A DNA stretch of 64,000 bases from Curtobacterium sp. MCJR17_055. Lineage in GTDB: Bacteria; Actinomycetota; Actinomycetes; Actinomycetales; Microbacteriaceae. The DNA lies in assembly GCF_003224335.1 (NCBI RefSeq), contig NZ_QKLF01000003.1, positions 372,001 through 436,000 on the forward strand, written 5' to 3'. Position numbers and translations under genes: made by a program. This document shows, piece by piece, positions 1-64,000 of the stretch. A model generated the notes under the pieces. The model was not told where the DNA came from and made no database searches. It saw nothing but the letters and a program-made list of their open reading frames with translations. How positions within the stretch are numbered: the stretch's first letter is position 1; each line of letters begins with the position of its first letter.

Positions 1-143
1 TCAAGTACGTGCAGGACAACCGGTCGCCCGGTGGCTTCGGCCTGGGTGACATCGGCCCGGTCGCCGAGGGTCTGTTCATCTGGATCTTCGGGCTCGGCGC
101 GGTCGTCGCGATGACCGTCTGGCTGACCGCGAAGCAGAACTGA
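1..143 (+). CDS. qcrC: Cytochrome bc1 complex diheme cytochrome c subunit, C-terminal end (partial)
   Basis: Only the last 46 codons are inside the window; the first complete codon is at position 3. They encode a glycine-rich loop followed by one hydrophobic segment (about residues 21-42 of the visible part) and a short basic tail ending AKQN, which looks like the C-terminal membrane anchor of actinobacterial QcrC. The identification rests mainly on context: qcrA starts 33 bases downstream and qcrB follows, the standard actinobacterial qcrCAB order. In this family QcrC carries two heme c groups outside the membrane and passes electrons to the aa3 oxidase; the CxxCH motifs would lie upstream of the window. 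Confidence 0.85.
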   Translation, partial: KYVQDNRSPGGFGLGDIGPVAEGLFIWIFGLGAVVAMTVWLTAKQN

Positions 144-176
144 TCGTCCGTGTCGCACGACACTGAAGGGAACACC

Positions 177-1244
177 ATGGCAGAGCACGATGACGAGGCG
201 CTGAACTCGTCCTCGGCTGTCGAGAAGCACGGCGCGACGCAGCCGGCCGGGACCGCTGTCCTGCCGGCGGAGCGGTTCGAGAACCCGGGTGAGCCGCCGC
301 ACCGCGCTCGGCGCACCGACGTCGACCCGAAGAAGCAGCGCCTGGCCGAGCGTCAGGTCGCCACGTTCTTCTACCTGTCGATCATCGGCAGCGTCCTGTC
401 GATCGCGGCGTACATCGCCTTCCCGATCGACGCGGACGACTTCGGGTCCGTCCGCTCGGCGAACCTCTTCCTCGGGCTCTCGATCACGCTCGCGCTGCTC
501 GCGCTGGGCATCGGCGCCGTGTACTGGTCGAAGACCCTGGTCTCCGACCGCGAGCTCACCGAGATGCGCCACACCACGCGCGGCTCGGACGAGACCCGTG
601 CCAAGGCGGTCGAGGCCTTCCAGCTCGCCGACAAGGAATCCGGCTTCAGCCGTCGCAAGCTGATCCGCAACTCCCTCATCGGTGCCCTCGTCGCGTTCCC
701 CCTCCCCGGCATCGTCCTGGTGCGCGACCTCGCGCCGAAGGAAGACCCGAACGAGCTGCTCCGTCACACCTTCTGGAAGTCGGGCCTGCGCCTGACCAAG
801 GACCCGACGGGTCTGCCGATCAAGGCGTCCGACGTCACCATCGGATCGGTGTTCCACGTCATCCCCGAGGGCATGCTCGACTCCGAGCACATGCTCGAGG
901 AGAAGGCGAAGGCCGCCGTCCTCCTGATGCGCCTGGACCCGAAGGACCTCAACCCCGGCAAGGGCCAGGAGAACTGGGGCTACGACGGCATCGTCGCGTA
1001 CTCCAAGATCTGCACCCACGTCGGCTGCCCGGTCGCGCTCTACGAGCAGCAGACGCACCACCTGCTGTGCCCGTGCCACCAGTCCACCTTCGATGTCTCG
1101 AACAACTGCGAGGTCATCTTCGGACCGGCGGCCCGCCCCCTCCCCCAACTTCCGATCTCGGTCGATGACGACGGCTACCTGGTCGCACAGAGCGACTTCC
1201 ACGAGCCGGTCGGCCCGTCCTTCTGGGAGCGTGCCCGCTCATGA
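177..1244 (+). CDS. qcrA: Cytochrome bc1 complex Rieske iron-sulfur subunit
   Basis: Rieske [2Fe-2S] protein of the menaquinol:cytochrome c reductase. The cluster ligands are visible as CTHVGCP (about residues 279-285) and CPCHQSTFD (about 298-306). Three hydrophobic segments near residues 60-82, 97-119 and 165-186 match the three-helix N-terminal part of actinobacterial QcrA rather than the single-anchor mitochondrial form. I chose the ATG at 177 because a GAAGGGA Shine-Dalgarno lies 5-6 bases upstream; the in-frame GTG at 150 would add nine residues but has no ribosome binding site and sits 6 bases after the qcrC stop. The stop codon overlaps the qcrB start (ATGA), so the two are probably translationally coupled. 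Length (355 aa) is normal for the family. Confidence 0.95.
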   Translation: MAEHDDEALNSSSAVEKHGATQPAGTAVLPAERFENPGEPPHRARRTDVDPKKQRLAERQVATFFYLSIIGSVLSIAAYIAFPIDADDFGSVRSANLFLGLSITLALLALGIGAVYWSKTLVSDRELTEMRHTTRGSDETRAKAVEAFQLADKESGFSRRKLIRNSLIGALVAFPLPGIVLVRDLAPKEDPNELLRHTFWKSGLRLTKDPTGLPIKASDVTIGSVFHVIPEGMLDSEHMLEEKAKAAVLLMRLDPKDLNPGKGQENWGYDGIVAYSKICTHVGCPVALYEQQTHHLLCPCHQSTFDVSNNCEVIFGPAARPLPQLPISVDDDGYLVAQSDFHEPVGPSFWERARS

Positions 1245-2932
1245 GCAGCACAACGACAACCACCCCCAACACCGAGTCGTCGAACAAGCCGACTCCTGAC
1301 CGTGGGTCGCGGCTGATCAACTACACCGCGAACTACATCGACGAGCGCACGAGCCTCTCCGGACTGGTGAAGGAGGTCGGGCGCAAGATCTTCCCCGACC
1401 ACTGGAGCTTCATGCTCGGCGAGGTCGCGCTCTACAGCTTCGTCGTCGTCCTGCTCTCGGGGACCTTCCTGACGTTCTTCTACCAGGCGTCGATGACCGA
1501 GGTCGTCTACAACGGTCCGTACGTCCCGATGAAGGGCGTCGAGATGTCGGTTGCCCTGCAGTCGACGCTGGACATCTCGTTCCAGATCCGCGGCGGGCTG
1601 TTCGTCCGACAGATCCACCACTGGGCCGCACTGCTGTTCGTGGCCTCGGTCATGCTGCACATGGCGCGCGTCTTCTTCACCGGCGCGTTCCGCAAGCCGC
1701 GTGAGCTCAACTGGGTCTTCGGCTTCGTGCTCTGGATCCTCGCCATGGCCGAGGGCTTCACCGGCTACTCGCTCCCCGACGACCTGCTCTCCGGCAACGG
1801 TCTCCGCATCATCGTCGGCATGATCGAGGGCATCCCGGTGATCGGCGTCTGGATCGCCTACCTGTTGTTCGGTGGTGAGTTCCCGGGCACCGACATCGTC
1901 GGCCGCCTGTACACGCTCCACATCCTGCTGCTGCCGGCGATCCTGGTCGCGGTGCTCGGCGTGCACCTCGTGCTCGTCGTCGTCAACAAGCACACGCAGT
2001 ACGCGGGTCCGGGCAAGACGAACGAGAACGTCGTCGGCGTTCCGATCCTCCCGGCGTTCGCCGCGAAGGGTGGCGGGTTCTTCTTCATCGTCGCCGGCAT
2101 CCTCGCCGCCATCGCGTCGCTGTTCACGATCAACCCGATCTGGAACTACGGCCCGTACGACCCCTCCCCTGTGTCCGCCGGAACCCAGCCCGACTGGTAC
2201 ATCGGCTTCGCGGACGGCGCGCTCCGTCTGGTGCCGCCGCACTGGGAGGTCGTCTGGTTCGGGTACACGGTGTCGTTCAACATCCTCGTCCCGATCGCGG
2301 TCCTGGGTGGCCTGATCGTCGCGATCTTCGTCTACCCGTTCATCGAGGCGTGGGTCACCGGCGACAAGCGCGAGCACCACATCGCCGACCGTCCGCGCAA
2401 CGCCCCGACCCGCACTGCCCTCGGTGTCGCCGGCATCACGCTGTACGGTGCGCTGTTCACGGCGGCGTCCTCCGACCTCATCGCGACGCACTTCATGGTC
2501 TCGATCAACCACGTGATCCACGTGCTCCAGGCGGCGACGGTCCTCGGTCCGTTCGTGGCGTTCTGGATCACGAAGCGGGTGTGCCTCGCCCTGCAGAAGA
2601 AGGACCGCGAGATCGTCCTGCACGGGTACGAGTCGGGCCGCATCGTGCGCCTGCCGCACGGTGAGTTCATCGAGGTACACGAGCAGCTCGACGAGTACGA
2701 GCGGTGGCGCCTGCTGGAGTTCAACGACTACAAGCCGCTGATGATCCGTCCCGACGCTCGTGGTCGCATCAGCTCCATGCAGAAGGCCCGGGCGCGCGTG
2801 TCCCGCTTCTTCTTCGAGGACCGCATCGAGCCGGTGTCGAAGTCGGAGCTCGAGGCTGCGCACGCCGCGCACCACGGTCCTGACCTCGAAGGGACCCACC
2901 AGGCCCCGCAGGTCGGAGCCGGCACGAAGTAG
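1241..2932 (+). CDS. qcrB: Cytochrome bc1 complex cytochrome b subunit
   Basis: Membrane cytochrome b that oxidises menaquinol and holds the two b hemes. Visible signs are the core histidines on paired helices (QIHHWAALLF with MLHMARVFFTG about 15 residues later), a PDWY motif (QPDWYIG) in place of mitochondrial PEWY at the quinol-oxidising site, and eight or more hydrophobic segments. At 563 aa it has the long polar C-terminal extension (roughly the last 120 residues) typical of actinobacterial QcrB, which contacts other parts of the bc1-aa3 supercomplex. Its ATG overlaps the qcrA stop by four bases. A strong hairpin terminator follows 14 bases after the stop, so this is the end of the qcr operon. 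Confidence 0.95.
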   Translation: MSSTTTTTPNTESSNKPTPDRGSRLINYTANYIDERTSLSGLVKEVGRKIFPDHWSFMLGEVALYSFVVVLLSGTFLTFFYQASMTEVVYNGPYVPMKGVEMSVALQSTLDISFQIRGGLFVRQIHHWAALLFVASVMLHMARVFFTGAFRKPRELNWVFGFVLWILAMAEGFTGYSLPDDLLSGNGLRIIVGMIEGIPVIGVWIAYLLFGGEFPGTDIVGRLYTLHILLLPAILVAVLGVHLVLVVVNKHTQYAGPGKTNENVVGVPILPAFAAKGGGFFFIVAGILAAIASLFTINPIWNYGPYDPSPVSAGTQPDWYIGFADGALRLVPPHWEVVWFGYTVSFNILVPIAVLGGLIVAIFVYPFIEAWVTGDKREHHIADRPRNAPTRTALGVAGITLYGALFTAASSDLIATHFMVSINHVIHVLQAATVLGPFVAFWITKRVCLALQKKDREIVLHGYESGRIVRLPHGEFIEVHEQLDEYERWRLLEFNDYKPLMIRPDARGRISSMQKARARVSRFFFEDRIEPVSKSELEAAHAAHHGPDLEGTHQAPQVGAGTK

Positions 2933-2946
2933 GTATTCCTCGGCAA

Positions 2947-2993
2947 GAAACGCAACGCCCTCGTCCACTCCGTGGTCGGGGGCGTTGCGTTTC
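2947..2993 (+). terminator. Rho-independent-type terminator of the qcr operon
   Basis: Perfect inverted repeat: GAAACGCAACGCCC (2947-2960) pairs with GGGCGTTGCGTTTC (2980-2993) around a 19-base loop. There is no long U tract, as is usual for high-GC actinobacteria. It follows the qcrB stop by 14 bases. Confidence 0.8.
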
Positions 2994-3136
2994 GCCTCAA
3001 GCGATCGCGTCATCCCGCGGACATCGGACACGCCGCCCCAGTTCACGGGGCGTTCACACCGCGGTGTTGGAATCGTCGAAGTCGGTGTGGCATCGTGTTG
3101 CACCACGCACTCGCTGCCAACGGAAGAAGAGACCCG

Positions 3137-4096
3137 ATGGACGCCCGGACGGCCGAACACCCCAGGCCGAACCACTTCCTGCTCCACCTCAGCGACACCC
3201 ACCTCCTCGCCGGCGACGGTCCCCTGTACGGGGCGGTCGACTCGGCGGAACGTCTCGGTCAGATCATCGCCGAGATCGAGGCGTCAGGTGCCCGACCCGA
3301 AGCGATCGTCGTCACCGGCGACGTCGCCGACAAGGGCGAACCCGGCGCGTACACCCGTGTCCGCGCGATCATCGAGCCCGCTGCAGAACGCATCGGTGCC
3401 CAGGTGATCTGGGCGATGGGCAACCACGACGAGCGCGGTGCGTTCCGCCAAGAGCTCTTCGGGCTCCAGCCGACCGACCGTCCCGTCGACTTCGTCTACG
3501 ACGTCAACGGACTCCGCGTCATCACGCTCGACACGAGCGTGCCGGGCCACCACCACGGCGAGGTCTCCCCCGAGCAGCTGGACTGGCTGGCCGAGGTCCT
3601 GTCCGAGCCCGCGCCGCACGGCACGATCCTCGCGATGCACCACCCGCCCGTCCCGAGCGTGCAGGACCTGACCGTCCTCGTCGAGCTCCGCGACCAGGCG
3701 GCCCTCGCCGAGGTGGTCGAGGGGAGCGACGTCATCTCGATCATCGCCGGGCACCTGCACTACTCGACCAGCGCCGTGTTCGCCGGGATCCCCGTCTCGG
3801 TGGCCAGCGCCACGTGCTACACGCAGGACCTCAACGAGTTCCAGCGTGGTACCCGCGGGCGTGACGGCGCGCAGTCGTTCAACCTCATGCACGTGTACGG
3901 CAACCAGGTCGTCCACTCCGTGGTCCCCATCGGGACGTACGCCACGGTCGGTGAGCCGGTTTCCTCCGTCGAGACGGAAGCGCGTCTCGCCGCAGCCGGC
4001 GTCGTGATCCCCCCGGCGGTCGAACCGGCCCCTGTCACCGCGTCGATGCCGGTCTTCACCCTCGACACGATCCCGGTCTCGCCCATCCGGCGCTGA
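3137..4096 (+). CDS. Metallophosphoesterase, CpdA/Icc-like cyclic-nucleotide phosphodiesterase family
   Basis: Calcineurin-like dinuclear-metal phosphoesterase of 319 aa. All family metal-ligand motifs are visible in order: LSDTHL (about residue 16), VTGDVADKG (about 57), MGNHDE (about 93), MHHPP (about 166) and AGHLH (about 200). The set resembles class III cyclic nucleotide phosphodiesterases (CpdA, Rv0805). The ATG at 3137 was chosen because AAGAAGAGA precedes it at a suitable distance and the family core begins soon after; an upstream start at 2972 would run into the qcr terminator. The last 45 residues form a low-complexity tail rich in Pro, Val and Thr after the catalytic domain. It stands alone and converges on the Stealth gene. 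The natural substrate cannot be told from sequence; cAMP, phospholipid or UDP-sugar phosphodiesters are possible. Confidence 0.85.
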   Translation: MDARTAEHPRPNHFLLHLSDTHLLAGDGPLYGAVDSAERLGQIIAEIEASGARPEAIVVTGDVADKGEPGAYTRVRAIIEPAAERIGAQVIWAMGNHDERGAFRQELFGLQPTDRPVDFVYDVNGLRVITLDTSVPGHHHGEVSPEQLDWLAEVLSEPAPHGTILAMHHPPVPSVQDLTVLVELRDQAALAEVVEGSDVISIIAGHLHYSTSAVFAGIPVSVASATCYTQDLNEFQRGTRGRDGAQSFNLMHVYGNQVVHSVVPIGTYATVGEPVSSVETEARLAAAGVVIPPAVEPAPVTASMPVFTLDTIPVSPIRR

Positions 4097-4105
4097 CCCA
4101 TGGAA

Positions 4106-4147
4106 GGACGGGAGGCGCGGTGCCGAGCGGCACCGGGCCTCCCGTCC
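4106..4147. terminator. Bidirectional hairpin, GGACGGGAGGC family
   Basis: A 19-bp stem with one mismatch: GGACGGGAGGCGCGGTGCC (4106-4124) against GGCACCGGGCCTCCCGTCC (4129-4147), loop GAGC. It lies between the convergent phosphoesterase and Stealth genes. Close relatives of this stem recur at 24479-24514 and 43839-43886. Confidence 0.75.
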
Positions 4148-4180
4148 GCCGTTCGGCGGGGATCAAGCTCGGGGCGGCAC

Positions 4181-4263
4181 GCCTCGGGCGTCATGCCTCG
4201 GGTCGTCATGCCTCGGGCGTCATGCCTCGGGTCGTCATGCCTCGGGCCGTCACGCCTCGGGAC
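4181..4263. repeat. Tandem 14/15-bp repeats copied from the 3' end of the Stealth gene
   Basis: About five and a half head-to-tail copies of GCCTCGGG(T/C)CGTCAT or its 14-bp form, starting at 4181, 4195, 4210, 4224, 4239 and 4254. On the minus strand each unit reads CCCGAGGC-R-TGACG, that is Pro-Glu-Ala-stop, the same as the last codons of the Stealth gene, whose real stop is at 4250-4252. The first two extra units downstream keep the frame, giving two further in-frame TGA codons. Confidence 0.9.
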
Positions 4264-5803
4264 GCTCCCAGGGTGCCGGGAACGGGAAGTAGCGCTCGAG
4301 GAAGTCGGTCACCCGGGTGGTGCGTTCCTCGTCGCTGACCTCCGGGAAGCTGCCGTCGTTCAGGCAGAAGAAGTCGACGTTGCGCTTCTTGAGCAGTTCG
4401 TCCAGCGTCCGGAGCCCGGCCTGCATCGTCGTGTCGATGTAGCTGACGGAGGCGTTCTCCTGGATGATCGCGCGCCCGGTGAGGAGTGCGTAGTAGTGGT
4501 ACAGCGAGTTCGTGACGGAGATGTTGTCCGCCGCACGGAACCGCGAACCCGCGGTCGCGGCGAACTCGTCGGCGAACTCGTGCTCCATCTCGGTCATGAT
4601 GCTCTTCCGCAGCGGGGTGGCCGCGTGCTCGAGGTGTCGCGTCGTCACGGCGCCGAAGCGCTGCTGCAGGAGCCGCCGGTTCACACGGGCCGAGTTCTCG
4701 AACCCGCTCCGCGCGGCGTTGTTCACGCCGAGGCCGATCCGGGTGTCGGCGAGGATGAACTTCGTGACCGAGCCCGGACTGAAGAACACCGACGGGTCGA
4801 TGAGCCGACCGAAGAACATGTCGTCGTTCGAGTAGATGAAGTGCTCGCTGAGCCCCGGGATGTGGTGCAGCTGTGACTCGACGGCCTGCGAGTTGTGCGT
4901 CGGCAGGACAGACGGGTCGGCGAAGAACTCCTCGCTGCGGACGATGCGGACCTTCGGGTGGTCGGCGAGCCACGAGGGCGCCGGTGAGTCCGTCGCGATG
5001 TAGATGGTGCGGATCCACGGCGCGAAGATGTGCACCGACCGGAGCGCGTACTTCAGCTCGTTGATCTGTCGGAACCGGGCCGGGGCGTCGTCGCCCTCTC
5101 CCAGCACGGCGTCCGCCTGTGCGGCCTGGCGGGCACGCTGGTACTCGATGGCGTTGCCGTCCACCCACGAGAAGACGATGTCGATCGGGAACCGGATGTC
5201 CGACACGTGGTCGTCGAACATGTGCTCGACCGTGCTCCAGGACCGGCCGTACCGGTCGATGTCGACGAGGACGAACTCCTCGATCGGCAGGCTGCGGCGC
5301 ATCAGGGCGTTCTCGACCGGCGCGAGGACCTCGGTCTCGGTGACCCGCCAGAACTCGAGCTGCACGCTCGTCTCCGCTCCGTAGCGGAGCCGGCCCATGG
5401 GCTCGAGCCGGGGACGGAACACGCGGAGCACCGGTTCGTCCACCGAGCCGAAGCCGTCGTCGAGGACGAGCACGGCGGGCTTGCCCGGCGGCTTGGCGTA
5501 GAAGGGCTCCCCCGCGCCGGCGGCCATGACGGCGCTCTCGGCGCGCTGGCGGTCCCGCTCGTCGACGGCGATCACCGGGCGCTGGTCGTTCCCGCGGATG
5601 AGCAGGTGGTCGACGTCGCCGGCCGTGAGCGCGTCGTCGAGGAACAGGAGGTCCTCGATCATCGACTGCTGCGGTGTCAGGTGCCCGTTGATGAGCGTCA
5701 GCCGCCCCTTGCGGAGCACGACGTCGGGTCGGTCGAGACCGCCGGAGGACGGTCGAGGGGTCAGCAGAGGACTCTCGGTCACCGGCTCGGTCTCGTCGCT
5801 CAT
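4250..5803 (-). CDS. Stealth family protein (sugar-phosphate transferase of surface polysaccharide synthesis)
   Basis: Stealth proteins transfer a sugar-1-phosphate from a nucleotide sugar during capsule-type polymer synthesis; bacterial examples include meningococcal SacB, and human GNPTAB is related. The CR1 signature PIDIVFSWVDGN lies near residues 205-216. CR2 runs from about 245 to 345 with ELKYALRSVHIFAPW, IATDSPAPSWL and FIYSNDDMFFG; a CR3/CR4-like part follows. The first 200 residues form an N-terminal domain of the kind seen in actinobacterial members. The ATG at 5803 was chosen for its GGAAGG site 5 bases upstream; 517 aa is normal. The gene is monocistronic by position and ends inside a tandem repeat built from its own last codons. 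The acceptor polymer is unknown; a wall or exopolysaccharide phosphodiester link is my inference. Confidence 0.88.
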   Translation of the reverse strand: MSDETEPVTESPLLTPRPSSGGLDRPDVVLRKGRLTLINGHLTPQQSMIEDLLFLDDALTAGDVDHLLIRGNDQRPVIAVDERDRQRAESAVMAAGAGEPFYAKPPGKPAVLVLDDGFGSVDEPVLRVFRPRLEPMGRLRYGAETSVQLEFWRVTETEVLAPVENALMRRSLPIEEFVLVDIDRYGRSWSTVEHMFDDHVSDIRFPIDIVFSWVDGNAIEYQRARQAAQADAVLGEGDDAPARFRQINELKYALRSVHIFAPWIRTIYIATDSPAPSWLADHPKVRIVRSEEFFADPSVLPTHNSQAVESQLHHIPGLSEHFIYSNDDMFFGRLIDPSVFFSPGSVTKFILADTRIGLGVNNAARSGFENSARVNRRLLQQRFGAVTTRHLEHAATPLRKSIMTEMEHEFADEFAATAGSRFRAADNISVTNSLYHYYALLTGRAIIQENASVSYIDTTMQAGLRTLDELLKKRNVDFFCLNDGSFPEVSDEERTTRVTDFLERYFPFPAPWERPEA

Positions 5804-5919
5804 CCACGCCTTCCAGGTCGCACTGCCGTGCTCCGTGCACGGCACCGCCGATCCTACCGTCCGCGCGGCCGGTCGGCCCGCGGACGCCGGTCGCGCCGAC
5901 GGAGGGGCGACCGGGAGGC

Positions 5920-6375
5920 TCACTCCGGCGGGCGCGGGACCTTCACGGCGATGCCGACGACGATGAAGAGCGCAGCGGCCACGAGTTGGAGGCCCGCCCA
6001 CAGCTCACCTGGCAGCGGCAGCGTGACGACGGGGTTCCAGCAGACCGCCACGGCGGCGGTGAGGACCGCCGCCCACCAGACGCGGCCGCGGACGGCGAAG
6101 ACGAGCACGATGAGCGCGAGCACGGTGACGCACCAACGGGCGAACACGAACGCGGACGAGTCGATGAAGGCGACGCAGGCGAGCAGCACGACGGCGGCGA
6201 GCAACGAGGGCGCCAGAGCCGGCCGGGTGAACGCCGGCAGTCCGTCCTCCCCGCGCCCGGAGGCGGACGAGGCCCGTTGGTCGCGTGCACCGGCCGCCCG
6301 CGCCACTGGCTGGGGACGGGCCGACCCGTGCTGCTGCGACGAACCGATGGGTGGTCGTCCCCTGCGTGCCGTCAT
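5920..6375 (-). CDS. Small four-helix membrane protein of unknown function
   Basis: A 151-aa protein with a basic, disordered first 50 residues (start MTARRGRPP) and four closely spaced hydrophobic segments, roughly residues 55-75, 78-97, 101-118 and 124-143. It resembles small hypothetical membrane proteins common in Microbacteriaceae (possibly the DUF6804 group, from memory only). The ATG at 6375 is preferred over the upstream ATG at 6438 because it does not overlap the neighbouring SDR gene and GAGG lies just upstream. It follows the SDR gene by 25 bases on the same strand and may be cotranscribed with it. No catalytic residues can be recognised. Confidence 0.65.
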   Translation of the reverse strand: MTARRGRPPIGSSQQHGSARPQPVARAAGARDQRASSASGRGEDGLPAFTRPALAPSLLAAVVLLACVAFIDSSAFVFARWCVTVLALIVLVFAVRGRVWWAAVLTAAVAVCWNPVVTLPLPGELWAGLQLVAAALFIVVGIAVKVPRPPE

Positions 6376-6400
6376 CGTCCTCGTACCGTGCCGTCGTCGG

Positions 6401-7933
6401 TCATGCCGTCTCCTCGTGCGCGGGCTGCGCGACGTCATCCTGGTACGTGGAGTTGCGCTGCGTCGAATCGGTGCGGTGCGCCTCCCGTTCGGCCCGGGCG
6501 GTGATCCGCTCGACCATGCCCGGGAAGATGACGCCGTGGAACGGCAGGATCCCGTACCAGTACAGCCGTCCGGCCAGGCCCTGCGGGAAGTAGATCGCGC
6601 GCTGGTGGTAGTCGCTGCCGCCGTCGTCCGCGGGCGTGACGGTCATCTCGAGCCATGCACGACCGGGCGACTTGAACTCGGCGCGGAGCCGGAGGTACCG
6701 GCCCCGGACGAGCCGTTCGACCCGCCACCAGTCGAGCGCGTCGCCCTGCTCCAGGCGTTTCGGGTCGCGGCGGCCGCGGTTCAGCCCGACGCCACCGGCG
6801 ATCTTGTCGAGCCACCCACGGGCGACCCAGGCCAGGGGGAACGAGTACCAGCCGTTCTCGCCGCCGATCGACTCGACGACGCTCCACACGGCCTCGGGCG
6901 GTGCGGACGAGTGCCGCTTGCGGTCGTCGACGTAGACCGTGTGGCCGGCCCAGTCGGGGTCGCTCGGCAGCGGGTCGGCAGAGCCGCTGGACAGGGTCGC
7001 GTTGCGCCAGCTCGTCTCGACCTCGCCGGACCGCATCTTCGCGAGGGCGAGCCGGACCGCGCGCCGGTAGGACGTGAGGCCGCCCTCGGGCTGCGGGACG
7101 ACGTCGTCGATGTCGTGCTCACGTTGCACGCACTCGAACTGCAGCGACTCGATGATCGGGGTCGCGAGCTTGCGCGGGATCGGCGTGACGACGTTGAACC
7201 AGTGCGCTGCCAGGCGGGGCGTCAGCACGGGCAGGACGGAGATGGGACGCTGCGGCAGCTTCGCCTCGACCGCGTACCCGTTGAGCATCTGGCCGTACCG
7301 GAGCACGTCCGGCCCGCCGATGTCGAAGGTGCGGTTGACGTCGGCGGGGATGGTCAGGGCCTCGACCAGGTAGTACAGGACGTCGCGGACGGCGATCGGC
7401 TGGATCCGGTTCCGGACCCACCGCGGCGCCGGCATCCACGGCAGGACGTCGGTGAGATGCCGGATCATCTCGAACGAGGTGCTCCCGCTGCCGATGACGA
7501 CGCCGGCCTGCAGCGCGACCGTCGGCACGCCGGAGCCGAGGAGGACGTCCCCGACCTCCTTCCGGCTGCGCAGGTGCTTGCTGAGCTCGCCGTCCGGGTG
7601 CAGGCCGCCCAGGTAGACGAACCGCTGCACCCCTGACTCGTGGGCCACGCGCGCCATCGTCCGGGCGGCGTCGCGCTCGGCCTGCTCGAAGTCGCCGTCG
7701 GCGCCCATGGCGTGCGCCAGGTAGTACACGGCCTCGATACCGTCCACCGCCGACCGGACGGCGTCGGCGTCCTGCAGGTCCCCCTCGGACACCTCCACCC
7801 GGTCGTTCCACGGGACGTCCTGCAGCTTCTGCGGGTTGCGGACGAGGACCCGGACGTCGTGTCCGGCGTCGAGGAGTCTGGGGACCAGTCGGCCACCGAT
7901 GTACCCGGTGGCCCCGGTGACGAGGACGCGCAT
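6401..7933 (-). CDS. NAD(P)-binding SDR-like protein fused to a DUF2867 domain
   Basis: The first half (about residues 1-290) is an atypical or extended SDR Rossmann domain: TGATGYIGGRL at residues 6-16, DLQDADAV around 60, and YLAHAMG in the region where SDRs carry active-site residues. The classical YxxxK pair is not obvious, as in NmrA-like members. The second half (about 320-500) is a DUF2867 domain with the aromatic-rich stretch ENGWYSFPLAW and an RAIYFPQGLAGRLYWYG block near the end. Proteins of this two-domain form (510 aa) are common in Actinobacteria but have no firmly known substrate. It is divergent from deoC with 42 bases between the starts, and a small membrane protein follows downstream. 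Confidence 0.8.
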   Translation of the reverse strand: MRVLVTGATGYIGGRLVPRLLDAGHDVRVLVRNPQKLQDVPWNDRVEVSEGDLQDADAVRSAVDGIEAVYYLAHAMGADGDFEQAERDAARTMARVAHESGVQRFVYLGGLHPDGELSKHLRSRKEVGDVLLGSGVPTVALQAGVVIGSGSTSFEMIRHLTDVLPWMPAPRWVRNRIQPIAVRDVLYYLVEALTIPADVNRTFDIGGPDVLRYGQMLNGYAVEAKLPQRPISVLPVLTPRLAAHWFNVVTPIPRKLATPIIESLQFECVQREHDIDDVVPQPEGGLTSYRRAVRLALAKMRSGEVETSWRNATLSSGSADPLPSDPDWAGHTVYVDDRKRHSSAPPEAVWSVVESIGGENGWYSFPLAWVARGWLDKIAGGVGLNRGRRDPKRLEQGDALDWWRVERLVRGRYLRLRAEFKSPGRAWLEMTVTPADDGGSDYHQRAIYFPQGLAGRLYWYGILPFHGVIFPGMVERITARAEREAHRTDSTQRNSTYQDDVAQPAHEETA

Positions 7934-7963
7934 GGCCGGAACGGTACGCCGTGCGCCTGCCAG

Positions 7964-7969
7964 TAGGCT
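7964..7969 (+). promoter_or_regulatory. -10 element of a leaderless deoC promoter
   Basis: TAGGCT with six bases between it and the GTG start at 7976, so transcription should begin at or next to the start codon. No Shine-Dalgarno is present. Confidence 0.65.
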
Positions 7970-7975
7970 TGCCGG

Positions 7976-8707
7976 GTGGACAACACATCGTTCCCCGTCA
8001 CCGCCGAGGCCGTCCGTCGGCTCATCGACCACGCCATCCTCAAGCCCGAGCTGGACCGCGCAGCCGTCGACGCACAGCTCGACGAGGCCGCCACGTACCG
8101 CGTGTTCAGCGTGTGCGTCCGTCCGAGCGACGTCCGCCACGCGGTCGAGCGCCTCCAGGGCACCGGGGTCGGCGTCGGCACCGTGATCGGCTTCCCGCAC
8201 GGCACCACGACGACCGCCACGAAGGTCGCCGAGTCGCTGCAGGCCCTGGCCGACGGCGCCTTCGAACTCGACATGGTCCAGGACATCGGCGCCGCCAAGT
8301 CCGGCGACTGGGAGCGGGTCGAGCGGGACGTCCGCGCGGTGGTCGAGGCAGCCGGCGACACGGTGGTGAAGGTCATCCTCGAGACGGCCTACCTCACCGA
8401 GGACGAGATCGTCGCCGCCAGCCGCGCTGCGGTCGCCGGCGGGGCGTCGTTCGTGAAGACCTCGACGGGCTTCGCCGGTGGCGGTGCCACGGCCGAGCAC
8501 ATCCGCCTCATGCGCGAGACCGTCGGCGCCGACACCGGCGTCAAGGCCTCGGGCGGCGTCCGCGGACTCGACACCCTGCTCGAGATGGTCCGCGCCGGCG
8601 CGGACCGGATCGGCACGAGCGCCTCGGCACGCATCCTCGACGAGGTCGCTCACCGCGCCGCGACCGGCTCCTCCTCCGACCGCGGCGACGACACCTCGTC
8701 CTACTGA
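7976..8707 (+). CDS. deoC: Deoxyribose-phosphate aldolase
   Basis: Class I aldolase that cleaves 2-deoxyribose-5-phosphate to glyceraldehyde-3-phosphate and acetaldehyde in deoxynucleoside breakdown. The Schiff-base lysine is in FVKTSTGF (about K160) and the second catalytic lysine in GVKASGGVRG (about K190); GTVIGFPHG and ELDMVQDIG are further conserved blocks. The protein is 243 aa, normal for DeoC. The GTG start is supported by a TAGGCT box placed for a leaderless transcript. It starts 42 bases from the divergent SDR gene. A small GC hairpin (8716-8731) follows the stop; the ROK kinase gene comes next but after 146 bases, so an operon is not clear. Confidence 0.93.
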   Translation: MDNTSFPVTAEAVRRLIDHAILKPELDRAAVDAQLDEAATYRVFSVCVRPSDVRHAVERLQGTGVGVGTVIGFPHGTTTTATKVAESLQALADGAFELDMVQDIGAAKSGDWERVERDVRAVVEAAGDTVVKVILETAYLTEDEIVAASRAAVAGGASFVKTSTGFAGGGATAEHIRLMRETVGADTGVKASGGVRGLDTLLEMVRAGADRIGTSASARILDEVAHRAATGSSSDRGDDTSSY

Positions 8708-8853
8708 CGGCCGTCGGCCCCCGTGGGGGCCGCGGCTCCGGGGCTCCATCCCCTGACCTCCCACCCGATCCCCTCCCCGGGTCGGCTGCGCCGGACGCGA
8801 CGTCAGCGTCACGGACCGCTGCCGGGCCTCCCGACCGCCACACCGGAGTGCGC

Positions 8854-9801
8854 ATGTCCAGCACCACGTCCTCGTCCCTCGCCCTCGCCGTCGACCTCGG
8901 CGGCACCAAGGTCGAAGCCGCGCTCGTCACCGACCAGGGCGTCGTCCTGCCGGGCACGCGACACCGCAGCCCGACCGGGCCCGGACGGACCTCGGACGAG
9001 CTGCAGGCCGCGGTCGACGAGGTCGTGGTCGCCGCGCTCGCGGCGCTCCCCACCGACGCGAGCCTGGTCGGCGTCGGCATCGGGTCGGCCGGACCGGTCG
9101 ACGAGGTGAACGGGCTCGTGTCACCGCTCAACATGCCGGTCTGGCGCGGGTACCCGCTCCGCGACCGCGTCGCGGTCCACGTGCCGGACGACGTGCCGGT
9201 GACCCTCCGCATGGACGGGCTGGCGATCACGCTCGCCGAGCACTGGGTCGGGGCGGCACAGGGCTCCGACCACGTGATGGGCATGATCGTGTCCACCGGC
9301 GTCGGCGGCGGCCTCATCCTGCACGGACGCACCGTCAGCGGCCCCACCGGCAACGCCGGGCACATCGGCCACGTCGAGTGCGGCGGCTACGACGACCCGT
9401 GCGCGTGCGGCGGCACCGGCTGCCTGGAGGCCGTGGCCAGCGGACCGAAGACCGTCGCGTGGGCGCGACGGCAGGGCTTCACCGGGACGACCGGCGAGGA
9501 GCTCTCCGCCGCCTACGCCGCCGGCGACGAGGTCGCGGTGGCCGCGGTGCAGCGGAGCGGACGAGCCCTCGGGCAGGCGATCGCCGCGGCGACGAGCCTG
9601 GTCGACCTCGAGGTCGTGGCCATCGGCGGCGGGTTCTCGCACGTCTCCCCCGACCTGTTCGAGTACGCACGACAGGCCGTCGCCGAGCGGGTCGAGTTCC
9701 CGTTCGTGACGAAGGTCCGGATCGTCCCCACCGGCCTGTCCCAGGACGGTCCCCTCATCGGAGCGGCCGCCCTCGTGCACCGCGCCGACGTCCTGCGCTG
9801 A
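8854..9801 (+). CDS. ROK family sugar kinase (glucokinase/N-acetylhexosamine kinase type)
   Basis: ROK-fold kinase of 315 aa. The phosphate-1 motif LAVDLGGTKVEAAL is at about residues 10-23, a GIGSAGPVD block near 80, and the ROK signature with the zinc-binding CACGGTGCLE is at about 183-192 (CxCGxxGCxE), preceded by GHIGHVE. A GGAG site lies 6 bases before the ATG. ROK kinases of this size phosphorylate glucose, mannose, fructose or N-acetylhexosamines; sequence alone does not fix the sugar. It has no adjacent transporter. Confidence 0.88.
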   Translation: MSSTTSSSLALAVDLGGTKVEAALVTDQGVVLPGTRHRSPTGPGRTSDELQAAVDEVVVAALAALPTDASLVGVGIGSAGPVDEVNGLVSPLNMPVWRGYPLRDRVAVHVPDDVPVTLRMDGLAITLAEHWVGAAQGSDHVMGMIVSTGVGGGLILHGRTVSGPTGNAGHIGHVECGGYDDPCACGGTGCLEAVASGPKTVAWARRQGFTGTTGEELSAAYAAGDEVAVAAVQRSGRALGQAIAAATSLVDLEVVAIGGGFSHVSPDLFEYARQAVAERVEFPFVTKVRIVPTGLSQDGPLIGAAALVHRADVLR

Positions 9802-9856
9802 CCCTCCTTCTCCACACCGTCGGCCTCGGGGTGGTGTGTTCGGGCATCATCTCCGT

Positions 9857-10411
9857 GTGCCCTCCTCCCGCCTCGTCACCACCGACGACTGGCCGGCGGC
9901 CGAGGCACGTGCCGCGGTCCTCGCCGGCGAACTCGTCCCGGTGGGCGCGTGCTGGGCGTCCGTCGCCGAACCGCAGGACACGGCGCTCCGGGCGGCGTCC
10001 TACGCGTGGTCCGTCGCGGGTGCGCAGTTCGTGGCAGCGGGGCGGAGCGCGGCGTGGATCTGGGGCGCGTGTTCCCGTCCGCCGCTCCCCCACGACAGTT
10101 GTGTGCCGGCCGGTGAACGGTCCCGCCGCCGCGGGGCCTGGGCCGGTGTCCGTGAGATCGCACTCCGCCCGGAGGACGTCGTGCTGCGGGCGGGGGTGCG
10201 TGTCCTCAGCCCCGACGCGACGGCGCTCGACCTGCTGCGCGACCGACGCGGGTTCGAGGCGGCGGAGGCCGAGGCGCTGCGCGGTCTGGTGCTGACCGCA
10301 CTGGTCGATCCGCCGCGCCTCGCGGCACTGCTCACGGCGTCCGAGCGGCTGCCGATGGGTCGCCAGGCGCAACGCCGCTTCCGCGACGCCGGGATCGGCC
10401 TGCTGCGCTGA
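9857..10411 (+). CDS. Hypothetical protein, AbiEi-antitoxin-like fold suspected
   Basis: I do not recognise this 184-aa protein with certainty. It has alternating hydrophobic and charged stretches without signal peptide or membrane helix, several Trp and Cys residues in the middle (GACWASVAEPQD, AAWIWGACS), and a block RVLSPDATALDLLRD that resembles the LxxTxLDLAR-like motif of actinobacterial type IV AbiEi-family proteins. No partner toxin gene is next to it. The GTG at 9857 is preferred because a CATCAT box ends six bases before it (leaderless spacing); the in-frame ATG-type start at 9836 would lie upstream of that box. It converges on rel. Confidence 0.5.
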   Translation: MPSSRLVTTDDWPAAEARAAVLAGELVPVGACWASVAEPQDTALRAASYAWSVAGAQFVAAGRSAAWIWGACSRPPLPHDSCVPAGERSRRRGAWAGVREIALRPEDVVLRAGVRVLSPDATALDLLRDRRGFEAAEAEALRGLVLTALVDPPRLAALLTASERLPMGRQAQRRFRDAGIGLLR

Positions 10412-10444
10412 CCCGGGCCCGGGGTCCCGCTGAGCCGACCGAGA

Positions 10445-12799
10445 TCAGCCAGCGCTGACGCGGTAGACGTCGTACACGGCGTCGATCCGGCGCACCGCGT
10501 TGAGCACGCGGTCCAGGTGCGTCGTGTCACCCATCTCGAAGACGAAGCGGGACAGGGCGAGCCGGTCGGACGACGTCGACACCGTGGCGGACAGGATGTT
10601 CACGTGGTGGTCCGTCAGCACGCGGGTCACGTCACTGAGCAGGCCGGAGCGGTCGAGCGCCTCGATCTGGATCTGCACGAGGAACACCGACTTGGACGAC
10701 GGGGCCCACTCGACCTCGATCATCCGGTCGGGCTCGTTCATGAGGGACTTCACGTTCGTGCACGACGCCTGGTGCACCGAGACACCCTGACCGCGGGTGA
10801 TGAACCCGACGATCTGGTCGCCCGGCACCGGCGTGCAGCACTTCGCGAGCTTCACGAGGATGTCCGGCGCCCCACGGACGAGCACGCCGCTGTCGCTGTT
10901 CCGCAGCTGGCGGCTCGTCACGTGCCGCGGGAACGCGAGCTCCGGCTCGTCCGTCTCGGTCTCGTTCTGGATGCTGCCGAGCGCCTTCTCGATCACCGAC
11001 TGGCTCGAGACGTGCCCCTCGCCGACGGCCGCGTACAGCGCCGAGACGTCGTCGTACCGCATCGCCGACGCCACCTCGGAGATGGTGTCCTGGCTCATGA
11101 TGCGCTGGAGCGGCAGGTTCTGCTTGCGCATCGCCCGGGCGATGGCGTCACGGCCCTGTTCGACCGCCTCTTCCCGGCGCTCCTTGGTGAACCACTGCTT
11201 GATCTTGTTCCGGGCCCGGGGGCTCCGGACGAAGGTGAGCCAGTCCTGGCTGGGGCCGGAGTCCGGGTTCTTCGAGGTGAAGATCTCCACGACGTCCCCG
11301 CTGGACAGCTGGCTCTCGAGCGGGACGAGCCGACCGTTGACCTTGGCGCCCATCGTGCGGTGCCCGATCTCGGTGTGCACGGCGTAGGCGAAGTCGACCG
11401 GGGTCGCGCCGGCCGGCAGGCCGATCACCTTGCCCTGCGGTGTGAAGACGTAGGTCTCCTTGGCACCGATCTCGTAGCGCAGGGAGTCGAGGAACTCCGC
11501 CGGGTCGCTCGTCTCCGCCTGCCAGTCGGTGATGTGGGCGAGCCACGCCATGTCCTGGTCGGACTGTGACGTGCTCTCGGCATCACGACCGGTGACGCGC
11601 TGCTTGTACTTCCAGTGCGCGGCGACGCCGAACTCGGCACGCTGGTGCATCTCGTGCGTGCGGATCTGGATCTCGACCGCACGTCCCTGCGGCCCGAGCA
11701 CCGTGGTGTGCAGCGACTGGTACAGGTTGAACTTCGGCGTCGCGATGTAGTCCTTGAAGCGGCCGGGCAGCGGCGTCCACCGCGCGTGCACGGCACCGAG
11801 CATCGCGTAGCAGTCGCGCACGGTCGGGACGAGCACGCGGATCCCGACCAGGTCGTAGATCTCGTCGAACTCGCGGCCGCGCACGATCATCTTCTGGTAG
11901 ATCGAGTAGTACTGCTTCGGGCGGCCCATCACGTCGCCGCGGACCTTCGCGGCCTTGAGGTCCTTCTTCAGCGTCGCCGTGACGTTCTGCACGAACTGCT
12001 CGCGCTTCGGCTGTCGTTCCTTGACCAGGCTGTCGATCTCGACGTAGAGCTTCGGGTGCAGCACCGCGAACGACAGGTCCTCGAGCTCCAGCTTGATCAT
12101 CTGGATGCCGAGGCGGTGCGCGAGCGGCGCGTAGATCTCGAGGGTCTCCTTGGCCTTCCGCGTGGCGGAGGCCGACTCCACGAAGCCCCAGGTGCGGGCG
12201 TTGTGCAGGCGGTCGGCGAGCTTGATGACCAGGACACGGATGTCCTTCGACATGGCGATGACCATCTTGCGGACGGTCTCTGCCTGCGCGCTGTCGCCGT
12301 ACTTGACCTTGTCGAGCTTCGTGACGCCGTCGACGAGCATCGCGATCTCGTCACCGAAGTCCTCGCGCAGCTGGTCGAGCTGGTAGTCCGTGTCCTCGAC
12401 GGTGTCGTGCAGGAGCGCGGCGGCGATCGTGATCGTGCCGATGCCCAGGTCGGCGAGGATCTGCGCGACCGCGACCGGGTGCGTGATGTAGGGCTCGCCG
12501 GACTTGCGCTTCTGGCCGTCGTGCGCGCGCTCCGCCACCGAGTACGCCCGCTCGATCAGCGTCGTGTCGGCCTTCGGGTGGTGCGACCGGACGGTGCGGA
12601 TCAGGGTGTCGACGGCACCGGCCGGCTGTGCGCGGGAGAACAGCCGCGGCAGCAGCGACCGGAGTGACCCGATGTTGCCGGTCGTGTTCGACCCGAGCGG
12701 CGGGCTCGACGGGCGCGGAGCGGACCCTGGTCGCGACCCGTCGGACGGCCGGGAAGCAGCACCGGCATCCGGCTGCGAGGACTCACGCGTGTCGGTCAT
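10445..12799 (-). CDS. rel: Bifunctional (p)ppGpp synthetase/hydrolase
   Basis: Long RelA/SpoT homolog (784 aa) that makes and degrades the stringent-response alarmone. Domains in order: HD hydrolase (about 90-240, with HPVAVAQIL and ALLHDTVED, so hydrolysis is probably active), synthetase (about 275-390, GRPKQYYSIYQKM), TGS (about 440-505, YVFTPQGKVIGLP), a zinc-finger/helical region with KCCTPVPGDQIVGF, and a C-terminal ACT domain (about 705-784). The first 60 residues are a disordered, Pro/Ser-rich extension. GGAGG sits six bases before the ATG, and TAGTGT (12833-12828) is a likely -10 box in the 45-base gap after the rhodanese gene, so rel has its own promoter although it ends the secDF block. 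Confidence 0.95.
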   Translation of the reverse strand: MTDTRESSQPDAGAASRPSDGSRPGSAPRPSSPPLGSNTTGNIGSLRSLLPRLFSRAQPAGAVDTLIRTVRSHHPKADTTLIERAYSVAERAHDGQKRKSGEPYITHPVAVAQILADLGIGTITIAAALLHDTVEDTDYQLDQLREDFGDEIAMLVDGVTKLDKVKYGDSAQAETVRKMVIAMSKDIRVLVIKLADRLHNARTWGFVESASATRKAKETLEIYAPLAHRLGIQMIKLELEDLSFAVLHPKLYVEIDSLVKERQPKREQFVQNVTATLKKDLKAAKVRGDVMGRPKQYYSIYQKMIVRGREFDEIYDLVGIRVLVPTVRDCYAMLGAVHARWTPLPGRFKDYIATPKFNLYQSLHTTVLGPQGRAVEIQIRTHEMHQRAEFGVAAHWKYKQRVTGRDAESTSQSDQDMAWLAHITDWQAETSDPAEFLDSLRYEIGAKETYVFTPQGKVIGLPAGATPVDFAYAVHTEIGHRTMGAKVNGRLVPLESQLSSGDVVEIFTSKNPDSGPSQDWLTFVRSPRARNKIKQWFTKERREEAVEQGRDAIARAMRKQNLPLQRIMSQDTISEVASAMRYDDVSALYAAVGEGHVSSQSVIEKALGSIQNETETDEPELAFPRHVTSRQLRNSDSGVLVRGAPDILVKLAKCCTPVPGDQIVGFITRGQGVSVHQASCTNVKSLMNEPDRMIEVEWAPSSKSVFLVQIQIEALDRSGLLSDVTRVLTDHHVNILSATVSTSSDRLALSRFVFEMGDTTHLDRVLNAVRRIDAVYDVYRVSAG

Positions 12800-12844
12800 G
12801 CTGCGCCTCCCGGGACTCGATCCGACAACACTACGCGCGTCGGG

Positions 12845-13204
12845 TCAGTGCTCGTGACCACGTTCGCCGTCAGCGGCGGGAGTCCGTCCGGGGCGGACCA
12901 CCGGGGCGCCGGACTGCTCCCACGCCACCATCCCGCCGGCGAGACTGACCGCCGGGACCCCGGCACGCTCGAGCGCGGCGACGACCTGGGCCGAGCGGTA
13001 CCCGCTGTGGCACACGACGACCGCGGGGTGCTCGTCGTCGGCGGGCACCTCGGCCCACCGCGCCTGCAGCTCCGACATCGGCAGCAGCGTCGCCTGCGGT
13101 GCGTGCACCTCGTCCCACTCGGACTGCTCGCGCACGTCGATCAGGGGCGCGCCGTCCTCGATCCGCTGGAGCGCGTCGGCCAGTTCGACCTCCTGCGGGC
13201 CCAT
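12845..13204 (-). CDS. Rhodanese-like domain protein
   Basis: Single rhodanese domain of 119 aa with the active-site loop CHSGYRSAQ (Cys at about residue 78) preceded by VVV, and the N-terminal block PLIDVREQSEWDEVHAPQA. Such proteins carry sulfur as a cysteine persulfide, with unknown acceptors here. The ATG shares one base with the secF stop (TGATG), so it is translationally coupled to the Sec accessory genes, an odd partnership with no obvious functional logic. The C-terminal 20 residues are polar. Confidence 0.85.
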   Translation of the reverse strand: MGPQEVELADALQRIEDGAPLIDVREQSEWDEVHAPQATLLPMSELQARWAEVPADDEHPAVVVCHSGYRSAQVVAALERAGVPAVSLAGGMVAWEQSGAPVVRPGRTPAADGERGHEH

Positions 13205-14202
13205 CAGACGTCTGCCCCGGCCTGCACGGGACGCTGCTTCCCGGCCGCCTGCGCCTTCTTCGCGTCGCTCGCGAGGACCTTGGGCTCGTTCTCGCGGAGG
13301 TGCGCGTACATGGGCGCCGCCAGGAAGATCGTCGAGTAGGTGCCGACGATGATGCCGATGAAGAGCGCGAGGGAGATGTCCCGCAGGGTGCCGGCGCCGA
13401 GGACGTACGACCCGATGAAGAGGATCGCCGCGACCGGCAGCAGCGCCACGACCGAGGTGTTGATCGACCGGACGAGCGTCTGGTTGATCGCGAGGTTGAC
13501 GGACTGCTTGAACGTCCGGTGCGACTCGATCGCCGTGTTCTCGCGGACCTTGTCGAAGACCACGACCGTGTCGTAGAGCGAGTAGCCGAGGATCGTCAGG
13601 AAGCCGATGACGGCCGCGGGAGTGACCTCGAGACCGACGATGCCGTACACGCCGGCCGTGATGAGCAGGTCGTGGACGAGCGCGGTCATCGCCGCGAGCG
13701 ACATCTTCCAGGTGCGGAAGTACAGCGCCATGAACACGGCGGCCAGGGCGAGGAAGATCACGAGACCGCGGATGGCCTGCGCCAGGACGTCCGCGCCCCA
13801 CGTCGCTCCGATGAAGGTCGCGGCGACCTGGGACTCCGGCACGTCGTACGCGGCCGCGAGGTCCGAGGCGATCTCGTCGGTCTGCGCGTTCGTGAGCTGA
13901 CCGGTCTGCACGCGGATGCCGTGGGTCCCGAGCTGCGAGACACGCGGTGCCTCGTCCGACACCACGCGCTCGACGGTCTCGGTGGCGATGTTCTGGTCGG
14001 TGGACTCGGCGTCCGAGACCGTGAACTCGGAGCCGCCGGTGAACTCGATGCCGAGCTGGTACCCGCCACGGAGCCACGGCACCGCGAGGGAGATCACGAT
14101 GCAGGCGACCGCGATGAGGTACCACGTCTTCCGCCGTCCCACGAAGTCGTAGGACCGCTTGCCCGTGTAGAGGTCACTGCCGAACTGGCTGAAGCTCGCC
14201 AT
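13204..14202 (-). CDS. secF: Protein translocase subunit SecF
   Basis: Accessory subunit that with SecD uses the proton gradient to help pull proteins through SecYEG. At 332 aa it shows the six-helix RND-like topology: a first helix (YLIAVACIVISLAVPWL, about 29-45), a periplasmic loop starting LGIEFTGGSEFTV, then five helices from about residue 140 onward with DTVVVFDKVREN (conserved Asp and Arg) near 215. Its ATG shares one base with the secD stop. The last 40 residues are Ala/Lys/Gln-rich. Order yajC-secD-secF is standard. Confidence 0.95.
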   Translation of the reverse strand: MASFSQFGSDLYTGKRSYDFVGRRKTWYLIAVACIVISLAVPWLRGGYQLGIEFTGGSEFTVSDAESTDQNIATETVERVVSDEAPRVSQLGTHGIRVQTGQLTNAQTDEIASDLAAAYDVPESQVAATFIGATWGADVLAQAIRGLVIFLALAAVFMALYFRTWKMSLAAMTALVHDLLITAGVYGIVGLEVTPAAVIGFLTILGYSLYDTVVVFDKVRENTAIESHRTFKQSVNLAINQTLVRSINTSVVALLPVAAILFIGSYVLGAGTLRDISLALFIGIIVGTYSTIFLAAPMYAHLRENEPKVLASDAKKAQAAGKQRPVQAGADV

Positions 14203-15947
14203 CAGCTGTCCTTCCCGTTGCCGGTGTCGTTGCCCGTGCTGCCGGATGCCTTGCGCTCGGCGATGGTCTGGCGGCGGGCGGCCTCACGCGCACTGCGCTG
14301 CCGCTTGCCGTCGACGATGGGTGCGCGGAACTGCGCGCGGCCGCGGTAGACCGCGCCGAGGGCGGCCGGGTCGAGACCGCTGAACGTGTGCCCCTCACCG
14401 AAGAACCGGCTGCGGGCGATGAGCTGCATCATCGGGTGCGTGAACAGCGCCACGACGACGACGTCGATGAGGGTGGTCAGGAGGAGCGTGAACGCGAACC
14501 CCTTCACGTCGCTCACCGCGAGCACGTAGAGCGTCACGGCGGCGAGGAAGTTGACCGAGTCGGAGGCGAGGATCGTGCGGAGCGCACGCTTCCAACCGGA
14601 CTCGACCGCGCTCTCGAGGGCTCGACCGTCGCGGAGCTCGTCACGGATGCGCTCGAAGTAGACGATGAACGAGTCCGCCGTGATGCCGATCGCGACGATC
14701 AGGCCGGCGACACCCGCGAGCGAGAGCCGGTAGTCGACCCGCCAGGACATGATCGCGATGACCAGGTACGTCAGGGCTGCGGCGACGCCGAGCGACAGGA
14801 CCGTGACGAACGCCAGCGCCCGGTACTGGATGACCGAGTAGATGATGACCAGCACGAGACCGATGAGGCCGGCGACGAGACCGCCGACGAGCTGTGCGGT
14901 GCCGAGCGTGGCCGAGATGACCTCGTTCGACTGCACCTGGAAGTTGATCGGCAGTGCGCCGTACTTCAGCTGGTCGGCGAGGGTCTTCGAGGAGTCCGCG
15001 GTGAACGCGCCGGTGATCTGGGCCTTGCCGTTCGTGATCGCCGCGTTCGTCGACGGTGCCGTGATGACCGTGCCGTCCAGGACGATGGCGAACTGGTTCT
15101 GCGGCTGCGCGAGCGAGACGAGGCGGTTCGTGACCGTCGCGAAGTCCTTGGTGCCGGCGCCGTTGAAGGTCAGGTTGACGGCCCACTCGCCCGTCGTCGT
15201 GCCCTGCGAGTTCGAGGCGAGGCCGGAGGTGGCGTTGCTGATGTCCGCGCCGGAGACCTCGACCGGGCCGAGGATGTACTTCGCGGTGCCGTCGGCGTCA
15301 CACGTCACGAGCGGCTCGTCGTCCGGGGCGGCGGTCACGTCGTCCGGGGCGGAGCACTTGTAGTTCGTGTACAGGTCCTGCAGCTTGGGCGTCACCCAGG
15401 CCAGGTCGCTGCCGTTGGTCGGCTCGGCGCTCGGACTGGCCTGGAGCGATGCGGGCGGCGAGTACGGCGTCGGGGACGCGGACTGCGAGCCGTCGTCGCC
15501 GACGGCGCTGTCCGACGCGGCCTCGGTGTAGAGCACCGGACGGAAGGTCAGCTTCGCTGCGGCCTCGATGCGCTGGATGGTCTCCTGGTCGGGCTTGCCG
15601 GGGATCGAGACGACGATGTTGTTGGCGCCCTGGGTGTTGATCTCGGACTCCGAGACACCGGTGGCGTCGATGCGCTGGCGGATGATGTTCACCGCCTGCT
15701 GCAGCTGCTCCGAGGTGACGGCCGACCCCTCGGTGCTCTGTGCCGCGAGGGTGATCTGGGTCCCGCCCTGCAGGTCGAGCGCGAGCTCCGGGACCCAACT
15801 CGCCCCGTCGTACCACTTGTCGGAGGCGTCCTTCGACGTGCTCGCGAGGATCGACGCTGCGGTGTTCAGCCCCGCGAGGATCGCCAGGATGATCACCAAC
15901 CAGGTGAGCGAGCGGAGCGCCTTCTTGACGGGTGTCGATCGTGCCAC
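14202..15947 (-). CDS. secD: Protein translocase subunit SecD
   Basis: SecD of 581 aa: N-terminal helix (about 12-32), the conserved LALDLQGGTQ motif near 56-65, the P1 head region with VSIPGKPDQ and a Ser/Pro-rich low-complexity insertion (about 155-185), then five C-terminal helices from about 350 including GITADSFIVYFERI, which holds the conserved Asp and Arg of the proton path. The tail after the last helix is basic. It is coupled to secF by TGATG. The 93-base gap to yajC contains two small hairpins. Confidence 0.95.
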   Translation of the reverse strand: MARSTPVKKALRSLTWLVIILAILAGLNTAASILASTSKDASDKWYDGASWVPELALDLQGGTQITLAAQSTEGSAVTSEQLQQAVNIIRQRIDATGVSESEINTQGANNIVVSIPGKPDQETIQRIEAAAKLTFRPVLYTEAASDSAVGDDGSQSASPTPYSPPASLQASPSAEPTNGSDLAWVTPKLQDLYTNYKCSAPDDVTAAPDDEPLVTCDADGTAKYILGPVEVSGADISNATSGLASNSQGTTTGEWAVNLTFNGAGTKDFATVTNRLVSLAQPQNQFAIVLDGTVITAPSTNAAITNGKAQITGAFTADSSKTLADQLKYGALPINFQVQSNEVISATLGTAQLVGGLVAGLIGLVLVIIYSVIQYRALAFVTVLSLGVAAALTYLVIAIMSWRVDYRLSLAGVAGLIVAIGITADSFIVYFERIRDELRDGRALESAVESGWKRALRTILASDSVNFLAAVTLYVLAVSDVKGFAFTLLLTTLIDVVVVALFTHPMMQLIARSRFFGEGHTFSGLDPAALGAVYRGRAQFRAPIVDGKRQRSAREAARRQTIAERKASGSTGNDTGNGKDS

Positions 15948-16011
15948 CGGTCGTCTCGTCTTTCTGTCGTGAGCCCCGCACGTCGGAACGCACGGGGCCC
16001 ATGGTGTCGCA

Positions 16012-16031
16012 CCGTCGGGTGGTCCCGACGG
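16012..16031 (-). terminator. Small hairpin between yajC and secD
   Basis: CCGTCGGG (16012-16019) pairs perfectly with CCCGACGG (16024-16031) around TGGT. It could reduce read-through from yajC into secD; a second GC stem (GCCCCG/CGGGGC) lies just upstream of secD. Confidence 0.4.
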
Positions 16032-16040
16032 CGTCGTCGG

Positions 16041-16427
16041 TCAGTCTTCGGTCTTGCGCTTCGTGGTGTCGACGTCCTCGACCCGCTCGCCGTAGATCGG
16101 CTCGCCGTTCAGCTCGGTGACGTGGTCCGCCGCGGGCTCGGTCGTGGTGGTCGTCTCGACGGCCTCGGGAGTCTCCTCCGGCACGACGCGGGACAGGGTC
16201 TGGCGGTGCACCGTGACGACGGTGCCCGGTGCGATCTCGACGTCTGCGGTGACCTTCTCGTCGTCGACGGACACGAGCGTGCCGTAGAGGCCGAACGAGA
16301 GCATGACACGGGCACCGGGGACCATCTGGCTGGCGGTCTCCGACTGCTGCTTCTTGCGCTTGCGGCTGCTGTAGAACATGAAGGCCGCGAACGCCACGAT
16401 GATGATGATGAGGAAGTACTGGTCCAT
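16041..16427 (-). CDS. yajC: Preprotein translocase subunit YajC
   Basis: Small single-pass membrane protein (128 aa) that binds SecDF. It has one N-terminal helix (about residues 4-20, YFLIIIIVAFAAFMFY), a strongly basic cytosolic stretch RKRKKQQ, then the YajC core PGARVMLSFGLYGTLVSVDD. The C-terminal third is acidic and Thr-rich, longer than in E. coli. A GGAGG site lies 6-7 bases before the ATG, and TAGACT (16472-16467) is a plausible -10 for a yajC-secDF transcript. Confidence 0.93.
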   Translation of the reverse strand: MDQYFLIIIIVAFAAFMFYSSRKRKKQQSETASQMVPGARVMLSFGLYGTLVSVDDEKVTADVEIAPGTVVTVHRQTLSRVVPEETPEAVETTTTTEPAADHVTELNGEPIYGERVEDVDTTKRKTED

Positions 16428-16494
16428 GGGGACCCTCCGGTCGGTCGAGCGGTTTCGGGCGCGAGCAGTCTAGAGCACGCAGATGTCCGGTCCT

Positions 16495-17532
16495 TCACGC
16501 ACCGTCGGCGTCGAACAACCCCGGCTGTGCTGCGGCCTGTCCGGGCGTGAGCCCGAAGTGCCGCCAGGCCTGCGGGGTCGCGATGCGGCCGCGCGGGGTC
16601 CGCGTGACGAGCCCGATGCGGACGAGGAACGGCTCGACGACCGACTCGATCGTCTCGGACTCCTCGCCGACGGACACCGCGAGCGTGTTGAGCCCGACCG
16701 GGCCGCCGTCGAAGCGGGTGAGCATCGTCTCGAGCACGGCGCGGTCGAGCCGGTCCAGGCCGTACTCGTCGACGTCGTACAGGTCGAGTGCGCCCTGGAC
16801 CGCGGCCATGCCGTCCCGGGTGCCGTGCACGAGCGCGAAGTCGCGGACCCGTCGCAGCAGACGGTTCGCGATGCGCGGGGTCCCGCGGGAGCGCCCGGCG
16901 ATCTCCCGCAGGGCGTACCGGTCGAAGTCGAGTTCCAGCAGGTGGGCGGCGCGGATGAGGACCTGCTCGAGCTCGTCACGCTCGTAGAACTCCAGGTGCG
17001 CGGTGAAGCCGAAGCGGTCGCGCAGGGGGTTCGGCAGGAGTCCGGCCCGGGTGGTCGCACCGACGAGGGTGAACGGGGCGAGGTCGAGCGGGATGCTCGT
17101 CGCACCGGCGCCCTTGCCGACCATGACGTCGATGCGGAAGTCCTCCATCGCGAGGTAGAGCATCTCCTCGGCCGATCGGGCCATCCGGTGGATCTCGTCG
17201 ATGAACAGCACCTCGCCGGGCATGAGCGACGAGAGGACGGCGGCGAGGTCACCTGCGTGCTGGATCGCCGGGCCGCTCGACATCCGCAGGGGGCGGTTCG
17301 ACTCGTGCGCCACGATCATCGCGAGCGTCGTCTTGCCGAGTCCGGGCGGTCCGGCCATCAGGATGTGGTCCGGCGTCCGGTCCTGCATGGCAGCGGCCTT
17401 GAGGAGCAGGTCCAACTGCCCGCGGACCTTCCGCTGCCCGACGAACTCGTCGAGGGACTTCGGGCGGAGCGCTCCCTCGAACGCGAGCTCCTCGGGCGAC
17501 TGGGCGTCGGCCGCGGTGATGCCGCCGCTCAT
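16495..17532 (-). CDS. ruvB: Holliday junction branch migration ATPase RuvB
   Basis: AAA+ motor that drives branch migration with RuvA. Visible motifs: Walker [12 protein letters not shown], Walker [10 protein letters not shown], sensor 1 [18 protein letters not shown], and the C-terminal winged-helix domain ending [16 protein letters not shown]. Length (345 aa) is typical. The ATG overlaps the ruvA stop by four bases (ATGA). It is the last gene of the ruvCAB run. Confidence 0.97.
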
Positions 17533-18149
17533 CGACCGGCACCCGCCGGTCGGAGCGTGCCGAGCGCGGCGCGGAGGAGCGCCTGCGTCCCCATCTGGGC
17601 GACGCCGGGCTCGTTCGCGACGGCGTCGTCGACGGCCGACCGGGCGGCCTCCTCGCGCCAGCCGAGCCCGACCAGTGCGATGACGACGTCCTCGGAGGCG
17701 GGGTGCGCGGCGACCGCACCGGCGGCAGCCGAGGCGGTCGGCGCCTCGAACGCGGCGAGCTTGCCGGCGAGGGCGACGATGATGAGCTTGGCCGTCTTCG
17801 GACCGATCCCGGAGACCTTCCGGAACGCGGCGTCGTCGTCGTTCGCGACGGCGTTCGCCACCTGTGCCGCGGTCATCTGCCCGAGGACGCCGAGGGCGGA
17901 CTTCGGCCCGACGCCGGAGACGCTGCGCAGCAGGTCGAACACGCGGAGCGCCTCGACCGAGTCGAAGCCGAACAGCTCGAAGGCGTCGTCCCGGACGATG
18001 AGCGCCGTGCGGACGAACACCTCTGCGCCGTGACGCATGGTCAGGGCGTGCGCCGGCGTGACCGTCACCGCGTACCCGACTCCCCCGACCTCGACCACGG
18101 CGGTCGATCCGGCCACGTCGATGCAGGTGCCCCGGAGACTCGCGATCAT
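17529..18149 (-). CDS. ruvA: Holliday junction DNA helicase subunit RuvA
   Basis: Four-way-junction binding protein of 206 aa. It has the N-terminal OB fold (MIASLRGT...[11 protein letters not shown]), two helix-hairpin-helix motifs ([14 protein letters not shown] near 75 and [16 protein letters not shown] near 110), and a small C-terminal domain ([19 protein letters not shown]) that contacts RuvB. It overlaps both neighbours by four bases, so ruvC-ruvA-ruvB is a coupled unit. Confidence 0.96.
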
Positions 18150-18778
18150 GCCCCGAGCCTAGGGCGGACCGCGGACGTCCTCGGACCGCCGCTCCGCACG
18201 AGCGGGGACGCCGCGCTCCGCCCGGCTGCACCGGCCTGCGCGTCACGCCACGCGCGCTGCGCGGGCGTGAGCGTCTGCGTGCCGGTGCTGACGGCGTCCG
18301 GCGAGCCGAGCCTCCAGGCATGGCACACCGCGAGGGCGAGCGCGTCCGCGGCGTCCGCCGGCCTCGGTGCCTCGGCCAGGCCGAGGACCCGCGCGACCAT
18401 CGCCTGCACCTGCCGCTTGTCCGCGTTGCCGTACCCGGTGATGGCGGCCTTGACCTCGGACGGAGTGTGCAGCCCGACCGGCAGCCCGCGCGCCGCTGCG
18501 GCGTGCAGGGCGAGCCCGGACGCCTGCGCGGTCCCCATCACGGTGCGCACGTTCGCCTGGGCGAAGACGCGTTCCACGGCGACGGCGTCCGGACGGTGCG
18601 TGTCGATCTGCTCCGCGATGCCCTCCGCGATCGCGAGCAACCGCAGTTCCAGGGCCATGTCCGCCGGGGTGCGGACGACCGTCACGTGCACGAGGCGGGC
18701 GCGCCGATCCGGCGTGACCTCGACCACGCCGACCCCGCACCGGGTGAGCCCGGGGTCCACCCCGAGCACGCGGAGCAC
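18146..18778 (-). CDS. ruvC: Crossover junction endodeoxyribonuclease RuvC
   Basis: Holliday junction resolvase. Acidic catalytic residues are recognisable in [12 protein letters not shown] (Asp near residue 7), [15 protein letters not shown] (Glu) and the C-terminal [13 protein letters not shown]. The GTG at 18778 was chosen: it gives 210 aa, begins four bases after the yebC stop, and GAGGA at the end of yebC can act as its ribosome binding site. Residues after about 175 are a Ser/Gly/Arg-rich tail longer than in E. coli. Confidence 0.94.
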
Positions 18779-18782
18779 GGTC

Positions 18783-19547
18783 TTATTCCTCGTCCTCGTC
18801 GAGCTCGGCCTGCACGTCGGCGGGCACGTCGAAGTTCGCGTACACGTTCTGCACGTCGTCCGAGTCCTCGAGCGCGTCGATGAGCTTGAACACCTTGCGG
18901 GCGGTGTCGGCGTCGACCTCGACCTTGAGGTTCGGCACGAACTCGGCGTCGGCGGAGTCGTAGTCGATCCCTGCGTCCTGCAGGGCCGTGCGTGCCTGGA
19001 CGAGGTCGGACGCCTCGGTGATGACCTCGAAGCCGCCGCCCTGGTCGATGACGTCCTCGACACCCGCGTCGAGCACGGCCGTCATGACGTCGTCCTCGGA
19101 GAGCCCGTCGGTCTTCGTGACCGAGATGACACCCTTGCGGTTGAAGTTGTAGGCGACACTGCCCGGGTCGGCCATGGTGCCGCCGTTGCGCGACATCGCG
19201 GTCCGGACCTCAGCCGCAGCGCGGTTCTTGTTGTCGGTGAGGCACTCGATGAGCAGCGCGACGCCGTTCGGGCCGTAGCCCTCGTACATGATCGTCGTGT
19301 ACTCGATCGACTCACCGGTCAGGCCGGCGCCGCGCTTGACGGCACGGTCGATGTTGTCGTTCGGCACCGAGGTCTTCTTGGCCTTCTGGACCGCGTCGAC
19401 CAGCGTCGGGTTGCCCGACATGTCGGCGCCGCCCATCTTCGCGGCGACCTCGATGTTCTTGATGAGCTTGGCGAACGACTTCGCACGGCGCTGGTCGATG
19501 ACCGCCTTCTTGTGCTTGGTCGTTGCCCACTTGGAATGCCCGGACAC
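18783..19547 (-). CDS. yebC: YebC/PmpR family protein
   Basis: Three-domain protein of 254 aa with the family N-terminus [17 protein letters not shown] and the block [13 protein letters not shown]. Family members have been described as transcriptional regulators and, more recently, as factors relieving ribosome stalling on proline-rich sequences; which applies here is open. GTG start with AAGGAGA five bases upstream; TAGACT (19586-19581) is a likely -10. The adjacency to ruvC is conserved in many bacteria. The C-terminus is acidic. Confidence 0.95.
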
Positions 19548-19645
19548 GGTTCTCCTTGCGTCTAGCCGAAAATCCGGTCCAGTCTACCGACCCGGGAGGC
19601 TCGGCCGCCCTCCGCCTCGCTGGCGCGGCCAACCGGCGGCCCGGC

Positions 19646-20245
19646 TCAGGCGGAACGGACCAGGTCGAGGAAGCGCCGGTGGAAGCGGTCCTCCCCCGCG
19701 ACCTCCGGGTGGAAGGCGCTCGCCAGCACGTTGCCCTGCTGCACCGCGACGACCTGCCCGTCGGTCAGCGCCCCGAGCACGCGCACGTCGATGCCGTGCT
19801 CCTCGACCACGGGCGCCCGGATGAACACCGCGTGCACGGGGTCCGCGCCGAGTTCCGGCATCGGGATGTCCGTCTCGAACGAGTCGTTCTGGTTGCCGAA
19901 GGCGTTGCGTCGGACCGTCGTGTCGAGGATCCCGAGCGTGTGCTGCCCGGCGATGCCGTCGGTGATCCGCGCGCTCAGCATGATCATGCCCGCGCAGGTG
20001 CCGTAGGCCGGTAGGCCACCGCGGATGGCATCGGCGAGCGGTTCCGCAAGGCCGAACGTCCGGGACAGCTTGTCCATCACGCTCGACTCACCGCCGGGGA
20101 TGACGACGCCGTCGAGCGCCGCCAACTCCTCCGGACGGCGGAGCGGCACGACGTCGGCGCCGAGCTCCGTGAGGGACGAGATGTGCTCGCGGAAGTCCCC
20201 CTGCAGGGCGAGGACGCCGATCCGGGGCGCGGCGTTACCAGCCAC
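19646..20245 (-). CDS. pdxT: Pyridoxal 5'-phosphate synthase glutaminase subunit PdxT
   Basis: Class I-type glutaminase that feeds ammonia to PdxS. Motifs: [12 protein letters not shown] at the start, GGESS (about residue 50), nucleophile Cys in YGTCAGMIM (about 83), and the His-Glu pair in AFHPEVAGE near the end. The GTG at 20245 gives 199 aa and overlaps the end of pdxS by 11 bases; the alternative ATG at 20314 would overlap it by 80 bases and adds unrelated residues. Confidence 0.94.
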
Positions 20246-21152
20246 GCTCGGCGAGACGGTGCGGCGCGGGGACGTCGGCCACGTTGATGCCGACCATCGC
20301 CTCGCCCAGCCCACGCGAGACCTCGGCGATGACCTTCGGGTCGTCGTGGAAGGTCACGGCCTTGACGATCGCCGCGGCGCGCTTGGCCGGGTCACCGGAC
20401 TTGAAGATGCCGGAGCCGACGAACACGCCGTCCGCGCCGAGCTGCATCATCATCGCGGCGTCGGCGGGGGTGGCGACACCACCGGCGGTGAAGAGCACCA
20501 CCGGGAGTGAGCCGGTCTGCGCGACCTCCTTCACGACGTCGTACGGGGCCTGCAGCTCCTTGGCGGCGACGTAGAGCTCGTCCTCCTTGAGGTTCCGCAG
20601 CGCCGCGATCTCCTTCGAGATGGTGCGGATGTGGCGCGTGGCCTCGGACACGTCGCCGGTGCCGGCCTCGCCCTTGGAGCGGATCATGGCCGCGCCCTCG
20701 GTGATGCGGCGGAGGGCCTCGCCGAGGTTCGTCGCACCGCAGACGAAGGGCGTCGTGAAGCCCCACTTGTCGATGTGGTTGACGTAGTCGGCGGGCGAGA
20801 GCACCTCGGACTCGTCGATGTAGTCGACGCCGAGCTCCTGGAGCACCTGGGCCTCGACGAAGTGGCCGATGCGGGCCTTCGCCATGACCGGGATCGACAC
20901 GGCGGCGATGATCTCCTCGATCATCGACGGGTCGGACATGCGGGCGACACCACCCTGCGCACGGATGTCGGCCGGGACGCGCTCGAGGGCCATGACGGCG
21001 GTGGCGCCGGCTTCCTCGGCAATGCGGGCCTGGTCGGCGTCGATCACGTCCATGATGACGCCGCCCTTGAGCATCTCCGCGAGGCCGCGCTTGACGCGTG
21101 AGGACCCGGTGGTCGAAGTGGCGGTGACGGTGCTGGGGGTGCTGTCGCTCAT
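20235..21152 (-). CDS. pdxS: Pyridoxal 5'-phosphate synthase lyase subunit PdxS
   Basis: TIM-barrel synthase that makes PLP from ribose-5-phosphate, glyceraldehyde-3-phosphate and ammonia (DXP-independent route). The barrel starts [11 protein letters not shown] and contains the conserved lysines in [11 protein letters not shown] and in the block [15 protein letters not shown]. The first 20 residues are a Ser/Thr-rich extension. 305 aa is normal. It lies 12 bases downstream of the HIT gene, so thrS-HIT-pdxS-pdxT could be one transcript. Confidence 0.97.
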
Positions 21153-21164
21153 GATCCCCCCAGT

Positions 21165-21743
21165 CTAGTGCTCCGGCCACCCCTCGGCGACGAGTCGACG
21201 GGTCTCGCCGAGCATCTGCGAGAGCGACTTCGTCCGGGCGATGATCGGGAAGAAGTTGGCGTCCGACTGCCACCGCGGCACGATGTGCTGGTGCAGGTGT
21301 GCGGCAACACCGGCGCCGGCGACCTCGCCCTGGTTCATCCCGATGTTGAACCCGTCGCAGTGGGCGACCCGGCGGAGGACCCGCATCGCGGTCTGGGTCA
21401 GCTCGCCGATCTCCTGCAGTTCCTCCGGCGTCACCTCGTCGTAGAGCGGGACGTGTCGGTACGGGCAGACGAGCAGGTGGCCGTTGTTGTACGGGTACAG
21501 GTTGAGCAGCACGTACGCGTGCTCGCCCCGCGCGACGATGAGGGCTTCACGATCGGACTTCCGCGGTGCCTCGCAGAACGGGCAGTCGTCACGGTGCCCG
21601 CGACCCTCGCCCGCCCGGCCGGCGTCGATGTACGCCATCCGGTGCGGGTTCCACAGGCGCTGGAAGGCGTCCGGGACCGCCGCCTGGGTGGCGGCGTCCC
21701 GGATCACCAGCGGGTCGCCCTCGTCGTCGAGCGGGCCGGACAT
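21165..21743 (-). CDS. HIT family nucleotide hydrolase/transferase
   Basis: HIT-domain protein (192 aa) with the histidine triad HLHQHIVPRW at about residues 148-157, the CPFCE zinc-type motif near residue 53, and NNGHLLVCPYRHV. It resembles the mycobacterial AP4A phosphorylase/hydrolase group (Rv2613c-like), which also sits next to thrS and splits diadenosine tetraphosphate, a product of aminoacyl-tRNA synthetases. The ATG shares one base with the thrS stop (TGATG), supporting a functional link. Confidence 0.88.
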   Translation of the reverse strand: MSGPLDDEGDPLVIRDAATQAAVPDAFQRLWNPHRMAYIDAGRAGEGRGHRDDCPFCEAPRKSDREALIVARGEHAYVLLNLYPYNNGHLLVCPYRHVPLYDEVTPEELQEIGELTQTAMRVLRRVAHCDGFNIGMNQGEVAGAGVAAHLHQHIVPRWQSDANFFPIIARTKSLSQMLGETRRLVAEGWPEH

Positions 21744-23773
21744 CAGACCTGCACGCGGTCGCGGATGGCCGTCGTGATGCGCTCGACGGCCTCGTCCACG
21801 GGCACGCCGTTGTCCTGGCGGCCGTCCCGGAACCGGAAGCTGACGGCCCCGGCGTCGCGGTCGTCGCCGCCCGCGATGAGCTGGAACGGCACCTTCGCCT
21901 TGGTGTGCGTTCGGATCTTCTTCTGCATGCGGTCGTCCGAGTGGTCGACCTCGGCGCGCACGCCCTTCGCACGGAGCTTCGCGACCACCTCGTCGAGGTA
22001 GTCGCCGTACTCCTCGGCGACGGGGATCGCGACGACCTGCACCGGGGACAGCCAGACCGGGAACGCCCCCGCGTAGTGCTCGGTCAGGACGCCGAAGAAC
22101 CGCTCGATCGACCCGAACAGGGCACGGTGGATCATCACCGGGCGCTGACGGGTGCCGTCGGCAGCCGTGTACTCGATGCCGAACCGCTCGGGGAGGTTGA
22201 AGTCGAGCTGCACGGTGGACATCTGCCAGGTGCGGCCGATGGCGTCGCGCGCCTGCACGGAGATCTTCGGGCCGTAGAAGGCCGCACCGGCGGGGTCGGC
22301 GACGAGTTCGAGCCCGGACTCCTCGGCGACCTCGCGCAGGGTGTTCGTAGCGACCTCCCAGACCTCGTCGTCGCCGACGTACTTCTCGGGGTCCTTGGTG
22401 GAGAGCTCGAGGTAGAAGTCGTCGAGACCGTAGTCGCGGAGCAGGGACAGCACGAACTGGAGGGTCGTGGTGAGCTCCTCCTTCATCTTCTCCTGCGTGG
22501 TGAAGATGTGCGCGTCGTCCTGGGTCAGGCCACGGACCCGGGTGAGGCCGTGGATGACGCCGGACTTCTCGTTGCGGTAGACCGTGCCGAACTCGAACAT
22601 CCGCAGCGGCAGGTCGCGGTAGGAGCGGGCCTGCGACCGGTACGCCAGGATGTGCATCGGGCAGTTCATGGGCTTGAGGTAGTAGTCCGCGCCCTGTCGG
22701 GTGACGTTGCCGTCCTCGTCCCGCGCCTCGTCCATGTGCATGGGCGGGAACATGCCGTCCTTGTACCACCCGAGGTGACCGGACTGCTCGAACAGGTCGC
22801 CCTTGGTGATGTGCGGCGTGTAGACGAACGAGTAGCCGTTCTCCTCGTGCCGACGACGCGAGTAGTCCTCCATCTCACGGCGGATGATGCCGCCCTTGGG
22901 GTGGAAGATCGCGAGGCCCGAGCCGATCTCGTCGGGGAACGAGAACAGGTCGAGTTCGGCGCCGAGCTTGCGGTGGTCGCGCTTCGCCGCCTCCTCGAGG
23001 CGCACGAGGTACGCCTTGAGCTGGTCCTTGTCGGGCCAGGCGGTGCCGTACACGCGCTGCAGCTGCGGGTTCTTCTCCGACCCGCGCCAGTAGGCGGCGG
23101 CGACGCGCATGAGCTTCGCCGCGTTGCCGATCCACCGGGTGTGCGGGACGTGCGGGCCGCGGCAGAGGTCCTGCCAGACGACCTCGCCGGACTTCGGGTC
23201 GACGTTCTCGTACACGGTGAGCTCGCCCGCGCCGACCTCGACGCTCTCGCCCGAGTCGCCATCGGCAGCGGCGCCCTTCAGGCCGATGAGCTCCTGCTTG
23301 TAGGGCTCCCCCGCCATGAGCTCGCGGGCCTCGCCGTCCGTCACGACCCGGCGGCGGAAGCGCTGGGCCTGCTTGACGATGCGGTCCATGCCCTTCTCGA
23401 TCGCCTTGAGGTCCTCGGGCGTGAAGGGCTCGGCCACGTCGAAGTCGTAGTAGAAGCCGTCGGTGACCGGCGGCCCGATGCCGAGCCTCGCGTCCGGGTT
23501 GATCTGCTGCACCGCCTGCGCGAGCACGTGCGCGGCGGAGTGCCGGAGGATGTCGAGGCCGTCCTGCTCGTCGAGGGTCACCGGCTCGACGACGTCGCCG
23601 GCCGCCACCTCGGCCGCCAGGTCCTTGAGCACACCGGCCACCCGGACGGCGACGACACCGCGGACGCCGTCGAACAGATCGGTGCCCGTCGTGGTCGTCG
23701 TCGCGGTGCGGGGCTCGGGTGCCTGGGGCACGTCGGCGGGCTCGGCGGGTTCTGCGGCGACTGACTCGGTCAC
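21743..23773 (-). CDS. thrS: Threonyl-tRNA synthetase
   Basis: Class II aminoacyl-tRNA synthetase. The order is an N-terminal TGS-like region, editing domain ([11 protein letters not shown] near residue 80 and a later CRGPHVP), catalytic core with zinc-binding Cys in KPMNCPMHI, motif 2 in [15 protein letters not shown], motif 3 in [13 protein letters not shown], and an anticodon-binding domain. I chose the GTG at 23773 (676 aa) because GAGGAG precedes it by ten bases and the -10 box at 23814-23809 lies upstream; the longer TTG start at 23809 would overlap that box. The first 25 residues are a Pro/Glu/Thr-rich leader. Confidence 0.95.
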
Positions 23774-23808
23774 GATGGTGGGACTCCTCGATCGGATTGG
23801 GTGCGTCA

Positions 23809-23814
23809 AGACTA
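23809..23814 (-). promoter_or_regulatory. Putative -10 element of thrS
   Basis: TAGTCT on the minus strand, about 36 bases before the chosen GTG. Transcription would start near 23802 and leave a short leader holding the GAGGAG site. No T-box structure fits in so short a leader. Confidence 0.5.
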
Positions 23815-23872
23815 GTGCGGGCGCGGTCGCCGGACGGCACCGGCGCCGACCCGCGGAGTCCGTCGCCGAGGC

Positions 23873-24415
23873 TCAGGCCGGCACGGCGCCGAGGGTGGTG
23901 ACGGGCAGACGCGGTTCGAGCCGCTCGCGGCCGGACAGCCCGTCGAGTTCGATCAGGGCGGCGAACCCGATCGCCTCGTACCCCGCGCGCTCGAGCAGCG
24001 TCACGGTCGCGGCCGCCGTGCCCCCGGTGGCGAGGACGTCGTCGACGACGAGCACCCGGGTGCCGGGTTCGAGCTGGCCGGGGCGCAACTCGAGTTCGGC
24101 CTCCCCGTACTCGAGCGCGTACTGCTCGCTGAGCACCTCGCCGGGCAGCTTGCCGGCCTTGCGCACGGTCAGGACGCCGACCTGGTGCTGCGCCGCGATG
24201 CCGCCGGCGAGGGCGAACCCGCGCGCCTCGATGCCGGCGACGGCCGCGAAACCCGCACCCACCGCGAACGGTGCGGCGAGGGCCTCACAGACGCGCCCGA
24301 AGGCGATCGGATCGGCGAACACCGGCGTCACGTCACGGAACAGCACGCCCGGCTTCGGGAAGTCGGGGACGATCTGGGTGAGGCGCTCGACGAGGGCAGC
24401 GGCGGTCTCCTTCAT
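23873..24415 (-). CDS. apt: Adenine phosphoribosyltransferase
   Basis: Converts adenine and PRPP to AMP. The PRPP-binding loop VLVVDDVLATGGT is at about residues 125-137, preceded by the family motifs FPKPGVLFRDVTP (20-32) and AGIEARGFALAG (62-73). At 180 aa it is of normal size. The ATG at 24415 has a TACGGT box seven bases upstream, suggesting a leaderless transcript. In many actinobacteria apt follows secDF and precedes rel; here it lies elsewhere in the same block, upstream of thrS. Confidence 0.93.
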   Translation of the reverse strand: MKETAAALVERLTQIVPDFPKPGVLFRDVTPVFADPIAFGRVCEALAAPFAVGAGFAAVAGIEARGFALAGGIAAQHQVGVLTVRKAGKLPGEVLSEQYALEYGEAELELRPGQLEPGTRVLVVDDVLATGGTAAATVTLLERAGYEAIGFAALIELDGLSGRERLEPRLPVTTLGAVPA

Positions 24416-24422
24416 GCCGTCA

Positions 24423-24428
24423 ACCGTA
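24423..24428 (-). promoter_or_regulatory. -10 element of a leaderless apt promoter
   Basis: TACGGT on the minus strand with seven bases to the apt ATG at 24415. Confidence 0.6.
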
Positions 24429-24478
24429 CGGGCCAACGGGGGTGCGGCCAGGACGCCGACCGGCCGGCTGGAGTCGGG

Positions 24479-24514
24479 CGGGAGGCGCGGGACGGATCGG
24501 TCCCGCGCCTCCCG
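24479..24514 (-). terminator. Hairpin terminator downstream of the small 24538-24783 gene
   Basis: Perfect 15-bp stem, CGGGAGGCGCGGGAC (24479-24493) with GTCCCGCGCCTCCCG (24500-24514), loop GGATCG. It belongs to the same GGGAGGC-type hairpin family seen at 4106 and 43839. Confidence 0.8.
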
Positions 24515-24537
24515 TCCGCTGGTCGCCACCGGGCGAC

Positions 24538-24783
24538 TCAGCGCCACTGCCGTGGTCCGGTGACGAGGAGCAGCCACTCGGCCTCACGGACGAGACGCGC
24601 CTCGTGCTCGCACTGCCGGCGGAGTTCCTCGGCCGGGTCGATCTCGTGGGGCTGTCGCCGCGTGCGGCGGCTCCACACGATGAGGGCGAGTCCGAGCCGG
24701 AGCGCCAGACGGTCCGGCAGTGACACCGGCCGGGGCGCGCCGGTGGGCGGCCGGACGGGTCGGAGGAGGGTCTTCGATGACAT
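24538..24783 (-). CDS. Small hypothetical protein (81 aa)
   Basis: A short protein with an Arg/Pro-rich start, one amphipathic-hydrophobic stretch PDRLALRLGLALIVWSRRTRR (about residues 23-43) and a charged helical second half (EELRRQCEHEARLVREAEWL). Proteins with this LALRLGLALIxWSRR pattern occur widely in Microbacteriaceae from memory, but no function is known. The ATG at 24783 is weakly supported by GAGAAC upstream. A strong terminator follows the stop by 23 bases, and two 13-bp direct repeats lie 17-48 bases upstream of the start. Confidence 0.6.
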   Translation of the reverse strand: MSSKTLLRPVRPPTGAPRPVSLPDRLALRLGLALIVWSRRTRRQPHEIDPAEELRRQCEHEARLVREAEWLLLVTGPRQWR

Positions 24784-25479
24784 GGTGTTCTCATTTCAGG
24801 GGATTGCCGGAGATCCACGGGATTGCCGGAGGAAGGGTCGACGGAATGACCCGGGAAACGGGTCGGGGAATGACCTGCTGCATTTCGTCGACGATGCCCC
24901 GGAGGGCGCGACGGAACACCTCGATCAATGCATGCGGATCCGTTTCTGCATGCGTGCGAGATGCCAGCAGGTCCGGGAACGAACGCGCCGTCCCGTCACC
25001 TGGACCGACTCGACGGCGCCGACCGTCGACGACGTCGACGGCGGTGCCGGGCTCGGCTCGGGGACACCCCTCGGAGGAGCGACCGGCGACTGCGGACCAG
25101 CGAGCCGGTCCGACAGCACGGGGCGGTCGGCCTGCTCGGCTCGTCAGCGCCGGCGGTCAGTGCCGCCGGAGCAGCACATCCACGAGGAGGTCGGACCGGG
25201 CATCGAGCACGAGCAGTGGCTCAGCGTACGAGCCCGTCAGACGGGAGGACGGTCCGGTCAGCAGGAACCGGAGACGGGACCGGTGGTTCCACGGAATGCC
25301 CGGAACGGCGTGAGTGTGGTGATCAATGTCGGCCCCCTTTCGGCACGGTTCTGCGGTCGCTCGGACCTTCGGATTCCCGACGCGTCGGAATTCCGTTCGC
25401 GTCGGGAGAACACTATCCAGACGCAGGAGGACTCCGCAACCCTTCCCCCGGCATTCCGTGGAATTGCATTCCCGAACAC
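24784..25479. other. About 0.7 kb without a convincing gene
   Basis: Both strands carry only short reading frames with no recognisable domain. It holds two direct repeats (24800-24831), an inverted repeat GACCCG-GGAAA-CGGGTC (24848-24864), and on the minus strand an AAAGGGGG ribosome-site-like stretch near 25340 followed by ATTG. In that place a TTG would open 22 codons and an ATT about 56 codons ending at 25157. The stretch near 25370-25480 has more A+T than its surroundings. It could contain a promoter region, a small RNA or a very short peptide gene; I cannot decide. Confidence 0.5.
24800..24831 (-). repeat. Two 13-bp direct repeats upstream of the 81-aa gene
   Basis: GGGATTGCCGGAG occurs at 24800-24812 and 24819-24831, 19 bp centre to centre (close to two helical turns). 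The position, 17-48 bases before the ATG at 24783, fits an operator or activator site. Confidence 0.5.
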
Positions 25480-25522
25480 ACGACGAAGCCCCCGGCACCG
25501 ATGGTGCCGGGGGCTTCGTCGT
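25480..25522 (-). terminator. Strong terminator of the Clp ATPase gene
   Basis: Perfect 20-bp stem (25480-25499 with 25503-25522) containing CGAAGCCCCCGG/CCGGGGGCTTCG and a three-base loop GAT, starting nine bases after the clp stop. Confidence 0.88.
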
Positions 25523-25531
25523 GGGGAGTCG

Positions 25532-28123
25532 CTAGACCGCGACGGATGCGTCGACCAGTGCGACGACCTCGTCGTCCACGACGTCGATGCGGACCGTGAC
25601 GCCGTCGTCCGTGGCGCCCTCGACCACCAGCTCCGCGATGCGGTCGTCGACCTCGCGCTGGATGAGACGACGGAGCGGACGGGCGCCGTACTCCGGCTCG
25701 TAGCCGTGCTCGGCGAGCCAGTCGGTCGCCGACTCGGACACCGAGAGCACCATGCCCTGCGCCGCCAGCCGGAGCGCCGTGTCCTGCAGGAGCAGCGACA
25801 CGATCGAGCGCAGCTGCCCGCGCTCGAGCTTGCGGAACAGCACGATCTCGTCGATCCGGTTGATGAACTCCGGCCGCATCGACTCGCGCAGCCTGCCCAT
25901 CACGCGGTTGCGGAGGTCGTCCTCGGCGTAGCCGCCGTCGGCCGCCACCGAGAAGCCGAGCGCACCCGAGCGGGACGCGAGGAACTCCGACCCGATGTTC
26001 GAGGTCATGATGACCACGGTGTTCCGGAAGTCGACCGTCCGGCCCTGTCCGTCGGTGAGCCGTCCGTCGTCGAGCACCTGCAGGAGCAGGTTGAACACGT
26101 CCGGGTGCGCCTTCTCGACCTCGTCGAGCAGGATCACCGAGTACGGGTTCCGACGGACGCGCTCGGTCAGCTGCCCGGCCTCGTCGTAGCCGACGTACCC
26201 CGGAGGGGCACCGACGAGTCGCGAGACCGTGTGGCGTTCGCCGAACTCGCTCATGTCGAAGCGGAGCATCGCCGACTCGTCCCCGAACAGCGACGAGGCC
26301 AGCGCCTTGGCGAGCTCGGTCTTGCCGACACCGGTCGGTCCGAGGAACAGGAAGCTGCCGACCGGGCGACGCGGGTCGCCCATCCCGGTGCGACTGCGTC
26401 GGACCGCCTTCGCGATCGCCCGCACGGCGTCGTCCTGGCCGACCACGCGGTCGTGCAGCTCGGACTCCAGGCCCGCGAGGCGGGTCTTGTCGGCCGACCC
26501 GAGGCGGGTCACCGGGATCCCGGTGGCGCGGGACACCACGGCTGCGATGTCCGCCTCGGTGATGACGTCGTCCGCGGCGTGCGGTCGGGACGACCGGGCG
26601 ACCTCGCCCGTGTCGGCGGCGGTGATCCGGGCCTCCAGTCCGGCGATCTCGTCGCGGAGGTCGGACGCCTCCTCGTACTGCTCCTCGGCGACGGCGCGGT
26701 CCTTGCGGGCCGTGAGGTCGGCGACCTCGGCCCGGAGCGCGTCGACGTCGACGTCGCCCGACCGGGCGAGGCGACGGCGGGCACCGGCTTGGTCGATGAG
26801 GTCGATGGCCTTGTCCGGCAGGTGCCGGTCGGTCACGTAGCGGTGCGAGAGCTCGACGGCCGCTCGGAGCGCCTCGTCGGAGTACGTCACGCCGTGGTGC
26901 TCGGCGTAGCGGGGGCTGAGACCGGTGAGGATCGCGACCGCGTCCTCCAAGCTCGGCTCCCCCACCGTCACGGGCTGGAAGCGACGCTCGAGTGCGGCGT
27001 CCTTCTCGATGCGGCGGTACTCCTTCAGCGTCGTCGCGCCGACGAGGTGCAGGTCACCGCGGGCGAGGCGCGGCTTGAGGATGTTGCCGGCGTCCATCGA
27101 ACCGCCCTCGCCGCCACCACCGGCGCCGACGACGGTGTGCAGCTCGTCGACGAAGACGATGAGCTCGTCCGCGTGCGCGGCGATCTCGTCCATCGCCTTG
27201 GTCAGGCGCTCCTCGAAGTCACCGCGGTACCGGGTGCCGGCGAGCATGCCGGGCAGGTCGAGCGCGACGACGCGCTTGCCCTGCAGCAGGGCCGGGACGT
27301 CGCCGTCGACGATGCGCTGGGCGAGTCCCTCGACGATGGCGGTCTTGCCGACGCCGGGCTCGCCGATGAGGACGGGGTTGTTCTTGGTGCGGCGGAGCAG
27401 GATCTCGACGGCCTGCTCGATCTCGTCGGCGCGGCCGATCACCGGGTCGATGCGGCCGTCACGAGCGCGTGCCGTGAGGTCGGTGCCGTACTGGTCGAGC
27501 GTCGGGGTCTCCGACTGCTGGTCCTGGTCGGCGGTGGTGGTGCCGGGCATGGGTCGCCCCTCTCGTGCGGCCTCGGCCGCGTCGTGCGCGTAGGACTGCA
27601 TCACCTGCGGGGTGACGCCGGCGCTCGCGAGGAGTTGCCCCGCGACGGTGTCCTGGTCGGTGACGAGCGCGAAGAAGACGTGCTCGGGGTCGGTGTACGT
27701 GCTGCCGAACCCGCGCGCGGCCTGGGTGGCCTCGAGCAGGATCCGTTGCGCGGACGGGGTCAGGGCCGGGCGACCCTCGACACGGTCACCCGACGGCATC
27801 GGGAGGCGCTGTTCGACCTCGGCGGCGAACCGCTCGGGGTCGGCACCCGCGGACCGGAGGACGGCCGCGAAGGGCTCGGTGCCGACGAGCACGTGCAGCA
27901 CGTGCAGCGCGTCGATCTCGTGCTGCCCCTGCTCGACGGCGTACGCGGCCGTCTGCTGGAGCAGCTCGTGGGTGCGCCGGCTGAGGAGCCGGGTGATGTC
28001 GACCGGCCGTCCGAACGGCACGGACCGCTGGGACTGACCGGGGTTCTGCGAAGCCGCGAGCAGTCGTGCGAGGAACTCGTCGAACGAGTCGTTGCCGCCG
28101 GTCGGGCCGAACGTCTGTGGCAA
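25532..28123 (-). CDS. ClpC-type AAA+ chaperone/protease ATPase subunit
   Basis: Double-ring Hsp100 ATPase of 863 aa. N-terminal Clp_N repeats (about 45-185) follow a 45-residue extension; AAA1 has Walker A GEPGVGKTAIVEGL and Walker B VFVDELHTVVGAG; AAA2 has GPTGVGKTELAKAL and ILLDEVEKAH. The middle region is short and contains a UvrB/C-like motif (AEEQYEEASDLRDEIAGLE, about 470-488) instead of the long ClpB coiled coil, which points to the ClpC group. GALGFSV near residue 695 could be the ClpP-docking LGF loop. AGGAGG lies about seven bases before the ATG, and a HAIR operator lies just upstream, so heat-shock control by HspR is likely. It is monocistronic. Confidence 0.88.
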   Translation of the reverse strand: MPQTFGPTGGNDSFDEFLARLLAASQNPGQSQRSVPFGRPVDITRLLSRRTHELLQQTAAYAVEQGQHEIDALHVLHVLVGTEPFAAVLRSAGADPERFAAEVEQRLPMPSGDRVEGRPALTPSAQRILLEATQAARGFGSTYTDPEHVFFALVTDQDTVAGQLLASAGVTPQVMQSYAHDAAEAAREGRPMPGTTTADQDQQSETPTLDQYGTDLTARARDGRIDPVIGRADEIEQAVEILLRRTKNNPVLIGEPGVGKTAIVEGLAQRIVDGDVPALLQGKRVVALDLPGMLAGTRYRGDFEERLTKAMDEIAAHADELIVFVDELHTVVGAGGGGEGGSMDAGNILKPRLARGDLHLVGATTLKEYRRIEKDAALERRFQPVTVGEPSLEDAVAILTGLSPRYAEHHGVTYSDEALRAAVELSHRYVTDRHLPDKAIDLIDQAGARRRLARSGDVDVDALRAEVADLTARKDRAVAEEQYEEASDLRDEIAGLEARITAADTGEVARSSRPHAADDVITEADIAAVVSRATGIPVTRLGSADKTRLAGLESELHDRVVGQDDAVRAIAKAVRRSRTGMGDPRRPVGSFLFLGPTGVGKTELAKALASSLFGDESAMLRFDMSEFGERHTVSRLVGAPPGYVGYDEAGQLTERVRRNPYSVILLDEVEKAHPDVFNLLLQVLDDGRLTDGQGRTVDFRNTVVIMTSNIGSEFLASRSGALGFSVAADGGYAEDDLRNRVMGRLRESMRPEFINRIDEIVLFRKLERGQLRSIVSLLLQDTALRLAAQGMVLSVSESATDWLAEHGYEPEYGARPLRRLIQREVDDRIAELVVEGATDDGVTVRIDVVDDEVVALVDASVAV

Positions 28124-28140
28124 AGGGACCTCCTGAGGAA

Positions 28141-28161
28141 CTTGAGTGCCTTCGGCTCAAT
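28141..28161. promoter_or_regulatory. HAIR-type operator (HspR binding site)
   Basis: CTTGAGT (28141-28147), seven bases, then GCTCAAT (28155-28161). The HspR consensus is CTTGAGT-N7-ACTCAAG: one half is perfect and the other matches at five of seven positions. It starts 17 bases upstream of the clp ATG, just beyond the AGGAGG site, where bound repressor would block transcription. Confidence 0.75.
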
Positions 28162-28219
28162 GCAACGCAGGAGGGCCGCGGTCATTCCCGTGTCCGGGAA
28201 GAAGTTGCGGCGAGTCGAC

Positions 28220-28705
28220 TCAGGTCCGGGTGATGGCCGCCGTGCTCGCGTCGGTGACGCGCACCAGGTCGGCGGGGACCACCTCGATGTCGAACCCGCG
28301 GCGCCCGCCGGACACGAAGATCGTCGCGTGGTCGGCGGCCGACGCGTCCAGCACGGTGCGCAGTCGTGTCCGCTGTCCCACCGGACTGATCCCGCCGACG
28401 ACGTACCCGGTGCGGCGTTCCGCGAGCGCGGGGTCCGCGAGCGACGCCTTCTTCCCGCCGACGGCCGCCGCGACGGCCTTGAGGTCGAGCCGGTCCGCCA
28501 CGGGGACGATCGCCACCGCGAGTTCACCGTCGACCGACACCACGAGGGTCTTGAAGACCTGCTCCTCGCGGAGCCCGAGTGCCGCCGCTGCTTCCTCGCC
28601 GAAGTTCGTCGCGCTCTCGTGGTGCTCGTAGACGTGCGGCGTGTAGGGGACGCCGGCCCGCTCCAGCGCGACCGTCGCCGGGGTGCTCGGGGAAGCTGCG
28701 CTCAT
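28220..28705 (-). CDS. YbaK/ProX-type Cys-tRNA(Pro) deacylase
   Basis: Editing protein that hydrolyses cysteine mischarged on tRNA-Pro. The YbaK fold is recognisable by HESATNFGEEAAAALG (about 31-46), QVFKTLVV (conserved lysine, about 50), VPVADRLDLKAVAAAVGGKKA and GYVVGGISPVGQR. The ATG at 28705 gives 161 aa, normal for this family; an upstream start at 28783 would add 26 residues lacking homology and overlap the divergent membrane gene. It is divergent from the 28773 gene. Confidence 0.9.
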   Translation of the reverse strand: MSAASPSTPATVALERAGVPYTPHVYEHHESATNFGEEAAAALGLREEQVFKTLVVSVDGELAVAIVPVADRLDLKAVAAAVGGKKASLADPALAERRTGYVVGGISPVGQRTRLRTVLDASAADHATIFVSGGRRGFDIEVVPADLVRVTDASTAAITRT

Positions 28706-28772
28706 GCACCGATCCTGCCCCGCGTCCCCGGCACGTCTCCGGAGGCTCGCGGACGGTACGCTGAGCCGCACC

Positions 28773-29108
28773 ATGACGGTCATCGAGGTGCTGCTCCGCG
28801 TGGTCTCCGCGCTGCACGCGCCGGGCCCCGCCGCGCTCGGTCACGCATGGGTCCCTGGTGCACCACCGGCCCTCGCGGTCGCCGTGCTCGGCGTCACCGT
28901 CGTGGGCGTCACCGTCGCCGGGATCGCCGCGCTCGCCGCAGCCGCGCTCGTGCTGCGGCTCGTCGCCCTGCTCATCACCGCGGTCGGAGCGGACCGTCTC
29001 CCGGTGCCCTCCACGGCACCGGACCTCGTCACCCGGATCGCCTGGAGCGACCCGGATGCGGACGGGCACGTGCGGTCACGGGCTCCGGGGGGCGTCCCGG
29101 CGGTCTGA
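28773..29108 (+). CDS. Small membrane protein next to a YidC paralogue (DUF6412-like)
   Basis: A 111-aa protein with an N-terminal amphipathic stretch and two hydrophobic segments (about 31-50 and 52-71), then a polar tail with IAWSDPDADGHVRSRAPG. The placement directly before a YidC/Oxa1 gene and the tail resemble DUF6412 proteins of Actinobacteria; the family name is from memory. TACGCT (28757-28762) ends ten bases before the ATG, so the transcript would have almost no leader. Its job may be as a partner of the insertase, which is inference from proximity only. Confidence 0.6.
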   Translation: MTVIEVLLRVVSALHAPGPAALGHAWVPGAPPALAVAVLGVTVVGVTVAGIAALAAAALVLRLVALLITAVGADRLPVPSTAPDLVTRIAWSDPDADGHVRSRAPGGVPAV

Positions 29109-29164
29109 CACCGGTCGGTGTCGGGCCGCGCTCGCGCCCGACCCCTCCGATCGAAGGACCATCC

Positions 29165-29908
29165 ATGGACATCACCACCCTGCCCGGCCTCAGCGCCGTG
29201 CTGCACGCCGGCGCGGACCTCGTCGCCGTCCTCACCGACGCCCTCACCCCGGTCGCGGGACCGGCAGCAGCGGCGCTCGCCGTCGTCGTGCTGACCCTCG
29301 CGGTCCGCGTCCTGCTCGTCCCGCTGTCCGTGCTGCAGGTCCGGGCGGAGCGGGACCGTCGCCGCCTCGCACCGCGGATCGCGGAACTCCGCCGACGTGC
29401 CGGTCGCGACACCGCACGGTTCCAGCGGTCACTCCAGGAGCTGTACACGGCCGAACGGGTGGCACCGCTGGCCGGGTGCCTGCCCGTCCTCGCACAGGCA
29501 CCCGTGGTCTCGCTGCTGTACACGGTCTTCACGCACGCGAGCATCGACGGGACGGTCAACACCCTGCTCCGCGCGTCCCTCGCCGGCATCCCGCTCGCGC
29601 AGTCGGCCGTCGCGGTGCTGACGTCCCCGCTGTGGGTGCACGGCTGGCTCGTGCTCGTGCTGCTCGCGGTGCTCGTCGTCGCGGTCGAGCACACGCGTCG
29701 GGCACAGCAGCACTGGAACCCGGCGCCTGTCCCCGCTCCGGACGTCACCGTGCCGGGAGCGGCCGTCACGGCCGGGATCGCGCGGTGGGTCCCGTTCGTC
29801 TCGGTCGTCTTCGCCGCGGTCGCGCCGCTCGCCGCCGCCCTGTACCTGGTCACGAGCGCCGTGTGGACGCTCGCGGAGCGCGCGGTCCTGCGCCGGCTCG
29901 TGCGGTGA
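29165..29908 (+). CDS. YidC/Oxa1 family membrane protein insertase (second, short paralogue)
   Basis: Membrane insertase of 247 aa. Five hydrophobic segments can be seen; the first (about 36-58) contains LTLAVRVLLVPL with the conserved arginine of the substrate groove, followed by a positively charged loop RAERDRRRLAPRIAELRRR. The second core helix has the block LPVLAQAPVVSLLYTVF. It lacks the long basic C-terminus and the size (about 320 aa or more) of the actinobacterial YidC encoded near rnpA, so this is a paralogue, not the housekeeping copy. GAAGGA lies six bases upstream of the ATG; the small membrane gene precedes it by 56 bases and is probably cotranscribed. Confidence 0.85.
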   Translation: MDITTLPGLSAVLHAGADLVAVLTDALTPVAGPAAAALAVVVLTLAVRVLLVPLSVLQVRAERDRRRLAPRIAELRRRAGRDTARFQRSLQELYTAERVAPLAGCLPVLAQAPVVSLLYTVFTHASIDGTVNTLLRASLAGIPLAQSAVAVLTSPLWVHGWLVLVLLAVLVVAVEHTRRAQQHWNPAPVPAPDVTVPGAAVTAGIARWVPFVSVVFAAVAPLAAALYLVTSAVWTLAERAVLRRLVR

Positions 29909-29938
29909 CGGCGGGCGCGGGGCCGAACGAGCCGCGGG

Positions 29939-30199
29939 TCAGCCGCCCTGGCCCTCCTGCTGCGGTCCCTGGTCGACCGGGTCGTACTCGGTGTCGCGGC
30001 CCTGTTCCTCCTCGGGGAGCGGGACGTGGCGTTCGGTGCCGCTGCCGCCCGGGCTCGTCGCGACGTAGTCGGCCGCGCCGGACTGGGTGTCGTGGCTGAG
30101 CGGTTCGAGGGTCTCCTCGTCGACGTCCGCCGGTGTGGAACCGGTGGCGTCGGCGGGCACCGCCGGGTCGGTCGACTGGTCGTTCTGCGCGTCGGTCAT
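29939..30199 (-). CDS. Small acidic disordered protein
   Basis: I do not recognise this 86-aa protein. It has no hydrophobic segment, is rich in Asp, Glu, Gln, Gly and Thr, and ends PQQEGQGG. The composition suggests an intrinsically disordered, possibly stress-related protein, as often seen in Microbacteriaceae. Start ATG at 30199; the ribosome site is weak (GGAG about 12 bases upstream). It converges on the YidC paralogue and is divergent from the 30287 gene. Confidence 0.5.
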   Translation of the reverse strand: MTDAQNDQSTDPAVPADATGSTPADVDEETLEPLSHDTQSGAADYVATSPGGSGTERHVPLPEEEQGRDTEYDPVDQGPQQEGQGG

Positions 30200-30286
30200 C
30201 CCTCGGGCGTACTCCCCCCGGTCTGGGTGGGCGCCGACACCGCTGCGGTGGCAGTCTTGCCCCAGGCGTGACGACGAGGAGCGCGC

Positions 30287-31267
30287 ATGAGCCGGACCGA
30301 CGACGACGCGGCAGCACGTGCCCGTCTCGAACGCATCGCCTGGGGCGCCGCGTCGACACCCACCGAGGCCGCCCGCGCCCGCATCGCGCTGGCGGACCTC
30401 GACCGGGAGGCCCGGAGGCGCCCCCGCTCCGACGTCGCGCCCGCCACGTCCTCCGGCGCCGACGGTCGACGGGCGGCGGCCCGCCCCGCGTCGCGACGTG
30501 GCCGGTCGGCCGGTCCGGAGGGCGACCCGACCGACGACGACGCGGTCATCCCGGGCGTCGGCGGGGACGCCGACGTCCGCGACCCCGGCGAGCACCGGGC
30601 CGACGACCACCGGACCGACGACCAGCGGGTCGGCGGGGACGGGGTCGGAGAGGGCGGCGTCGCGGTCGGCGGCGCGGACGACGGCGGCGCGGATCGCGAC
30701 GCGCCCGACCGAGGCGGATCGGGCCTCCTCGCCGGTGCCCGACGGCTGGCCGACCGGGCGCGCCGGACCGACCGGACCGTGCTCTGGGCGTCCGGTGCCG
30801 GCGCCGTCGTGGTCGGACTGGTGCTCGGCACCGGCGTCGGACTCTCGGTCGGCGCGAGATCCGCGGAACCCGGTCGCGCCACCGTGACCCCGGCGGCCGG
30901 CACGGTCACCGTCGAACAGATGCTCGACCTGCCGCAGACCTTCGCCGACCAACTCCCCGGCTCCATCGAGGCCCCGGTCGCGCTGCGCTCGACGCGGCTC
31001 GTCTTCACGAACCGCTCGCTGTCGGGCGACGCGGCGGGCACGCCGTGGAACGTGTGGGCGGCGGTCGGACGGGACCCGTCGACCATCTGCCTCGTCGCCA
31101 CGGCGGACCGGATCGAGGGGACGAGCGCCTGCTACCCCCGCGAGGACGCCCTCCACGGCACGGTCTCGCTCTCCGCGACGTCGGCCAGCGGGACGCTGTG
31201 GGTGCGCCTGGTCGGCGGCGCGGTACGCGGCACGGTCACGAGCACCGCCACGAGTCGGATGTACTGA
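30287..31267 (+). CDS. Single-pass membrane protein with long charged N-terminal region
   Basis: A 326-aa protein of unknown function. Residues 1-150 are charged and disordered (repeated Asp/Gly/Arg), a single hydrophobic helix lies at about 165-187 (VLWASGAGAVVVGLVLGTG), and the C-terminal 130 residues form a likely external domain with two cysteines (TICLVA, SACYPRE). A LARRRP-like N-terminal motif is absent. GAGGAG lies five bases before the ATG. Residues 10-40 (LERIAWGAAST...ARIALADLD) form a predicted helix that recurs in similar actinobacterial proteins. No pathway can be assigned. Confidence 0.6.
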   Translation: MSRTDDDAAARARLERIAWGAASTPTEAARARIALADLDREARRRPRSDVAPATSSGADGRRAAARPASRRGRSAGPEGDPTDDDAVIPGVGGDADVRDPGEHRADDHRTDDQRVGGDGVGEGGVAVGGADDGGADRDAPDRGGSGLLAGARRLADRARRTDRTVLWASGAGAVVVGLVLGTGVGLSVGARSAEPGRATVTPAAGTVTVEQMLDLPQTFADQLPGSIEAPVALRSTRLVFTNRSLSGDAAGTPWNVWAAVGRDPSTICLVATADRIEGTSACYPREDALHGTVSLSATSASGTLWVRLVGGAVRGTVTSTATSRMY

Positions 31268-31475
31268 CGGCTCCTGCCCGCGCGGCGTTGGAGCGCTCCT
31301 GAGAGCCACCCGGGTGCCCTCGCGCGAACCGGATCGAGCGTGCAACACTGGACGGGCGCACTCGCCGTGGAGTGGCAAGAAATCCGTCTCCACATCCCGT
31401 CCACCCGAGCGCGCTCTCCCCGGCCGACCCGTCGTCCGCGCGCGCTCCTCCACGTCCTCGAGGAGGTCAGCCGCC

Positions 31476-32867
31476 GTGTCCACCACCAGCAACCAGACCG
31501 TCCACCCGTACACGACGCCGATCACCGTCACGACGTCGTCGGTGGTCGGGATCGCCGTGCTCGGGCTCGCCACGTTCTTCGCCATCACGACCGAACTCAT
31601 GCCGGTCGGCCTGCTCGGGACCATGAGCCGCGACCTCGGCGTGACCGAGTCGACCATGGGCGTCGTCATCACGGTGTACGCGGCCGCCGTCGCGCTGCTC
31701 GCGCTGCCGTTGACGTCCCTCACGGCGAAGCTGCCGCGCAAGACCGTGCTCGTCGCCACCCTCGTCGGGTACACGGTGTCGAACGCGCTCGTCGCCCTCG
31801 CGCCCTCGTTCGCCGTCGTCTGCGCCGGCCGGGTCGTGGGCGGCATCGCGCACGCCCTGTTCTTCTCCGTCGCGTCCGCGTACGCCACCCGGATCGTGCC
31901 GCCGCGGCTGGCCGGCCGGGCCATCGCGTTCGTCTACTCCGGGAGCTCGCTCGGCTTCGTGATCGGCGTGCCGCTCGCCACCGGCGTCGGCGAGACGGTC
32001 GGCTGGCGACCGGCCGTCGGCGGGGTCGCCGCGTGCGCCGCCGTCCTCGCCGTGGTCGCGGCGGCCTTCCTCCCCTCCGTCCGCGGGGCCGCGTCCCCGC
32101 ACGTCGGGTCCCCCAGGGCGTGGGCCCGGACCGGACTGCTCTCCGTCGTCGTCGCGGACCTGCTGCTGTTCGCCGGGCACTACGTCGTGTACACGTACGT
32201 CGGCCCCTACGTCGTCGACGCCGGGCTCGACGCCGGCATGGTGTCCGGCGCGCTGCTCGTGCTCGGCGGCACCGGCGTGGTCGGACTCTGGCTCGCCGGG
32301 CTGTTCGTCGACCGCGCACCACGGCAGACGCTGGTCGTGTCGATCGCCGCGATGGCCGCCGCCTTCGTCGTGATGCCGTTCACGCACGGGTCCCTGGCCG
32401 GCACGATGCTCGTCGCCGGGGTCTGGATGGCGGCGAACGGCACGACCGGGACGCTCTTCATGGCCGCCGCGATCCGCACCGGCGGGGTCAGCCCGGAGAT
32501 CGCAGGCGCCCTGGTGAACGGCGCGTCGAACATCGGCATCGCGGGTGGTGCCGCGCTCGGGGGGCAGGTGCTCGGGCTCTCCGGGCTGCAGACGCTGCCG
32601 TTCGCCGGGGCGGTCGTGCTCCTCGGCGGGCTCTCCGTCGTCGTGCTCGCGCGCCGCGGGTTCCCGGTGCACGCGACCGCGCAGCCGCACCTCAGCACGT
32701 CGTCGATCGAGGTCCTGACCTCGTCGCTGGCCGTCGTCACGAGTTCGATCCCGACCGTGAGCCGTGCGATCCAGACGATCACGGGCTCCGTCGCCACGGT
32801 CCACCGGGCGGCGACGGGCTCGATCCGCACCGCGACCGGCTCCGTCGGGACCGTCGGCGAGCGGTAG
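31476..32867 (+). CDS. MFS transporter, DHA1/AraJ-like drug or sugar efflux type
   Basis: Twelve hydrophobic segments in about 400 residues and the MFS signature loops (TAKLPRKTVLVATL between helices 2 and 3; LFVDRAPRQTLVVS between 8 and 9) identify a 12-helix major facilitator, with ITTELMPVGLLGTMSRDLG in the first helix pair as in the AraJ/NepI/Cmx efflux branch. The GTG at 31476 was chosen for the AGGAGG site nine bases upstream; the longer start at 31314 has none. An unusual 60-residue tail after helix 12 is rich in Ser, Thr and Val with loose TGS-V-x-T repeats. Substrate unknown; no regulator adjoins it. Confidence 0.85.
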   Translation: MSTTSNQTVHPYTTPITVTTSSVVGIAVLGLATFFAITTELMPVGLLGTMSRDLGVTESTMGVVITVYAAAVALLALPLTSLTAKLPRKTVLVATLVGYTVSNALVALAPSFAVVCAGRVVGGIAHALFFSVASAYATRIVPPRLAGRAIAFVYSGSSLGFVIGVPLATGVGETVGWRPAVGGVAACAAVLAVVAAAFLPSVRGAASPHVGSPRAWARTGLLSVVVADLLLFAGHYVVYTYVGPYVVDAGLDAGMVSGALLVLGGTGVVGLWLAGLFVDRAPRQTLVVSIAAMAAAFVVMPFTHGSLAGTMLVAGVWMAANGTTGTLFMAAAIRTGGVSPEIAGALVNGASNIGIAGGAALGGQVLGLSGLQTLPFAGAVVLLGGLSVVVLARRGFPVHATAQPHLSTSSIEVLTSSLAVVTSSIPTVSRAIQTITGSVATVHRAATGSIRTATGSVGTVGER

Positions 32868-32930
32868 CGCTCCGCGCACGCCCGACGCTCGCCCTTCCCC
32901 GTCGTGCTCGGACGGCGGAGACGGGAGGTG

Positions 32931-33389
32931 TCAGGTGCGCGCTGCGAGGGCGTCGAGCGCGGCGACCTGCCCCGCCACGACGAGCCCGCGCGCGGAGTCG
33001 ACCGGCGTCCAACGCGCGTCGTCGACCTCGGGCACCTCGACGAACCGACCGGAGCCGCGCGGCAGCTCGAGCGCGACGGTGTTGCTGCGCACCACGTCGA
33101 CGGAGAAGTCCGGTGCGTGCAGCGTGTGGACCGTGACGACCTTGCCCGAGGCCTGCCGGAAGTCGCCGAGCAGGTGCGGGACACCGTCCGGCGGTGCTGT
33201 GCCGATCTCCTCGGTGAACTCCCGCAGCGCCGTGGTCAGGGTGTCCTCGCCCGCGACGGGTTCGCCCTTCGGGATCGTCCACGCCCGCGGCCGCCGACGC
33301 CAGAACGGGCCACCCATGTGCGCGATGAACACCTCGAGCGCGGGACCGCTCCCCCGGTGCAGCAGGAGACCGGCGGAACGGAGGGGCAC
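32931..33389 (-). CDS. NUDIX hydrolase
   Basis: 152-aa NUDIX protein. The box GEPVAGEDTLTTALREFTEE followed by IG (about residues 43-64) matches Gx5Ex7REUxEExGU fully, so metal binding and catalysis should be intact. The N-terminal SAGLLLHRG and the KGEP lead-in resemble the AP4A/diphosphoinositol group with FWRRRPRAWTIPKGE. GTG start; TAGTCT lies six bases upstream on the minus strand, so the mRNA is probably leaderless. It is divergent from the alpha/beta hydrolase gene with only 23 bases between start codons. Confidence 0.87.
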   Translation of the reverse strand: MPLRSAGLLLHRGSGPALEVFIAHMGGPFWRRRPRAWTIPKGEPVAGEDTLTTALREFTEEIGTAPPDGVPHLLGDFRQASGKVVTVHTLHAPDFSVDVVRSNTVALELPRGSGRFVEVPEVDDARWTPVDSARGLVVAGQVAALDALAART

Positions 33390-33395
33390 GGTCGG

Positions 33396-33405
33396 AGACT
33401 ACCCT
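33396..33405. promoter_or_regulatory. Overlapping divergent -10 elements
   Basis: TAGTCT on the minus strand (33401-33396) serves the NUDIX GTG at 33389; TACCCT on the plus strand (33400-33405) serves the hydrolase ATG at 33413. They share two bases, and each lies 6-7 bases from its start codon. Confidence 0.6.
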
Positions 33406-33412
33406 CGCGCGC

Positions 33413-34234
33413 ATGCGCAGCATCGGACTCCGCGACGGCCGCTCGGTCCTCGTCGACGACACCGCACCGGACGCCGTCCGGCCCACCGTGGTGTGGCACC
33501 ACGAGTCCCCGCACACGGGCGCCCTCTTCGAGCCGCTCACCAGCGCGGCGGCGGCCCGCGGGCTCCGTCTCGTCGCGGTGACCCGACCGGGCTACGGCGG
33601 AGCCGACCCCCTGCCCGGACGACGCGTCGCGGACGGCGCTCGCGACCTCGAACAGGTCCTCGACGCGCTGGGACTCCCCCGCGTCGCGGTCCTCGGCGGG
33701 TCCGGTGGTGGCCCGCACGCGCTCGCCGCCGCGGCACTGCTGCCCGGCCGGGTCGCCGCCGCGGCCGTCGTCGCCTCGCCCGCGCCGTTCGACGACACGA
33801 CCGGGTGGTGGGACGGCATGGCGGCCGACGGTGGCCTCCGGTCGGCCGCCGCCGGACGGGAGGCCCGTCTCGCCTGGGCGTCGACCGCCACGTTCGACCC
33901 GTCCCAGTTCGTCGACCGCGACTGGGCGGCCCTGGACGGGGACTGGGCCGCGCTCGGGCAGGACGCGACGGCGGCGGGTGGGTCGGGCCTGCAGGGCGCG
34001 ACCGACGACGACGTGGCGTTCGTCACCGACTGGGGGTTCCCGCTGTCCGCCGTGACCGTCCCGACGACCGTCGTGCACGGAGCCCGCGACCGGGTCGTGC
34101 CGGTCGCACACGGGCGGCGCCTCGCCGCGGCACTCCCCGCCGTGGCGTACGAGGAGCGGCCCGCGGACGGACACATCTCGGCGCTGACGGCGGTCCCGGT
34201 GCTCCTGGACCGGCTCGCCGCGGTGCTGCGCTGA
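33413..34234 (+). CDS. Alpha/beta hydrolase
   Basis: A 273-aa alpha/beta-fold hydrolase. The nucleophile elbow is VLGGSGGGPHAL (Ser at about residue 98), the acid lies in VVHGARDRVVPVAHG (Asp about 228) and the His in PADGHISAL (about 252). The VTRPGYGGADP block near 60 is typical of this fold. Substrate is unknown; general esterase or lactonase activity is the safest statement. The ATG is placed seven bases after a TACCCT box. Confidence 0.85.
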   Translation: MRSIGLRDGRSVLVDDTAPDAVRPTVVWHHESPHTGALFEPLTSAAAARGLRLVAVTRPGYGGADPLPGRRVADGARDLEQVLDALGLPRVAVLGGSGGGPHALAAAALLPGRVAAAAVVASPAPFDDTTGWWDGMAADGGLRSAAAGREARLAWASTATFDPSQFVDRDWAALDGDWAALGQDATAAGGSGLQGATDDDVAFVTDWGFPLSAVTVPTTVVHGARDRVVPVAHGRRLAAALPAVAYEERPADGHISALTAVPVLLDRLAAVLR

Positions 34235-34294
34235 CCCGCTCCGCGGTCGCGGAGCACCCGGACCGGGTCGCGCGTCCGAGACGGACGTGTCGGC

Positions 34295-35374
34295 TCAGCC
34301 GAACCTGCTCCGGAGCACGTCCGCGGTCCGGTCGGTCAGGAAGCGTACGCCGGCGCGGTTCGGGTGGAGCGCGCCGGGACGGAGGTCGATCCGGCTCAGG
34401 CCGCCGAGCGACTCGAGCGAGATCCCCTCGACGTAGGCGCCCTTCCGCGCGCAGGCCGAGTGCGCCTGCGTCTCGGCGAACACCTCGATGAAGGTCGCGC
34501 CCGCGGCCTGCGCCGCGTTCCGGGTTACGTCGTCCAGCTGCTCCTGCACGCCGTGCAGCCAGCGGACGTCGGCGTCGGTGAACGGGTAGGTGTCCCGGGG
34601 GAACCGCCCGGCCAGGGTCCCCAGGTCGACGGCCGGGCGGAAGCAGCCCGACGACGGGGTGTGTGCCGCGTCGGGGAAGATCGCCGGGTACCCGAGCACG
34701 ATCACCGTGGCGTTCGGCGCTGCGGCCCGGACGTCGGCGAGCGTCTCGGCGACGCCGAGGGCGACGCGGCCCTGGATCTTCGCGCCGAGGGTGTCCACCC
34801 CGTCGGACGCGAGTGTCGACCGGCAGGACGGGGCGTTCTGGCCGGAGAACACCGGGCCGGTGGCGGACAGTGCCAGGCACGAGCCCGCGGTGCCGAACAG
34901 GTCGGCGTCGTTGCCGCCGATCGTCAGTGTCACGAGCCGCGTGTCGGCGGACAGCGCCTCGAGTTGCGGCCGGGCGCCGCGGAACTGCACGCGGTCCCGG
35001 ACGTCCTCGCTCGTCGCGCCCGCGCAGGTGACGTCGGTGAGGTCGAATCCGAAGCGGGCGGCGATGCGGTGCGGGTAGTCCTCGCCCGACTGCGCGCACG
35101 CCCGGACCGGGAGCCCCGTGGGGTGCCCGAGCCCGTACCCGGCGGAGTACGAGTCACCGAGCGCGACGTACGCACTGCCCGGCGGCAGCCCGGCGAGCGT
35201 CTCGGGCGGGTCGTCGGTGGCCGGGAAGGGCTGGGGGACGGGCCAGAGCGGAGCGGCGACGGCGGCACCGGGGGCGGTCGGTGTGCCCGGTACCCCGCCG
35301 ACCGACGCCGTCCCCGCCAGCAGGACGGTCGCGACGAGCGCGGTGAGGACGCGGGAGACGGTCGAGCGGCGCAG
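34295..35374 (-). CDS. Secreted SGNH/GDSL hydrolase (SEST-like esterase or lipase), CTG start proposed
   Basis: Extracellular SGNH hydrolase. Block I is VALGDSYSAGYG (about residues 67-78) and block III TIGGNDADLF. The C-terminal block is GALHPNRAG, with no Asp three residues before the catalytic His, as in the Streptomyces scabies esterase group, which uses a backbone carbonyl. The reading frame is open far upstream but has no ATG, GTG or TTG before the GTG at 34990, which would remove block I and the signal peptide. A CTG at 35374 has GGAG six bases upstream and gives (M)RRSTVSRVLTALVATVLL, a clear Sec signal peptide. I therefore annotate 359 aa from CTG. Six cysteines suit disulfides outside the cell. 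Confidence 0.75.
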   Translation of the reverse strand: MRRSTVSRVLTALVATVLLAGTASVGGVPGTPTAPGAAVAAPLWPVPQPFPATDDPPETLAGLPPGSAYVALGDSYSAGYGLGHPTGLPVRACAQSGEDYPHRIAARFGFDLTDVTCAGATSEDVRDRVQFRGARPQLEALSADTRLVTLTIGGNDADLFGTAGSCLALSATGPVFSGQNAPSCRSTLASDGVDTLGAKIQGRVALGVAETLADVRAAAPNATVIVLGYPAIFPDAAHTPSSGCFRPAVDLGTLAGRFPRDTYPFTDADVRWLHGVQEQLDDVTRNAAQAAGATFIEVFAETQAHSACARKGAYVEGISLESLGGLSRIDLRPGALHPNRAGVRFLTDRTADVLRSRFG

Positions 35375-35472
35375 GGTGGGCTCCGGAACGGGTTCGGGTG
35401 GGTGGGCGACCCGACGGGCGGGGTCGAGCGGGCACGGTCGGGTTCTCCGGCTCGACTCCCGCCGCCGGGATG

Positions 35473-35826
35473 TCAGCGACGACCGAGGCGACGCTCGCCG
35501 CCCGCGCCGGGCTGGTACGGCAGACCGTAGTGGGCGAAGAGCTCGGGCTCGAGCGCGGCGTCGAGTTCGCCGTCCGTCGCGATCGACGGAGCGTCCTTGA
35601 CGGCCTTCTTGTCGAAGGTCACGACGAGGTGCTTCGGGGTCACGGTCGCGCCGACGAGGGGGACGAAGACGAGCTTCTTCCCGACGACGCCGGTCGTGAT
35701 CGACCCGAACGCCGGCTCCGACGTCGCGGTGTCGTAGTAGATGCTCTCGAGGGTGCCGATCTTGTCGTCCTGGTCGTCGACGACCGGCAGACCGATCCAG
35801 TCCCGGATGTTGGCTGCTTCGAACAC
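35473..35826 (-). CDS. PRC-barrel domain protein
   Basis: A 117-aa protein whose first 85 residues form a PRC barrel (NIRDWIGLPVVDDQDDKIGT, then LVFVPLVGATVTPKHLVV). The last 30 residues are acidic then Arg-rich. PRC-barrel proteins of this sort appear in stress or membrane-associated roles but have no assigned reaction. GTG start with GGAGG eight bases upstream. A TAGCGT box (35875-35870) overlaps the stop codon of the upstream GT9 gene and could be its own promoter. Confidence 0.75.
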   Translation of the reverse strand: MFEAANIRDWIGLPVVDDQDDKIGTLESIYYDTATSEPAFGSITTGVVGKKLVFVPLVGATVTPKHLVVTFDKKAVKDAPSIATDGELDAALEPELFAHYGLPYQPGAGGERRLGRR

Positions 35827-35872
35827 GGCGACTCCCTCCGACGGCCGGACCTTCCGTGCCGTCGGATCGACG

Positions 35873-36856
35873 CTACCGATCGGCGCTGGGTGCGCGGACG
35901 GCGGGCACGACCCCGAGCCCGTCGACGGCCGCGAGCACGTCCTCGGCGGCGACCGCGAGGATCGCCGGGTCCGGGTCCTCCGCGAAGACGTCACCGCGCC
36001 GGACCGATGCGTCGGTGAGGACCACGTGCGGGCCGGACGCGGGCGGGCCCCAGGCCTCGGGCGGAGCCGGACCGAACAGCACGACGGACGGGATCCCGTA
36101 GGCCGACGCCAGGTGCGCCGCTCCCGTGTCCACCGTGACGAGGAGGCTCGCTGCCGCCACGACCGCGGCGAACGGCTGCAGGTCGAGGCGGCCCGCGAGC
36201 ACCGCCGCGTCGTCCAGACCTGCCGATTCCGCGACGGCCAGTGCGCGCTCGACGTCGTCCGCGCCTCCCGTCAGCACGACCTGGTGGCCGCGCTCGACGA
36301 GCCCCCGCACCACGGCGGCGAAGCGGTCGACCGGCCAGTGCCGGGCGCCGTGGAAGGCGCCGACGTGCACGACCGCCGCGCCCTGGACGACGGCGGGGAC
36401 GGCCGGGACCGCGATCGTGACGTCGTCGGGGTCGGCGGGCATGCCGTGCGCGGTCATGAGACCCGCCCACCGCTCGCGCTCGTGCACGTCGTGCTGCCAC
36501 TCGGGCCCGTCGGGTGCGCCGTGCCCGATGACGCGGCGGGCCTGCAGCGCGTCGATGAGCTGCCCGGACTCCGGGCCGGCACCGTGCAGGTTCACCGCGA
36601 CGTCCACGACACCCGCTGGGACCGCGATCGGGTGGTCGAGGCCGTGCTGGGCGAGGTGCACGTCCACGTCGGGGACGAGCTCGACGACCGGCGCGAGCCA
36701 GGCCGTCGTCGCGAGCGTGATCCGGTGCCCGGGGAACGCCCGCCGGAGGGCGTGCAGCGCGGGGACGGCGACGAGCAGGTCGCCGAGCTTGATCGCACGG
36801 AGCACCACGAGCTCCGGGCGGCCGTCGGACGGGGGCAGGGTGGGAACGGCGGTCAC
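35873..36856 (-). CDS. GT9 glycosyltransferase (heptosyltransferase-type), copy 1
   Basis: GT-B enzyme of 327 aa in the ADP-heptose:LPS heptosyltransferase family. The N-terminal half has VVLRAIKLGDLLVAVPALHAL (GD-L motif); the C-terminal half has VVHVGAFHGARHWP, VVLTGGADD and VTVDTGAAHLASAYGIPSV, the donor-binding DTGxxH signature. The GTG at 36856 gives this start, with TAGCGT eight bases upstream (leaderless). It is divergent from the GmhB-like gene. In an organism without LPS the acceptor must be another glycan. It ends with the codons GAT CGG TAG, matching GT9 copy 2. Confidence 0.85.
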   Translation of the reverse strand: MTAVPTLPPSDGRPELVVLRAIKLGDLLVAVPALHALRRAFPGHRITLATTAWLAPVVELVPDVDVHLAQHGLDHPIAVPAGVVDVAVNLHGAGPESGQLIDALQARRVIGHGAPDGPEWQHDVHERERWAGLMTAHGMPADPDDVTIAVPAVPAVVQGAAVVHVGAFHGARHWPVDRFAAVVRGLVERGHQVVLTGGADDVERALAVAESAGLDDAAVLAGRLDLQPFAAVVAAASLLVTVDTGAAHLASAYGIPSVVLFGPAPPEAWGPPASGPHVVLTDASVRRGDVFAEDPDPAILAVAAEDVLAAVDGLGVVPAVRAPSADR

Positions 36857-36975
36857 GTGGCCCGACGCTACCGGGCGCCGACCGCCCCGTCCGCCACGCC
36901 CGGGGAGTTGTCCGCGGCGCGCCACCGGACAGCGCCCGGTTGGGCGAGCCCGGCGTCCGCCCGGTAGAGAGGGGT

Positions 36976-37524
36976 GTGGCCCTCTCCGACCGACCGCTGC
37001 GCGGCGTGCTCTTCGACCGTGACGACACCCTGGTGGTCGACGTCCCCTACAACGCGGACCCGGCCCTCGTCGTCCCGGTCCCCGGTGCCGCGCGCGCCGT
37101 CGCCGCGGCCCGGGCAGCGGGACTCGCGGTGGGCGTCGTCACGAACCAGTCGGTCATCGCGAAGGGCATGGCGACCCGCGAACAGGTCGACGCGACGAAC
37201 GCCCGGGTGGACGAGCTGGTCGGGCCGTTCGACGTGTGGGAGGTCTGCCCGCACGACCGCGCCGACGACTGTGCCTGCCGCAAGCCCCGCCCCGGCATGG
37301 TGCTCGCCGCGGCCGCACGGCTCGGCCTCGACCCGGCCGACCTCGTCGTCATCGGGGACATCGGCGCGGACGTCGGTGCCGCGGCCGCAGCGGGCGGGCA
37401 AGGCGTCCTCGTGCCCACCGCACGCACCCTGCCGGCCGAGGTCGACGGCGCGACCACCGTCGCCCGGACGATCGAGGAGGCGGTCGCACTCGTCGTCGCC
37501 CAGGCGGCACCGGTGACACCGTGA
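36976..37524 (+). CDS. HAD-IIIA phosphatase, D-glycero-D-manno-heptose 1,7-bisphosphate 7-phosphatase-like (GmhB)
   Basis: HAD-superfamily phosphatase of 182 aa. The nucleophile motif is FDRDDTLV (about residues 12-19), motif 2 is VVTNQS, and the zinc loop with CPHDRADDCACRKPRPGM (about 87-104) matches the GmhB Cys-x-His...Cys-x-Cys pattern followed by the catalytic Arg-Lys. Motif 4 is VIGDIGADVGAA. GmhB removes the 7-phosphate in heptose nucleotide synthesis; relatives act on histidinol phosphate or other sugar bisphosphates. The GTG at 36976 was chosen over the TTG at 36940 because TAGAGAGGGG precedes it. The stop overlaps the next GT9 start (GTGA). The presence of gmhA and hldE nearby supports the heptose role. 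Confidence 0.82.
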   Translation: MALSDRPLRGVLFDRDDTLVVDVPYNADPALVVPVPGAARAVAAARAAGLAVGVVTNQSVIAKGMATREQVDATNARVDELVGPFDVWEVCPHDRADDCACRKPRPGMVLAAAARLGLDPADLVVIGDIGADVGAAAAAGGQGVLVPTARTLPAEVDGATTVARTIEEAVALVVAQAAPVTP

Positions 37525-38663
37525 GCGCCGCGGACACCGTGCGTGCCGCGGACACCGTGGACACCGAGAGCGACCGGGACACCGGCGGTCGGCGGGTGCT
37601 CGTCGCCAGACTCGACTCCTTCGGCGACGTCCTGGTCGCCGGGCCGGCGGTCCGTGCCGTCGCGGCCGGCGCCGACCACGTGACGCTGCTGTGCGGCCCG
37701 CAGGGTGCCCCGGCCGGCGCGCTGCTGCCCGGGGTGGACACGCTCCGGGTGTGGGCGGCGCCGTGGGTCACGGAGACCGCCCGACCGCTCGACGACGGCG
37801 TCCTGGCCGAGTTCCGCGCCCTCGTCGACGCGGAACGCCCGGACGAGGCCGTGGTGCTGACGTCCTTCCACCAGTCCCCGCTGCCGCTCGCGATGCTGCT
37901 CCGGCTCGCCGGGGTGCCGCGGGTCTCCGGTGCGTCCGTCGACCACCCGGGCTCGCTGCTCGACGTCCGGCTCCGACCCGGGGAGGACCTGCCCGAGGAC
38001 GTCCCCGAACCCGAACGAGCGCTCCGCATCGCCGCGGCCGCGGGCTTCACCCTGCCCGAGGGCGACGACGGACTGCTCCGGGTCCGCGTCGGCGAGGACG
38101 TCGCGGTGCCCCCGGTGGTGGCCGCGCTGGAGCGGTACGTCGTCGTCCACCCCGGCGCCAGTGTGGAGGCGCGGTCCTGGCCGCCGTCCTCCCACCGGGC
38201 GCTCGTGGCGGAGTACGCCCGGCTCGGCGTCCCGGTGGTCGTCACCGGCTCGCCGGGCGAGCGGGAGCTGACCGCCGCGGTCGCCGGCAGCACCGGCATC
38301 GACCTCGGCGGTCGGACCAGCCCGGCCGAGCTGGCCGCCGTCCTCGCCGGCGCCGAGGTCGTCGTCGTCGGGAACACCGGGCCGGCCCACCTCGCCGCAG
38401 CGGTCGGGGCCCGGATCGTGAGTCTGTTCTCCCCCGTGGTCCCCGCCGTGAAGTGGGCGCCGTACGCGGCGCACGTGGAACTGCTCGGCGACCAGGGCGC
38501 GCCGTGCCGTCTCAGCCGGGCACGCGACTGCCCCGTGCCCGGCCACCCGTGTCTGGCCGGTGTCGGCGTCGACGACGTCCTCGCGGCCCACGAACGGCTC
38601 GTCGGGTGCGCTCTCCGGACGAACCAGGGGTCCCTGCGAACGCCGCCAGACGCCGATCGGTAG
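37521..38663 (+). CDS. GT9 glycosyltransferase (heptosyltransferase-type), copy 2
   Basis: 380-aa GT9 enzyme: LVARLDSFGDVLVAGPAVRAV at about 29-49, VVVHPGASVEARSWP near 210, and VVVVGNTGPAHLAAAVGARIV near 278 (the NTGPxH donor motif). The C-terminal CRLSRARDCPVPGHPCL has spaced cysteines seen in actinobacterial relatives. The first 25 residues are a repetitive Ala-Asp-Thr-Val stretch. It starts inside the stop of the GmhB-like gene (four-base overlap), so the phosphatase and this transferase are made together, which fits use of a heptosyl donor. Confidence 0.87.
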   Translation: MSAADTVRAADTVDTESDRDTGGRRVLVARLDSFGDVLVAGPAVRAVAAGADHVTLLCGPQGAPAGALLPGVDTLRVWAAPWVTETARPLDDGVLAEFRALVDAERPDEAVVLTSFHQSPLPLAMLLRLAGVPRVSGASVDHPGSLLDVRLRPGEDLPEDVPEPERALRIAAAAGFTLPEGDDGLLRVRVGEDVAVPPVVAALERYVVVHPGASVEARSWPPSSHRALVAEYARLGVPVVVTGSPGERELTAAVAGSTGIDLGGRTSPAELAAVLAGAEVVVVGNTGPAHLAAAVGARIVSLFSPVVPAVKWAPYAAHVELLGDQGAPCRLSRARDCPVPGHPCLAGVGVDDVLAAHERLVGCALRTNQGSLRTPPDADR

Positions 38664-38672
38664 CGTGCGGCA

Positions 38673-38711
38673 CTGCTGCTCCTCCTCCTCCTCCTTCTCC
38701 TCCTCCTCCTG
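38673..38711 (+). repeat. CTC trinucleotide tract in the leader of the next glycosyltransferase gene
   Basis: Thirteen triplets: CTG x2, CTC x5, CTT, CTC x4, CTG. It begins seven bases after TAGCGT (38661-38666), a -10-like box, so it would form the first 39 bases of the transcript. Each CCTCCT inside it equals the anti-Shine-Dalgarno end of 16S rRNA. Confidence 0.85.
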
Positions 38712-38736
38712 ATCGACAGCGACCGAAAGGCAGTGC

Positions 38737-39774
38737 ATGCGGATCCTCGTGTGGCACGTGCACGGCGGCTGGATGGACGCCTTCGTCCGCGGCCCGCACG
38801 AGTACCTCATCCCGACCACCCCGGAGCGTGACGGTTGGGGCCTCGGCCGTGGTGGCCGGGACTGGGGGACGAACGCCGTCGAGATCGCACCCGAAGACGT
38901 CGCCGACGCCGGCGTGGACCTGGTGGTCCTGCAGCGACCGGAGGAACTCGCGGTCGCGCAGCGGCTCCTCGGGCGGACGGACTTCCCGACCGTCTTCGTC
39001 GAGCACAACGCTCCACGCGTCGACGTACCCGACAGCCTGCACCCGTTCCGGGACCGGGACGACGTGACGATCGCGCACGTGACGCACTGGAACGCCCTGA
39101 TGTGGGACTGCGGCTCGACCCGGACCACCGTCGTCGAACACGGCGTCGTCGACCCCGGTGCTCTGTACACCGGCGAGCTCGAGCGCTTCGGCGCCGTCAT
39201 CAACGAGCCGGTCCGCCGCAACCGGGTCGTCGGCACCGACCTGCTCCCCCGCTTCGGTGCGGTCGCCCCGGTCGACGTCTTCGGCATGGGCACCGAGAAG
39301 CTCGCCGGACTCGGCCACGGCGACCTGCTCGTCGGGCTCGGGGACGTGAAGCCCGACCCGATGCACGCGGCCCTCGCGCAGCGCCGCGCGTACGTCCACG
39401 CGAACCGCTGGACCTCGCTCGGGCTGTCGCTCATCGAGTCGATGCACATGGCGATGCCGGTGCTCGTCCTCGCCACCACGGACGCGTCCCGCACGGTGCC
39501 CGCCGAGGCCGGTGCGATCGCGACGGACGTCGACGAGCTCGTCCGGGCCTCCCGGACGCTCCTCGAGGACCCGGACGAGGCGCGCCGACGCGGTCTCGTC
39601 GCCCGGGAGGCCGTGCTCGCGCGACACGCGCTGTCCCGCTTCACCGCGGACTGGGACGCCCTGCTCGACGACGTGCACACTGAGCACCACGCCCGGATGC
39701 GCACGCCGCGTCCGGAGCGGGAGACGGAGACCGCCGGAGCCGCAGCGCTGCCGGCCGGTGGGAGGAGCAGCTAG
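38737..39774 (+). CDS. Glycosyltransferase, GT-B fold (GT1/GT4-like)
   Basis: A 345-aa protein starting RILVWHVHGGWMDAF with a GT-B-like end: KPDPMHAALAQRRAYVHANRWTS is followed by LGLSLIESMHMAMPVLVL, corresponding to the donor-binding Glu region (SLIE) of GT4 enzymes. The N-terminal Rossmann half is divergent (HEYLIPTTPERDGWGLGRGG). GAAAGG precedes the ATG by five bases. Its stop TAG is followed at once by the ATG of the next gene. It appears to act with that GT4 enzyme on the locus glycan; donor and acceptor are unknown. Confidence 0.8.
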   Translation: MRILVWHVHGGWMDAFVRGPHEYLIPTTPERDGWGLGRGGRDWGTNAVEIAPEDVADAGVDLVVLQRPEELAVAQRLLGRTDFPTVFVEHNAPRVDVPDSLHPFRDRDDVTIAHVTHWNALMWDCGSTRTTVVEHGVVDPGALYTGELERFGAVINEPVRRNRVVGTDLLPRFGAVAPVDVFGMGTEKLAGLGHGDLLVGLGDVKPDPMHAALAQRRAYVHANRWTSLGLSLIESMHMAMPVLVLATTDASRTVPAEAGAIATDVDELVRASRTLLEDPDEARRRGLVAREAVLARHALSRFTADWDALLDDVHTEHHARMRTPRPERETETAGAAALPAGGRSS

Positions 39775-41043
39775 ATGCAGATCGCCATGGTCTCCGAGCA
39801 CGCGAGCCCGCTCGCGACGCTCGGCGGCGTCGACGCCGGCGGCCAGAACGTCCACGTCGCCGCCCTCTCCGCGGCCCTGGCCGACCGCGGCCACACGGTC
39901 ACGGTCTACACACGCCGCGACGACGCGGCCCTGCCCGTCCGTGTCACCCTCCGCCCCGGCGTGGACGTCGTGCACGTCGACGCCGGTCCCGCCGAGCACG
40001 TGCCGAAGGACGACCTGCTGCCCTACATGGGCACGTTCGCCCAGGTCCTGGCGTCCGAGTGGCTGTCCGAGCGCCCCGACGTGGTGCACGGGCACTTCTG
40101 GATGTCCGGGCACGCGGCCCTCGAGGCCGTCACCCAGGTGCAGCTGCGCACCGGTGAGCCGCGCATCCCCGTCGTCCAGACCTTCCACGCCCTCGGTGTC
40201 GTCAAGCGTCGGCACCAGGGTTCGGCGGACACCAGCCCGCCCGAGCGTGAGTGGCTCGAACCGGCCGTCGGCCGCGGTGCCGACCAGGTCGTCGCGACGT
40301 GCTCGGACGAGGCGTTCGAGCTGAAGACACTCGGCGTCCCCCTCCGCTCCATCTCGGTCGTGCCCTGCGGCGTCGACGTCGAGCTGTTCCGCCCGGACGG
40401 CCCCGTGGAGGAGCGCGGCCGGACCCACCGCGTCCTGACCGCCTCCCGGCTCGTGCAGCGCAAGGGCGTCGGCACGACCATCGCCGCCGTCGCCCGCCTG
40501 GTCGCCGAGGGTCGCGACGTCGAGCTCGTCGTCGTCGGCGGTGCCGGTGTCGCCGGGGCCGACCTGCCCGACGACCCCGAGTACCAGCGACTCGACTCCC
40601 TGGCCCGCGACCTCGGGATCCGCGACCACGTGTCCTTCCGCGGGCAGCTCGCGCAGGAGGAGATGGGGGCCGTGTACCGCAGCGCCGACGTCGTCGTCTG
40701 CGCGCCCTGGTACGAGCCGTTCGGCATCGTCCCGCTCGAGGCCATGGCGTGCGGCGTACCCGTCGTCGCCTCCCGCGTCGGCGGCCTCATCGACACCGTC
40801 GTCGAGGACGCCACCGGCCTGCACGTCGAGCCGCGCGACGAGGACGGCCTCGCGGTCGCGCTCGGCGGGCTGCTGGACGACCCGGAGCGCCGGACCGCCT
40901 ACGGGCACGCCGGTCGCCGCCGCGCCGAGGCCAAGTACACCTGGCAGAAGGTCGCCGCCGACACCCAGCGCGTGTACGAGCGCCTGGTCGCCGGCGGCCG
41001 CGTCGGAGCCACCGCACCCATCACCGAGAGGAACGCCCGATGA
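39775..41043 (+). CDS. Family 4 glycosyltransferase
   Basis: GT4 retaining glycosyltransferase of 422 aa. The N-terminus [18 protein letters not shown] holds the GGxxxG-type motif; [13 protein letters not shown] and VVQTFHALG follow. The C-terminal domain has [14 protein letters not shown], and the E(x7)E motif in [19 protein letters not shown] (about 325-343). It resembles the MshA/sucrose-phosphate synthase-like group. It is joined to gmhA by an ATGA overlap, tying it to heptose synthesis. Confidence 0.9.
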
Positions 41044-41681
41044 CCATCGAGCAGACCGGGATCGGCACGACCGAGTCCGGCACAGCCGGCCCCGCCGAGG
41101 GCACGAGCACGCGCGTCGTGCTCGACCACATCGCCGCGTCGGTGCCCGTCATCGCGTCGCTCGTCGACCACGGCGACCACATCGCGGCCTGGGCGGACGA
41201 CATCGCCGCCCGCCTGGTCGCCGGACGTCGGCTCCTCGCGGCGGGCAACGGCGGGTCCGCGGCCGAGGCGCAGCACCTGACTTCGGAGCTCACCGGCCGG
41301 TTCGACGGCGACCGCCCGGCGTACTCCGCGATCGCGCTGCACGCCGAGACCTCCGCCGTGACCGCCATCGGGAACGACTACGGCTTCGAGCAGGTGTTCG
41401 CCCGGCAGGTGCGCGCGCACGCCCGGGCCGGCGACGTCGTCGTCCTCCTCAGCACGAGCGGCAAGAGCCCGAACCTGCTCGCCGCCGCGGCCGCCGCTCG
41501 CGACGTCGGCGCCCGGTCCGTCGCCATGACCGGTCCCGTCCCGAACCCGCTCGCGAGCGCGGTCGACGACGTCATCGCCATCGACGGCCCGTCCGCCAAC
41601 GTGCAGGAGGCGCAGCTCGTCCTCGTGCACGCCCTCTGCCGCGCCATGGAGCCCGCGCTCCGCCGAGGAGGCACCCGATGA
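41040..41681 (+). CDS. gmhA: Sedoheptulose-7-phosphate isomerase (phosphoheptose isomerase)
   Basis: SIS-domain isomerase that converts sedoheptulose-7-phosphate to D-glycero-D-manno-heptose-7-phosphate. The GmhA signature [20 protein letters not shown] is at about residues 69-88, followed by [17 protein letters not shown] (catalytic region) and [14 protein letters not shown]. The C-terminal block [14 protein letters not shown] contains the zinc/catalytic His found in GmhA. 213 aa fits. Both ends overlap neighbours by ATGA. The first 25 residues are a Thr/Gly-rich extension. Confidence 0.93.
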
Positions 41682-43069
41682 CCGACCGTCAGCTCCGCAT
41701 CGTCGTCGTCGGCGACACCCTGCTCGACGTGGACGTCAGCGGCACGAGCGAACGGCTCAGTCCTGACGCCCCGGTGCCCGTGCTCGACGTCCGCTCGGAA
41801 CAGCGCCGGGCCGGTGGTGCCGGACTCGTCGCCACCATGCTCGCGAAGGACGGCCACGACGTCCGTCTCGTGACCGTGCTGGGCGACGACGCCCCCGCGG
41901 AGCGGCTGCGGTCGCTCCTGCCGGGCGTCACGATCGTCGAGGGCCCCTCCGGCGCACCGACCCCGGTGAAGACCCGGGTGCGCGTCGGGGACCACGCCCT
42001 CGTCCGCATCGACGAGGGGTGCGACACCCCGCCCGTCCCCGCGGTCACCGCTGAGATGCGTGCCGCGCTGGAGGACGCCGACGCCGTCGTCGTCGCCGAC
42101 TACGGTCGCGGGCTGACCGCCGCCGAGGACATGCGGTCGGCGCTCACCGCCGTCGCCGAGCGCACCCCGGTGGTCTGGGACCCGCACCCCAAGGGCGAGG
42201 CGCCCGTGGTCGGCGTCACCGTGGTCACCCCGAACGCGAGCGAGGCGCAGCGCTTCACCGGGCTCGGCGGCACCGGGGTCGCGTTCGCCACCGACGCCGC
42301 CGCCGACCTCGTCGCCCGGTGGGCGGCGCACGCCGTCGCCGTGACCATGGGCGAACGCGGCGCGCTCGTCGGCCGTCGCACCGAGCGCGGCCTCGACTCC
42401 CGGTTCGTCCCGGCACCCTCCGTCACCGCCGGCGACCCCTGCGGTGCCGGTGACCGTCTCGCCGCCGGCGTCGCCGTCGCGCTCGCCTCGGGCGCGGAGA
42501 TCGCTGACGCGGTCACCGCCGGGGTCGCCGACGCCTCCACGTACCTCGCGGCCGGCGGCGTCGCCTCGCTCGTCGCGGGCGCACCACCCGCACCGATCGC
42601 GGTGCCGGGCGCCGACCGGGACGCCCTCCGGGTCGTGCACGACGTCCGGGCCGCGGGCGGCGTCGTCGTCGCGACCGGCGGTTGCTTCGACCTGCTGCAC
42701 GCCGGGCACGCCCGCACCCTGTCCGCTGCCCGCGCCCTCGGTGACTGCCTGGTCGTCTGCCTGAACTCCGACGAGTCGGTCCGCGGACTGAAGGGTCCGG
42801 ACCGCCCGATCATGGGGCAGGACGACCGCGTGGAGCTCCTCCTCGCGCTCGACTGCGTCGACGCCGTCGTCGTGTTCGACGAGTCGACCCCCGACGAGGC
42901 TCTCCGTCGCTTCAAGCCGGACGTCTGGGCGAAGGGCGGCGACTACACGGCCGACGAACTCCCCGAGTCGGTCACCCTCGCCGAGTGGGGCGGCCGGGTC
43001 GTCACCGTCCCGTTCCACCCGGGCCGCTCCACCACCCGCCTGGCCGCCGCGATCGAACGCGTCGGCTGA
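41678..43069 (+). CDS. hldE: HldE-type bifunctional heptose-7-phosphate kinase / heptose-1-phosphate nucleotidyltransferase, copy A
   Basis: 463 aa with two domains. Residues 1-310 are a PfkB kinase: VVVGDTLLDVDVSG at the start, AGGAGLVATMLAKDG, and the anion-hole/base motif SVTAGDPCGAGDRLAAG (about 248-264). Residues 325-463 are a cytidylyltransferase-fold domain: TGGCFDLLHAGHARTLS (HxGH near 341) and the RfaE2-like NSDESVRGLKGPDRPI and VWAKGGDYTADELPE. This architecture equals E. coli HldE, which makes ADP-D-glycero-beta-D-manno-heptose. It is coupled to gmhA. The kinase half is more divergent than the C-terminal half, so a different heptose or nucleotide is possible. Confidence 0.88.
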   Translation: MTDRQLRIVVVGDTLLDVDVSGTSERLSPDAPVPVLDVRSEQRRAGGAGLVATMLAKDGHDVRLVTVLGDDAPAERLRSLLPGVTIVEGPSGAPTPVKTRVRVGDHALVRIDEGCDTPPVPAVTAEMRAALEDADAVVVADYGRGLTAAEDMRSALTAVAERTPVVWDPHPKGEAPVVGVTVVTPNASEAQRFTGLGGTGVAFATDAAADLVARWAAHAVAVTMGERGALVGRRTERGLDSRFVPAPSVTAGDPCGAGDRLAAGVAVALASGAEIADAVTAGVADASTYLAAGGVASLVAGAPPAPIAVPGADRDALRVVHDVRAAGGVVVATGGCFDLLHAGHARTLSAARALGDCLVVCLNSDESVRGLKGPDRPIMGQDDRVELLLALDCVDAVVVFDESTPDEALRRFKPDVWAKGGDYTADELPESVTLAEWGGRVVTVPFHPGRSTTRLAAAIERVG

Positions 43070-43118
43070 GCCCCCGCTCTCCACCTCACGACCGCAGCAC
43101 CAGAACCGAAGGACATCC

Positions 43119-43823
43119 ATGCCCGTCCCCACCACCCCCATCGGCCGCGTCCTCGTCACCGGCGGCGCCTCCGGACTCGGCGCGGCCGTCGTCGCCGCCG
43201 TCACCGAGGCCGGCGGTACCCCGATCGTCCTCGACCTCCGGATCGACGCGGTCCCCGAGGGCGTCGACGCCGTCGCCGTGGACGTCTCGGACACCGACGC
43301 CGTCGAACGCGCCGTCACGGAAGCGGTCGAGCGCCACGGGGGCCTCGACGCCGTCGTGACCGCCGCGGGCATCGACACCCCGGCCCCGATCGACGCGATC
43401 TCCTCCGGCAACTGGGAGAAGATCGTCGGCGTCAACCTGATCGGCACCGCGTCGACCGTCCGTGCCGCCCTGCCCGCGCTCGAGGCCTCGCACGGCCGCG
43501 TCGTGACGATCTCGTCGTCGCTCGCCCTGCGCGGCGTCGGCCACGGCACCGCCTACTCCGCGTCGAAGTTCGGCGTCCGCGGGTTCTCGCAGGCCCTCGC
43601 CGCCGAGACCGCGGGCCGCATCGGTGTCACGAACGTGATCCCGGCGGGCATGCGCACGAACTTCTTCGCCGACCGCACCGAGCAGTACAAGCCGGGTCCG
43701 GACGCGCAGCTCATCGAGCCGGAGTACGTCGCGAACTCGATCATCTTCGCCCTCTCCCAGCCGGCCGGTTGCGAGATCCGCGAGCTGTCGATCATGCCGG
43801 CGACCGAGCCCAGCTGGCCCTGA
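43119..43823 (+). CDS. Short-chain dehydrogenase/reductase
   Basis: Classical SDR of 234 aa: LVTGGASGLGAAVV (TGxxxGxG, about 12-25), AAGID (NAAG equivalent), TISSSLALRG and YSASKFGVRG (YxxxK, Tyr about 147). GAAGGA precedes the ATG by six bases; it lies 49 bases after hldE on the same strand and a strong terminator follows. It is too short and of the wrong type to be an HldD epimerase. A role in tailoring the heptose or another sugar of the locus is inference. Confidence 0.87.
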   Translation: MPVPTTPIGRVLVTGGASGLGAAVVAAVTEAGGTPIVLDLRIDAVPEGVDAVAVDVSDTDAVERAVTEAVERHGGLDAVVTAAGIDTPAPIDAISSGNWEKIVGVNLIGTASTVRAALPALEASHGRVVTISSSLALRGVGHGTAYSASKFGVRGFSQALAAETAGRIGVTNVIPAGMRTNFFADRTEQYKPGPDAQLIEPEYVANSIIFALSQPAGCEIRELSIMPATEPSWP

Positions 43824-43838
43824 CCGTCGCACGCGCCT

Positions 43839-43886
43839 GACGGACGGGAGGCCCGGTACCAGCTGGTACCGGGCCTCCCGTCCGTC
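43839..43886. terminator. 22-bp perfect hairpin, GGACGGGAGGC family
   Basis: Left arm 43839-43860 (contains GGACGGGAGGCCCGGTACC), loop AGCT, right arm 43865-43886. It separates the convergent SDR and GT9 copy 3 genes and would stop transcription from both sides. Confidence 0.88.
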
Positions 43887-43914
43887 TGCGGTGGCGCCGC
43901 GCGGGCGCGACCGC

Positions 43915-45015
43915 TCAGGTCGTGGCCAGCAGGTCCTCGACGTCGGCCAGCACTCGGTCCGGCGTGACCTCGTCGACGAAGGACGGGTCGTGCTCGCAGC
44001 GCTCGGCGCTCCACCCCACCTGGGTGACGTCGACGTCGCACACCGGGCAACGGGTGACGAAGCTCATGAGCACGCGGTGCCGGCCGCGGTCGAGCGGACC
44101 GGCGTTGATGACGTTGCCGAACCAGAAGACGCCCACGGTCGGCGTGCCGACGGCGACCGCGAGGTGCCGGGGACCGGAGTCGTCACCGACCATGACGTCG
44201 GCCGCGGCGAGCACTGCGGGGAGCTCCCGCAGGGGCAGCGCGGCGGTCAGGTCGTGCAGCCGTGCGGCGACCTCCGGCCCGACCGCCTCGGACACGGACG
44301 CCCGGATGCTCGTCGCGGCCGGTCGGTCGGAGTCGTCGCCCACGAGCACGACGTCGTCGCCTGCCTCGAGCCGGGCGATCGCCACCGCGGCGAAGCGCTC
44401 GGGGCTCCACCGGCGGCGCGGGTCGGTCGCGCCCGGGTGCATCGCGACCAGGCGGCCCCGTACCCCGAGTCGGTCCCGGACCGCGGCGCGCTCGTCGGCA
44501 CCGACGACGATCCTCGGGTCCAGGGTGACCGGTTCGGCACCGGCCAGCCCGACGACCTCGAGCGCGCGCAGCACCTCGTGCTGGTAGTAGACGTAGCGCA
44601 CCCAGCGCTCGGTCGGGGTGGCGTCCTCGGTGGCGGTGCCGACCGAGTGCGCGGCGCCGAGGCGGAGCAGGAACGGGTTCGAGTTGCGCCCGCCGCCGTG
44701 TAGTTGGACGGCGAGGTCGAACCGGCCGGTGAGCCGGGCGAAGAAGTCCTCGAGGTCCGGTGCCCCGTCACCGCCGTCACGCACACCGGGCGAGACGGGC
44801 AGTTCCTCGACGGCGTGCACGGCGTCCGTGCGCCCCGGCAGGAGCGCCGCCGCCATCGGGGTCCCGAGCAGCGTCAGGCGGGCCTCCGGGTACGCGGCCG
44901 CGAGGGCCTCGATCGCGGGCATCGCGAACATCAGGTCGCCGAGTCCCCCACCGCGGAGCACCGCGATCTCGCGGACCCCCTCGAACCGTTCGCCGCCACG
45001 TCCGATCTGCACCAC
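43915..45015 (-). CDS. GT9 glycosyltransferase (heptosyltransferase-type), copy 3
   Basis: 366 aa. IAVLRGGGLGDLMFAMPAIEAL is at about 17-38, then VQLHGGGRNSNPF, VAMHPGATDPRRRWSPERF near 196, and MVGDDSGPRHLAVAVGTPTVG near 281 (the D-SGPxH donor motif). The end has RCPVCDVD and RCEHDPSF, spaced cysteines and histidine that could bind a metal. A GTG-GTG start at 45015 has GAGGAGG about nine bases upstream. It is divergent from the aldehyde dehydrogenase gene and completes the set of three GT9 enzymes flanking the heptose genes. Confidence 0.86.
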   Translation of the reverse strand: MVQIGRGGERFEGVREIAVLRGGGLGDLMFAMPAIEALAAAYPEARLTLLGTPMAAALLPGRTDAVHAVEELPVSPGVRDGGDGAPDLEDFFARLTGRFDLAVQLHGGGRNSNPFLLRLGAAHSVGTATEDATPTERWVRYVYYQHEVLRALEVVGLAGAEPVTLDPRIVVGADERAAVRDRLGVRGRLVAMHPGATDPRRRWSPERFAAVAIARLEAGDDVVLVGDDSDRPAATSIRASVSEAVGPEVAARLHDLTAALPLRELPAVLAAADVMVGDDSGPRHLAVAVGTPTVGVFWFGNVINAGPLDRGRHRVLMSFVTRCPVCDVDVTQVGWSAERCEHDPSFVDEVTPDRVLADVEDLLATT

Positions 45016-45231
45016 GCCCGTCGTCCTCCTCGTGTCCGACGCGGCGGGTCGTCCGACCGCATCCCTTCGTTCCTACCCGGCCGCGGTCGGGCCGGTGTGC
45101 AGCAGCCCTGCAGCGGCGCTCGGCGCTGCGTCCCGTGGACACACCCACGCATCCCCCGGGCGTGTCCAGCGGAGAAGGAGCAGCGTGGAGGGGCCGGTGC
45201 CACGACGCCGGACCACCACGAGAGGACGCAC

Positions 45232-46740
45232 ATGACGCTCGATGCCCCCACCACCACCGCCCCGTCGACGGACGACCCGTCCGCGGACACGATCACGGTG
45301 CTCGACCCCGTGACCGGCGAGGTGGCCTCGGAGACCCGCCGGAGCACGGCGGACGAGGTGCGCGACGCGGTCGCGCGTGCGCGGGCGGCGGCGACGGGAT
45401 GGGCCCGGACCGCTCCCGGTGAGCGCGGCGCGGTCCTCCGCGCCGCGGCCGAGCGGCTCCGCGAGCACGCCGACGAGCTCGCCGCGATGAACACCCGCGA
45501 GACCGGCAAGGTCCCGGGCGACGCCCTCGGCGGCGTCGAGGCCGGCATCGACACGCTCATCCAGTACGCCGAGCTCGGCCCGCTGCACCGGGGCGAGGCG
45601 CTCCGCGGGAACCACGGCGCCGCCGACTTCGCCGTCCCGCACCCGCGCGGCGTCGTGCTCGCGCTGACGCCGTGGAACGACCCGGTCGCCGTCGCGTGCG
45701 GGATCCTCGGAGCGGCGATCGTCGCCGGCAACACGGTCGTGCACAAGGGCAGCGAGCGGAGCCCGGGCACGATCGCGCTCCTGAACCGCCTGCTCGCCGC
45801 CGAGCTCCCCGAGGGCGTGCTCGTGGGCGTCGACGGCGACGCGACGACCGGTGAGCAGCTCCTCGCCGAGGACGGCATCGCGGTGTACGCGCACGTCGGC
45901 TCGACGGCGACGGGCGACCGCCTGGCCGAGGCCGCGCTCCGCACCCGCGCGCACGTGATCCGCGAGAACGGTGGCAACGACGCCGCGGTCGTGGACGCCG
46001 ACGTCGACCCGGTGTGGGCGGCGGAACAGGTCGCCCTCGGTGCCTTCGCGAACACCGGACAGATCTGCACGAGCGTGGAGCGCGTCTACGTGCACCGCGA
46101 CATCGCCGATGAGTTCACCGCCGCCCTGGTGCGCGCCGCGGAGCGGAAGACCGCCTCGGCTGCCGCCGACTTCGGTCCCCTCGTCGACGAGCGTCTGCGC
46201 ACGACCGTCCAGGAGCACGTCGACCAGGCCGTCGATGCCGGCGCACGGGTGCTGACGGGCGGCTCGGTGCCGGAGGGCGCCGGCACGTTCTACCCCGCGA
46301 CCGTCCTCACCGACTGCACCGACGACATGCTCGTGCTCACCGAGGAGACCTTCGGTCCGATCGCCCCGCTCCGCGTCGTGGACGACATGGCCGAGGGGCT
46401 CCGCCTGGCCGCCGAGGACCGGTACGGCCTGGCCGCGACCGTCCTGACCGGCGACACCGCGACCGCGCTCCGTGCCGCCGCGGAGCTGCCCGTCGGCACC
46501 GTGAAGATCAACGCCGTGTTCGGCGGCGCACCGGGCGGCAGCGCCGAGCCCCGCGGCGCCTCCGGCTCCGGCTTCGGCTACGGCCCGCACCTGCTCGACG
46601 AGATGACGACCACCACGGTCGTGCACCTCGAGGCCGCCCCGCGTCGGACGAGCGGCACCGCCGGCACCGCCGACGCCGTCGACCCGGCGACCGCGGGCAG
46701 CCACGACACCGACACCGCCACCGCCGAGGACGTCCGATGA
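45232..46740 (+). CDS. Aldehyde dehydrogenase family protein, in the heptose locus
   Basis: NAD(P)-dependent aldehyde dehydrogenase of 502 aa. Catalytic Cys is in FANTGQICTSVERVYV (about residue 268), the general-base Glu in VIRENGGNDAA (about 245), and TPWNDPVAVACG (Asn, about 149) matches the TPWNxP motif. The last 40 residues are a Thr/Ala-rich tail. AGAGGA lies five bases before the ATG. Its stop overlaps the second hldE gene by four bases. The substrate might be a sugar aldehyde of this pathway or lactaldehyde-like; inference only. Confidence 0.87.
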   Translation: MTLDAPTTTAPSTDDPSADTITVLDPVTGEVASETRRSTADEVRDAVARARAAATGWARTAPGERGAVLRAAAERLREHADELAAMNTRETGKVPGDALGGVEAGIDTLIQYAELGPLHRGEALRGNHGAADFAVPHPRGVVLALTPWNDPVAVACGILGAAIVAGNTVVHKGSERSPGTIALLNRLLAAELPEGVLVGVDGDATTGEQLLAEDGIAVYAHVGSTATGDRLAEAALRTRAHVIRENGGNDAAVVDADVDPVWAAEQVALGAFANTGQICTSVERVYVHRDIADEFTAALVRAAERKTASAAADFGPLVDERLRTTVQEHVDQAVDAGARVLTGGSVPEGAGTFYPATVLTDCTDDMLVLTEETFGPIAPLRVVDDMAEGLRLAAEDRYGLAATVLTGDTATALRAAAELPVGTVKINAVFGGAPGGSAEPRGASGSGFGYGPHLLDEMTTTTVVHLEAAPRRTSGTAGTADAVDPATAGSHDTDTATAEDVR

Positions 46741-48347
46741 GCGCCGACGTCCGTTCGGTCCGTCGCGTCGTCGACGCGGTCGCGGCGCAGGAGCCCGTCG
46801 TCGTGGTGGTCGGGGACGTCATCCTCGACCGCTGGACGGTCGGTGCCGCCGAACGGGTCTCGCGCGAGGCCCCCGCGCCCGTCGTCCGGGTCACCGAGAC
46901 CATCGCCGTCCCGGGAGGCGCGGCGAACACCGCGGTCAACGCCCGCGCCCTGGGTGCGCGCGTCCGCATGGTCGCCCTGATCGGCGACGACGAGACCGGG
47001 CGGGTCCTGCGTGACCGGCTCGAGGCCGCCGGGGTGGACACGCGCTGGCTCGTCGCGGTCCCGGGTGCGACGACCACCTGCAAGGACCGCATCGTCGGGG
47101 GTGACCGTGTCGTCGTCCGGGTCGACGACCTGGCCGGACCGCCGAGTGCGGCGGACACGGCCCTCCTCGCCGAGGCGACGGCGGCAGCCGTGCGCGGCAC
47201 CGCGTCCGGGGACGCCCCCGGGACGGCGACCGACGCCCGTGCGGACACGGTCGTCGTCTGCGACTACGACCTCGGCGTCGACGCCACCGCCATCGTGCCG
47301 GTCCTCGGACAGGACCGCCCCATGACCGTCGTCGTGGACGCCCACGACCTCAGCCGCTGGCAGACCCTTCGTCCGGACCTCGTCACGCCGAACGCCGGCG
47401 AGGCCGCCGCGCTGCTCGGCCGCGACCTCGGGCAGGGCGCCGACCGGGCCACGACCGTGGTCGCCGCACGCGACGAGGTCCTCGCCGTCACCGGCGCGCG
47501 CAACGCGGTCGTCACGCTCGACCGCAACGGGACGGTGCTGCTCGAGGCCGCCGGCGCGGACAGCACGCTGTCGGACGTGCACCGCACGCGTGCCACGCCG
47601 GCGTCCGAGCAGCAGGCGTCCGGCGCCGGCGACACGTTCTGCGCCGCGGCCTCGGTCGCCCTCGCCGTCGGGACCCCGGTCCGCGAGGCCGTCTCCTTCG
47701 CCCAGGCGGCTGCCGACGTCGTGGTGCGCGAGGCCGGGACCTCGGTCTGCACGGCCGATGCGCTCGTGGCCTCGGTGTCCGCACCGGCCGAGACCGTCGT
47801 CGACCACGACGAACTCGCCGCCGCCGTCGAGGAGGCCCGTCGCACCGGGCGCCGCATCGTGTTCACGAACGGCTGCTTCGACGTCGTCCACCGCGGGCAC
47901 ACCACGTACCTCCGCCAGGCGAGCGAGCTCGGCGACCTGCTCGTCGTCGCACTGAACGACGACGACTCGGTCCGTCGACTGAAGGGTCCGGAGCGGCCGA
48001 TCAACACCGCCGAGGACCGCGCCGGCGTCCTCGCCGCGCTGGCCTGCGTCGACCTGGTGACGGTGTTCGCGACCGACACCCCGATCCCGCTCATCGAGCG
48101 CATCCGGCCGGACGTCTACGTCAAGGGCGGCGACTACTCCCCCGAGATGCTCAGCGAGACCGAGGTCGTGCGGGCCCACGGCGGCGAGGTCGTCATGGTC
48201 GACTACGTCGCCGAGCACTCGACGAGCGCCGTCGTCCGTCGCATCCGTGAGACCGCCGCCGGAACCGGCACCGCCGCCGGAACCGGCACCGCCGCCGGCA
48301 CCGGCGCGCCGACGGGAGAAGCGACCGCCGTGTCCGGGGACGCATGA
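46737..48347 (+). CDS. hldE: HldE-type bifunctional heptose-7-phosphate kinase / heptose-1-phosphate nucleotidyltransferase, copy B
   Basis: 536 aa. PfkB-type kinase in the first 345 residues: VVVGDVILDRWTVGAAERVS, PGGAANTAVNARALG, and EQQASGAGDTFCAAAS (GAGD near 300). The nucleotidyltransferase follows at 370-500: FTNGCFDVVHRGHTTYL (HRGH), NDDDSVRRLKGPERPINTAEDR and YVKGGDYSPEMLSETEVV. It is closer to the E. coli HldE pattern than copy A. An insertion of about 20 residues (GTASGDAPGTATDARA) lies in the kinase, and the C-terminus carries three TAAGTG repeats. Starts and ends with ATGA overlaps to the aldehyde dehydrogenase and GT2 genes. Confidence 0.88.
   Translation: MSADVRSVRRVVDAVAAQEPVVVVVGDVILDRWTVGAAERVSREAPAPVVRVTETIAVPGGAANTAVNARALGARVRMVALIGDDETGRVLRDRLEAAGVDTRWLVAVPGATTTCKDRIVGGDRVVVRVDDLAGPPSAADTALLAEATAAAVRGTASGDAPGTATDARADTVVVCDYDLGVDATAIVPVLGQDRPMTVVVDAHDLSRWQTLRPDLVTPNAGEAAALLGRDLGQGADRATTVVAARDEVLAVTGARNAVVTLDRNGTVLLEAAGADSTLSDVHRTRATPASEQQASGAGDTFCAAASVALAVGTPVREAVSFAQAAADVVVREAGTSVCTADALVASVSAPAETVVDHDELAAAVEEARRTGRRIVFTNGCFDVVHRGHTTYLRQASELGDLLVVALNDDDSVRRLKGPERPINTAEDRAGVLAALACVDLVTVFATDTPIPLIERIRPDVYVKGGDYSPEMLSETEVVRAHGGEVVMVDYVAEHSTSAVVRRIRETAAGTGTAAGTGTAAGTGAPTGEATAVSGDA
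48252..48305 (+). repeat. Three 18-bp tandem repeats inside hldE copy B
   Basis: ACCGCCGCCGGAACCGGC at 48252-48269 and 48270-48287, and a copy with one change at 48288-48305. They encode TAAGTG three times in the extreme C-terminus, past the catalytic domain. Confidence 0.9.
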
Positions 48348-49261
48348 CGCGCGGGGCACGGTGGTCCGGCGAGTGGGGTCGCCCGACCGCGGACCCGGCG
48401 GTGGAGAGCACCCCGGTCGACGTCGACGTCCTCGTCCCGACCGTCGGGCGCACGGCGGAGCTCGCCGCGACCCTCGCCGGCCTGGCGGCCCAGACCGACG
48501 TCGCCTTCCGTCTCGTGCTCAGCGACCAGTCCGCGACGGGTGACGCCGCCGCGCAGCCGGCGATCGCCGCCATGGTCCGCGTCCTGGAGGCCCAGGGCCG
48601 GCCCGTCACGCTGCTCACCCACCCGGAGCGGCGCGGACTCGCCGAGCACCGGCACTTCCTGCTCGCGCACGCCACCGCGGACGCCGTCCTGTTCCTCGAC
48701 GACGACGTCTGGCTGGAACCCGGGTCCGTGCACCGGATGCTCGACGCCCTGCGCTCGCTCGGCACCGGCTTCGTCGGGAGCGCGGTCCAGGGGCTGTCGT
48801 ACCTCGAGGACCGCCGTCCGCACGAGACGGCACCGTTCGCGCTGTGGGACGGCCCGGTCGTCCCCGAGGTGGTGCGCCGCGGCACGCCCGGGTTCGACCG
48901 CTGGTCCCTGCACAACGCCGCGAACCTGGTCCACGTCGCGGCCGAGCTCGACGTCGAGCCGGGCGGCTGGTTGCCGTACCGCGTCGCGTGGGTCGGCGCC
49001 TGCGCAATGTACGACCGGGCCGCGCTCGAGGCGGTCGGCGGCTTCGGGTTCTGGGAGACCCTGCCGATCGGACACGCGGGCGAGGACGTGGTCGTCCAGT
49101 GGCGGGTGATGGAGCGCTTCGGCGGCGCCGGCATCGTGCCGTCCGGGGCCGTGCACCTCGAGGCCCCGACCACGGTGACGGACCGCTCCGTCGACGCGCC
49201 GGACGTGGTCTTCGCGCACGAAGCGCACCAGCAGCACGCGGATCAGCACCCGGGCACCTGA
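48344..49261 (+). CDS. Family 2 glycosyltransferase
   Basis: GT-A type enzyme of 305 aa: VDVLVPTVGRTAELAATLAGL (about 26-46), the metal-binding DxD region in AVLFLDDDVWLEPGSV (about 112-127), and HAGEDVVVQWRVMERFG (ED acid plus QxxRW-like position, about 245-261). No membrane helices are evident, so it is cytoplasmic. It is coupled to hldE copy B by an ATGA overlap and is the last gene of the aldehyde dehydrogenase-hldE-GT2 operon. Donor and acceptor are unknown. Confidence 0.85.
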   Translation: MTRGARWSGEWGRPTADPAVESTPVDVDVLVPTVGRTAELAATLAGLAAQTDVAFRLVLSDQSATGDAAAQPAIAAMVRVLEAQGRPVTLLTHPERRGLAEHRHFLLAHATADAVLFLDDDVWLEPGSVHRMLDALRSLGTGFVGSAVQGLSYLEDRRPHETAPFALWDGPVVPEVVRRGTPGFDRWSLHNAANLVHVAAELDVEPGGWLPYRVAWVGACAMYDRAALEAVGGFGFWETLPIGHAGEDVVVQWRVMERFGGAGIVPSGAVHLEAPTTVTDRSVDAPDVVFAHEAHQQHADQHPGT

Positions 49262-49377
49262 CCGATCGGGCACGCCACGCCCAGCGCCGCGCGGCTGCTG
49301 ACAAGCGGTCGGCCGTGCGGCAGGATCGACGCAGCGGCACGGACGTGGCCGGCGACGACCATGGGAACGAGGACGCG

Positions 49378-49971
49378 ATGGCCACCTTCACACGCGGGTT
49401 CGGCGGACGCCGCCGGGACGCCGACGACAGCCGCATCCCGCCCGGGCAGACGCTGGTGCAGGACTGGCCGGTGCTCTCGGCGGGTGCCACACCCGAGATC
49501 GAGCCCTCCGAGTGGAGCTTCTCGATCCGCACCGAGTCCGGCCTGCACACCTGGACGTGGGACGAGGTCCGGGCGCTCGGGCTCGAGGACGTCACGGTCG
49601 ACATCCACTGCGTCACGCACTGGACGAAGCTCGGCATGGCCTGGCGCGGGGTCCCCCTCGACAAGCTCTTCGCGGACATCGAGACCTCGCTCGACTTCTG
49701 CATGGTGCACAGCTTCGGCGGCTACACGACGAACGTCCCCCTCGACGAACTCCTCGAGGGTCAGGCGTGGATCGCGTTCGAGGCCGACGGCGAGCCCCTC
49801 AGCCCGGAGCACGGCGGTCCGGCCCGGCTGCTCGTGCCGCACCTGTACTTCTGGAAGAGCGCGAAGTGGGTGCGGGGCATCACGATGCACGCCGAGGACG
49901 AGCCCGGCTTCTGGGAGAACGCCGGCTACAACATGCACGGCGACCCGTGGAAGGAAGAGCGGTACTGGTGA
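49378..49971 (+). CDS. Sulfite oxidase-like molybdopterin-dependent oxidoreductase
   Basis: 197-aa protein with only the central molybdopterin domain of the sulfite oxidase family. The molybdenum-ligating Cys is in VDIHCVTHWTKLGMAWRG (Cys about 79); FGGYTTNVPLDELL and LLVPHLYFWKSAKWVRGI are further conserved blocks. There is no heme domain or Tat signal, so it is cytoplasmic. GAGGA precedes the ATG at 49378 by five bases; another ATG at 49361 is out of frame. The stop overlaps the start of the reductase gene (GTGA), suggesting electrons come from NAD(P)H through that partner. Confidence 0.88.
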   Translation: MATFTRGFGGRRRDADDSRIPPGQTLVQDWPVLSAGATPEIEPSEWSFSIRTESGLHTWTWDEVRALGLEDVTVDIHCVTHWTKLGMAWRGVPLDKLFADIETSLDFCMVHSFGGYTTNVPLDELLEGQAWIAFEADGEPLSPEHGGPARLLVPHLYFWKSAKWVRGITMHAEDEPGFWENAGYNMHGDPWKEERYW

Positions 49972-50783
49972 CCCTGTCCAGCACCGACGGCGCCCCCGGC
50001 CTGGAGGCACGCACCGGTCCCGTCACGCCGGGCCGTCCGCTCCGCCGCCCGGCGTGGCACCCGGCGACCGTCGCCGCGGTCTCCCCCGAGACCCCGAACG
50101 CCCGACGGCTGGTGCTCGACGTGCCGTCATGGCCCGGCAACGACCCCGGGCAGCACCTTGACCTGCGGCTGACGGCCGAGGACGGCTACCAGGCCACGCG
50201 GTCCTACTCCATCGCGTCCTCCGGGGACGGCACGCGCGTGACGCTCGCCGTGGACCGGGTCGAGGACGGCGAGGTGTCCCCGTTCCTCGTCGACGCCGTC
50301 GAGGTCGGTGACGCGCTCGAGGTGCACGGTCCCCTCGGCGGCTGGTTCGTCTGGCGTCCGGGCGCCGACCCGGCGTCCCGCCCGGTGCAGCTCATCGCCG
50401 GCGGGTCCGGCGTCGTGCCGCTCCTGCCGATGGTCGCCGCGCACGCCGACGCCGAGGACCCGACGCCCTTCCGGCTGCTCTACGCCGTCCGCACCCCGGA
50501 GGACGTCTTCTTCCGCGCGGAGCTCGACGCAGCCCTGCGCACCGCAGACCGCGCGCCCTTCGACCTCGACGTCGTGTACAGCCGACGCGCTCCCGAGGGG
50601 TCGACGGCCCCGGTCGGACGACTCACGCGCGACCGGCTCGCGGCCGCCGTCCTGCCGCCGGACGCCGACGCACAGGTCTACGTCTGCGGATCGACGCCGT
50701 TCGTCGAACAGGTCCTGCGCTGGCTCGGGGAACTCGGACACGACACCACCGGGGTGCGTGCGGAACGGTTCGGAGGCTCCTGA
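49968..50783 (+). CDS. FAD/NAD(P)-binding ferredoxin reductase-type oxidoreductase
   Basis: 271-aa flavoprotein of the ferredoxin-NADP reductase superfamily: RSYSIASS (FAD-binding RxYS, about 82-89), LIAGGSGVVPLLPMV (NAD(P)-binding, about 142-156) and YVCGSTPFVEQVL near the end. No [2Fe-2S] ferredoxin domain is present. It overlaps the molybdenum protein gene by four bases and the DUF6510 gene by one, so it is probably the dedicated reductase of the sulfite-oxidase-like protein. Confidence 0.87.
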   Translation: MTLSSTDGAPGLEARTGPVTPGRPLRRPAWHPATVAAVSPETPNARRLVLDVPSWPGNDPGQHLDLRLTAEDGYQATRSYSIASSGDGTRVTLAVDRVEDGEVSPFLVDAVEVGDALEVHGPLGGWFVWRPGADPASRPVQLIAGGSGVVPLLPMVAAHADAEDPTPFRLLYAVRTPEDVFFRAELDAALRTADRAPFDLDVVYSRRAPEGSTAPVGRLTRDRLAAAVLPPDADAQVYVCGSTPFVEQVLRWLGELGHDTTGVRAERFGGS

Positions 50784-51034
50784 TGACGATCGTCGACGGC
50801 AACGCCCTGGCCGGGGACCTCGGCGAGGTGCTCGGGGTCGATGCCACCTCGGCCCGGCTCCGCTGCTCGGGCTGCGACACGACCGGCCGTCTGGCGGTGA
50901 CCCGGGTGTACCGGACCGCGATGGGCAGCGTCGCCCGCTGCCGCGGCTGCGACACGGTGCTCGTGACGGTGGTCGACGCAGGGGCGCAGCACTGGGTCGC
51001 CCTCCCCGGCGCGCGAGCCGTCGCGAACGACTGA
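50783..51034 (+). CDS. DUF6510 zinc-ribbon protein
   Basis: 83 aa with two CxxC pairs, CSGC (about residues 28-31) and CRGC (about 53-56), spaced like a zinc ribbon. The family (DUF6510) has no known function but commonly sits behind this oxidoreductase pair. The ATG shares one base with the reductase stop (TGATG). A hairpin overlapping its stop ends the operon. Confidence 0.8.
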   Translation: MTIVDGNALAGDLGEVLGVDATSARLRCSGCDTTGRLAVTRVYRTAMGSVARCRGCDTVLVTVVDAGAQHWVALPGARAVAND

Positions 51035-51063
51035 ACCCCCCGGCCGCCCGGCCGAGGGGTTCA
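51032..51063 (+). terminator. Terminator of the molybdenum-oxidoreductase operon
   Basis: TGAACCCC...GGGGTTCA arms with an inner CGGCC/GGCCG stem, beginning at the DUF6510 stop codon. Confidence 0.65.
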
Positions 51064-51080
51064 CGTGTCCTGCTGTTCCG

Positions 51081-51152
51081 AGCGGATGACGAGATTCGAA
51101 CTCGCGACCCTCACCTTGGCAAGGTGATGCGCTACCACTGCGCCACATCCGC
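51081..51152 (-). tRNA. tRNA-Gly (GCC)
   Basis: 72 nt on the minus strand. Acceptor stem GCGGATG/CATCCGC, anticodon stem-loop CACCT-TGCCAAGGTG with loop TTGCCAA (anticodon GCC), T-loop GTTCGAATC, discriminator U. CCA is not encoded. A sequence identical over the whole gene is at 62880-62951. Confidence 0.95.
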
Positions 51153-51262
51153 ACGCTGCCCACCGGGGTGGCCAACGTCGACAACTGTACCCGACCGGCG
51201 GGGTGATCCGGGCCTCCCGTCCGCGTGTCGGGCGTGCCGGACCTCGGAACGGCCGGTCGGGC

Positions 51263-51268
51263 TAGGGT
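51263..51268 (+). promoter_or_regulatory. -10 element of a leaderless promoter for the serine hydrolase
   Basis: TAGGGT with seven bases to the GTG at 51276. Confidence 0.6.
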
Positions 51269-51275
51269 CGGACGG

Positions 51276-52658
51276 GTGACGACGACGTTCCGACGCAGTT
51301 CCCCGTCCGCCCTCGGCATCGACGCCGCGGGCATCGACCAGCTCGTCTCCGCGCTCGAGGCCGCGCCCGGCGTGGAGCCGCACAGCCTGATGGTCCTGCG
51401 GCACGGCGAGCTCGCCGCCGGAGGGTGGTGGGCCCCCTTCGCGCCGGACCGGGTGCACCTGCTGTACTCGCTCAGCAAGAGCTTCACCGCGGCCGCCGTC
51501 GGGATCGCCGTCCGCGCCGGACTGGTCGACCTCGACGCGCCCGTGGTCGGTCACTTCCCGGAACTCGACGCCGAGGTCACCGACGAACGGACCCGGCGGA
51601 TGCGCGTGCGGCACCTGCTCGCGATGGCGAGCGGCCACCGGAGCGAGACGATCGACCACGCCGAGGCGATCGACCCGACGAACACCGTCCGTGGGTTCCT
51701 GCTCCTGCCTCTCGACGAGGAACCCGGCAGCGTCTTCGCCTACAACCAGCCGTGCACGTACACGCTCGCCGAGATCGTTCGGCGGGCCAGTGGGACGTCC
51801 CTGCTCGAGTACCTGCGGCCGCGGCTCTTCGCCCCCCTCGGCATCGACGACTTCTCGTGGCGCCGCGACGACACCGGCGCGGAACTCGGGTACAGCGGCG
51901 GCTACACGACGACGGACGCGATCGCCGCACTCGGTCAGCTGTACCTGCAGCGCGGCGTGTGGGACGGCGAACGCGTCCTCGACGAGGACTGGATCGAGCA
52001 GGCCACGAGCGTGCAGGTGGTGAACCCGGACGAGGCGGACCCGGACTGGTCGCAGGGGTACGGCTTCCAGTTCTGGATGGCCCGGCACGGCTTCCGCGGT
52101 GACGGTGCCTACGGCCAGTTCTGCGTCGTGCTCCCCGAGTCGGACGTGGTCGTCGCGATGACCGGTCAGAGCACCGACATGCAGGCCGTCCTGGACGCGG
52201 TGTGGGAGCACCTGCTGCCCGCGGTCGACCGCGCGGGTGCAGTGGACTCGGAAGACCGCCTGCGCGCCCGACTCGCCGGGCTCGCGCTGCCGCCGCTCGT
52301 CGGCGAGCCGCTCGGCACCCTGCCCGCCACCCCGCCGTCCTCGCCGGCACCGGTGGACGGCGACTCCGGACTGGAGGCCGTGCACCTGTCCCAGGACCCG
52401 TCCGGCCACTGGGTGCTCACCCTGGTCGACCCGTCCGGCGAGGTGACGGCTCCTGTCGGCGACGGCGAGTGGCTGGTCGCGGGTGCGACCGCCACGAGCG
52501 GGGCACGCTCCGGGGACGTCGTGTCGGTGGACGTGCGGTTCGTCGAGACACCGCACCTGCTGCACGTCCGCGTCGACCTGGCCGACGGGGCCGTCACGGC
52601 TGCGTGGGAGACACAGCCGTTGCACGACGGCGTCGCGACGCTGCGTCGGCCGGACTGA
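51276..52658 (+). CDS. Serine hydrolase, beta-lactamase/class C (S12) family
   Basis: 460 aa. The SxxK nucleophile motif is YSLSKSFTAAAVG (Ser about 67), a YNQP block near 160 corresponds to the YxN motif, and GYGFQFWMARHG with DGAYGQFCVVLPE near 275 fits the third motif region (HxG-like). No signal peptide is seen, so it is likely cytoplasmic. The C-terminal 130 residues form a separate beta-rich domain after a Pro/Ala linker. S12 family members include esterases and peptidases; antibiotic hydrolysis should not be assumed. GTG start placed by the TAGGGT box. Confidence 0.85.
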   Translation: MTTTFRRSSPSALGIDAAGIDQLVSALEAAPGVEPHSLMVLRHGELAAGGWWAPFAPDRVHLLYSLSKSFTAAAVGIAVRAGLVDLDAPVVGHFPELDAEVTDERTRRMRVRHLLAMASGHRSETIDHAEAIDPTNTVRGFLLLPLDEEPGSVFAYNQPCTYTLAEIVRRASGTSLLEYLRPRLFAPLGIDDFSWRRDDTGAELGYSGGYTTTDAIAALGQLYLQRGVWDGERVLDEDWIEQATSVQVVNPDEADPDWSQGYGFQFWMARHGFRGDGAYGQFCVVLPESDVVVAMTGQSTDMQAVLDAVWEHLLPAVDRAGAVDSEDRLRARLAGLALPPLVGEPLGTLPATPPSSPAPVDGDSGLEAVHLSQDPSGHWVLTLVDPSGEVTAPVGDGEWLVAGATATSGARSGDVVSVDVRFVETPHLLHVRVDLADGAVTAAWETQPLHDGVATLRRPD

Positions 52659-52670
52659 CCGGCTCCCCGA

Positions 52671-54623
52671 CTAACCCGTCGCCCCGCGGACGAAGGCACG
52701 GGCGAAGGTCCACGGTGCGTCGGTCACGCCCGAGCACATGTACGTGGGGATCGACGGGGTGCACGGCTGGTCGCGAGTGACCTCCCACCATGCGAGCACC
52801 TCGATCCCGTGCGCGACGGACCAGCGGGCGAGGTCCTCGGCGTCCGTCCGTGTGAACACCTCCCCGGTGTCGTTGCGGCCGATCATCGGGGTGATGCCGA
52901 TCGCCGACAGCCGCTCCTGGGCCGTCCACCCGGCGTACGCGGGCACCGAGGCGAGCTGCGCGGCGGTCGACGTCGCAGCGTCCTGCGCCGCCGTCGCCAT
53001 GCGCTGCGGACCGGTGCCGTAGTCCATCGCCATGACGTTCACCGCCGCGATCCGGACCCCCGCAGCCGCCAGCCCGGCGACCGCGGCGAGGCCCTCGCGG
53101 GTGAGTCCGGTCGGCATCACGGGGAGGGTCAGCGACACCTCGAGACTGCGGCCCTTCGCCGCCTGGGCCCGGACGACCCCGGCGACCGCCACGGCGCGAC
53201 GCTCGTTCGCAGCCGTGTCGGACAGCGCAGCGCCCTCGATGTCCAGGTCGATGCGGTCGACGCCGAACCGGTCGACCACCTGCTGGTAGGCCGCCTGCAG
53301 CTCCGCCGGGTCCGTGCACCGCAGCGCGAGCTCGTCGTTGACCGCGCCGCCGAACGACACGACCACCCGACCGCCGGTCTGCTGGAACGCGGCGATGTTC
53401 CCCGCGAAGTCCTGCGGGCCGCCGATCCGGTAGGCGTCGAAGCCGGCCCATGCGGGCGTGCAGGGGCTGCCGCCGTTGTCCGAGACGATGAAGGCGAGCG
53501 TGAATGCGCGGACGCCGGTCGCGGCCGCGGAGCTCCGGAGATCGGCGGTCGGCCAGAGGCCCATGTCGACGTACGGTGCGACCAGCGTGTCACCGACGTG
53601 CGGCGCGGGGAGCGGCATCGGAGCCGGCGCGGCCGGGGTCGGGACCTGGGTCGGTACCGGTGCCGGTGCCGGTACGGTCGGGCTGGGTGTCGGGGTCGGC
53701 GCGGACCCGGGCCCTGCCGTCGGGTCGGACTCGCTCGCGACCGTGCAGGCGACGTCCCGGCCCGCGGGGAGTCCCACGATGCTGCAGCCCGTCGGCACCC
53801 GGCCCCCGCCGGGGGTCGAGATCGAGGTCAACCCGAAGGACGTCGCGGCGCTCGGGTCGAGGCCCCTGGCCCAGGACGGAGCGGTCGCGGTGAAGCCGTC
53901 GCTCGTGGTCGTCGCGGTGGCGTCCCAGATCTCGGCGACGCGCGCGGCGTACACGAACCGCACCTGCCAGGGGTCGAGGCGGACGGACGACCGGTTCGTG
54001 ACGGTCACCGAGGACTGGGAGCCGGACGGCCACGCGTCGACGGTGCGCCAGCCGACGACGACGGAGCCGTCCTTGTGCGCGACGGGCGGTCCCGCGGTCG
54101 GCGTCGGAGTCGTCGAGGGCGTCGGGACCGGTGCCGCCGTCGGCACCGGGGTCGGGCCTCCCGTGCCGGGTGTCGCGGGACCGCCGTTCACCGAGCAGGG
54201 CACCGACGCCCCGACGACGGTGCACGCCGTGGGGACGCGCTTCGCGCCGGACACCTTGCGCGAGTCGACCCGGAACGTCGCCCGACCACCCGCGGCGAGG
54301 TCGACGCGTCGGGTGGGACCGGCGACGGTGAACGACCGGCTCGTGCTCGCGACCTTGCGGGCGTCGCGGATCACCACGGCCTTCGACTCGTACGACAGCA
54401 GGACACGCCACCCGCGCAGCTTCGCGGAGCCGCCGTTCGCGACCGTGACCGTGGAGCGGAAGCCGGTGCGCCAGCTCGACGTGTTCTCCCACGTGACGTC
54501 CACCCGGGCGGCGGTACCGGCGGCAGCCGACGTCACGCCGGGCACGGCGACGACCGCAGTGCTCACCACCGCGAGGAGGAGCGCTGCGGGCAGCACCTTC
54601 CGGAACCCTGAGCGCAGACGCAT
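52671..54623 (-). CDS. Secreted GH18 chitinase with two CBM2-type carbohydrate-binding modules
   Basis: 650 aa: signal peptide (RLRSGFRKVLPAALLLAVVS, cleaved near ASAAA-like GVTSAAAG), first CBM2-like module (about 38-140, VDVTWENTSSWRTGF), Pro/Thr linker, second CBM2-like module (about 175-285, VVVGWRTVDAWPSGS), a longer Pro/Ala/Thr linker, then a GH18 barrel (about 340-650). The catalytic motif is RIDLDIEG (about 457-464, a DxxDxDxE relative) with VNVMAMDYG and EVLAWWEVTRD later. It probably degrades chitin or related polymers outside the cell. The ATG at 54623 has GGGAGG eight bases upstream; a start at 54677 would precede that site. Confidence 0.87.
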   Translation of the reverse strand: MRLRSGFRKVLPAALLLAVVSTAVVAVPGVTSAAAGTAARVDVTWENTSSWRTGFRSTVTVANGGSAKLRGWRVLLSYESKAVVIRDARKVASTSRSFTVAGPTRRVDLAAGGRATFRVDSRKVSGAKRVPTACTVVGASVPCSVNGGPATPGTGGPTPVPTAAPVPTPSTTPTPTAGPPVAHKDGSVVVGWRTVDAWPSGSQSSVTVTNRSSVRLDPWQVRFVYAARVAEIWDATATTTSDGFTATAPSWARGLDPSAATSFGLTSISTPGGGRVPTGCSIVGLPAGRDVACTVASESDPTAGPGSAPTPTPSPTVPAPAPVPTQVPTPAAPAPMPLPAPHVGDTLVAPYVDMGLWPTADLRSSAAATGVRAFTLAFIVSDNGGSPCTPAWAGFDAYRIGGPQDFAGNIAAFQQTGGRVVVSFGGAVNDELALRCTDPAELQAAYQQVVDRFGVDRIDLDIEGAALSDTAANERRAVAVAGVVRAQAAKGRSLEVSLTLPVMPTGLTREGLAAVAGLAAAGVRIAAVNVMAMDYGTGPQRMATAAQDAATSTAAQLASVPAYAGWTAQERLSAIGITPMIGRNDTGEVFTRTDAEDLARWSVAHGIEVLAWWEVTRDQPCTPSIPTYMCSGVTDAPWTFARAFVRGATG

Positions 54624-54744
54624 CGCGGTCGCCTCCCGTCGGAGCGTGTCGGTCCCCCTGCGGGCCGACGTCTTCACCCGGGGGTATCGGCGGCTCGTCG
54701 CGGCTCGTCAGTGTCGGGGACGGTCCTCCACCGGAACCGGGGTG

Positions 54745-55941
54745 TCAGAGCGACTCGAGCACGTCGAGCGCCCGCTGCACCCCGTGCTCCCGCCGCATGA
54801 TCCGGCCCACGTCGGTCGCACGCTCCCGGCGGGACGAGGCGTCGAGCATCGCCGGCACGAGGGTGCTCGCGGACAGGCGGCGCAGTGGGATCGGAGCGGC
54901 GGCCATCCCCTGTCGATGCAGCTGGGCAGCCCAGAACGGCTGGTCGGCGGTGACGGGGACGACGACGGCGGGGACGCCAGCTCGGGCGACGGCGTGTGAG
55001 GTGCCCGCTCCGCCGTGGTGCACGGCGAGCGACGCGCCCGGCAGCACGGCGTCGAACGGTGCCGACCGCACCGCCAGCACATCCGGGCCGTGGCACTCGG
55101 GAGGCAGCGCCAGTCCACCCCACCCGGTGACGAGCAGCACCCGCAGCCCGTGGGCGCGGGCCGCCGAGACGACCGCGCCTCCCCGAGCAGCTGCGTCCCC
55201 CCTCGCCATCGAGCCGAACGAGGCGACGACGTAGGGGCCGCCCGTCAGGAAGGCGCTGACGACGCGGTCCGGGCTCGCGGTCCCGGCCTCGTCGTACCAG
55301 GCCCCCGTCTGGTGCACCCGTTCCGGCCAGTCGTCGGGCCGCGGCAGCAACTCCGGGCTCACGGCCATGAGGGTCGCACGTGACGGCGACCGTCGGGCGG
55401 GACGACGACCGTCCGGCAGCCCGGCAGCGGCGTGCGCCACGTCGGCGTCGAAGAACCGTGCAACGGTGCGCGGTACGGCGTAGGTGGACCGGTTGTGAGC
55501 GCCGAGGTCGCGCGTGGCCGTCGGGCCACCGGCGGCGGGGAAGCGCTCACTCGGGGTGGCCACCGGCGCGAACTCCACCAGCACGCGGGGCACGGCGAGC
55601 GAGTCCGCCACCATCGGCGCGCTGAGGACGAGCGGGTGGTGCACCACCACGTCGGGGCCGAACGCGACCGTCTCCCGCACCGCGGCCGCGAACATCCGAC
55701 GCATCGCGGGCCGCACCTCCGCACGCAGGTGGTGCGCGAGAGCCCAGGGCGTCCGACCAGCCGGGCGGAGCACCCGCTGCACGTCCAGACCGAGGGCCAC
55801 GGTCTCCACCCCCTCGGGCGCGGGCGCGTCGTCGGGCAGGGCGAGCCGGACCTCGTGACCGCGGGACGCGGCGAGTCGCGCCAGGGCTGCGAACGGCTCC
55901 ACGTCGCCCCGGGTGCCGGCGGTCAGCAGCATCATGCGCAT
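54745..55941 (-). CDS. GT1 glycosyltransferase (MGT/CrtX-like)
   Basis: GT-B enzyme of 398 aa related to macrolide, vancomycin and carotenoid glucosyltransferases: MMLLTAGTRGDVEPFAAL at the start, VVASFGSMARGD (about 240), SLAVHHGGAGTSHAVARAGVPAVVVPVTADQ split by motif HHGGAGT (about 326) and DQPFWA, the GT1 donor motifs. The ATG at 55941 is six bases from a CAGACT box. It is divergent from a UbiA prenyltransferase and a CrtI-type gene, so a lipid or carotenoid acceptor is plausible (inference). Confidence 0.85.
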   Translation of the reverse strand: MRMMLLTAGTRGDVEPFAALARLAASRGHEVRLALPDDAPAPEGVETVALGLDVQRVLRPAGRTPWALAHHLRAEVRPAMRRMFAAAVRETVAFGPDVVVHHPLVLSAPMVADSLAVPRVLVEFAPVATPSERFPAAGGPTATRDLGAHNRSTYAVPRTVARFFDADVAHAAAGLPDGRRPARRSPSRATLMAVSPELLPRPDDWPERVHQTGAWYDEAGTASPDRVVSAFLTGGPYVVASFGSMARGDAAARGGAVVSAARAHGLRVLLVTGWGGLALPPECHGPDVLAVRSAPFDAVLPGASLAVHHGGAGTSHAVARAGVPAVVVPVTADQPFWAAQLHRQGMAAAPIPLRRLSASTLVPAMLDASSRRERATDVGRIMRREHGVQRALDVLESL

Positions 55942-55990
55942 CCCCCCAGTCTGGCCGGGACGCCGCTGACCGAGGTCGAGGCGGGCCGGG

Positions 55991-55996
55991 TACGCT
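55991..55996 (+). promoter_or_regulatory. -10 element of a leaderless promoter for the UbiA gene
   Basis: TACGCT with seven bases to the GTG at 56004. Confidence 0.65.
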
Positions 55997-56003
55997 CGGT
56001 CGC

Positions 56004-56900
56004 GTGACTGACGGCAGTGAGCGGGTGTCGCGCACAGCACCGTCGGAGATCGGCGCGGCCGTGCGCCGACTGGTCCACATCTCGCGCCCCGTGCTCTGGA
56101 TCAACACCATCGGCTCCGGGCTCGTCGCCGTGTGGCTCACCGGCGCGCTGTTCGACGTGCGGGCACTGCCGGTCATCCTGTGGCTCACCCTGCCGTTCAA
56201 CCTGCTCATCTACGGCGTCAACGACATCTACGACCAGGACACGGACGCGGCCAACCCCCGCAAGGGCTCCATCGAGGGTGCCAGGATCCGACAGTCCGAG
56301 GTGCGACTCATCGCCTGGGCGGTCGCGGTCGTCAACGTCCCGTTCCTCGTCGGCTTCCTCCTGACGCTGCCGCTCCTCGCGAACGCGGCGATCCTGCTCT
56401 ACGTCGGCGTGTTCGTCTTCTACTCGGCGCCGCCGCTGCGCTTCAAGGCGCGGCCGTTCCTCGACTCGCTGAGCAACGCCGCCTACGCACTGCCACTCGT
56501 CATCGTGCCCGCGGCCCTCGCGGTGACGCCGGTCTGGCCCGCGGCCATCGGTCTGATGGCCTGGAGCGTGGCGAAGCACGCCTTCGATGCGGTCCAGGAC
56601 ATCGTCGAGGACCGTGACGCGGGCATCGCCACCACCGCAGTGCGGCTCGGCGCGCGCGGCACGGCTCTCTGGAGCGGGGCCTGGTGGATCGTCTCGACGG
56701 CGCTGTTCGCCGTGGTGAGCGTGCCGGTGGCCGCCGTCAACCTCCTGATCGCCGGCATCCTCGTGGTGCGCCTGTTCCGGGACCCGACGCCGGAGACCGG
56801 GCACCGCCTCTACCGTCTGTCGGTCGCCTTCCCGTACATCGCCGGGTCGTTCGCCGGCGTACTGCTCATGGTCTGGATCGTGCTGGGAGGTGCCTCGTGA
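56004..56900 (+). CDS. UbiA-type prenyltransferase, lycopene-elongase (CrtEb)-like
   Basis: Membrane prenyltransferase of 298 aa with about eight helices. The first Asp-rich motif is NDIYDQDTDAANPRKG (about 73-88), whose NPRKG continuation is typical of the lycopene elongase/bacterioruberin branch of UbiA; the second is DAVQDIVEDRDAG (about 195-207). GTG start by leaderless spacing. It overlaps the CrtI-type gene by GTGA. The enzyme may add prenyl groups to a carotenoid; other UbiA acceptors cannot be excluded. Confidence 0.85.
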   Translation: MTDGSERVSRTAPSEIGAAVRRLVHISRPVLWINTIGSGLVAVWLTGALFDVRALPVILWLTLPFNLLIYGVNDIYDQDTDAANPRKGSIEGARIRQSEVRLIAWAVAVVNVPFLVGFLLTLPLLANAAILLYVGVFVFYSAPPLRFKARPFLDSLSNAAYALPLVIVPAALAVTPVWPAAIGLMAWSVAKHAFDAVQDIVEDRDAGIATTAVRLGARGTALWSGAWWIVSTALFAVVSVPVAAVNLLIAGILVVRLFRDPTPETGHRLYRLSVAFPYIAGSFAGVLLMVWIVLGGAS

Positions 56901-58330
56901 GCCGCATAGTCGTCGTCGGCGGCGGGATCGGCGGCCTCACCGCCGCCGCGCTGCTCGCGCACGCCGGCCACCGCGTCACCCTGCTCGAGGCCTCCACCGA
57001 GCTCGGCGGCAAGAGCCGACGCATCCAGCTGGGCGAGGACCGCATCGACACCGGGCCGTCGTTGATGACGTTCCCGGCGGTGTGGGACGAGCTGCTTCGA
57101 CGGCTCGGCAACGGCGGGCCCGCCGCCGACCGCGCCCGCGACGCCGGGCACCTCGACCTGGTGCGGATGCCGGAGGTGGGCCGCTACTTCTTCAACGACG
57201 ACGAGACCTCCCTGCCGGTGGCCCCCGGTCACCCCTGGTACGCCGCCTGGCGACGGTTCTCCGACCTGCACGCACCCCTCGCGGACGACGTGACCGAGTT
57301 GCTGCTCGCCGACCCCCTCGACCGAGCCGCCCTCCCCGCTCTCCGGAGACTGTTGGCCGTCTACGGCTCCCGCCTCACCACGCGCGCGTACCTCGACGGC
57401 CTCCCCTGGCTGCCCGACGGGCTGCGCGAGGTGATCGCGATCCACACCCTCAACGCTGGCGTGTCGCCCGCACGCACGCCGGCCCTCTACGCGAGCATGC
57501 CGGCGATCATGGCGGAGACCGGGGCATGGGTGCCGCGCGGTGGCGTCTACGAGATCGTGCTCGCGCTGGGTCGGCTGGCCGAGGCGGCCGGGGTCGACGT
57601 CCGCACCGGCGAGGCCGTCACCCGCATCGAGCGTGGATCGGTCACGACCGATGTGGGTCGTCACCCCGCCGACCTCGTCGTCAGCGCCCTGGACGCCGAT
57701 CGGCTCACCACGCTGATGGGTCCGTCGCGGGTCCCCACGCTCCCCCGTCTGCGCCCCCGCGCCCTCTCCTGCTCGGCCATCGCCCTGTACGGCGTGCTGC
57801 GGGAGGAACTGCCGGCGGACCTCGCCACGCACAGCGTGGTGCTGCCGACGAAGCCCGCCGCGCTCCACCGCAGCCTCGAGGCGGGCGACGAGCCGGCGGA
57901 GACCATGGTGTTCGTCAACCAGTACCGCGCGGGCGAGGTCTACCCGAACCCGCGCAGCACCGTCGGCATCCTGCTCACCGCCCCCGCCGACGGCGGTCAC
58001 TACACGGCCGAGCACCCGTTCGTGCGGCGCGAGGTCGACCGCGTCTCACGCGCGATGGGGCTCGACCGGCCGATCACCGACCTCATCGACGAGCAGACGG
58101 TGCTCGATCCGCAGTACTACGGCGGCGGCGGCGAACCACACGGCGCGCTGTACGGCGCGGCGCGTCCGCCGTGGCTCAGCGGGCCGTTCCACCGTCCCTC
58201 GTACAACGACCCCTGGCGGCCGTGGCTGTGGCGCGTCGGCGCGTCGGTGCACCCTGGCGGCGGTGTCCCCGCCGTGGTGGGCGGCGCGATGATCGCGGTG
58301 AACCGGCTGCTGAAGTCGACCCCGGTCTGA
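56897..58330 (+). CDS. CrtI-type phytoene desaturase family FAD oxidoreductase
   Basis: 477 aa. The dinucleotide-binding fold VVVGGGIGGLTAAALLAHAG is at about 5-24, ending with TLLEAS and GGKSRRIQ, and the family C-terminal block VGASVHPGGGVPAVVGGAM at about 448-466. DTGPSLMTFP near 50 is the CrtI substrate-region motif. It is coupled to the UbiA gene. Reactions in this family include desaturation, isomerisation and ketolation of carotenoids or methoxyneurosporene-type steps; which applies is not visible. Confidence 0.85.
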   Translation: MSRIVVVGGGIGGLTAAALLAHAGHRVTLLEASTELGGKSRRIQLGEDRIDTGPSLMTFPAVWDELLRRLGNGGPAADRARDAGHLDLVRMPEVGRYFFNDDETSLPVAPGHPWYAAWRRFSDLHAPLADDVTELLLADPLDRAALPALRRLLAVYGSRLTTRAYLDGLPWLPDGLREVIAIHTLNAGVSPARTPALYASMPAIMAETGAWVPRGGVYEIVLALGRLAEAAGVDVRTGEAVTRIERGSVTTDVGRHPADLVVSALDADRLTTLMGPSRVPTLPRLRPRALSCSAIALYGVLREELPADLATHSVVLPTKPAALHRSLEAGDEPAETMVFVNQYRAGEVYPNPRSTVGILLTAPADGGHYTAEHPFVRREVDRVSRAMGLDRPITDLIDEQTVLDPQYYGGGGEPHGALYGAARPPWLSGPFHRPSYNDPWRPWLWRVGASVHPGGGVPAVVGGAMIAVNRLLKSTPV

Positions 58331-58351
58331 CACGGGGGCGTCAGACGGGCC

Positions 58352-59044
58352 CTACGGCTTCGCGCCGACGACCGCCTGCGTGATCGCGACCGTCATGCGC
58401 GGTCCGAGGTACCGCTTCGCCGTCGCGACGCTCGGGTGCACGCCGTCGCCCTTCCCGGTGCCGGCGACCCAGCCGTTGTCGATGCGGCGCACGGACGAGA
58501 ACGGGTCCACCCATCCCCATCCACGCGAGGACGCGTACTCCTGCAGGGACCGGTTCAGGACGAAGCCCTGCGCGCGTCGGTCGACGTGGTTGCCCGCCTG
58601 GTCCGTGACGTCGCACGGCGGGATCGCCGCGACGACCACGTGCCGTGCGCGCACCTTCCCGACGATCGTGCTGATGTTCTTCCGCACGGTCGACGGACCG
58701 ACCCTGGTCCGGACGTCACCGACGCCGACCATGACGACGAGGACGTCGGCGTCCTGCCGCGTGACCCGGTCCGCCACCGTCGCCGAGGTGTCGCCGCCCC
58801 GCCCGACGCCGCCGACGGACGTCGCGCGGCTCGTCGACACGTACTTCGTCCACGACCAGGTGTTCGACGCCTGTGTGACGCTGTCGCCGGCGAACGTGAA
58901 CGACACCGGAGCGGTGGCACGGGCGGCCGCCGGCGTGGCGTCGGGTGCGGTCCCGTTCGGGAGGACCGCCACCGTCGCGACCGTGGCGCTGACGAGGACG
59001 GCGGAGAGGAGCCCGAGGAGACGGGGCGGAACCGATCGGGGCAC
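58352..59044 (-). CDS. Exported SGNH-fold hydrolase with altered oxyanion block
   Basis: 230 aa: signal peptide (PRSVPPRLLGLLSAVLVSA with hydrophobic core to about 28), then an SGNH fold with block I FTFAGDSVTQAS (about 50-61) and C-terminal catalytic GDGVHPSV (Asp-x-x-His). The usual GxND of block III is read VVMVGVGDVRT, so the conserved Asn is missing. I chose the GTG at 59044 because TAGGTT (59057-59052) is seven bases upstream; the GTG at 59071 would lie before that box. Substrate unknown, possibly acetylated wall or host glycans. It converges on the CrtI-type gene. Confidence 0.75.
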   Translation of the reverse strand: MPRSVPPRLLGLLSAVLVSATVATVAVLPNGTAPDATPAAARATAPVSFTFAGDSVTQASNTWSWTKYVSTSRATSVGGVGRGGDTSATVADRVTRQDADVLVVMVGVGDVRTRVGPSTVRKNISTIVGKVRARHVVVAAIPPCDVTDQAGNHVDRRAQGFVLNRSLQEYASSRGWGWVDPFSSVRRIDNGWVAGTGKGDGVHPSVATAKRYLGPRMTVAITQAVVGAKP

Positions 59045-59051
59045 GGTGGAG

Positions 59052-59057
59052 AACCTA
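59052..59057 (-). promoter_or_regulatory. -10 element of a leaderless promoter for the SGNH gene
   Basis: TAGGTT on the minus strand, seven bases from the GTG at 59044; it decides the start choice. Confidence 0.6.
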
Positions 59058-59192
59058 GCGGATGCCGGCACCCCGCGGTCGCGTCAGCCCGCGGTCGCCT
59101 CACCCTGGCGCGGACCACGTCGGGTCTGCTGGGGCGCCGCGGTCATCCCGTCGGCCTGCCCCGTGGTGGCACCCGTCTGGGACGATCAGAGC

Positions 59193-60230
59193 ATGCCCAC
59201 TGACGGACGACCCCTCGCACGCCTCGGCTTCCTGACCATCGGGACCTTCGACCCGGCCCGCCCCGCTGCCGGTCACGAGGACACGCTCCGCGTCATCGAA
59301 CGCGCCGAGGCGCTCGGCCTCGACAGCGCGTGGCTCCGGCACCGGCACCTGCAGCACGGCGTCTCCTCCCCCGTCGCGGTGATGGCGGCCGCGTCGCAGC
59401 GCACCAGCCGCATCGCGCTCGGGACGGCCGTCACCCCGATCGGCGCGGAGAACCCGTTCCGTCTCGCCGAGGACCTCGCCACCGTGGACGTGCTCCTCGA
59501 CGGACGACTCAACCCGGGCTTCTCCGTCGGGACCCCGATGAACTTCGACCTCTACCGCGAGGCGATCTACCCGGACACCGCCGAGCACGAGGACCTCGGC
59601 AACGCCCGGCTCCTGCGCTTCCGGGACCTCGTGCGCGGCGACGCGGTCGTCCCCGTCGCCGAGCGGCGCGGGTTCGAGGAGTTCGCCACCGGAGTCCAGC
59701 CGCACAGTCCGGGGCTCGTCGACCGGCTCTGGTACGGCACGGGCAGCACGGCGTCCGCGGTCTGGGCGGCCCGCAACGGGTTCCACCTGCTCACCTCGAG
59801 CGTCACGCGGAGCGAGATCGGGACCGACTTCGCCGCGAACCAGCGCGCCCAGGTCGACGCCTACCTCGACGCACACCCCGACCCGAGCACCGCGCGCGTC
59901 TCCCAGGGCCTCGTGGTGATCCCGACGGACACCGCCACACGGGAGCAGGAGGCGCGGTACCGGGCCTACGCCGAACGCCGCGCCGGCCGTGTCGGTGTCC
60001 CGACGGGTCCGGCGGGACTGTTGTTCGCCGCGGACCTCGTCGGCTCGTCGGTCGAGATCGCGGACCGGCTCCGCGCCGACGCGGGGTACCAGGTCGCCAC
60101 CGAGGTCGCGTTCGCACTGCCGTTCTCCTTCGAGCCCGACGAGTACGCGCAGATCGTCTCGGACATCGCCGAGCGACTCGGGCCGGAACTCGGGTGGGCG
60201 CCGCACGACAGCGAGTCCAGCCAGTCCTGA
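59193..60230 (+). CDS. LLM class flavin-dependent oxidoreductase
   Basis: Luciferase-like TIM-barrel monooxygenase of 345 aa: LGFLTIGTFDP at the N-terminus, DSAWLRHRHLQHG, RIALGTAVTPIGAENPFRLAED (about 73-94) and the late WYGTGSTASAVWAARNG (about 178-194), where FMN phosphate binds. Substrate is unknown; alkane, sulfonate or F420-linked relatives exist. The ATG at 59193 has no clear ribosome site. It stands alone, divergent from the SGNH gene. Confidence 0.85.
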   Translation: MPTDGRPLARLGFLTIGTFDPARPAAGHEDTLRVIERAEALGLDSAWLRHRHLQHGVSSPVAVMAAASQRTSRIALGTAVTPIGAENPFRLAEDLATVDVLLDGRLNPGFSVGTPMNFDLYREAIYPDTAEHEDLGNARLLRFRDLVRGDAVVPVAERRGFEEFATGVQPHSPGLVDRLWYGTGSTASAVWAARNGFHLLTSSVTRSEIGTDFAANQRAQVDAYLDAHPDPSTARVSQGLVVIPTDTATREQEARYRAYAERRAGRVGVPTGPAGLLFAADLVGSSVEIADRLRADAGYQVATEVAFALPFSFEPDEYAQIVSDIAERLGPELGWAPHDSESSQS

Positions 60231-60240
60231 GAACGACGAA

Positions 60241-60262
60241 GAGTCCCGTTTCCCGGGGACTC
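60241..60262 (+). terminator. Weak hairpin after the flavin oxidoreductase gene
   Basis: GAGTCCC (60241-60247) pairs with GGGACTC (60256-60262); partial outer pairing of AACGA with TCGTT could extend it. It lies ten bases after the stop. Confidence 0.5.
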
Positions 60263-60294
60263 GTTGACGGCCTCGACCAGTGCTTTCCCTGACG

Positions 60295-60513
60295 TCAGCC
60301 CACGGTCGGCATGCGTTCCGGTTCGACGGATTCCACCCGCTCATCTGTCCAGTACGACGACGACGGGTCACCAGTCGGCCCAACAGACGTCAGCGGCGCC
60401 GGAGTCACCGTCTGTCCTCCACTGTCACCAGCGGACGTGCCGTTGCCGCACCCGCTAAGCAAGACAGCAGCAGCGGAAACCACTCCCACCGTGAGCAGCC
60501 GTCGCAGCATCAT
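60295..60513 (-). CDS. Small lipoprotein
   Basis: 72-aa protein with a short signal peptide MMLRRLLTVGVVSAAAVLLSG and a lipobox LLSGC (Cys at residue 22), so it should be lipid-anchored outside the membrane. The mature 50 residues are Gly, Ser, Thr and Pro-rich and end with YWTDERVESVEPER. A longer ATG start at 60834 gives an unrelated N-terminus overlapping the divergent gene. No function is known. Confidence 0.6.
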   Translation of the reverse strand: MMLRRLLTVGVVSAAAVLLSGCGNGTSAGDSGGQTVTPAPLTSVGPTGDPSSSYWTDERVESVEPERMPTVG

Positions 60514-60735
60514 CAGCCGATCTCGTTGTCCATGCTCGGCACGTCGTTTCCGTCCGGAGTCATGTTCGGAGCCGACGTCCCACTCACAGTACGCCTCGAC
60601 GTCATCCCGGCGGGGCGAGCAGGCCGGAATCGAACTCCAGGGTTCTGCTTGACTGGGCAGCATCGAGCGGGATTCCGGACGTCGTGCCGCATCTGCCGCC
60701 CGACGAGCACGCCACGAAGCACAGGGGGACCACCG

Positions 60736-61482
60736 ATGGCCACACTCACCACCCGGGAACGAGACCGCCGCGCCAACCGGTACCTCCTCGGGACCATCGC
60801 CGTCGTCGCGGTCATCACCTCGGCCGTCCTGCACCGGCCGGTGCTGAGCAGCGATCCAGTGGCGTTCTGGTTGCCGACGGCGGCCGGGCTCGCGTACGGA
60901 TCCGGGTTGTGGTTCCTCGGCGCGCGGCGAGACTCCAAGTGGCTGTCGAACCTGACCTGGGCCGGATGGCTCGTCGTCTTCTGGGTCCTGCTCTGGACGA
61001 AGGTCGTCTCCGGCCCGGCGTGGTTCTTGGCCGTCATTGCCGGCGGCCTCGCGGTGACGGCTGCGTTCCCCCGGAAGACCAAGCCGTCGAAGGTGGACAA
61101 GGTGCCGCTGGCGGCAGCGAAGCCGTGGTCAGGGTCCGATGTCACCGCAGAGCCAACCACCCACACGTTCGGACGCCGCACCGTGCCCGCAGTCACCATC
61201 ACCACCCGGGACGGCGCCACCCGCTTCCGTGTCTCCGAACTCGCAGGGTTCTTCGACAAGGAGACGGACACGGTGGAGTCCATCCCGGGAGAGCGGCTGA
61301 CGTTCCTCACCCGGGTCGGCGTCGCAGCGCCCGATTCCGTCATCGGCGAGGCGACAGCTGGTCTGCCAGACGACACCCTCGTGCTCATCGACGAGAAGGA
61401 CGATTCCCGCCCGGCCGCAGTGATCGTCGACGAGGACATCGTGACGTTCGAACACTGGGTCCGCACACTGCCGGAGGGCTGA
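60736..61482 (+). CDS. Membrane protein of unknown function
   Basis: 248 aa. Three or four hydrophobic segments in the first 120 residues (about 17-35, 43-61, 70-88 and 91-108) are followed by a 130-residue cytosolic domain with alternating strands (RRTVPAVTITTRDGATRFRV, then DTLVLIDEKDDSRPAAVIVD). I do not recognise the family. AGGGGG lies seven bases before the ATG at 60736. It lies 43 bases before another membrane protein gene, which has its own promoter. Confidence 0.6.
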   Translation: MATLTTRERDRRANRYLLGTIAVVAVITSAVLHRPVLSSDPVAFWLPTAAGLAYGSGLWFLGARRDSKWLSNLTWAGWLVVFWVLLWTKVVSGPAWFLAVIAGGLAVTAAFPRKTKPSKVDKVPLAAAKPWSGSDVTAEPTTHTFGRRTVPAVTITTRDGATRFRVSELAGFFDKETDTVESIPGERLTFLTRVGVAAPDSVIGEATAGLPDDTLVLIDEKDDSRPAAVIVDEDIVTFEHWVRTLPEG

Positions 61483-61513
61483 CCGATGGCGCTCGGCGGT
61501 CGGTGCGCTTCGG

Positions 61514-61519
61514 TACGGT
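61514..61519 (+). promoter_or_regulatory. -10 element of a leaderless promoter
   Basis: TACGGT with six bases to the GTG at 61526. Confidence 0.6.
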
Positions 61520-61525
61520 CGACTC

Positions 61526-62437
61526 GTGACGGGGGAAGCAGCGAGTGTGGTGCGTGGTGAGCGCCCGGTGACGGTCCGCGGGAGCATGATCACGCCGATC
61601 GCGTGGACGGCCCTCTCTGCAGGCGTGTTCGCGATGGGGCTCTGGCTGGCGTGGAGCCGCGACGTGTTCGGGGCAGCTGTGTTCACCCATGTGTGGACGA
61701 GCGGGATGCTGCTCCTCGTCGGCACGTTGGCGCTCGTGTTGTCTGTCAGCGCGCTGTTCGCCGGGGTGCGGGTGTTCCCGGACCGGCTCGAGGTGACCCG
61801 TGGGATCTTCCGGACGCAGGTCATCAGGCCCGGTGAGCTCGTCCACTTCCGCGCCTCGGGGAAGGGCAACACCGTCATCAGTGGTGTGACCGCTCGCGGG
61901 CGCGGATTCACGACGGACCGCTACCACCGTCACCACGACGTGCTCGTCGGATGGTTGGAACAGAACGCGGCCGAGCCGTGGGCGGAGTTCTCCGACTTCT
62001 TCAGCAAGCTCACCGTCCAGACACGACCTCGGCCGGTGTACCACCTGTTCACGATGGTGCTCATCGTCGGCTTCTTCATCGTCTCGCTGCTGATGTTCCC
62101 CGGCTTGTGGGTCGCTGTCGCCTACGACGACGCACACAAACAGCAGGTGACGTGCACCATCACCGCGGCTGAAGCCGTGACGGTGTCGAACCGCTCGACG
62201 AGAGGCATCGGCTCGTCCCACCCGGCTGTCGCAATCGACACGTCCGAATGCGGTCCGCTGACACTGTCCCGCGGCGTCGACTCCGAGAATCAGGACGCCG
62301 TCGCCCGCACGCTGAACCGGACGGAGGGCCCGCACGTCTTCACGGTCGGCGGCGGCTCGTTCTGGTTCCGAACGCACACCCCGTGGCTCCGCTTCGTGCC
62401 GGCACCGACGATCTACAGCGTCGACGGGGTCGGCTGA
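61526..62437 (+). CDS. Membrane protein of unknown function, PH-like central region
   Basis: 303 aa. Two N-terminal helices (about 22-42 and 53-77), a central cytosolic region VRVFPDRLEVTRGIFRTQVI that resembles the bacterial PH-like domain pattern, a third helix (about 176-200, FTMVLIVGFFIVSLLMFPGL), and a C-terminal external domain with two cysteines (QQVTCTIT, DTSECGPL). Function unknown. GTG start by leaderless spacing. A strong terminator lies at 62587, after about 150 bases that hold a short CTGCAC repeat and nothing else recognisable. Confidence 0.6.
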   Translation: MTGEAASVVRGERPVTVRGSMITPIAWTALSAGVFAMGLWLAWSRDVFGAAVFTHVWTSGMLLLVGTLALVLSVSALFAGVRVFPDRLEVTRGIFRTQVIRPGELVHFRASGKGNTVISGVTARGRGFTTDRYHRHHDVLVGWLEQNAAEPWAEFSDFFSKLTVQTRPRPVYHLFTMVLIVGFFIVSLLMFPGLWVAVAYDDAHKQQVTCTITAAEAVTVSNRSTRGIGSSHPAVAIDTSECGPLTLSRGVDSENQDAVARTLNRTEGPHVFTVGGGSFWFRTHTPWLRFVPAPTIYSVDGVG

Positions 62438-62586
62438 GTTCGGGGAGCGTGACCGTCCTGCACCTGCACCTGCACCTGCTCCGAAGCCGGCTCGGACGAC
62501 GTCCGCAGGAGCGGATGGCGGGCCATCATCACCAGCCCCGTGCGTGCTCCGTGCCGAGCACCGAGCATGCGCCGGCTGTCGAGAAC

Positions 62587-62620
62587 GACGAAAGCCCCCG
62601 GTCTCCCGGGGGCTTTCGTC
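62587..62620. terminator. Strong hairpin terminator before the tRNA cluster
   Basis: 15-bp stem GACGAAAGCCCCCGG (62587-62601) and CCGGGGGCTTTCGTC (62606-62620), loop TCTC. It sits between the rightward membrane gene and the leftward tRNA genes and may serve both. Confidence 0.85.
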
Positions 62621-62624
62621 CTGG

Positions 62625-62696
62625 TGGGCGATACTGGGATCGAACCAGTGACCTCTTCCGTGTCAGGGAAGCGCGCTACCGCTGCGCCAATCGCCC
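62625..62696 (-). tRNA. tRNA-Val (GAC)
   Basis: 72 nt. Acceptor GGGCGAT/ATCGCCC, anticodon arm CTTCC-CTGACAC-GGAAG (anticodon GAC), T-loop GTTCGATCC, discriminator A. It lies four bases from the terminator stem. Confidence 0.95.
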
Positions 62697-62722
62697 AGAT
62701 GAGTTCTGCCGGAGCGGACTGG

Positions 62723-62793
62723 AGGTGGGGACGGGATTCGAACCCGCGTGGACGGCTTTGCAGGCCGCTGCCTCGCCTCTCGGCCACCCCACC
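62723..62793 (-). tRNA. tRNA-Cys (GCA)
   Basis: 71 nt. Acceptor GGTGGGG/CCCCACC, anticodon loop CTGCAAA (anticodon GCA), T-loop GTTCGAATC, discriminator U as expected for tRNA-Cys. Confidence 0.94.
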
Positions 62794-62879
62794 ATCAAGG
62801 TCCACGTCTGGCGTAGTACCCGATCGGTGGGATACCTCTTCTGGAGAGTTGCTGTCTTCCGGAGAAGACAGGCACCTCG

Positions 62880-62951
62880 AGCGGATGACGAGATTCGAAC
62901 TCGCGACCCTCACCTTGGCAAGGTGATGCGCTACCACTGCGCCACATCCGC
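62880..62951 (-). tRNA. tRNA-Gly (GCC), second copy
   Basis: 72 nt, identical to 51081-51152 throughout (anticodon GCC). First gene of the leftward Gly-Cys-Val run. Confidence 0.95.
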
Positions 62952-63172
62952 ATGGTCTGACCTGAGTCACACCGGTGTTGTCCGACCCGCTCTCGCGGCG
63001 ACTCGTAAACTGTACCCAGATCACGCTGTTTCTCCAAAACCGGTTCCGTCCACCGGGCGTGTCCCCCGGAGCGGTGCGGATCGGCGGGGCCTCCACGGGC
63101 CTCCCGGCCGGTCTGGCCGTGAGCGACGCGCGCGACCGGCGACGAGTGTTCGGAGCACGGCCCGACATCCGC

Positions 63173-63178
63173 TACTAT
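63173..63178 (+). promoter_or_regulatory. Putative -10 of the tRNA-Val (CAC) gene
   Basis: TACTAT, 21 bases before the tRNA; TTCGGA at 63149-63154 could be the -35 with an 18-base spacer. The 248 bases from 62952 to this tRNA hold no gene. Confidence 0.5.
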
Positions 63179-63199
63179 CGATCCGCACGCAAGTGCAGG

Positions 63200-63272
63200 G
63201 GGCGATTGGCGCAGTTGGTAGCGCGCTTCGTTCACACCGAAGAGGTCATCAGTTCGAGTCTGGTATCGCCCA
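63200..63272 (+). tRNA. tRNA-Val (CAC)
   Basis: 73 nt. Acceptor GGGCGAT/ATCGCCC, anticodon arm CTTCG-TTCACAC-CGAAG (anticodon CAC), T-loop GTTCGAGTC, discriminator A. Confidence 0.95.
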
Positions 63273-63300
63273 CGTGCCCTCCAGGGCCGGAAGAACACCC

Positions 63301-63334
63301 CGAAGAGCCCGACGCAACCGCGTCGGGCTCTTCG
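63301..63334 (+). terminator. Terminator of tRNA-Val (CAC)
   Basis: Perfect 15-bp stem CGAAGAGCCCGACGC (63301-63315) with GCGTCGGGCTCTTCG (63320-63334), loop AACC, followed by a degenerate repeat. Confidence 0.88.
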
Positions 63335-63363
63335 CATCCCACGACCTCTTCGCATCCCGCGAC
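63328..63363 (+). repeat. 18-bp direct repeat upstream of the DUF3375 gene
   Basis: CTCTTCGCATCCCACGAC (63328-63345) is followed at once by CTCTTCGCATCCCGCGAC (63346-63363), one mismatch. Confidence 0.75.
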
Positions 63364-63385
63364 CCGTCCGACCACCAGGGGCACC

Positions 63386-64000
63386 ATGACCGACGTCGAC
63401 CTCGAGTTCGCCAGGGTCAGGCAGGTGCTCGACCGGCCGACGCTCCGACTGATGTCGCGTCCGACGAGCGCGGCCGTGGTCTCGGTCTTCCGCACGGTGT
63501 TCGACCGTGACGTGCAGTACGTCCCTGCCGAGCGGATGCACCTGCAGGTCGAGGAGCACGTCGCCCGCCTGCAGGCGACCGGTGCGCGGGTGCCGGCGAG
63601 CGACTCCCCCGAGGGCGAGGTGTCCCGGCCCAACGGTCGGTCCCTCTGCCGCGAGTGGGTGGCCGCACAGTGGCTGGTGCGCTCGAACTCCTCGGACGGC
63701 GACGAGCAGTACAGCCTGACGAGCCACGCCCTCGAGGCGCTCAGCCTGATCGACGCCCTGTCCGCCGAGCGGGCCCTCATCAGCGAGAGCCGTCTCGCGA
63801 TGATCGTCGACGCCGTGCACCGCTGGGCGGACCGGGCCGAACCGGACCGGGACGCCCAGGTGCGACGCCTGGACGCGCAGATCGCCGAACTCCAGGCCGA
63901 GCGCGACCGTCTCGCCCGCGGCGACGAGGTGGTCACGGTCGACGAGGACCGGATGCGTGACGGCTACGCGAACATCACCGACCTCATCCGGCAGCTGCCG
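63386..64000 (+). CDS. DUF3375 protein, JetA/MksF-like subunit of a Wadjet system (partial, 5' end)
   Basis: The frame is open from the ATG at 63386 to the window edge (205 codons). It starts MTDVDLEFARVRQVLDRPTL and shows a winged-helix-like first part with LCREWVAAQWLVRS (about 93-106), then TSHALEALSLIDAL and a coiled coil about 165-185 (VRRLDAQIAELQAERDRLA). This matches the DUF3375 family, the kleisin-like JetA (MksF) of Wadjet/MksBEFG condensin systems that cleave plasmid DNA. JetB (DUF4194), JetC (SMC-like ATPase) and JetD (nuclease) should follow beyond the edge. It starts about 50 bases after the tRNA-Val terminator. Confidence 0.75.
   Translation, partial: MTDVDLEFARVRQVLDRPTLRLMSRPTSAAVVSVFRTVFDRDVQYVPAERMHLQVEEHVARLQATGARVPASDSPEGEVSRPNGRSLCREWVAAQWLVRSNSSDGDEQYSLTSHALEALSLIDALSAERALISESRLAMIVDAVHRWADRAEPDRDAQVRRLDAQIAELQAERDRLARGDEVVTVDEDRMRDGYANITDLIRQLP

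Follow-up and report, generated by a model that had tools for sequence, protein, structure and literature searches.

What would a Gram-positive bacterium of the plant and soil type, without an LPS route, build with enzymes for activated heptose, a sugar known above all from LPS? The question is raised by a twelve-gene locus (35873–49261) of Curtobacterium sp. MCJR17_055. It lies in the window, i.e. the whole analysed stretch of 64,000 nt (assembly GCF_003224335.1, contig NZ_QKLF01000003.1, positions 372,001–436,000), within a genome of 3.29 Mb. The locus is the Micrococcales version of an already known kind, the cwg operon, and it is likely to be a stress-responsive operon of this type for a heptose-containing envelope glycan. 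The gene set, its order, and its distribution are solid.

Gene content and predicted enzymes

The locus begins with GT9a, a heptosyltransferase-type GT9 gene on the minus strand (35873–36856; PF01075, 87 bits; start codon uncertain). Across a divergent gap (36857–36975) follows a plus-strand series: a GmhB-like heptose-bisphosphate phosphatase of the HAD type (36976–37524; PRK08942, 102 bits, missing the cut-off of 178); the heptosyltransferase-type GT9b (37521–38663; PF01075, 69 bits); GTx, a glycosyltransferase of GT4 fold with weak GT4 Pfam matches (38737–39774); GT4, MshA-like and under the MshA cut-off (39775–41043); a GmhA-type phosphoheptose isomerase (SIS; 41040–41681; PF13580); HldE1, a predicted heptose kinase and nucleotidyltransferase (41678–43069); and SDR, a short-chain dehydrogenase/reductase (43119–43823). 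The heptosyltransferase-type GT9c is again on the minus strand (43915–45015; PF01075, 72 bits). The plus strand then carries ALDH, an aldehyde dehydrogenase (45232–46740; PF00171, 371 bits), HldE2, the second heptose kinase and nucleotidyltransferase (46737–48347), and a GT2 glycosyltransferase (48344–49261; PF00535, 56 bits). A PRC-barrel gene flanks the locus on one side and an NAD/FAD oxidoreductase gene on the other. The whole genome has three PF01075 matches, all at this locus.

The initial annotation had listed GmhB-like, GmhA, two HldE, GT9, GT4-type, and GT2 genes here, and all are present. Its many four-base overlaps are found at five junctions (GmhB/GT9b, GT4/GmhA, GmhA/HldE1, ALDH/HldE2, and HldE2/GT2), while the GTx and GT4 genes abut. 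Three GT9 genes had been placed in 36976–49261; the locus does have three, but only two fall in that interval, GT9a lying just outside it. The proposed pair of GT1/GT4-type enzymes corresponds to one GT4 and GTx, the second enzyme of GT4 fold. SDR and ALDH had gone unmentioned, and both GT9a and GT9c are on the minus strand.

Alignment of the window proteins with their E. coli counterparts indicates that catalytic residues are largely conserved. GmhA keeps the His/Glu/Gln/His metal site (presumably H61, E65, Q172, and H180 in E. coli numbering), which is invariant in 15/15 rows. GmhB keeps the aspartate motif and the Cys/His loop. GAGD and HxGH are kept in both HldE1 and HldE2. In its kinase motif, HldE1 has GGAGL, with Leu in place of the Asn of GGAAN in E. 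coli HldE and HldE2. All three GT9 proteins keep the catalytic Asp, which we take to be D13 of WaaC.

Comparisons with solved structures agree with these assignments. The GmhA profile matches solved phosphoheptose isomerases, and the HldE1 profile matches a heptose-7-P kinase and an HldC-like transferase (presumably of the Burkholderia type). The fold comparison with WaaC and WaaF proposed in the initial annotation was made for the GT9c model (pLDDT 89.9): the model aligns with WaaF (Z 33.3; 2.4 Å over 310 residues), WaaC (Z 28.2), and TibC (Z 22.0); leaving aside plant NDH subunits at Z 23–25, the next match, an unrelated glycosyltransferase, scores 13.9. The GTx model adopts the GT4 fold, with BshA at Z 25.4 (3.0 Å over 302). 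For the SDR, a substrate could not be assigned from PDB relatives; generic SDRs only occur among the best 60 of 638. NCBIfam equivalog cut-offs are mostly missed, and only the transferase domain of HldE2 passes (TIGR02199, 199.5 bits against 181.5).

By homology and active-site residues, all four steps from sedoheptulose-7-P to NDP-heptose appear to be encoded. GmhA, HldE, and GmhB would carry out this conversion, and the GT9 enzymes would add heptose to an envelope glycan. These four activation steps are shared with the inner-core heptose pathway of Gram-negative LPS (GmhA, HldE, GmhB, HldD, WaaC, and WaaF), and so are GT9 residues of WaaC/WaaF and, as the GT9c model indicates, their fold. 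The LPS pathway also has LpxC and HldD. In the Curtobacterium genome LpxC gives 0 matches, in a search that is positive in 4/14 control genomes, in keeping with the earlier remark that LPS genes are absent. For HldD (the L,D-epimerase), the best of 7 matches in the genome reaches 105 bits against an equivalog cut-off of 274.6. Since no match exceeds this cut-off, D-glycero-D-manno-heptose is the likelier sugar. The acceptors must differ from the LPS core.

Correspondence with the Streptomyces cwg operon

The core of the locus points to a known operon. The cwg operon of Streptomyces coelicolor (SCO6179–6190) was reportedly described by Hong et al. in 2002. In the accessible part of later publications it appears as a 12-gene predicted wall-glycan operon that is induced by vancomycin and partly SigE-dependent (PMC6767563), its gene cwgA is salt-induced (PMC13011467), and SCO6186 (cwgH) and SCO6187 (cwgI) are annotated as a phosphoheptose isomerase and a bifunctional synthase/transferase (PMC5839063). 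In the openly licensed literature, surveyed mostly at the level of titles, no publication that connects cwg with heptose was found.

Among 392 genomes from a single genus (that of G528), taken to be Streptomyces, a search with the published cwg promoter gave one exact match and six with one or two mismatches. At the exact match (L198), a polysaccharide deacetylase gene is divergent, as published for SCO6178, and 147 bp after the promoter, again as published, come an epimerase, a carbamoyltransferase, and a GT2. The genes that follow match those of the window (GmhB 60, GT9b 57, GTx 51, GT4 53, GmhA 62, HldE1 49, and GT9a 45% identity), and two GT2 genes after GT9a make twelve. The order GmhB-GT9b-GTx-GT4-GmhA-HldE1-GT9a recurs in 5/7 promoter loci (L198, L199, L208, L209, and L210), with the GT9b and HldE1 matches of L208 each in two pieces; L211 is too short for its order to be judged. 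The window GT9a is 44–45% identical to the GT9 downstream of HldE1 in these five loci and is the putative cwgJ orthologue by order. This shared gene order among promoter-tagged loci identifies the window core, on sequence grounds, as the cwg core (cwgD–J). The heptose part of cwg is not indispensable: at L200 (genome G998) the promoter is followed only by GT4 and a 38-bit GmhB match, in a genome without HldE1 anywhere, and the HldE1 match of G981 is divided between two reading frames.

The two arrangements also differ. GmhB, GT9b, GTx, GT4, GmhA, and HldE1 orthologues stand in the same order, but GT9a is downstream of HldE1 in cwg and inverted and upstream in the window. The leading epimerase, carbamoyltransferase, and GT2 of cwg and its two trailing GT2 genes are absent beside the window core, whereas the SDR, GT9c, ALDH, HldE2, and a different GT2 of the window are not in cwg.

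Distribution and the two HldE lineages

The survey of conservation in Microbacteriaceae called for at the outset was carried out. TIGR02199 is above its cut-off in 31/199 family genomes, the window genome included; in 26 of the 31 a second match reaches 178 bits or more, lying within ~31 kb of the first in 25 and far away in G132. GT9 occurs in 32/32 family genomes with HldE (the 31 plus G185) and in 0/19 without, the latter being the authors' choice among those of the 199 without full HldE. All twelve genes are present in 11 of 20 fetched family loci, and the seven-gene core is in order in 13. The locus is more than a chance assembly: its gene order recurs in other genera, and GT9 tracks HldE in these 51 family genomes.

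A wider set of named genomes comprises the best 80 of 573 confirmed loci, found by means of HldE1, so that HldE1 is present in 80/80 by construction. Within it the nearest HldE1 relatives are Curtobacterium species (74–82%), and the loci come from Microbacteriaceae, Micrococcaceae, Brevibacterium, Aeromicrobium, Pseudonocardiaceae, and others. In this HldE1-selected set, the seven core genes keep their order on a single strand in 74/80 loci, and all twelve genes are present in 27/80. At least three genomes apparently belong to both the family and the named sets (L024/L061, L030/L102, and L039/L063). Some loci are truncated, which makes absences close to their ends uncertain, and L037 is without HldE1 at its locus only because that copy is ~18 kb off.

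HldE1-type matches at E ≤ 1e-60 are found in 50/297 order genomes and 44/396 phylum genomes, the window genome included in each; 13 of the 44 are partial or lie below ~320 bits and are possibly other HldE. Twenty phylum loci were picked by the authors from 30 matches above 440 bits, with the window genome excluded. GmhB, GT9b, GmhA, and GT4 are present in 19 each, SDR and GT9a in 18 each, and GTx in 16; the seven core genes are in order in 11, and six (without SDR) in 13. GT9c, HldE2, and GT2 occur in none of the 20 and ALDH in one. This pattern, core present and second module almost never, points to an old core and a later addition of the second module. The old core would consist of GmhB-GT9b-GTx-GT4-GmhA-HldE1 with GT9a, usually with SDR outside Streptomyces, to which many Micrococcales would have joined a second module bringing its own HldE. 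Many Micrococcales, and a few others, indeed carry the added GT9c-ALDH-HldE2-GT2, with an HldE of another lineage. The locus is thus not peculiar to this genome or to host-associated strains: its core is found in many parts of the Actinomycetota, to a large extent in soil genera.

In the tree, HldE1 and HldE2 form separate clades with 100/100 support each, and when the tree is rooted at its midpoint E. coli HldE lies with HldE2. A duplication of HldE in place was rejected on account of these separate clades. The two lineages also differ in the residue before the S-T-T motif: Arg in 102/115 HldE1 sequences (8 unparsed), compared with Arg in 21/84 and His in 51 of the HldE2 sequences (3 unparsed). 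Set A3 is without row L038, and set A2 is without L034 (kinase-only HldE1). The window HldE1 matches the (F/L)xxGRSTT (STTR5) motif with FHPGRSTT; the window HldE2 has His at the Arg position. According to the available portions of two publications, the STTR5-type Arg is linked to ADP-, CDP-, and UDP-heptose synthesis and goes with acceptance of CTP and UTP in addition to ATP, without being strictly required (PMC11573728, PMC11461863). A complete ADP-heptose-type pathway had been proposed; its four steps to NDP-heptose stand, by homology and active sites, but the nucleotide may not be ADP alone, given the STTR5-type Arg of HldE1.

Natural losses suggest that both HldE serve one shared pathway. 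In G053 and G179, HldE1 is reduced to its kinase domain and HldE2 is kept. In G125 and G008, HldE1 and GmhA are absent from a locus that retains GmhB, SDR, ALDH, and HldE2. Little is kept in G068 and G132 beyond GT9a, GT9c, HldE2, and GT2 (in G132 also GTx). Action of HldE2 on another sugar was considered in view of the loci without GmhA and rejected: a GmhA-type match exists in all 32 HldE genomes, at the locus or away from it, and the heptose locus of G132 and G185 is of a different kind.

Tridomain NDP-heptose synthetases of actinobacteria, reportedly described by Tang et al. in 2022, combine isomerase, kinase, and transferase in one chain, whereas GmhA and HldE1 of the window are separate, overlapping genes. 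Fused GmhA/HldE is rare among the neighbour pairs scanned (2/115, L184 and L141), and the fusion L184 falls in the HldE1 clade, the same lineage as the window HldE1. In comparison with tridomain, septacidin, and hygromycin heptose genes, the pathway here sits inside a glycosyltransferase operon.

Stress sigma factors and the probable product

A tie to stress sigma factors is common to cwg and the window-type loci, though the factors differ: SigE for cwg, SigB/F-type promoters in the Micrococcales relatives. A SigB/SigF-type sigma gene lies beside the cluster in 61/100 loci; the underlying gene calls include antisense frames, and only the sigma family was used from them. In a family check of four members, SigBFG scored best at 199.5–229.5 bits, all just under the cut-off of 234.35. 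The motif searched was GTTT-N13-18-GGG(A/T)A(C/T), which we take to be the promoter class of SigB/SigF-type sigma factors. Among the 71 loci with a divergent GT9a/GmhB gap, 38 have the motif there, where its density within these loci predicts 1.35, and 37 of the 38 point at GmhB; in 13 loci a motif in the GT9c/ALDH gap is directed at GT9c. The motif starts 27–87 bp before the projected GmhB start. In the 91/100 loci with GmhB, it is upstream of that gene in 47/61 with the sigma gene and 3/30 without, an association that spans many genera. The loci are related, so both the motif and the sigma counts are not independent and these numbers are inflated. The neighbouring sigma factor probably drives the operon in most non-Curtobacterium genera with the second module.

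Curtobacterium itself is different. SigB/F control of the window locus was rejected, as neither the window nor the scored Curtobacterium loci have the motif, and no close sigma orthologue exists in four Curtobacterium genomes (best 28%), while one is present in 5/6 other genomes compared. Without motif and orthologue, the operon must be driven otherwise there. One strict SigE-like pattern has 27 sites in the window and none before the first genes; it says little, because it also misses the known cwg promoter.

The product is best inferred to be an envelope glycan that contains heptose and is induced by stress. A heptose-containing wall or secreted glycan had been put forward initially, and it is still the best guess, since four steps are encoded alongside heptosyltransferase-like GT9 and LpxC is missing. 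Its place in the wall is putative, as are roles for SDR and ALDH. A more far-reaching version is possible but doubtful: D-glycero-D-manno-heptose envelope glycans would be widespread in Actinobacteria and induced by the stress sigma factor of each lineage (SigE in Streptomyces, SigB/F-type in Micrococcales), and in Micrococcales HldE1 would make CDP/UDP-heptose and HldE2 ADP-heptose for different GT9 enzymes. Such a glycan would correspond, in monoderms, to the heptose core of LPS, and it would be the product so far missing for cwg.

The operon might instead make a cytosolic heptose oligosaccharide or small glycoside, e.g. a stress protectant or specialised metabolite. All twelve products match families of soluble enzymes, and the locus has no gene for an exporter, a lipid-carrier starter, or a ligase. 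GT4 and GTx are similar to enzymes of the MshA/BshA type, which make small glycosides, and NDP-heptose is a precursor of Streptomyces antibiotics such as septacidin. On the other side, export of envelope glycans often relies on enzymes whose genes lie elsewhere. The three GT9 enzymes have solved relatives acting on LPS core or protein acceptors, and cwg, in the accessible part of its source, responds to a wall antibiotic via an envelope-stress sigma factor (PMC6767563), so that a cytosolic product is unlikely.

That the heptose-like enzymes now act on another sugar phosphate, with no heptose made, is highly unlikely. The missed equivalog cut-offs and the GGAGL motif of HldE1 would fit such a shift, but four consecutive steps occur together with GT9, the GmhA metal site is invariant, all 32 HldE genomes have a GmhA-type match, and the losses of HldE1, or of HldE1 and GmhA, with HldE2 kept look like changes in one pathway. 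Hardly credible is a single recent duplication that left HldE1 and HldE2 redundant and of no biological meaning: the two are kept side by side, and the loss of one copy in several genomes hints at partial redundancy, yet the fully supported separate clades, the position of E. coli HldE with HldE2 under midpoint rooting, and the differing motif residues argue against it.

Two decades after cwg was discovered as a SigE target, the literature accessible here still calls it no more than a predicted operon for a cell-wall glycan. The present analysis ties it to a complete predicted NDP-heptose pathway, whose gene order is kept in many actinobacteria and which is apparently wired to different stress sigma factors, and it predicts that bacteria without LPS make a heptose glycan under stress. 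Vertebrate ALPK1 is strongly activated by NDP-heptoses, according to the accessible part of the source (PMC11573728), and many soil and plant actinobacteria may therefore be unrecognised producers of them.

Possible promoter element in the Curtobacterium gaps

Inspection by eye of the divergent gap between GT9a and GmhB (window 36857-36975) against the corresponding Curtobacterium loci L025 and L052-L062 revealed a common CCGGTAG-like element 5' of GmhB; the same comparison for the GT9c/ALDH gap (window 45016-45231) placed such an element ahead of GT9c as well, on the minus strand. This element may be a promoter that stands in place of the SigB/F type in Curtobacterium. Among 20 more distant loci, SigB/F-like sigma matches (40-42%, 145-164 bits) lie near the core in four (L181, L187, L189 and L190), counted inside the 17.5 kb of DNA surrounding the core.

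Other genes in the window

A UbiA prenyltransferase gene adjoins a flavin amine oxidase/desaturase-type gene (window 56004-58330), a pair possibly belonging to a carotenoid cluster. On the minus strand, window 52671-54677 encodes one protein combining a cellulose-binding CBM2 with a weak GH18 chitinase match.

Variation in heptose genes

HldE1 is cut down to its kinase domain in L142 (11592-12437) and L034 (~10723-11709), from genomes G053 and G179, both of which retain a full HldE2. G132 carries a cwg-type locus without HldE1, and its second heptose locus, L139 (G132:C1:405000-419900), holds GmhB, GmhA and HldE at ~6.2-9.3 kb; in the tree, this HldE clusters with that of E. coli. In L141 (G185:C8:143000-158000, ~6.2-8.0 kb), a GmhA domain and an HldC-type transferase form a single chain; beside the fusion gene lie a kinase of the HldA type and a sequence that matches GT9 weakly. 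L141 is a heptose gene arrangement of a different kind, in a genus within the same family.
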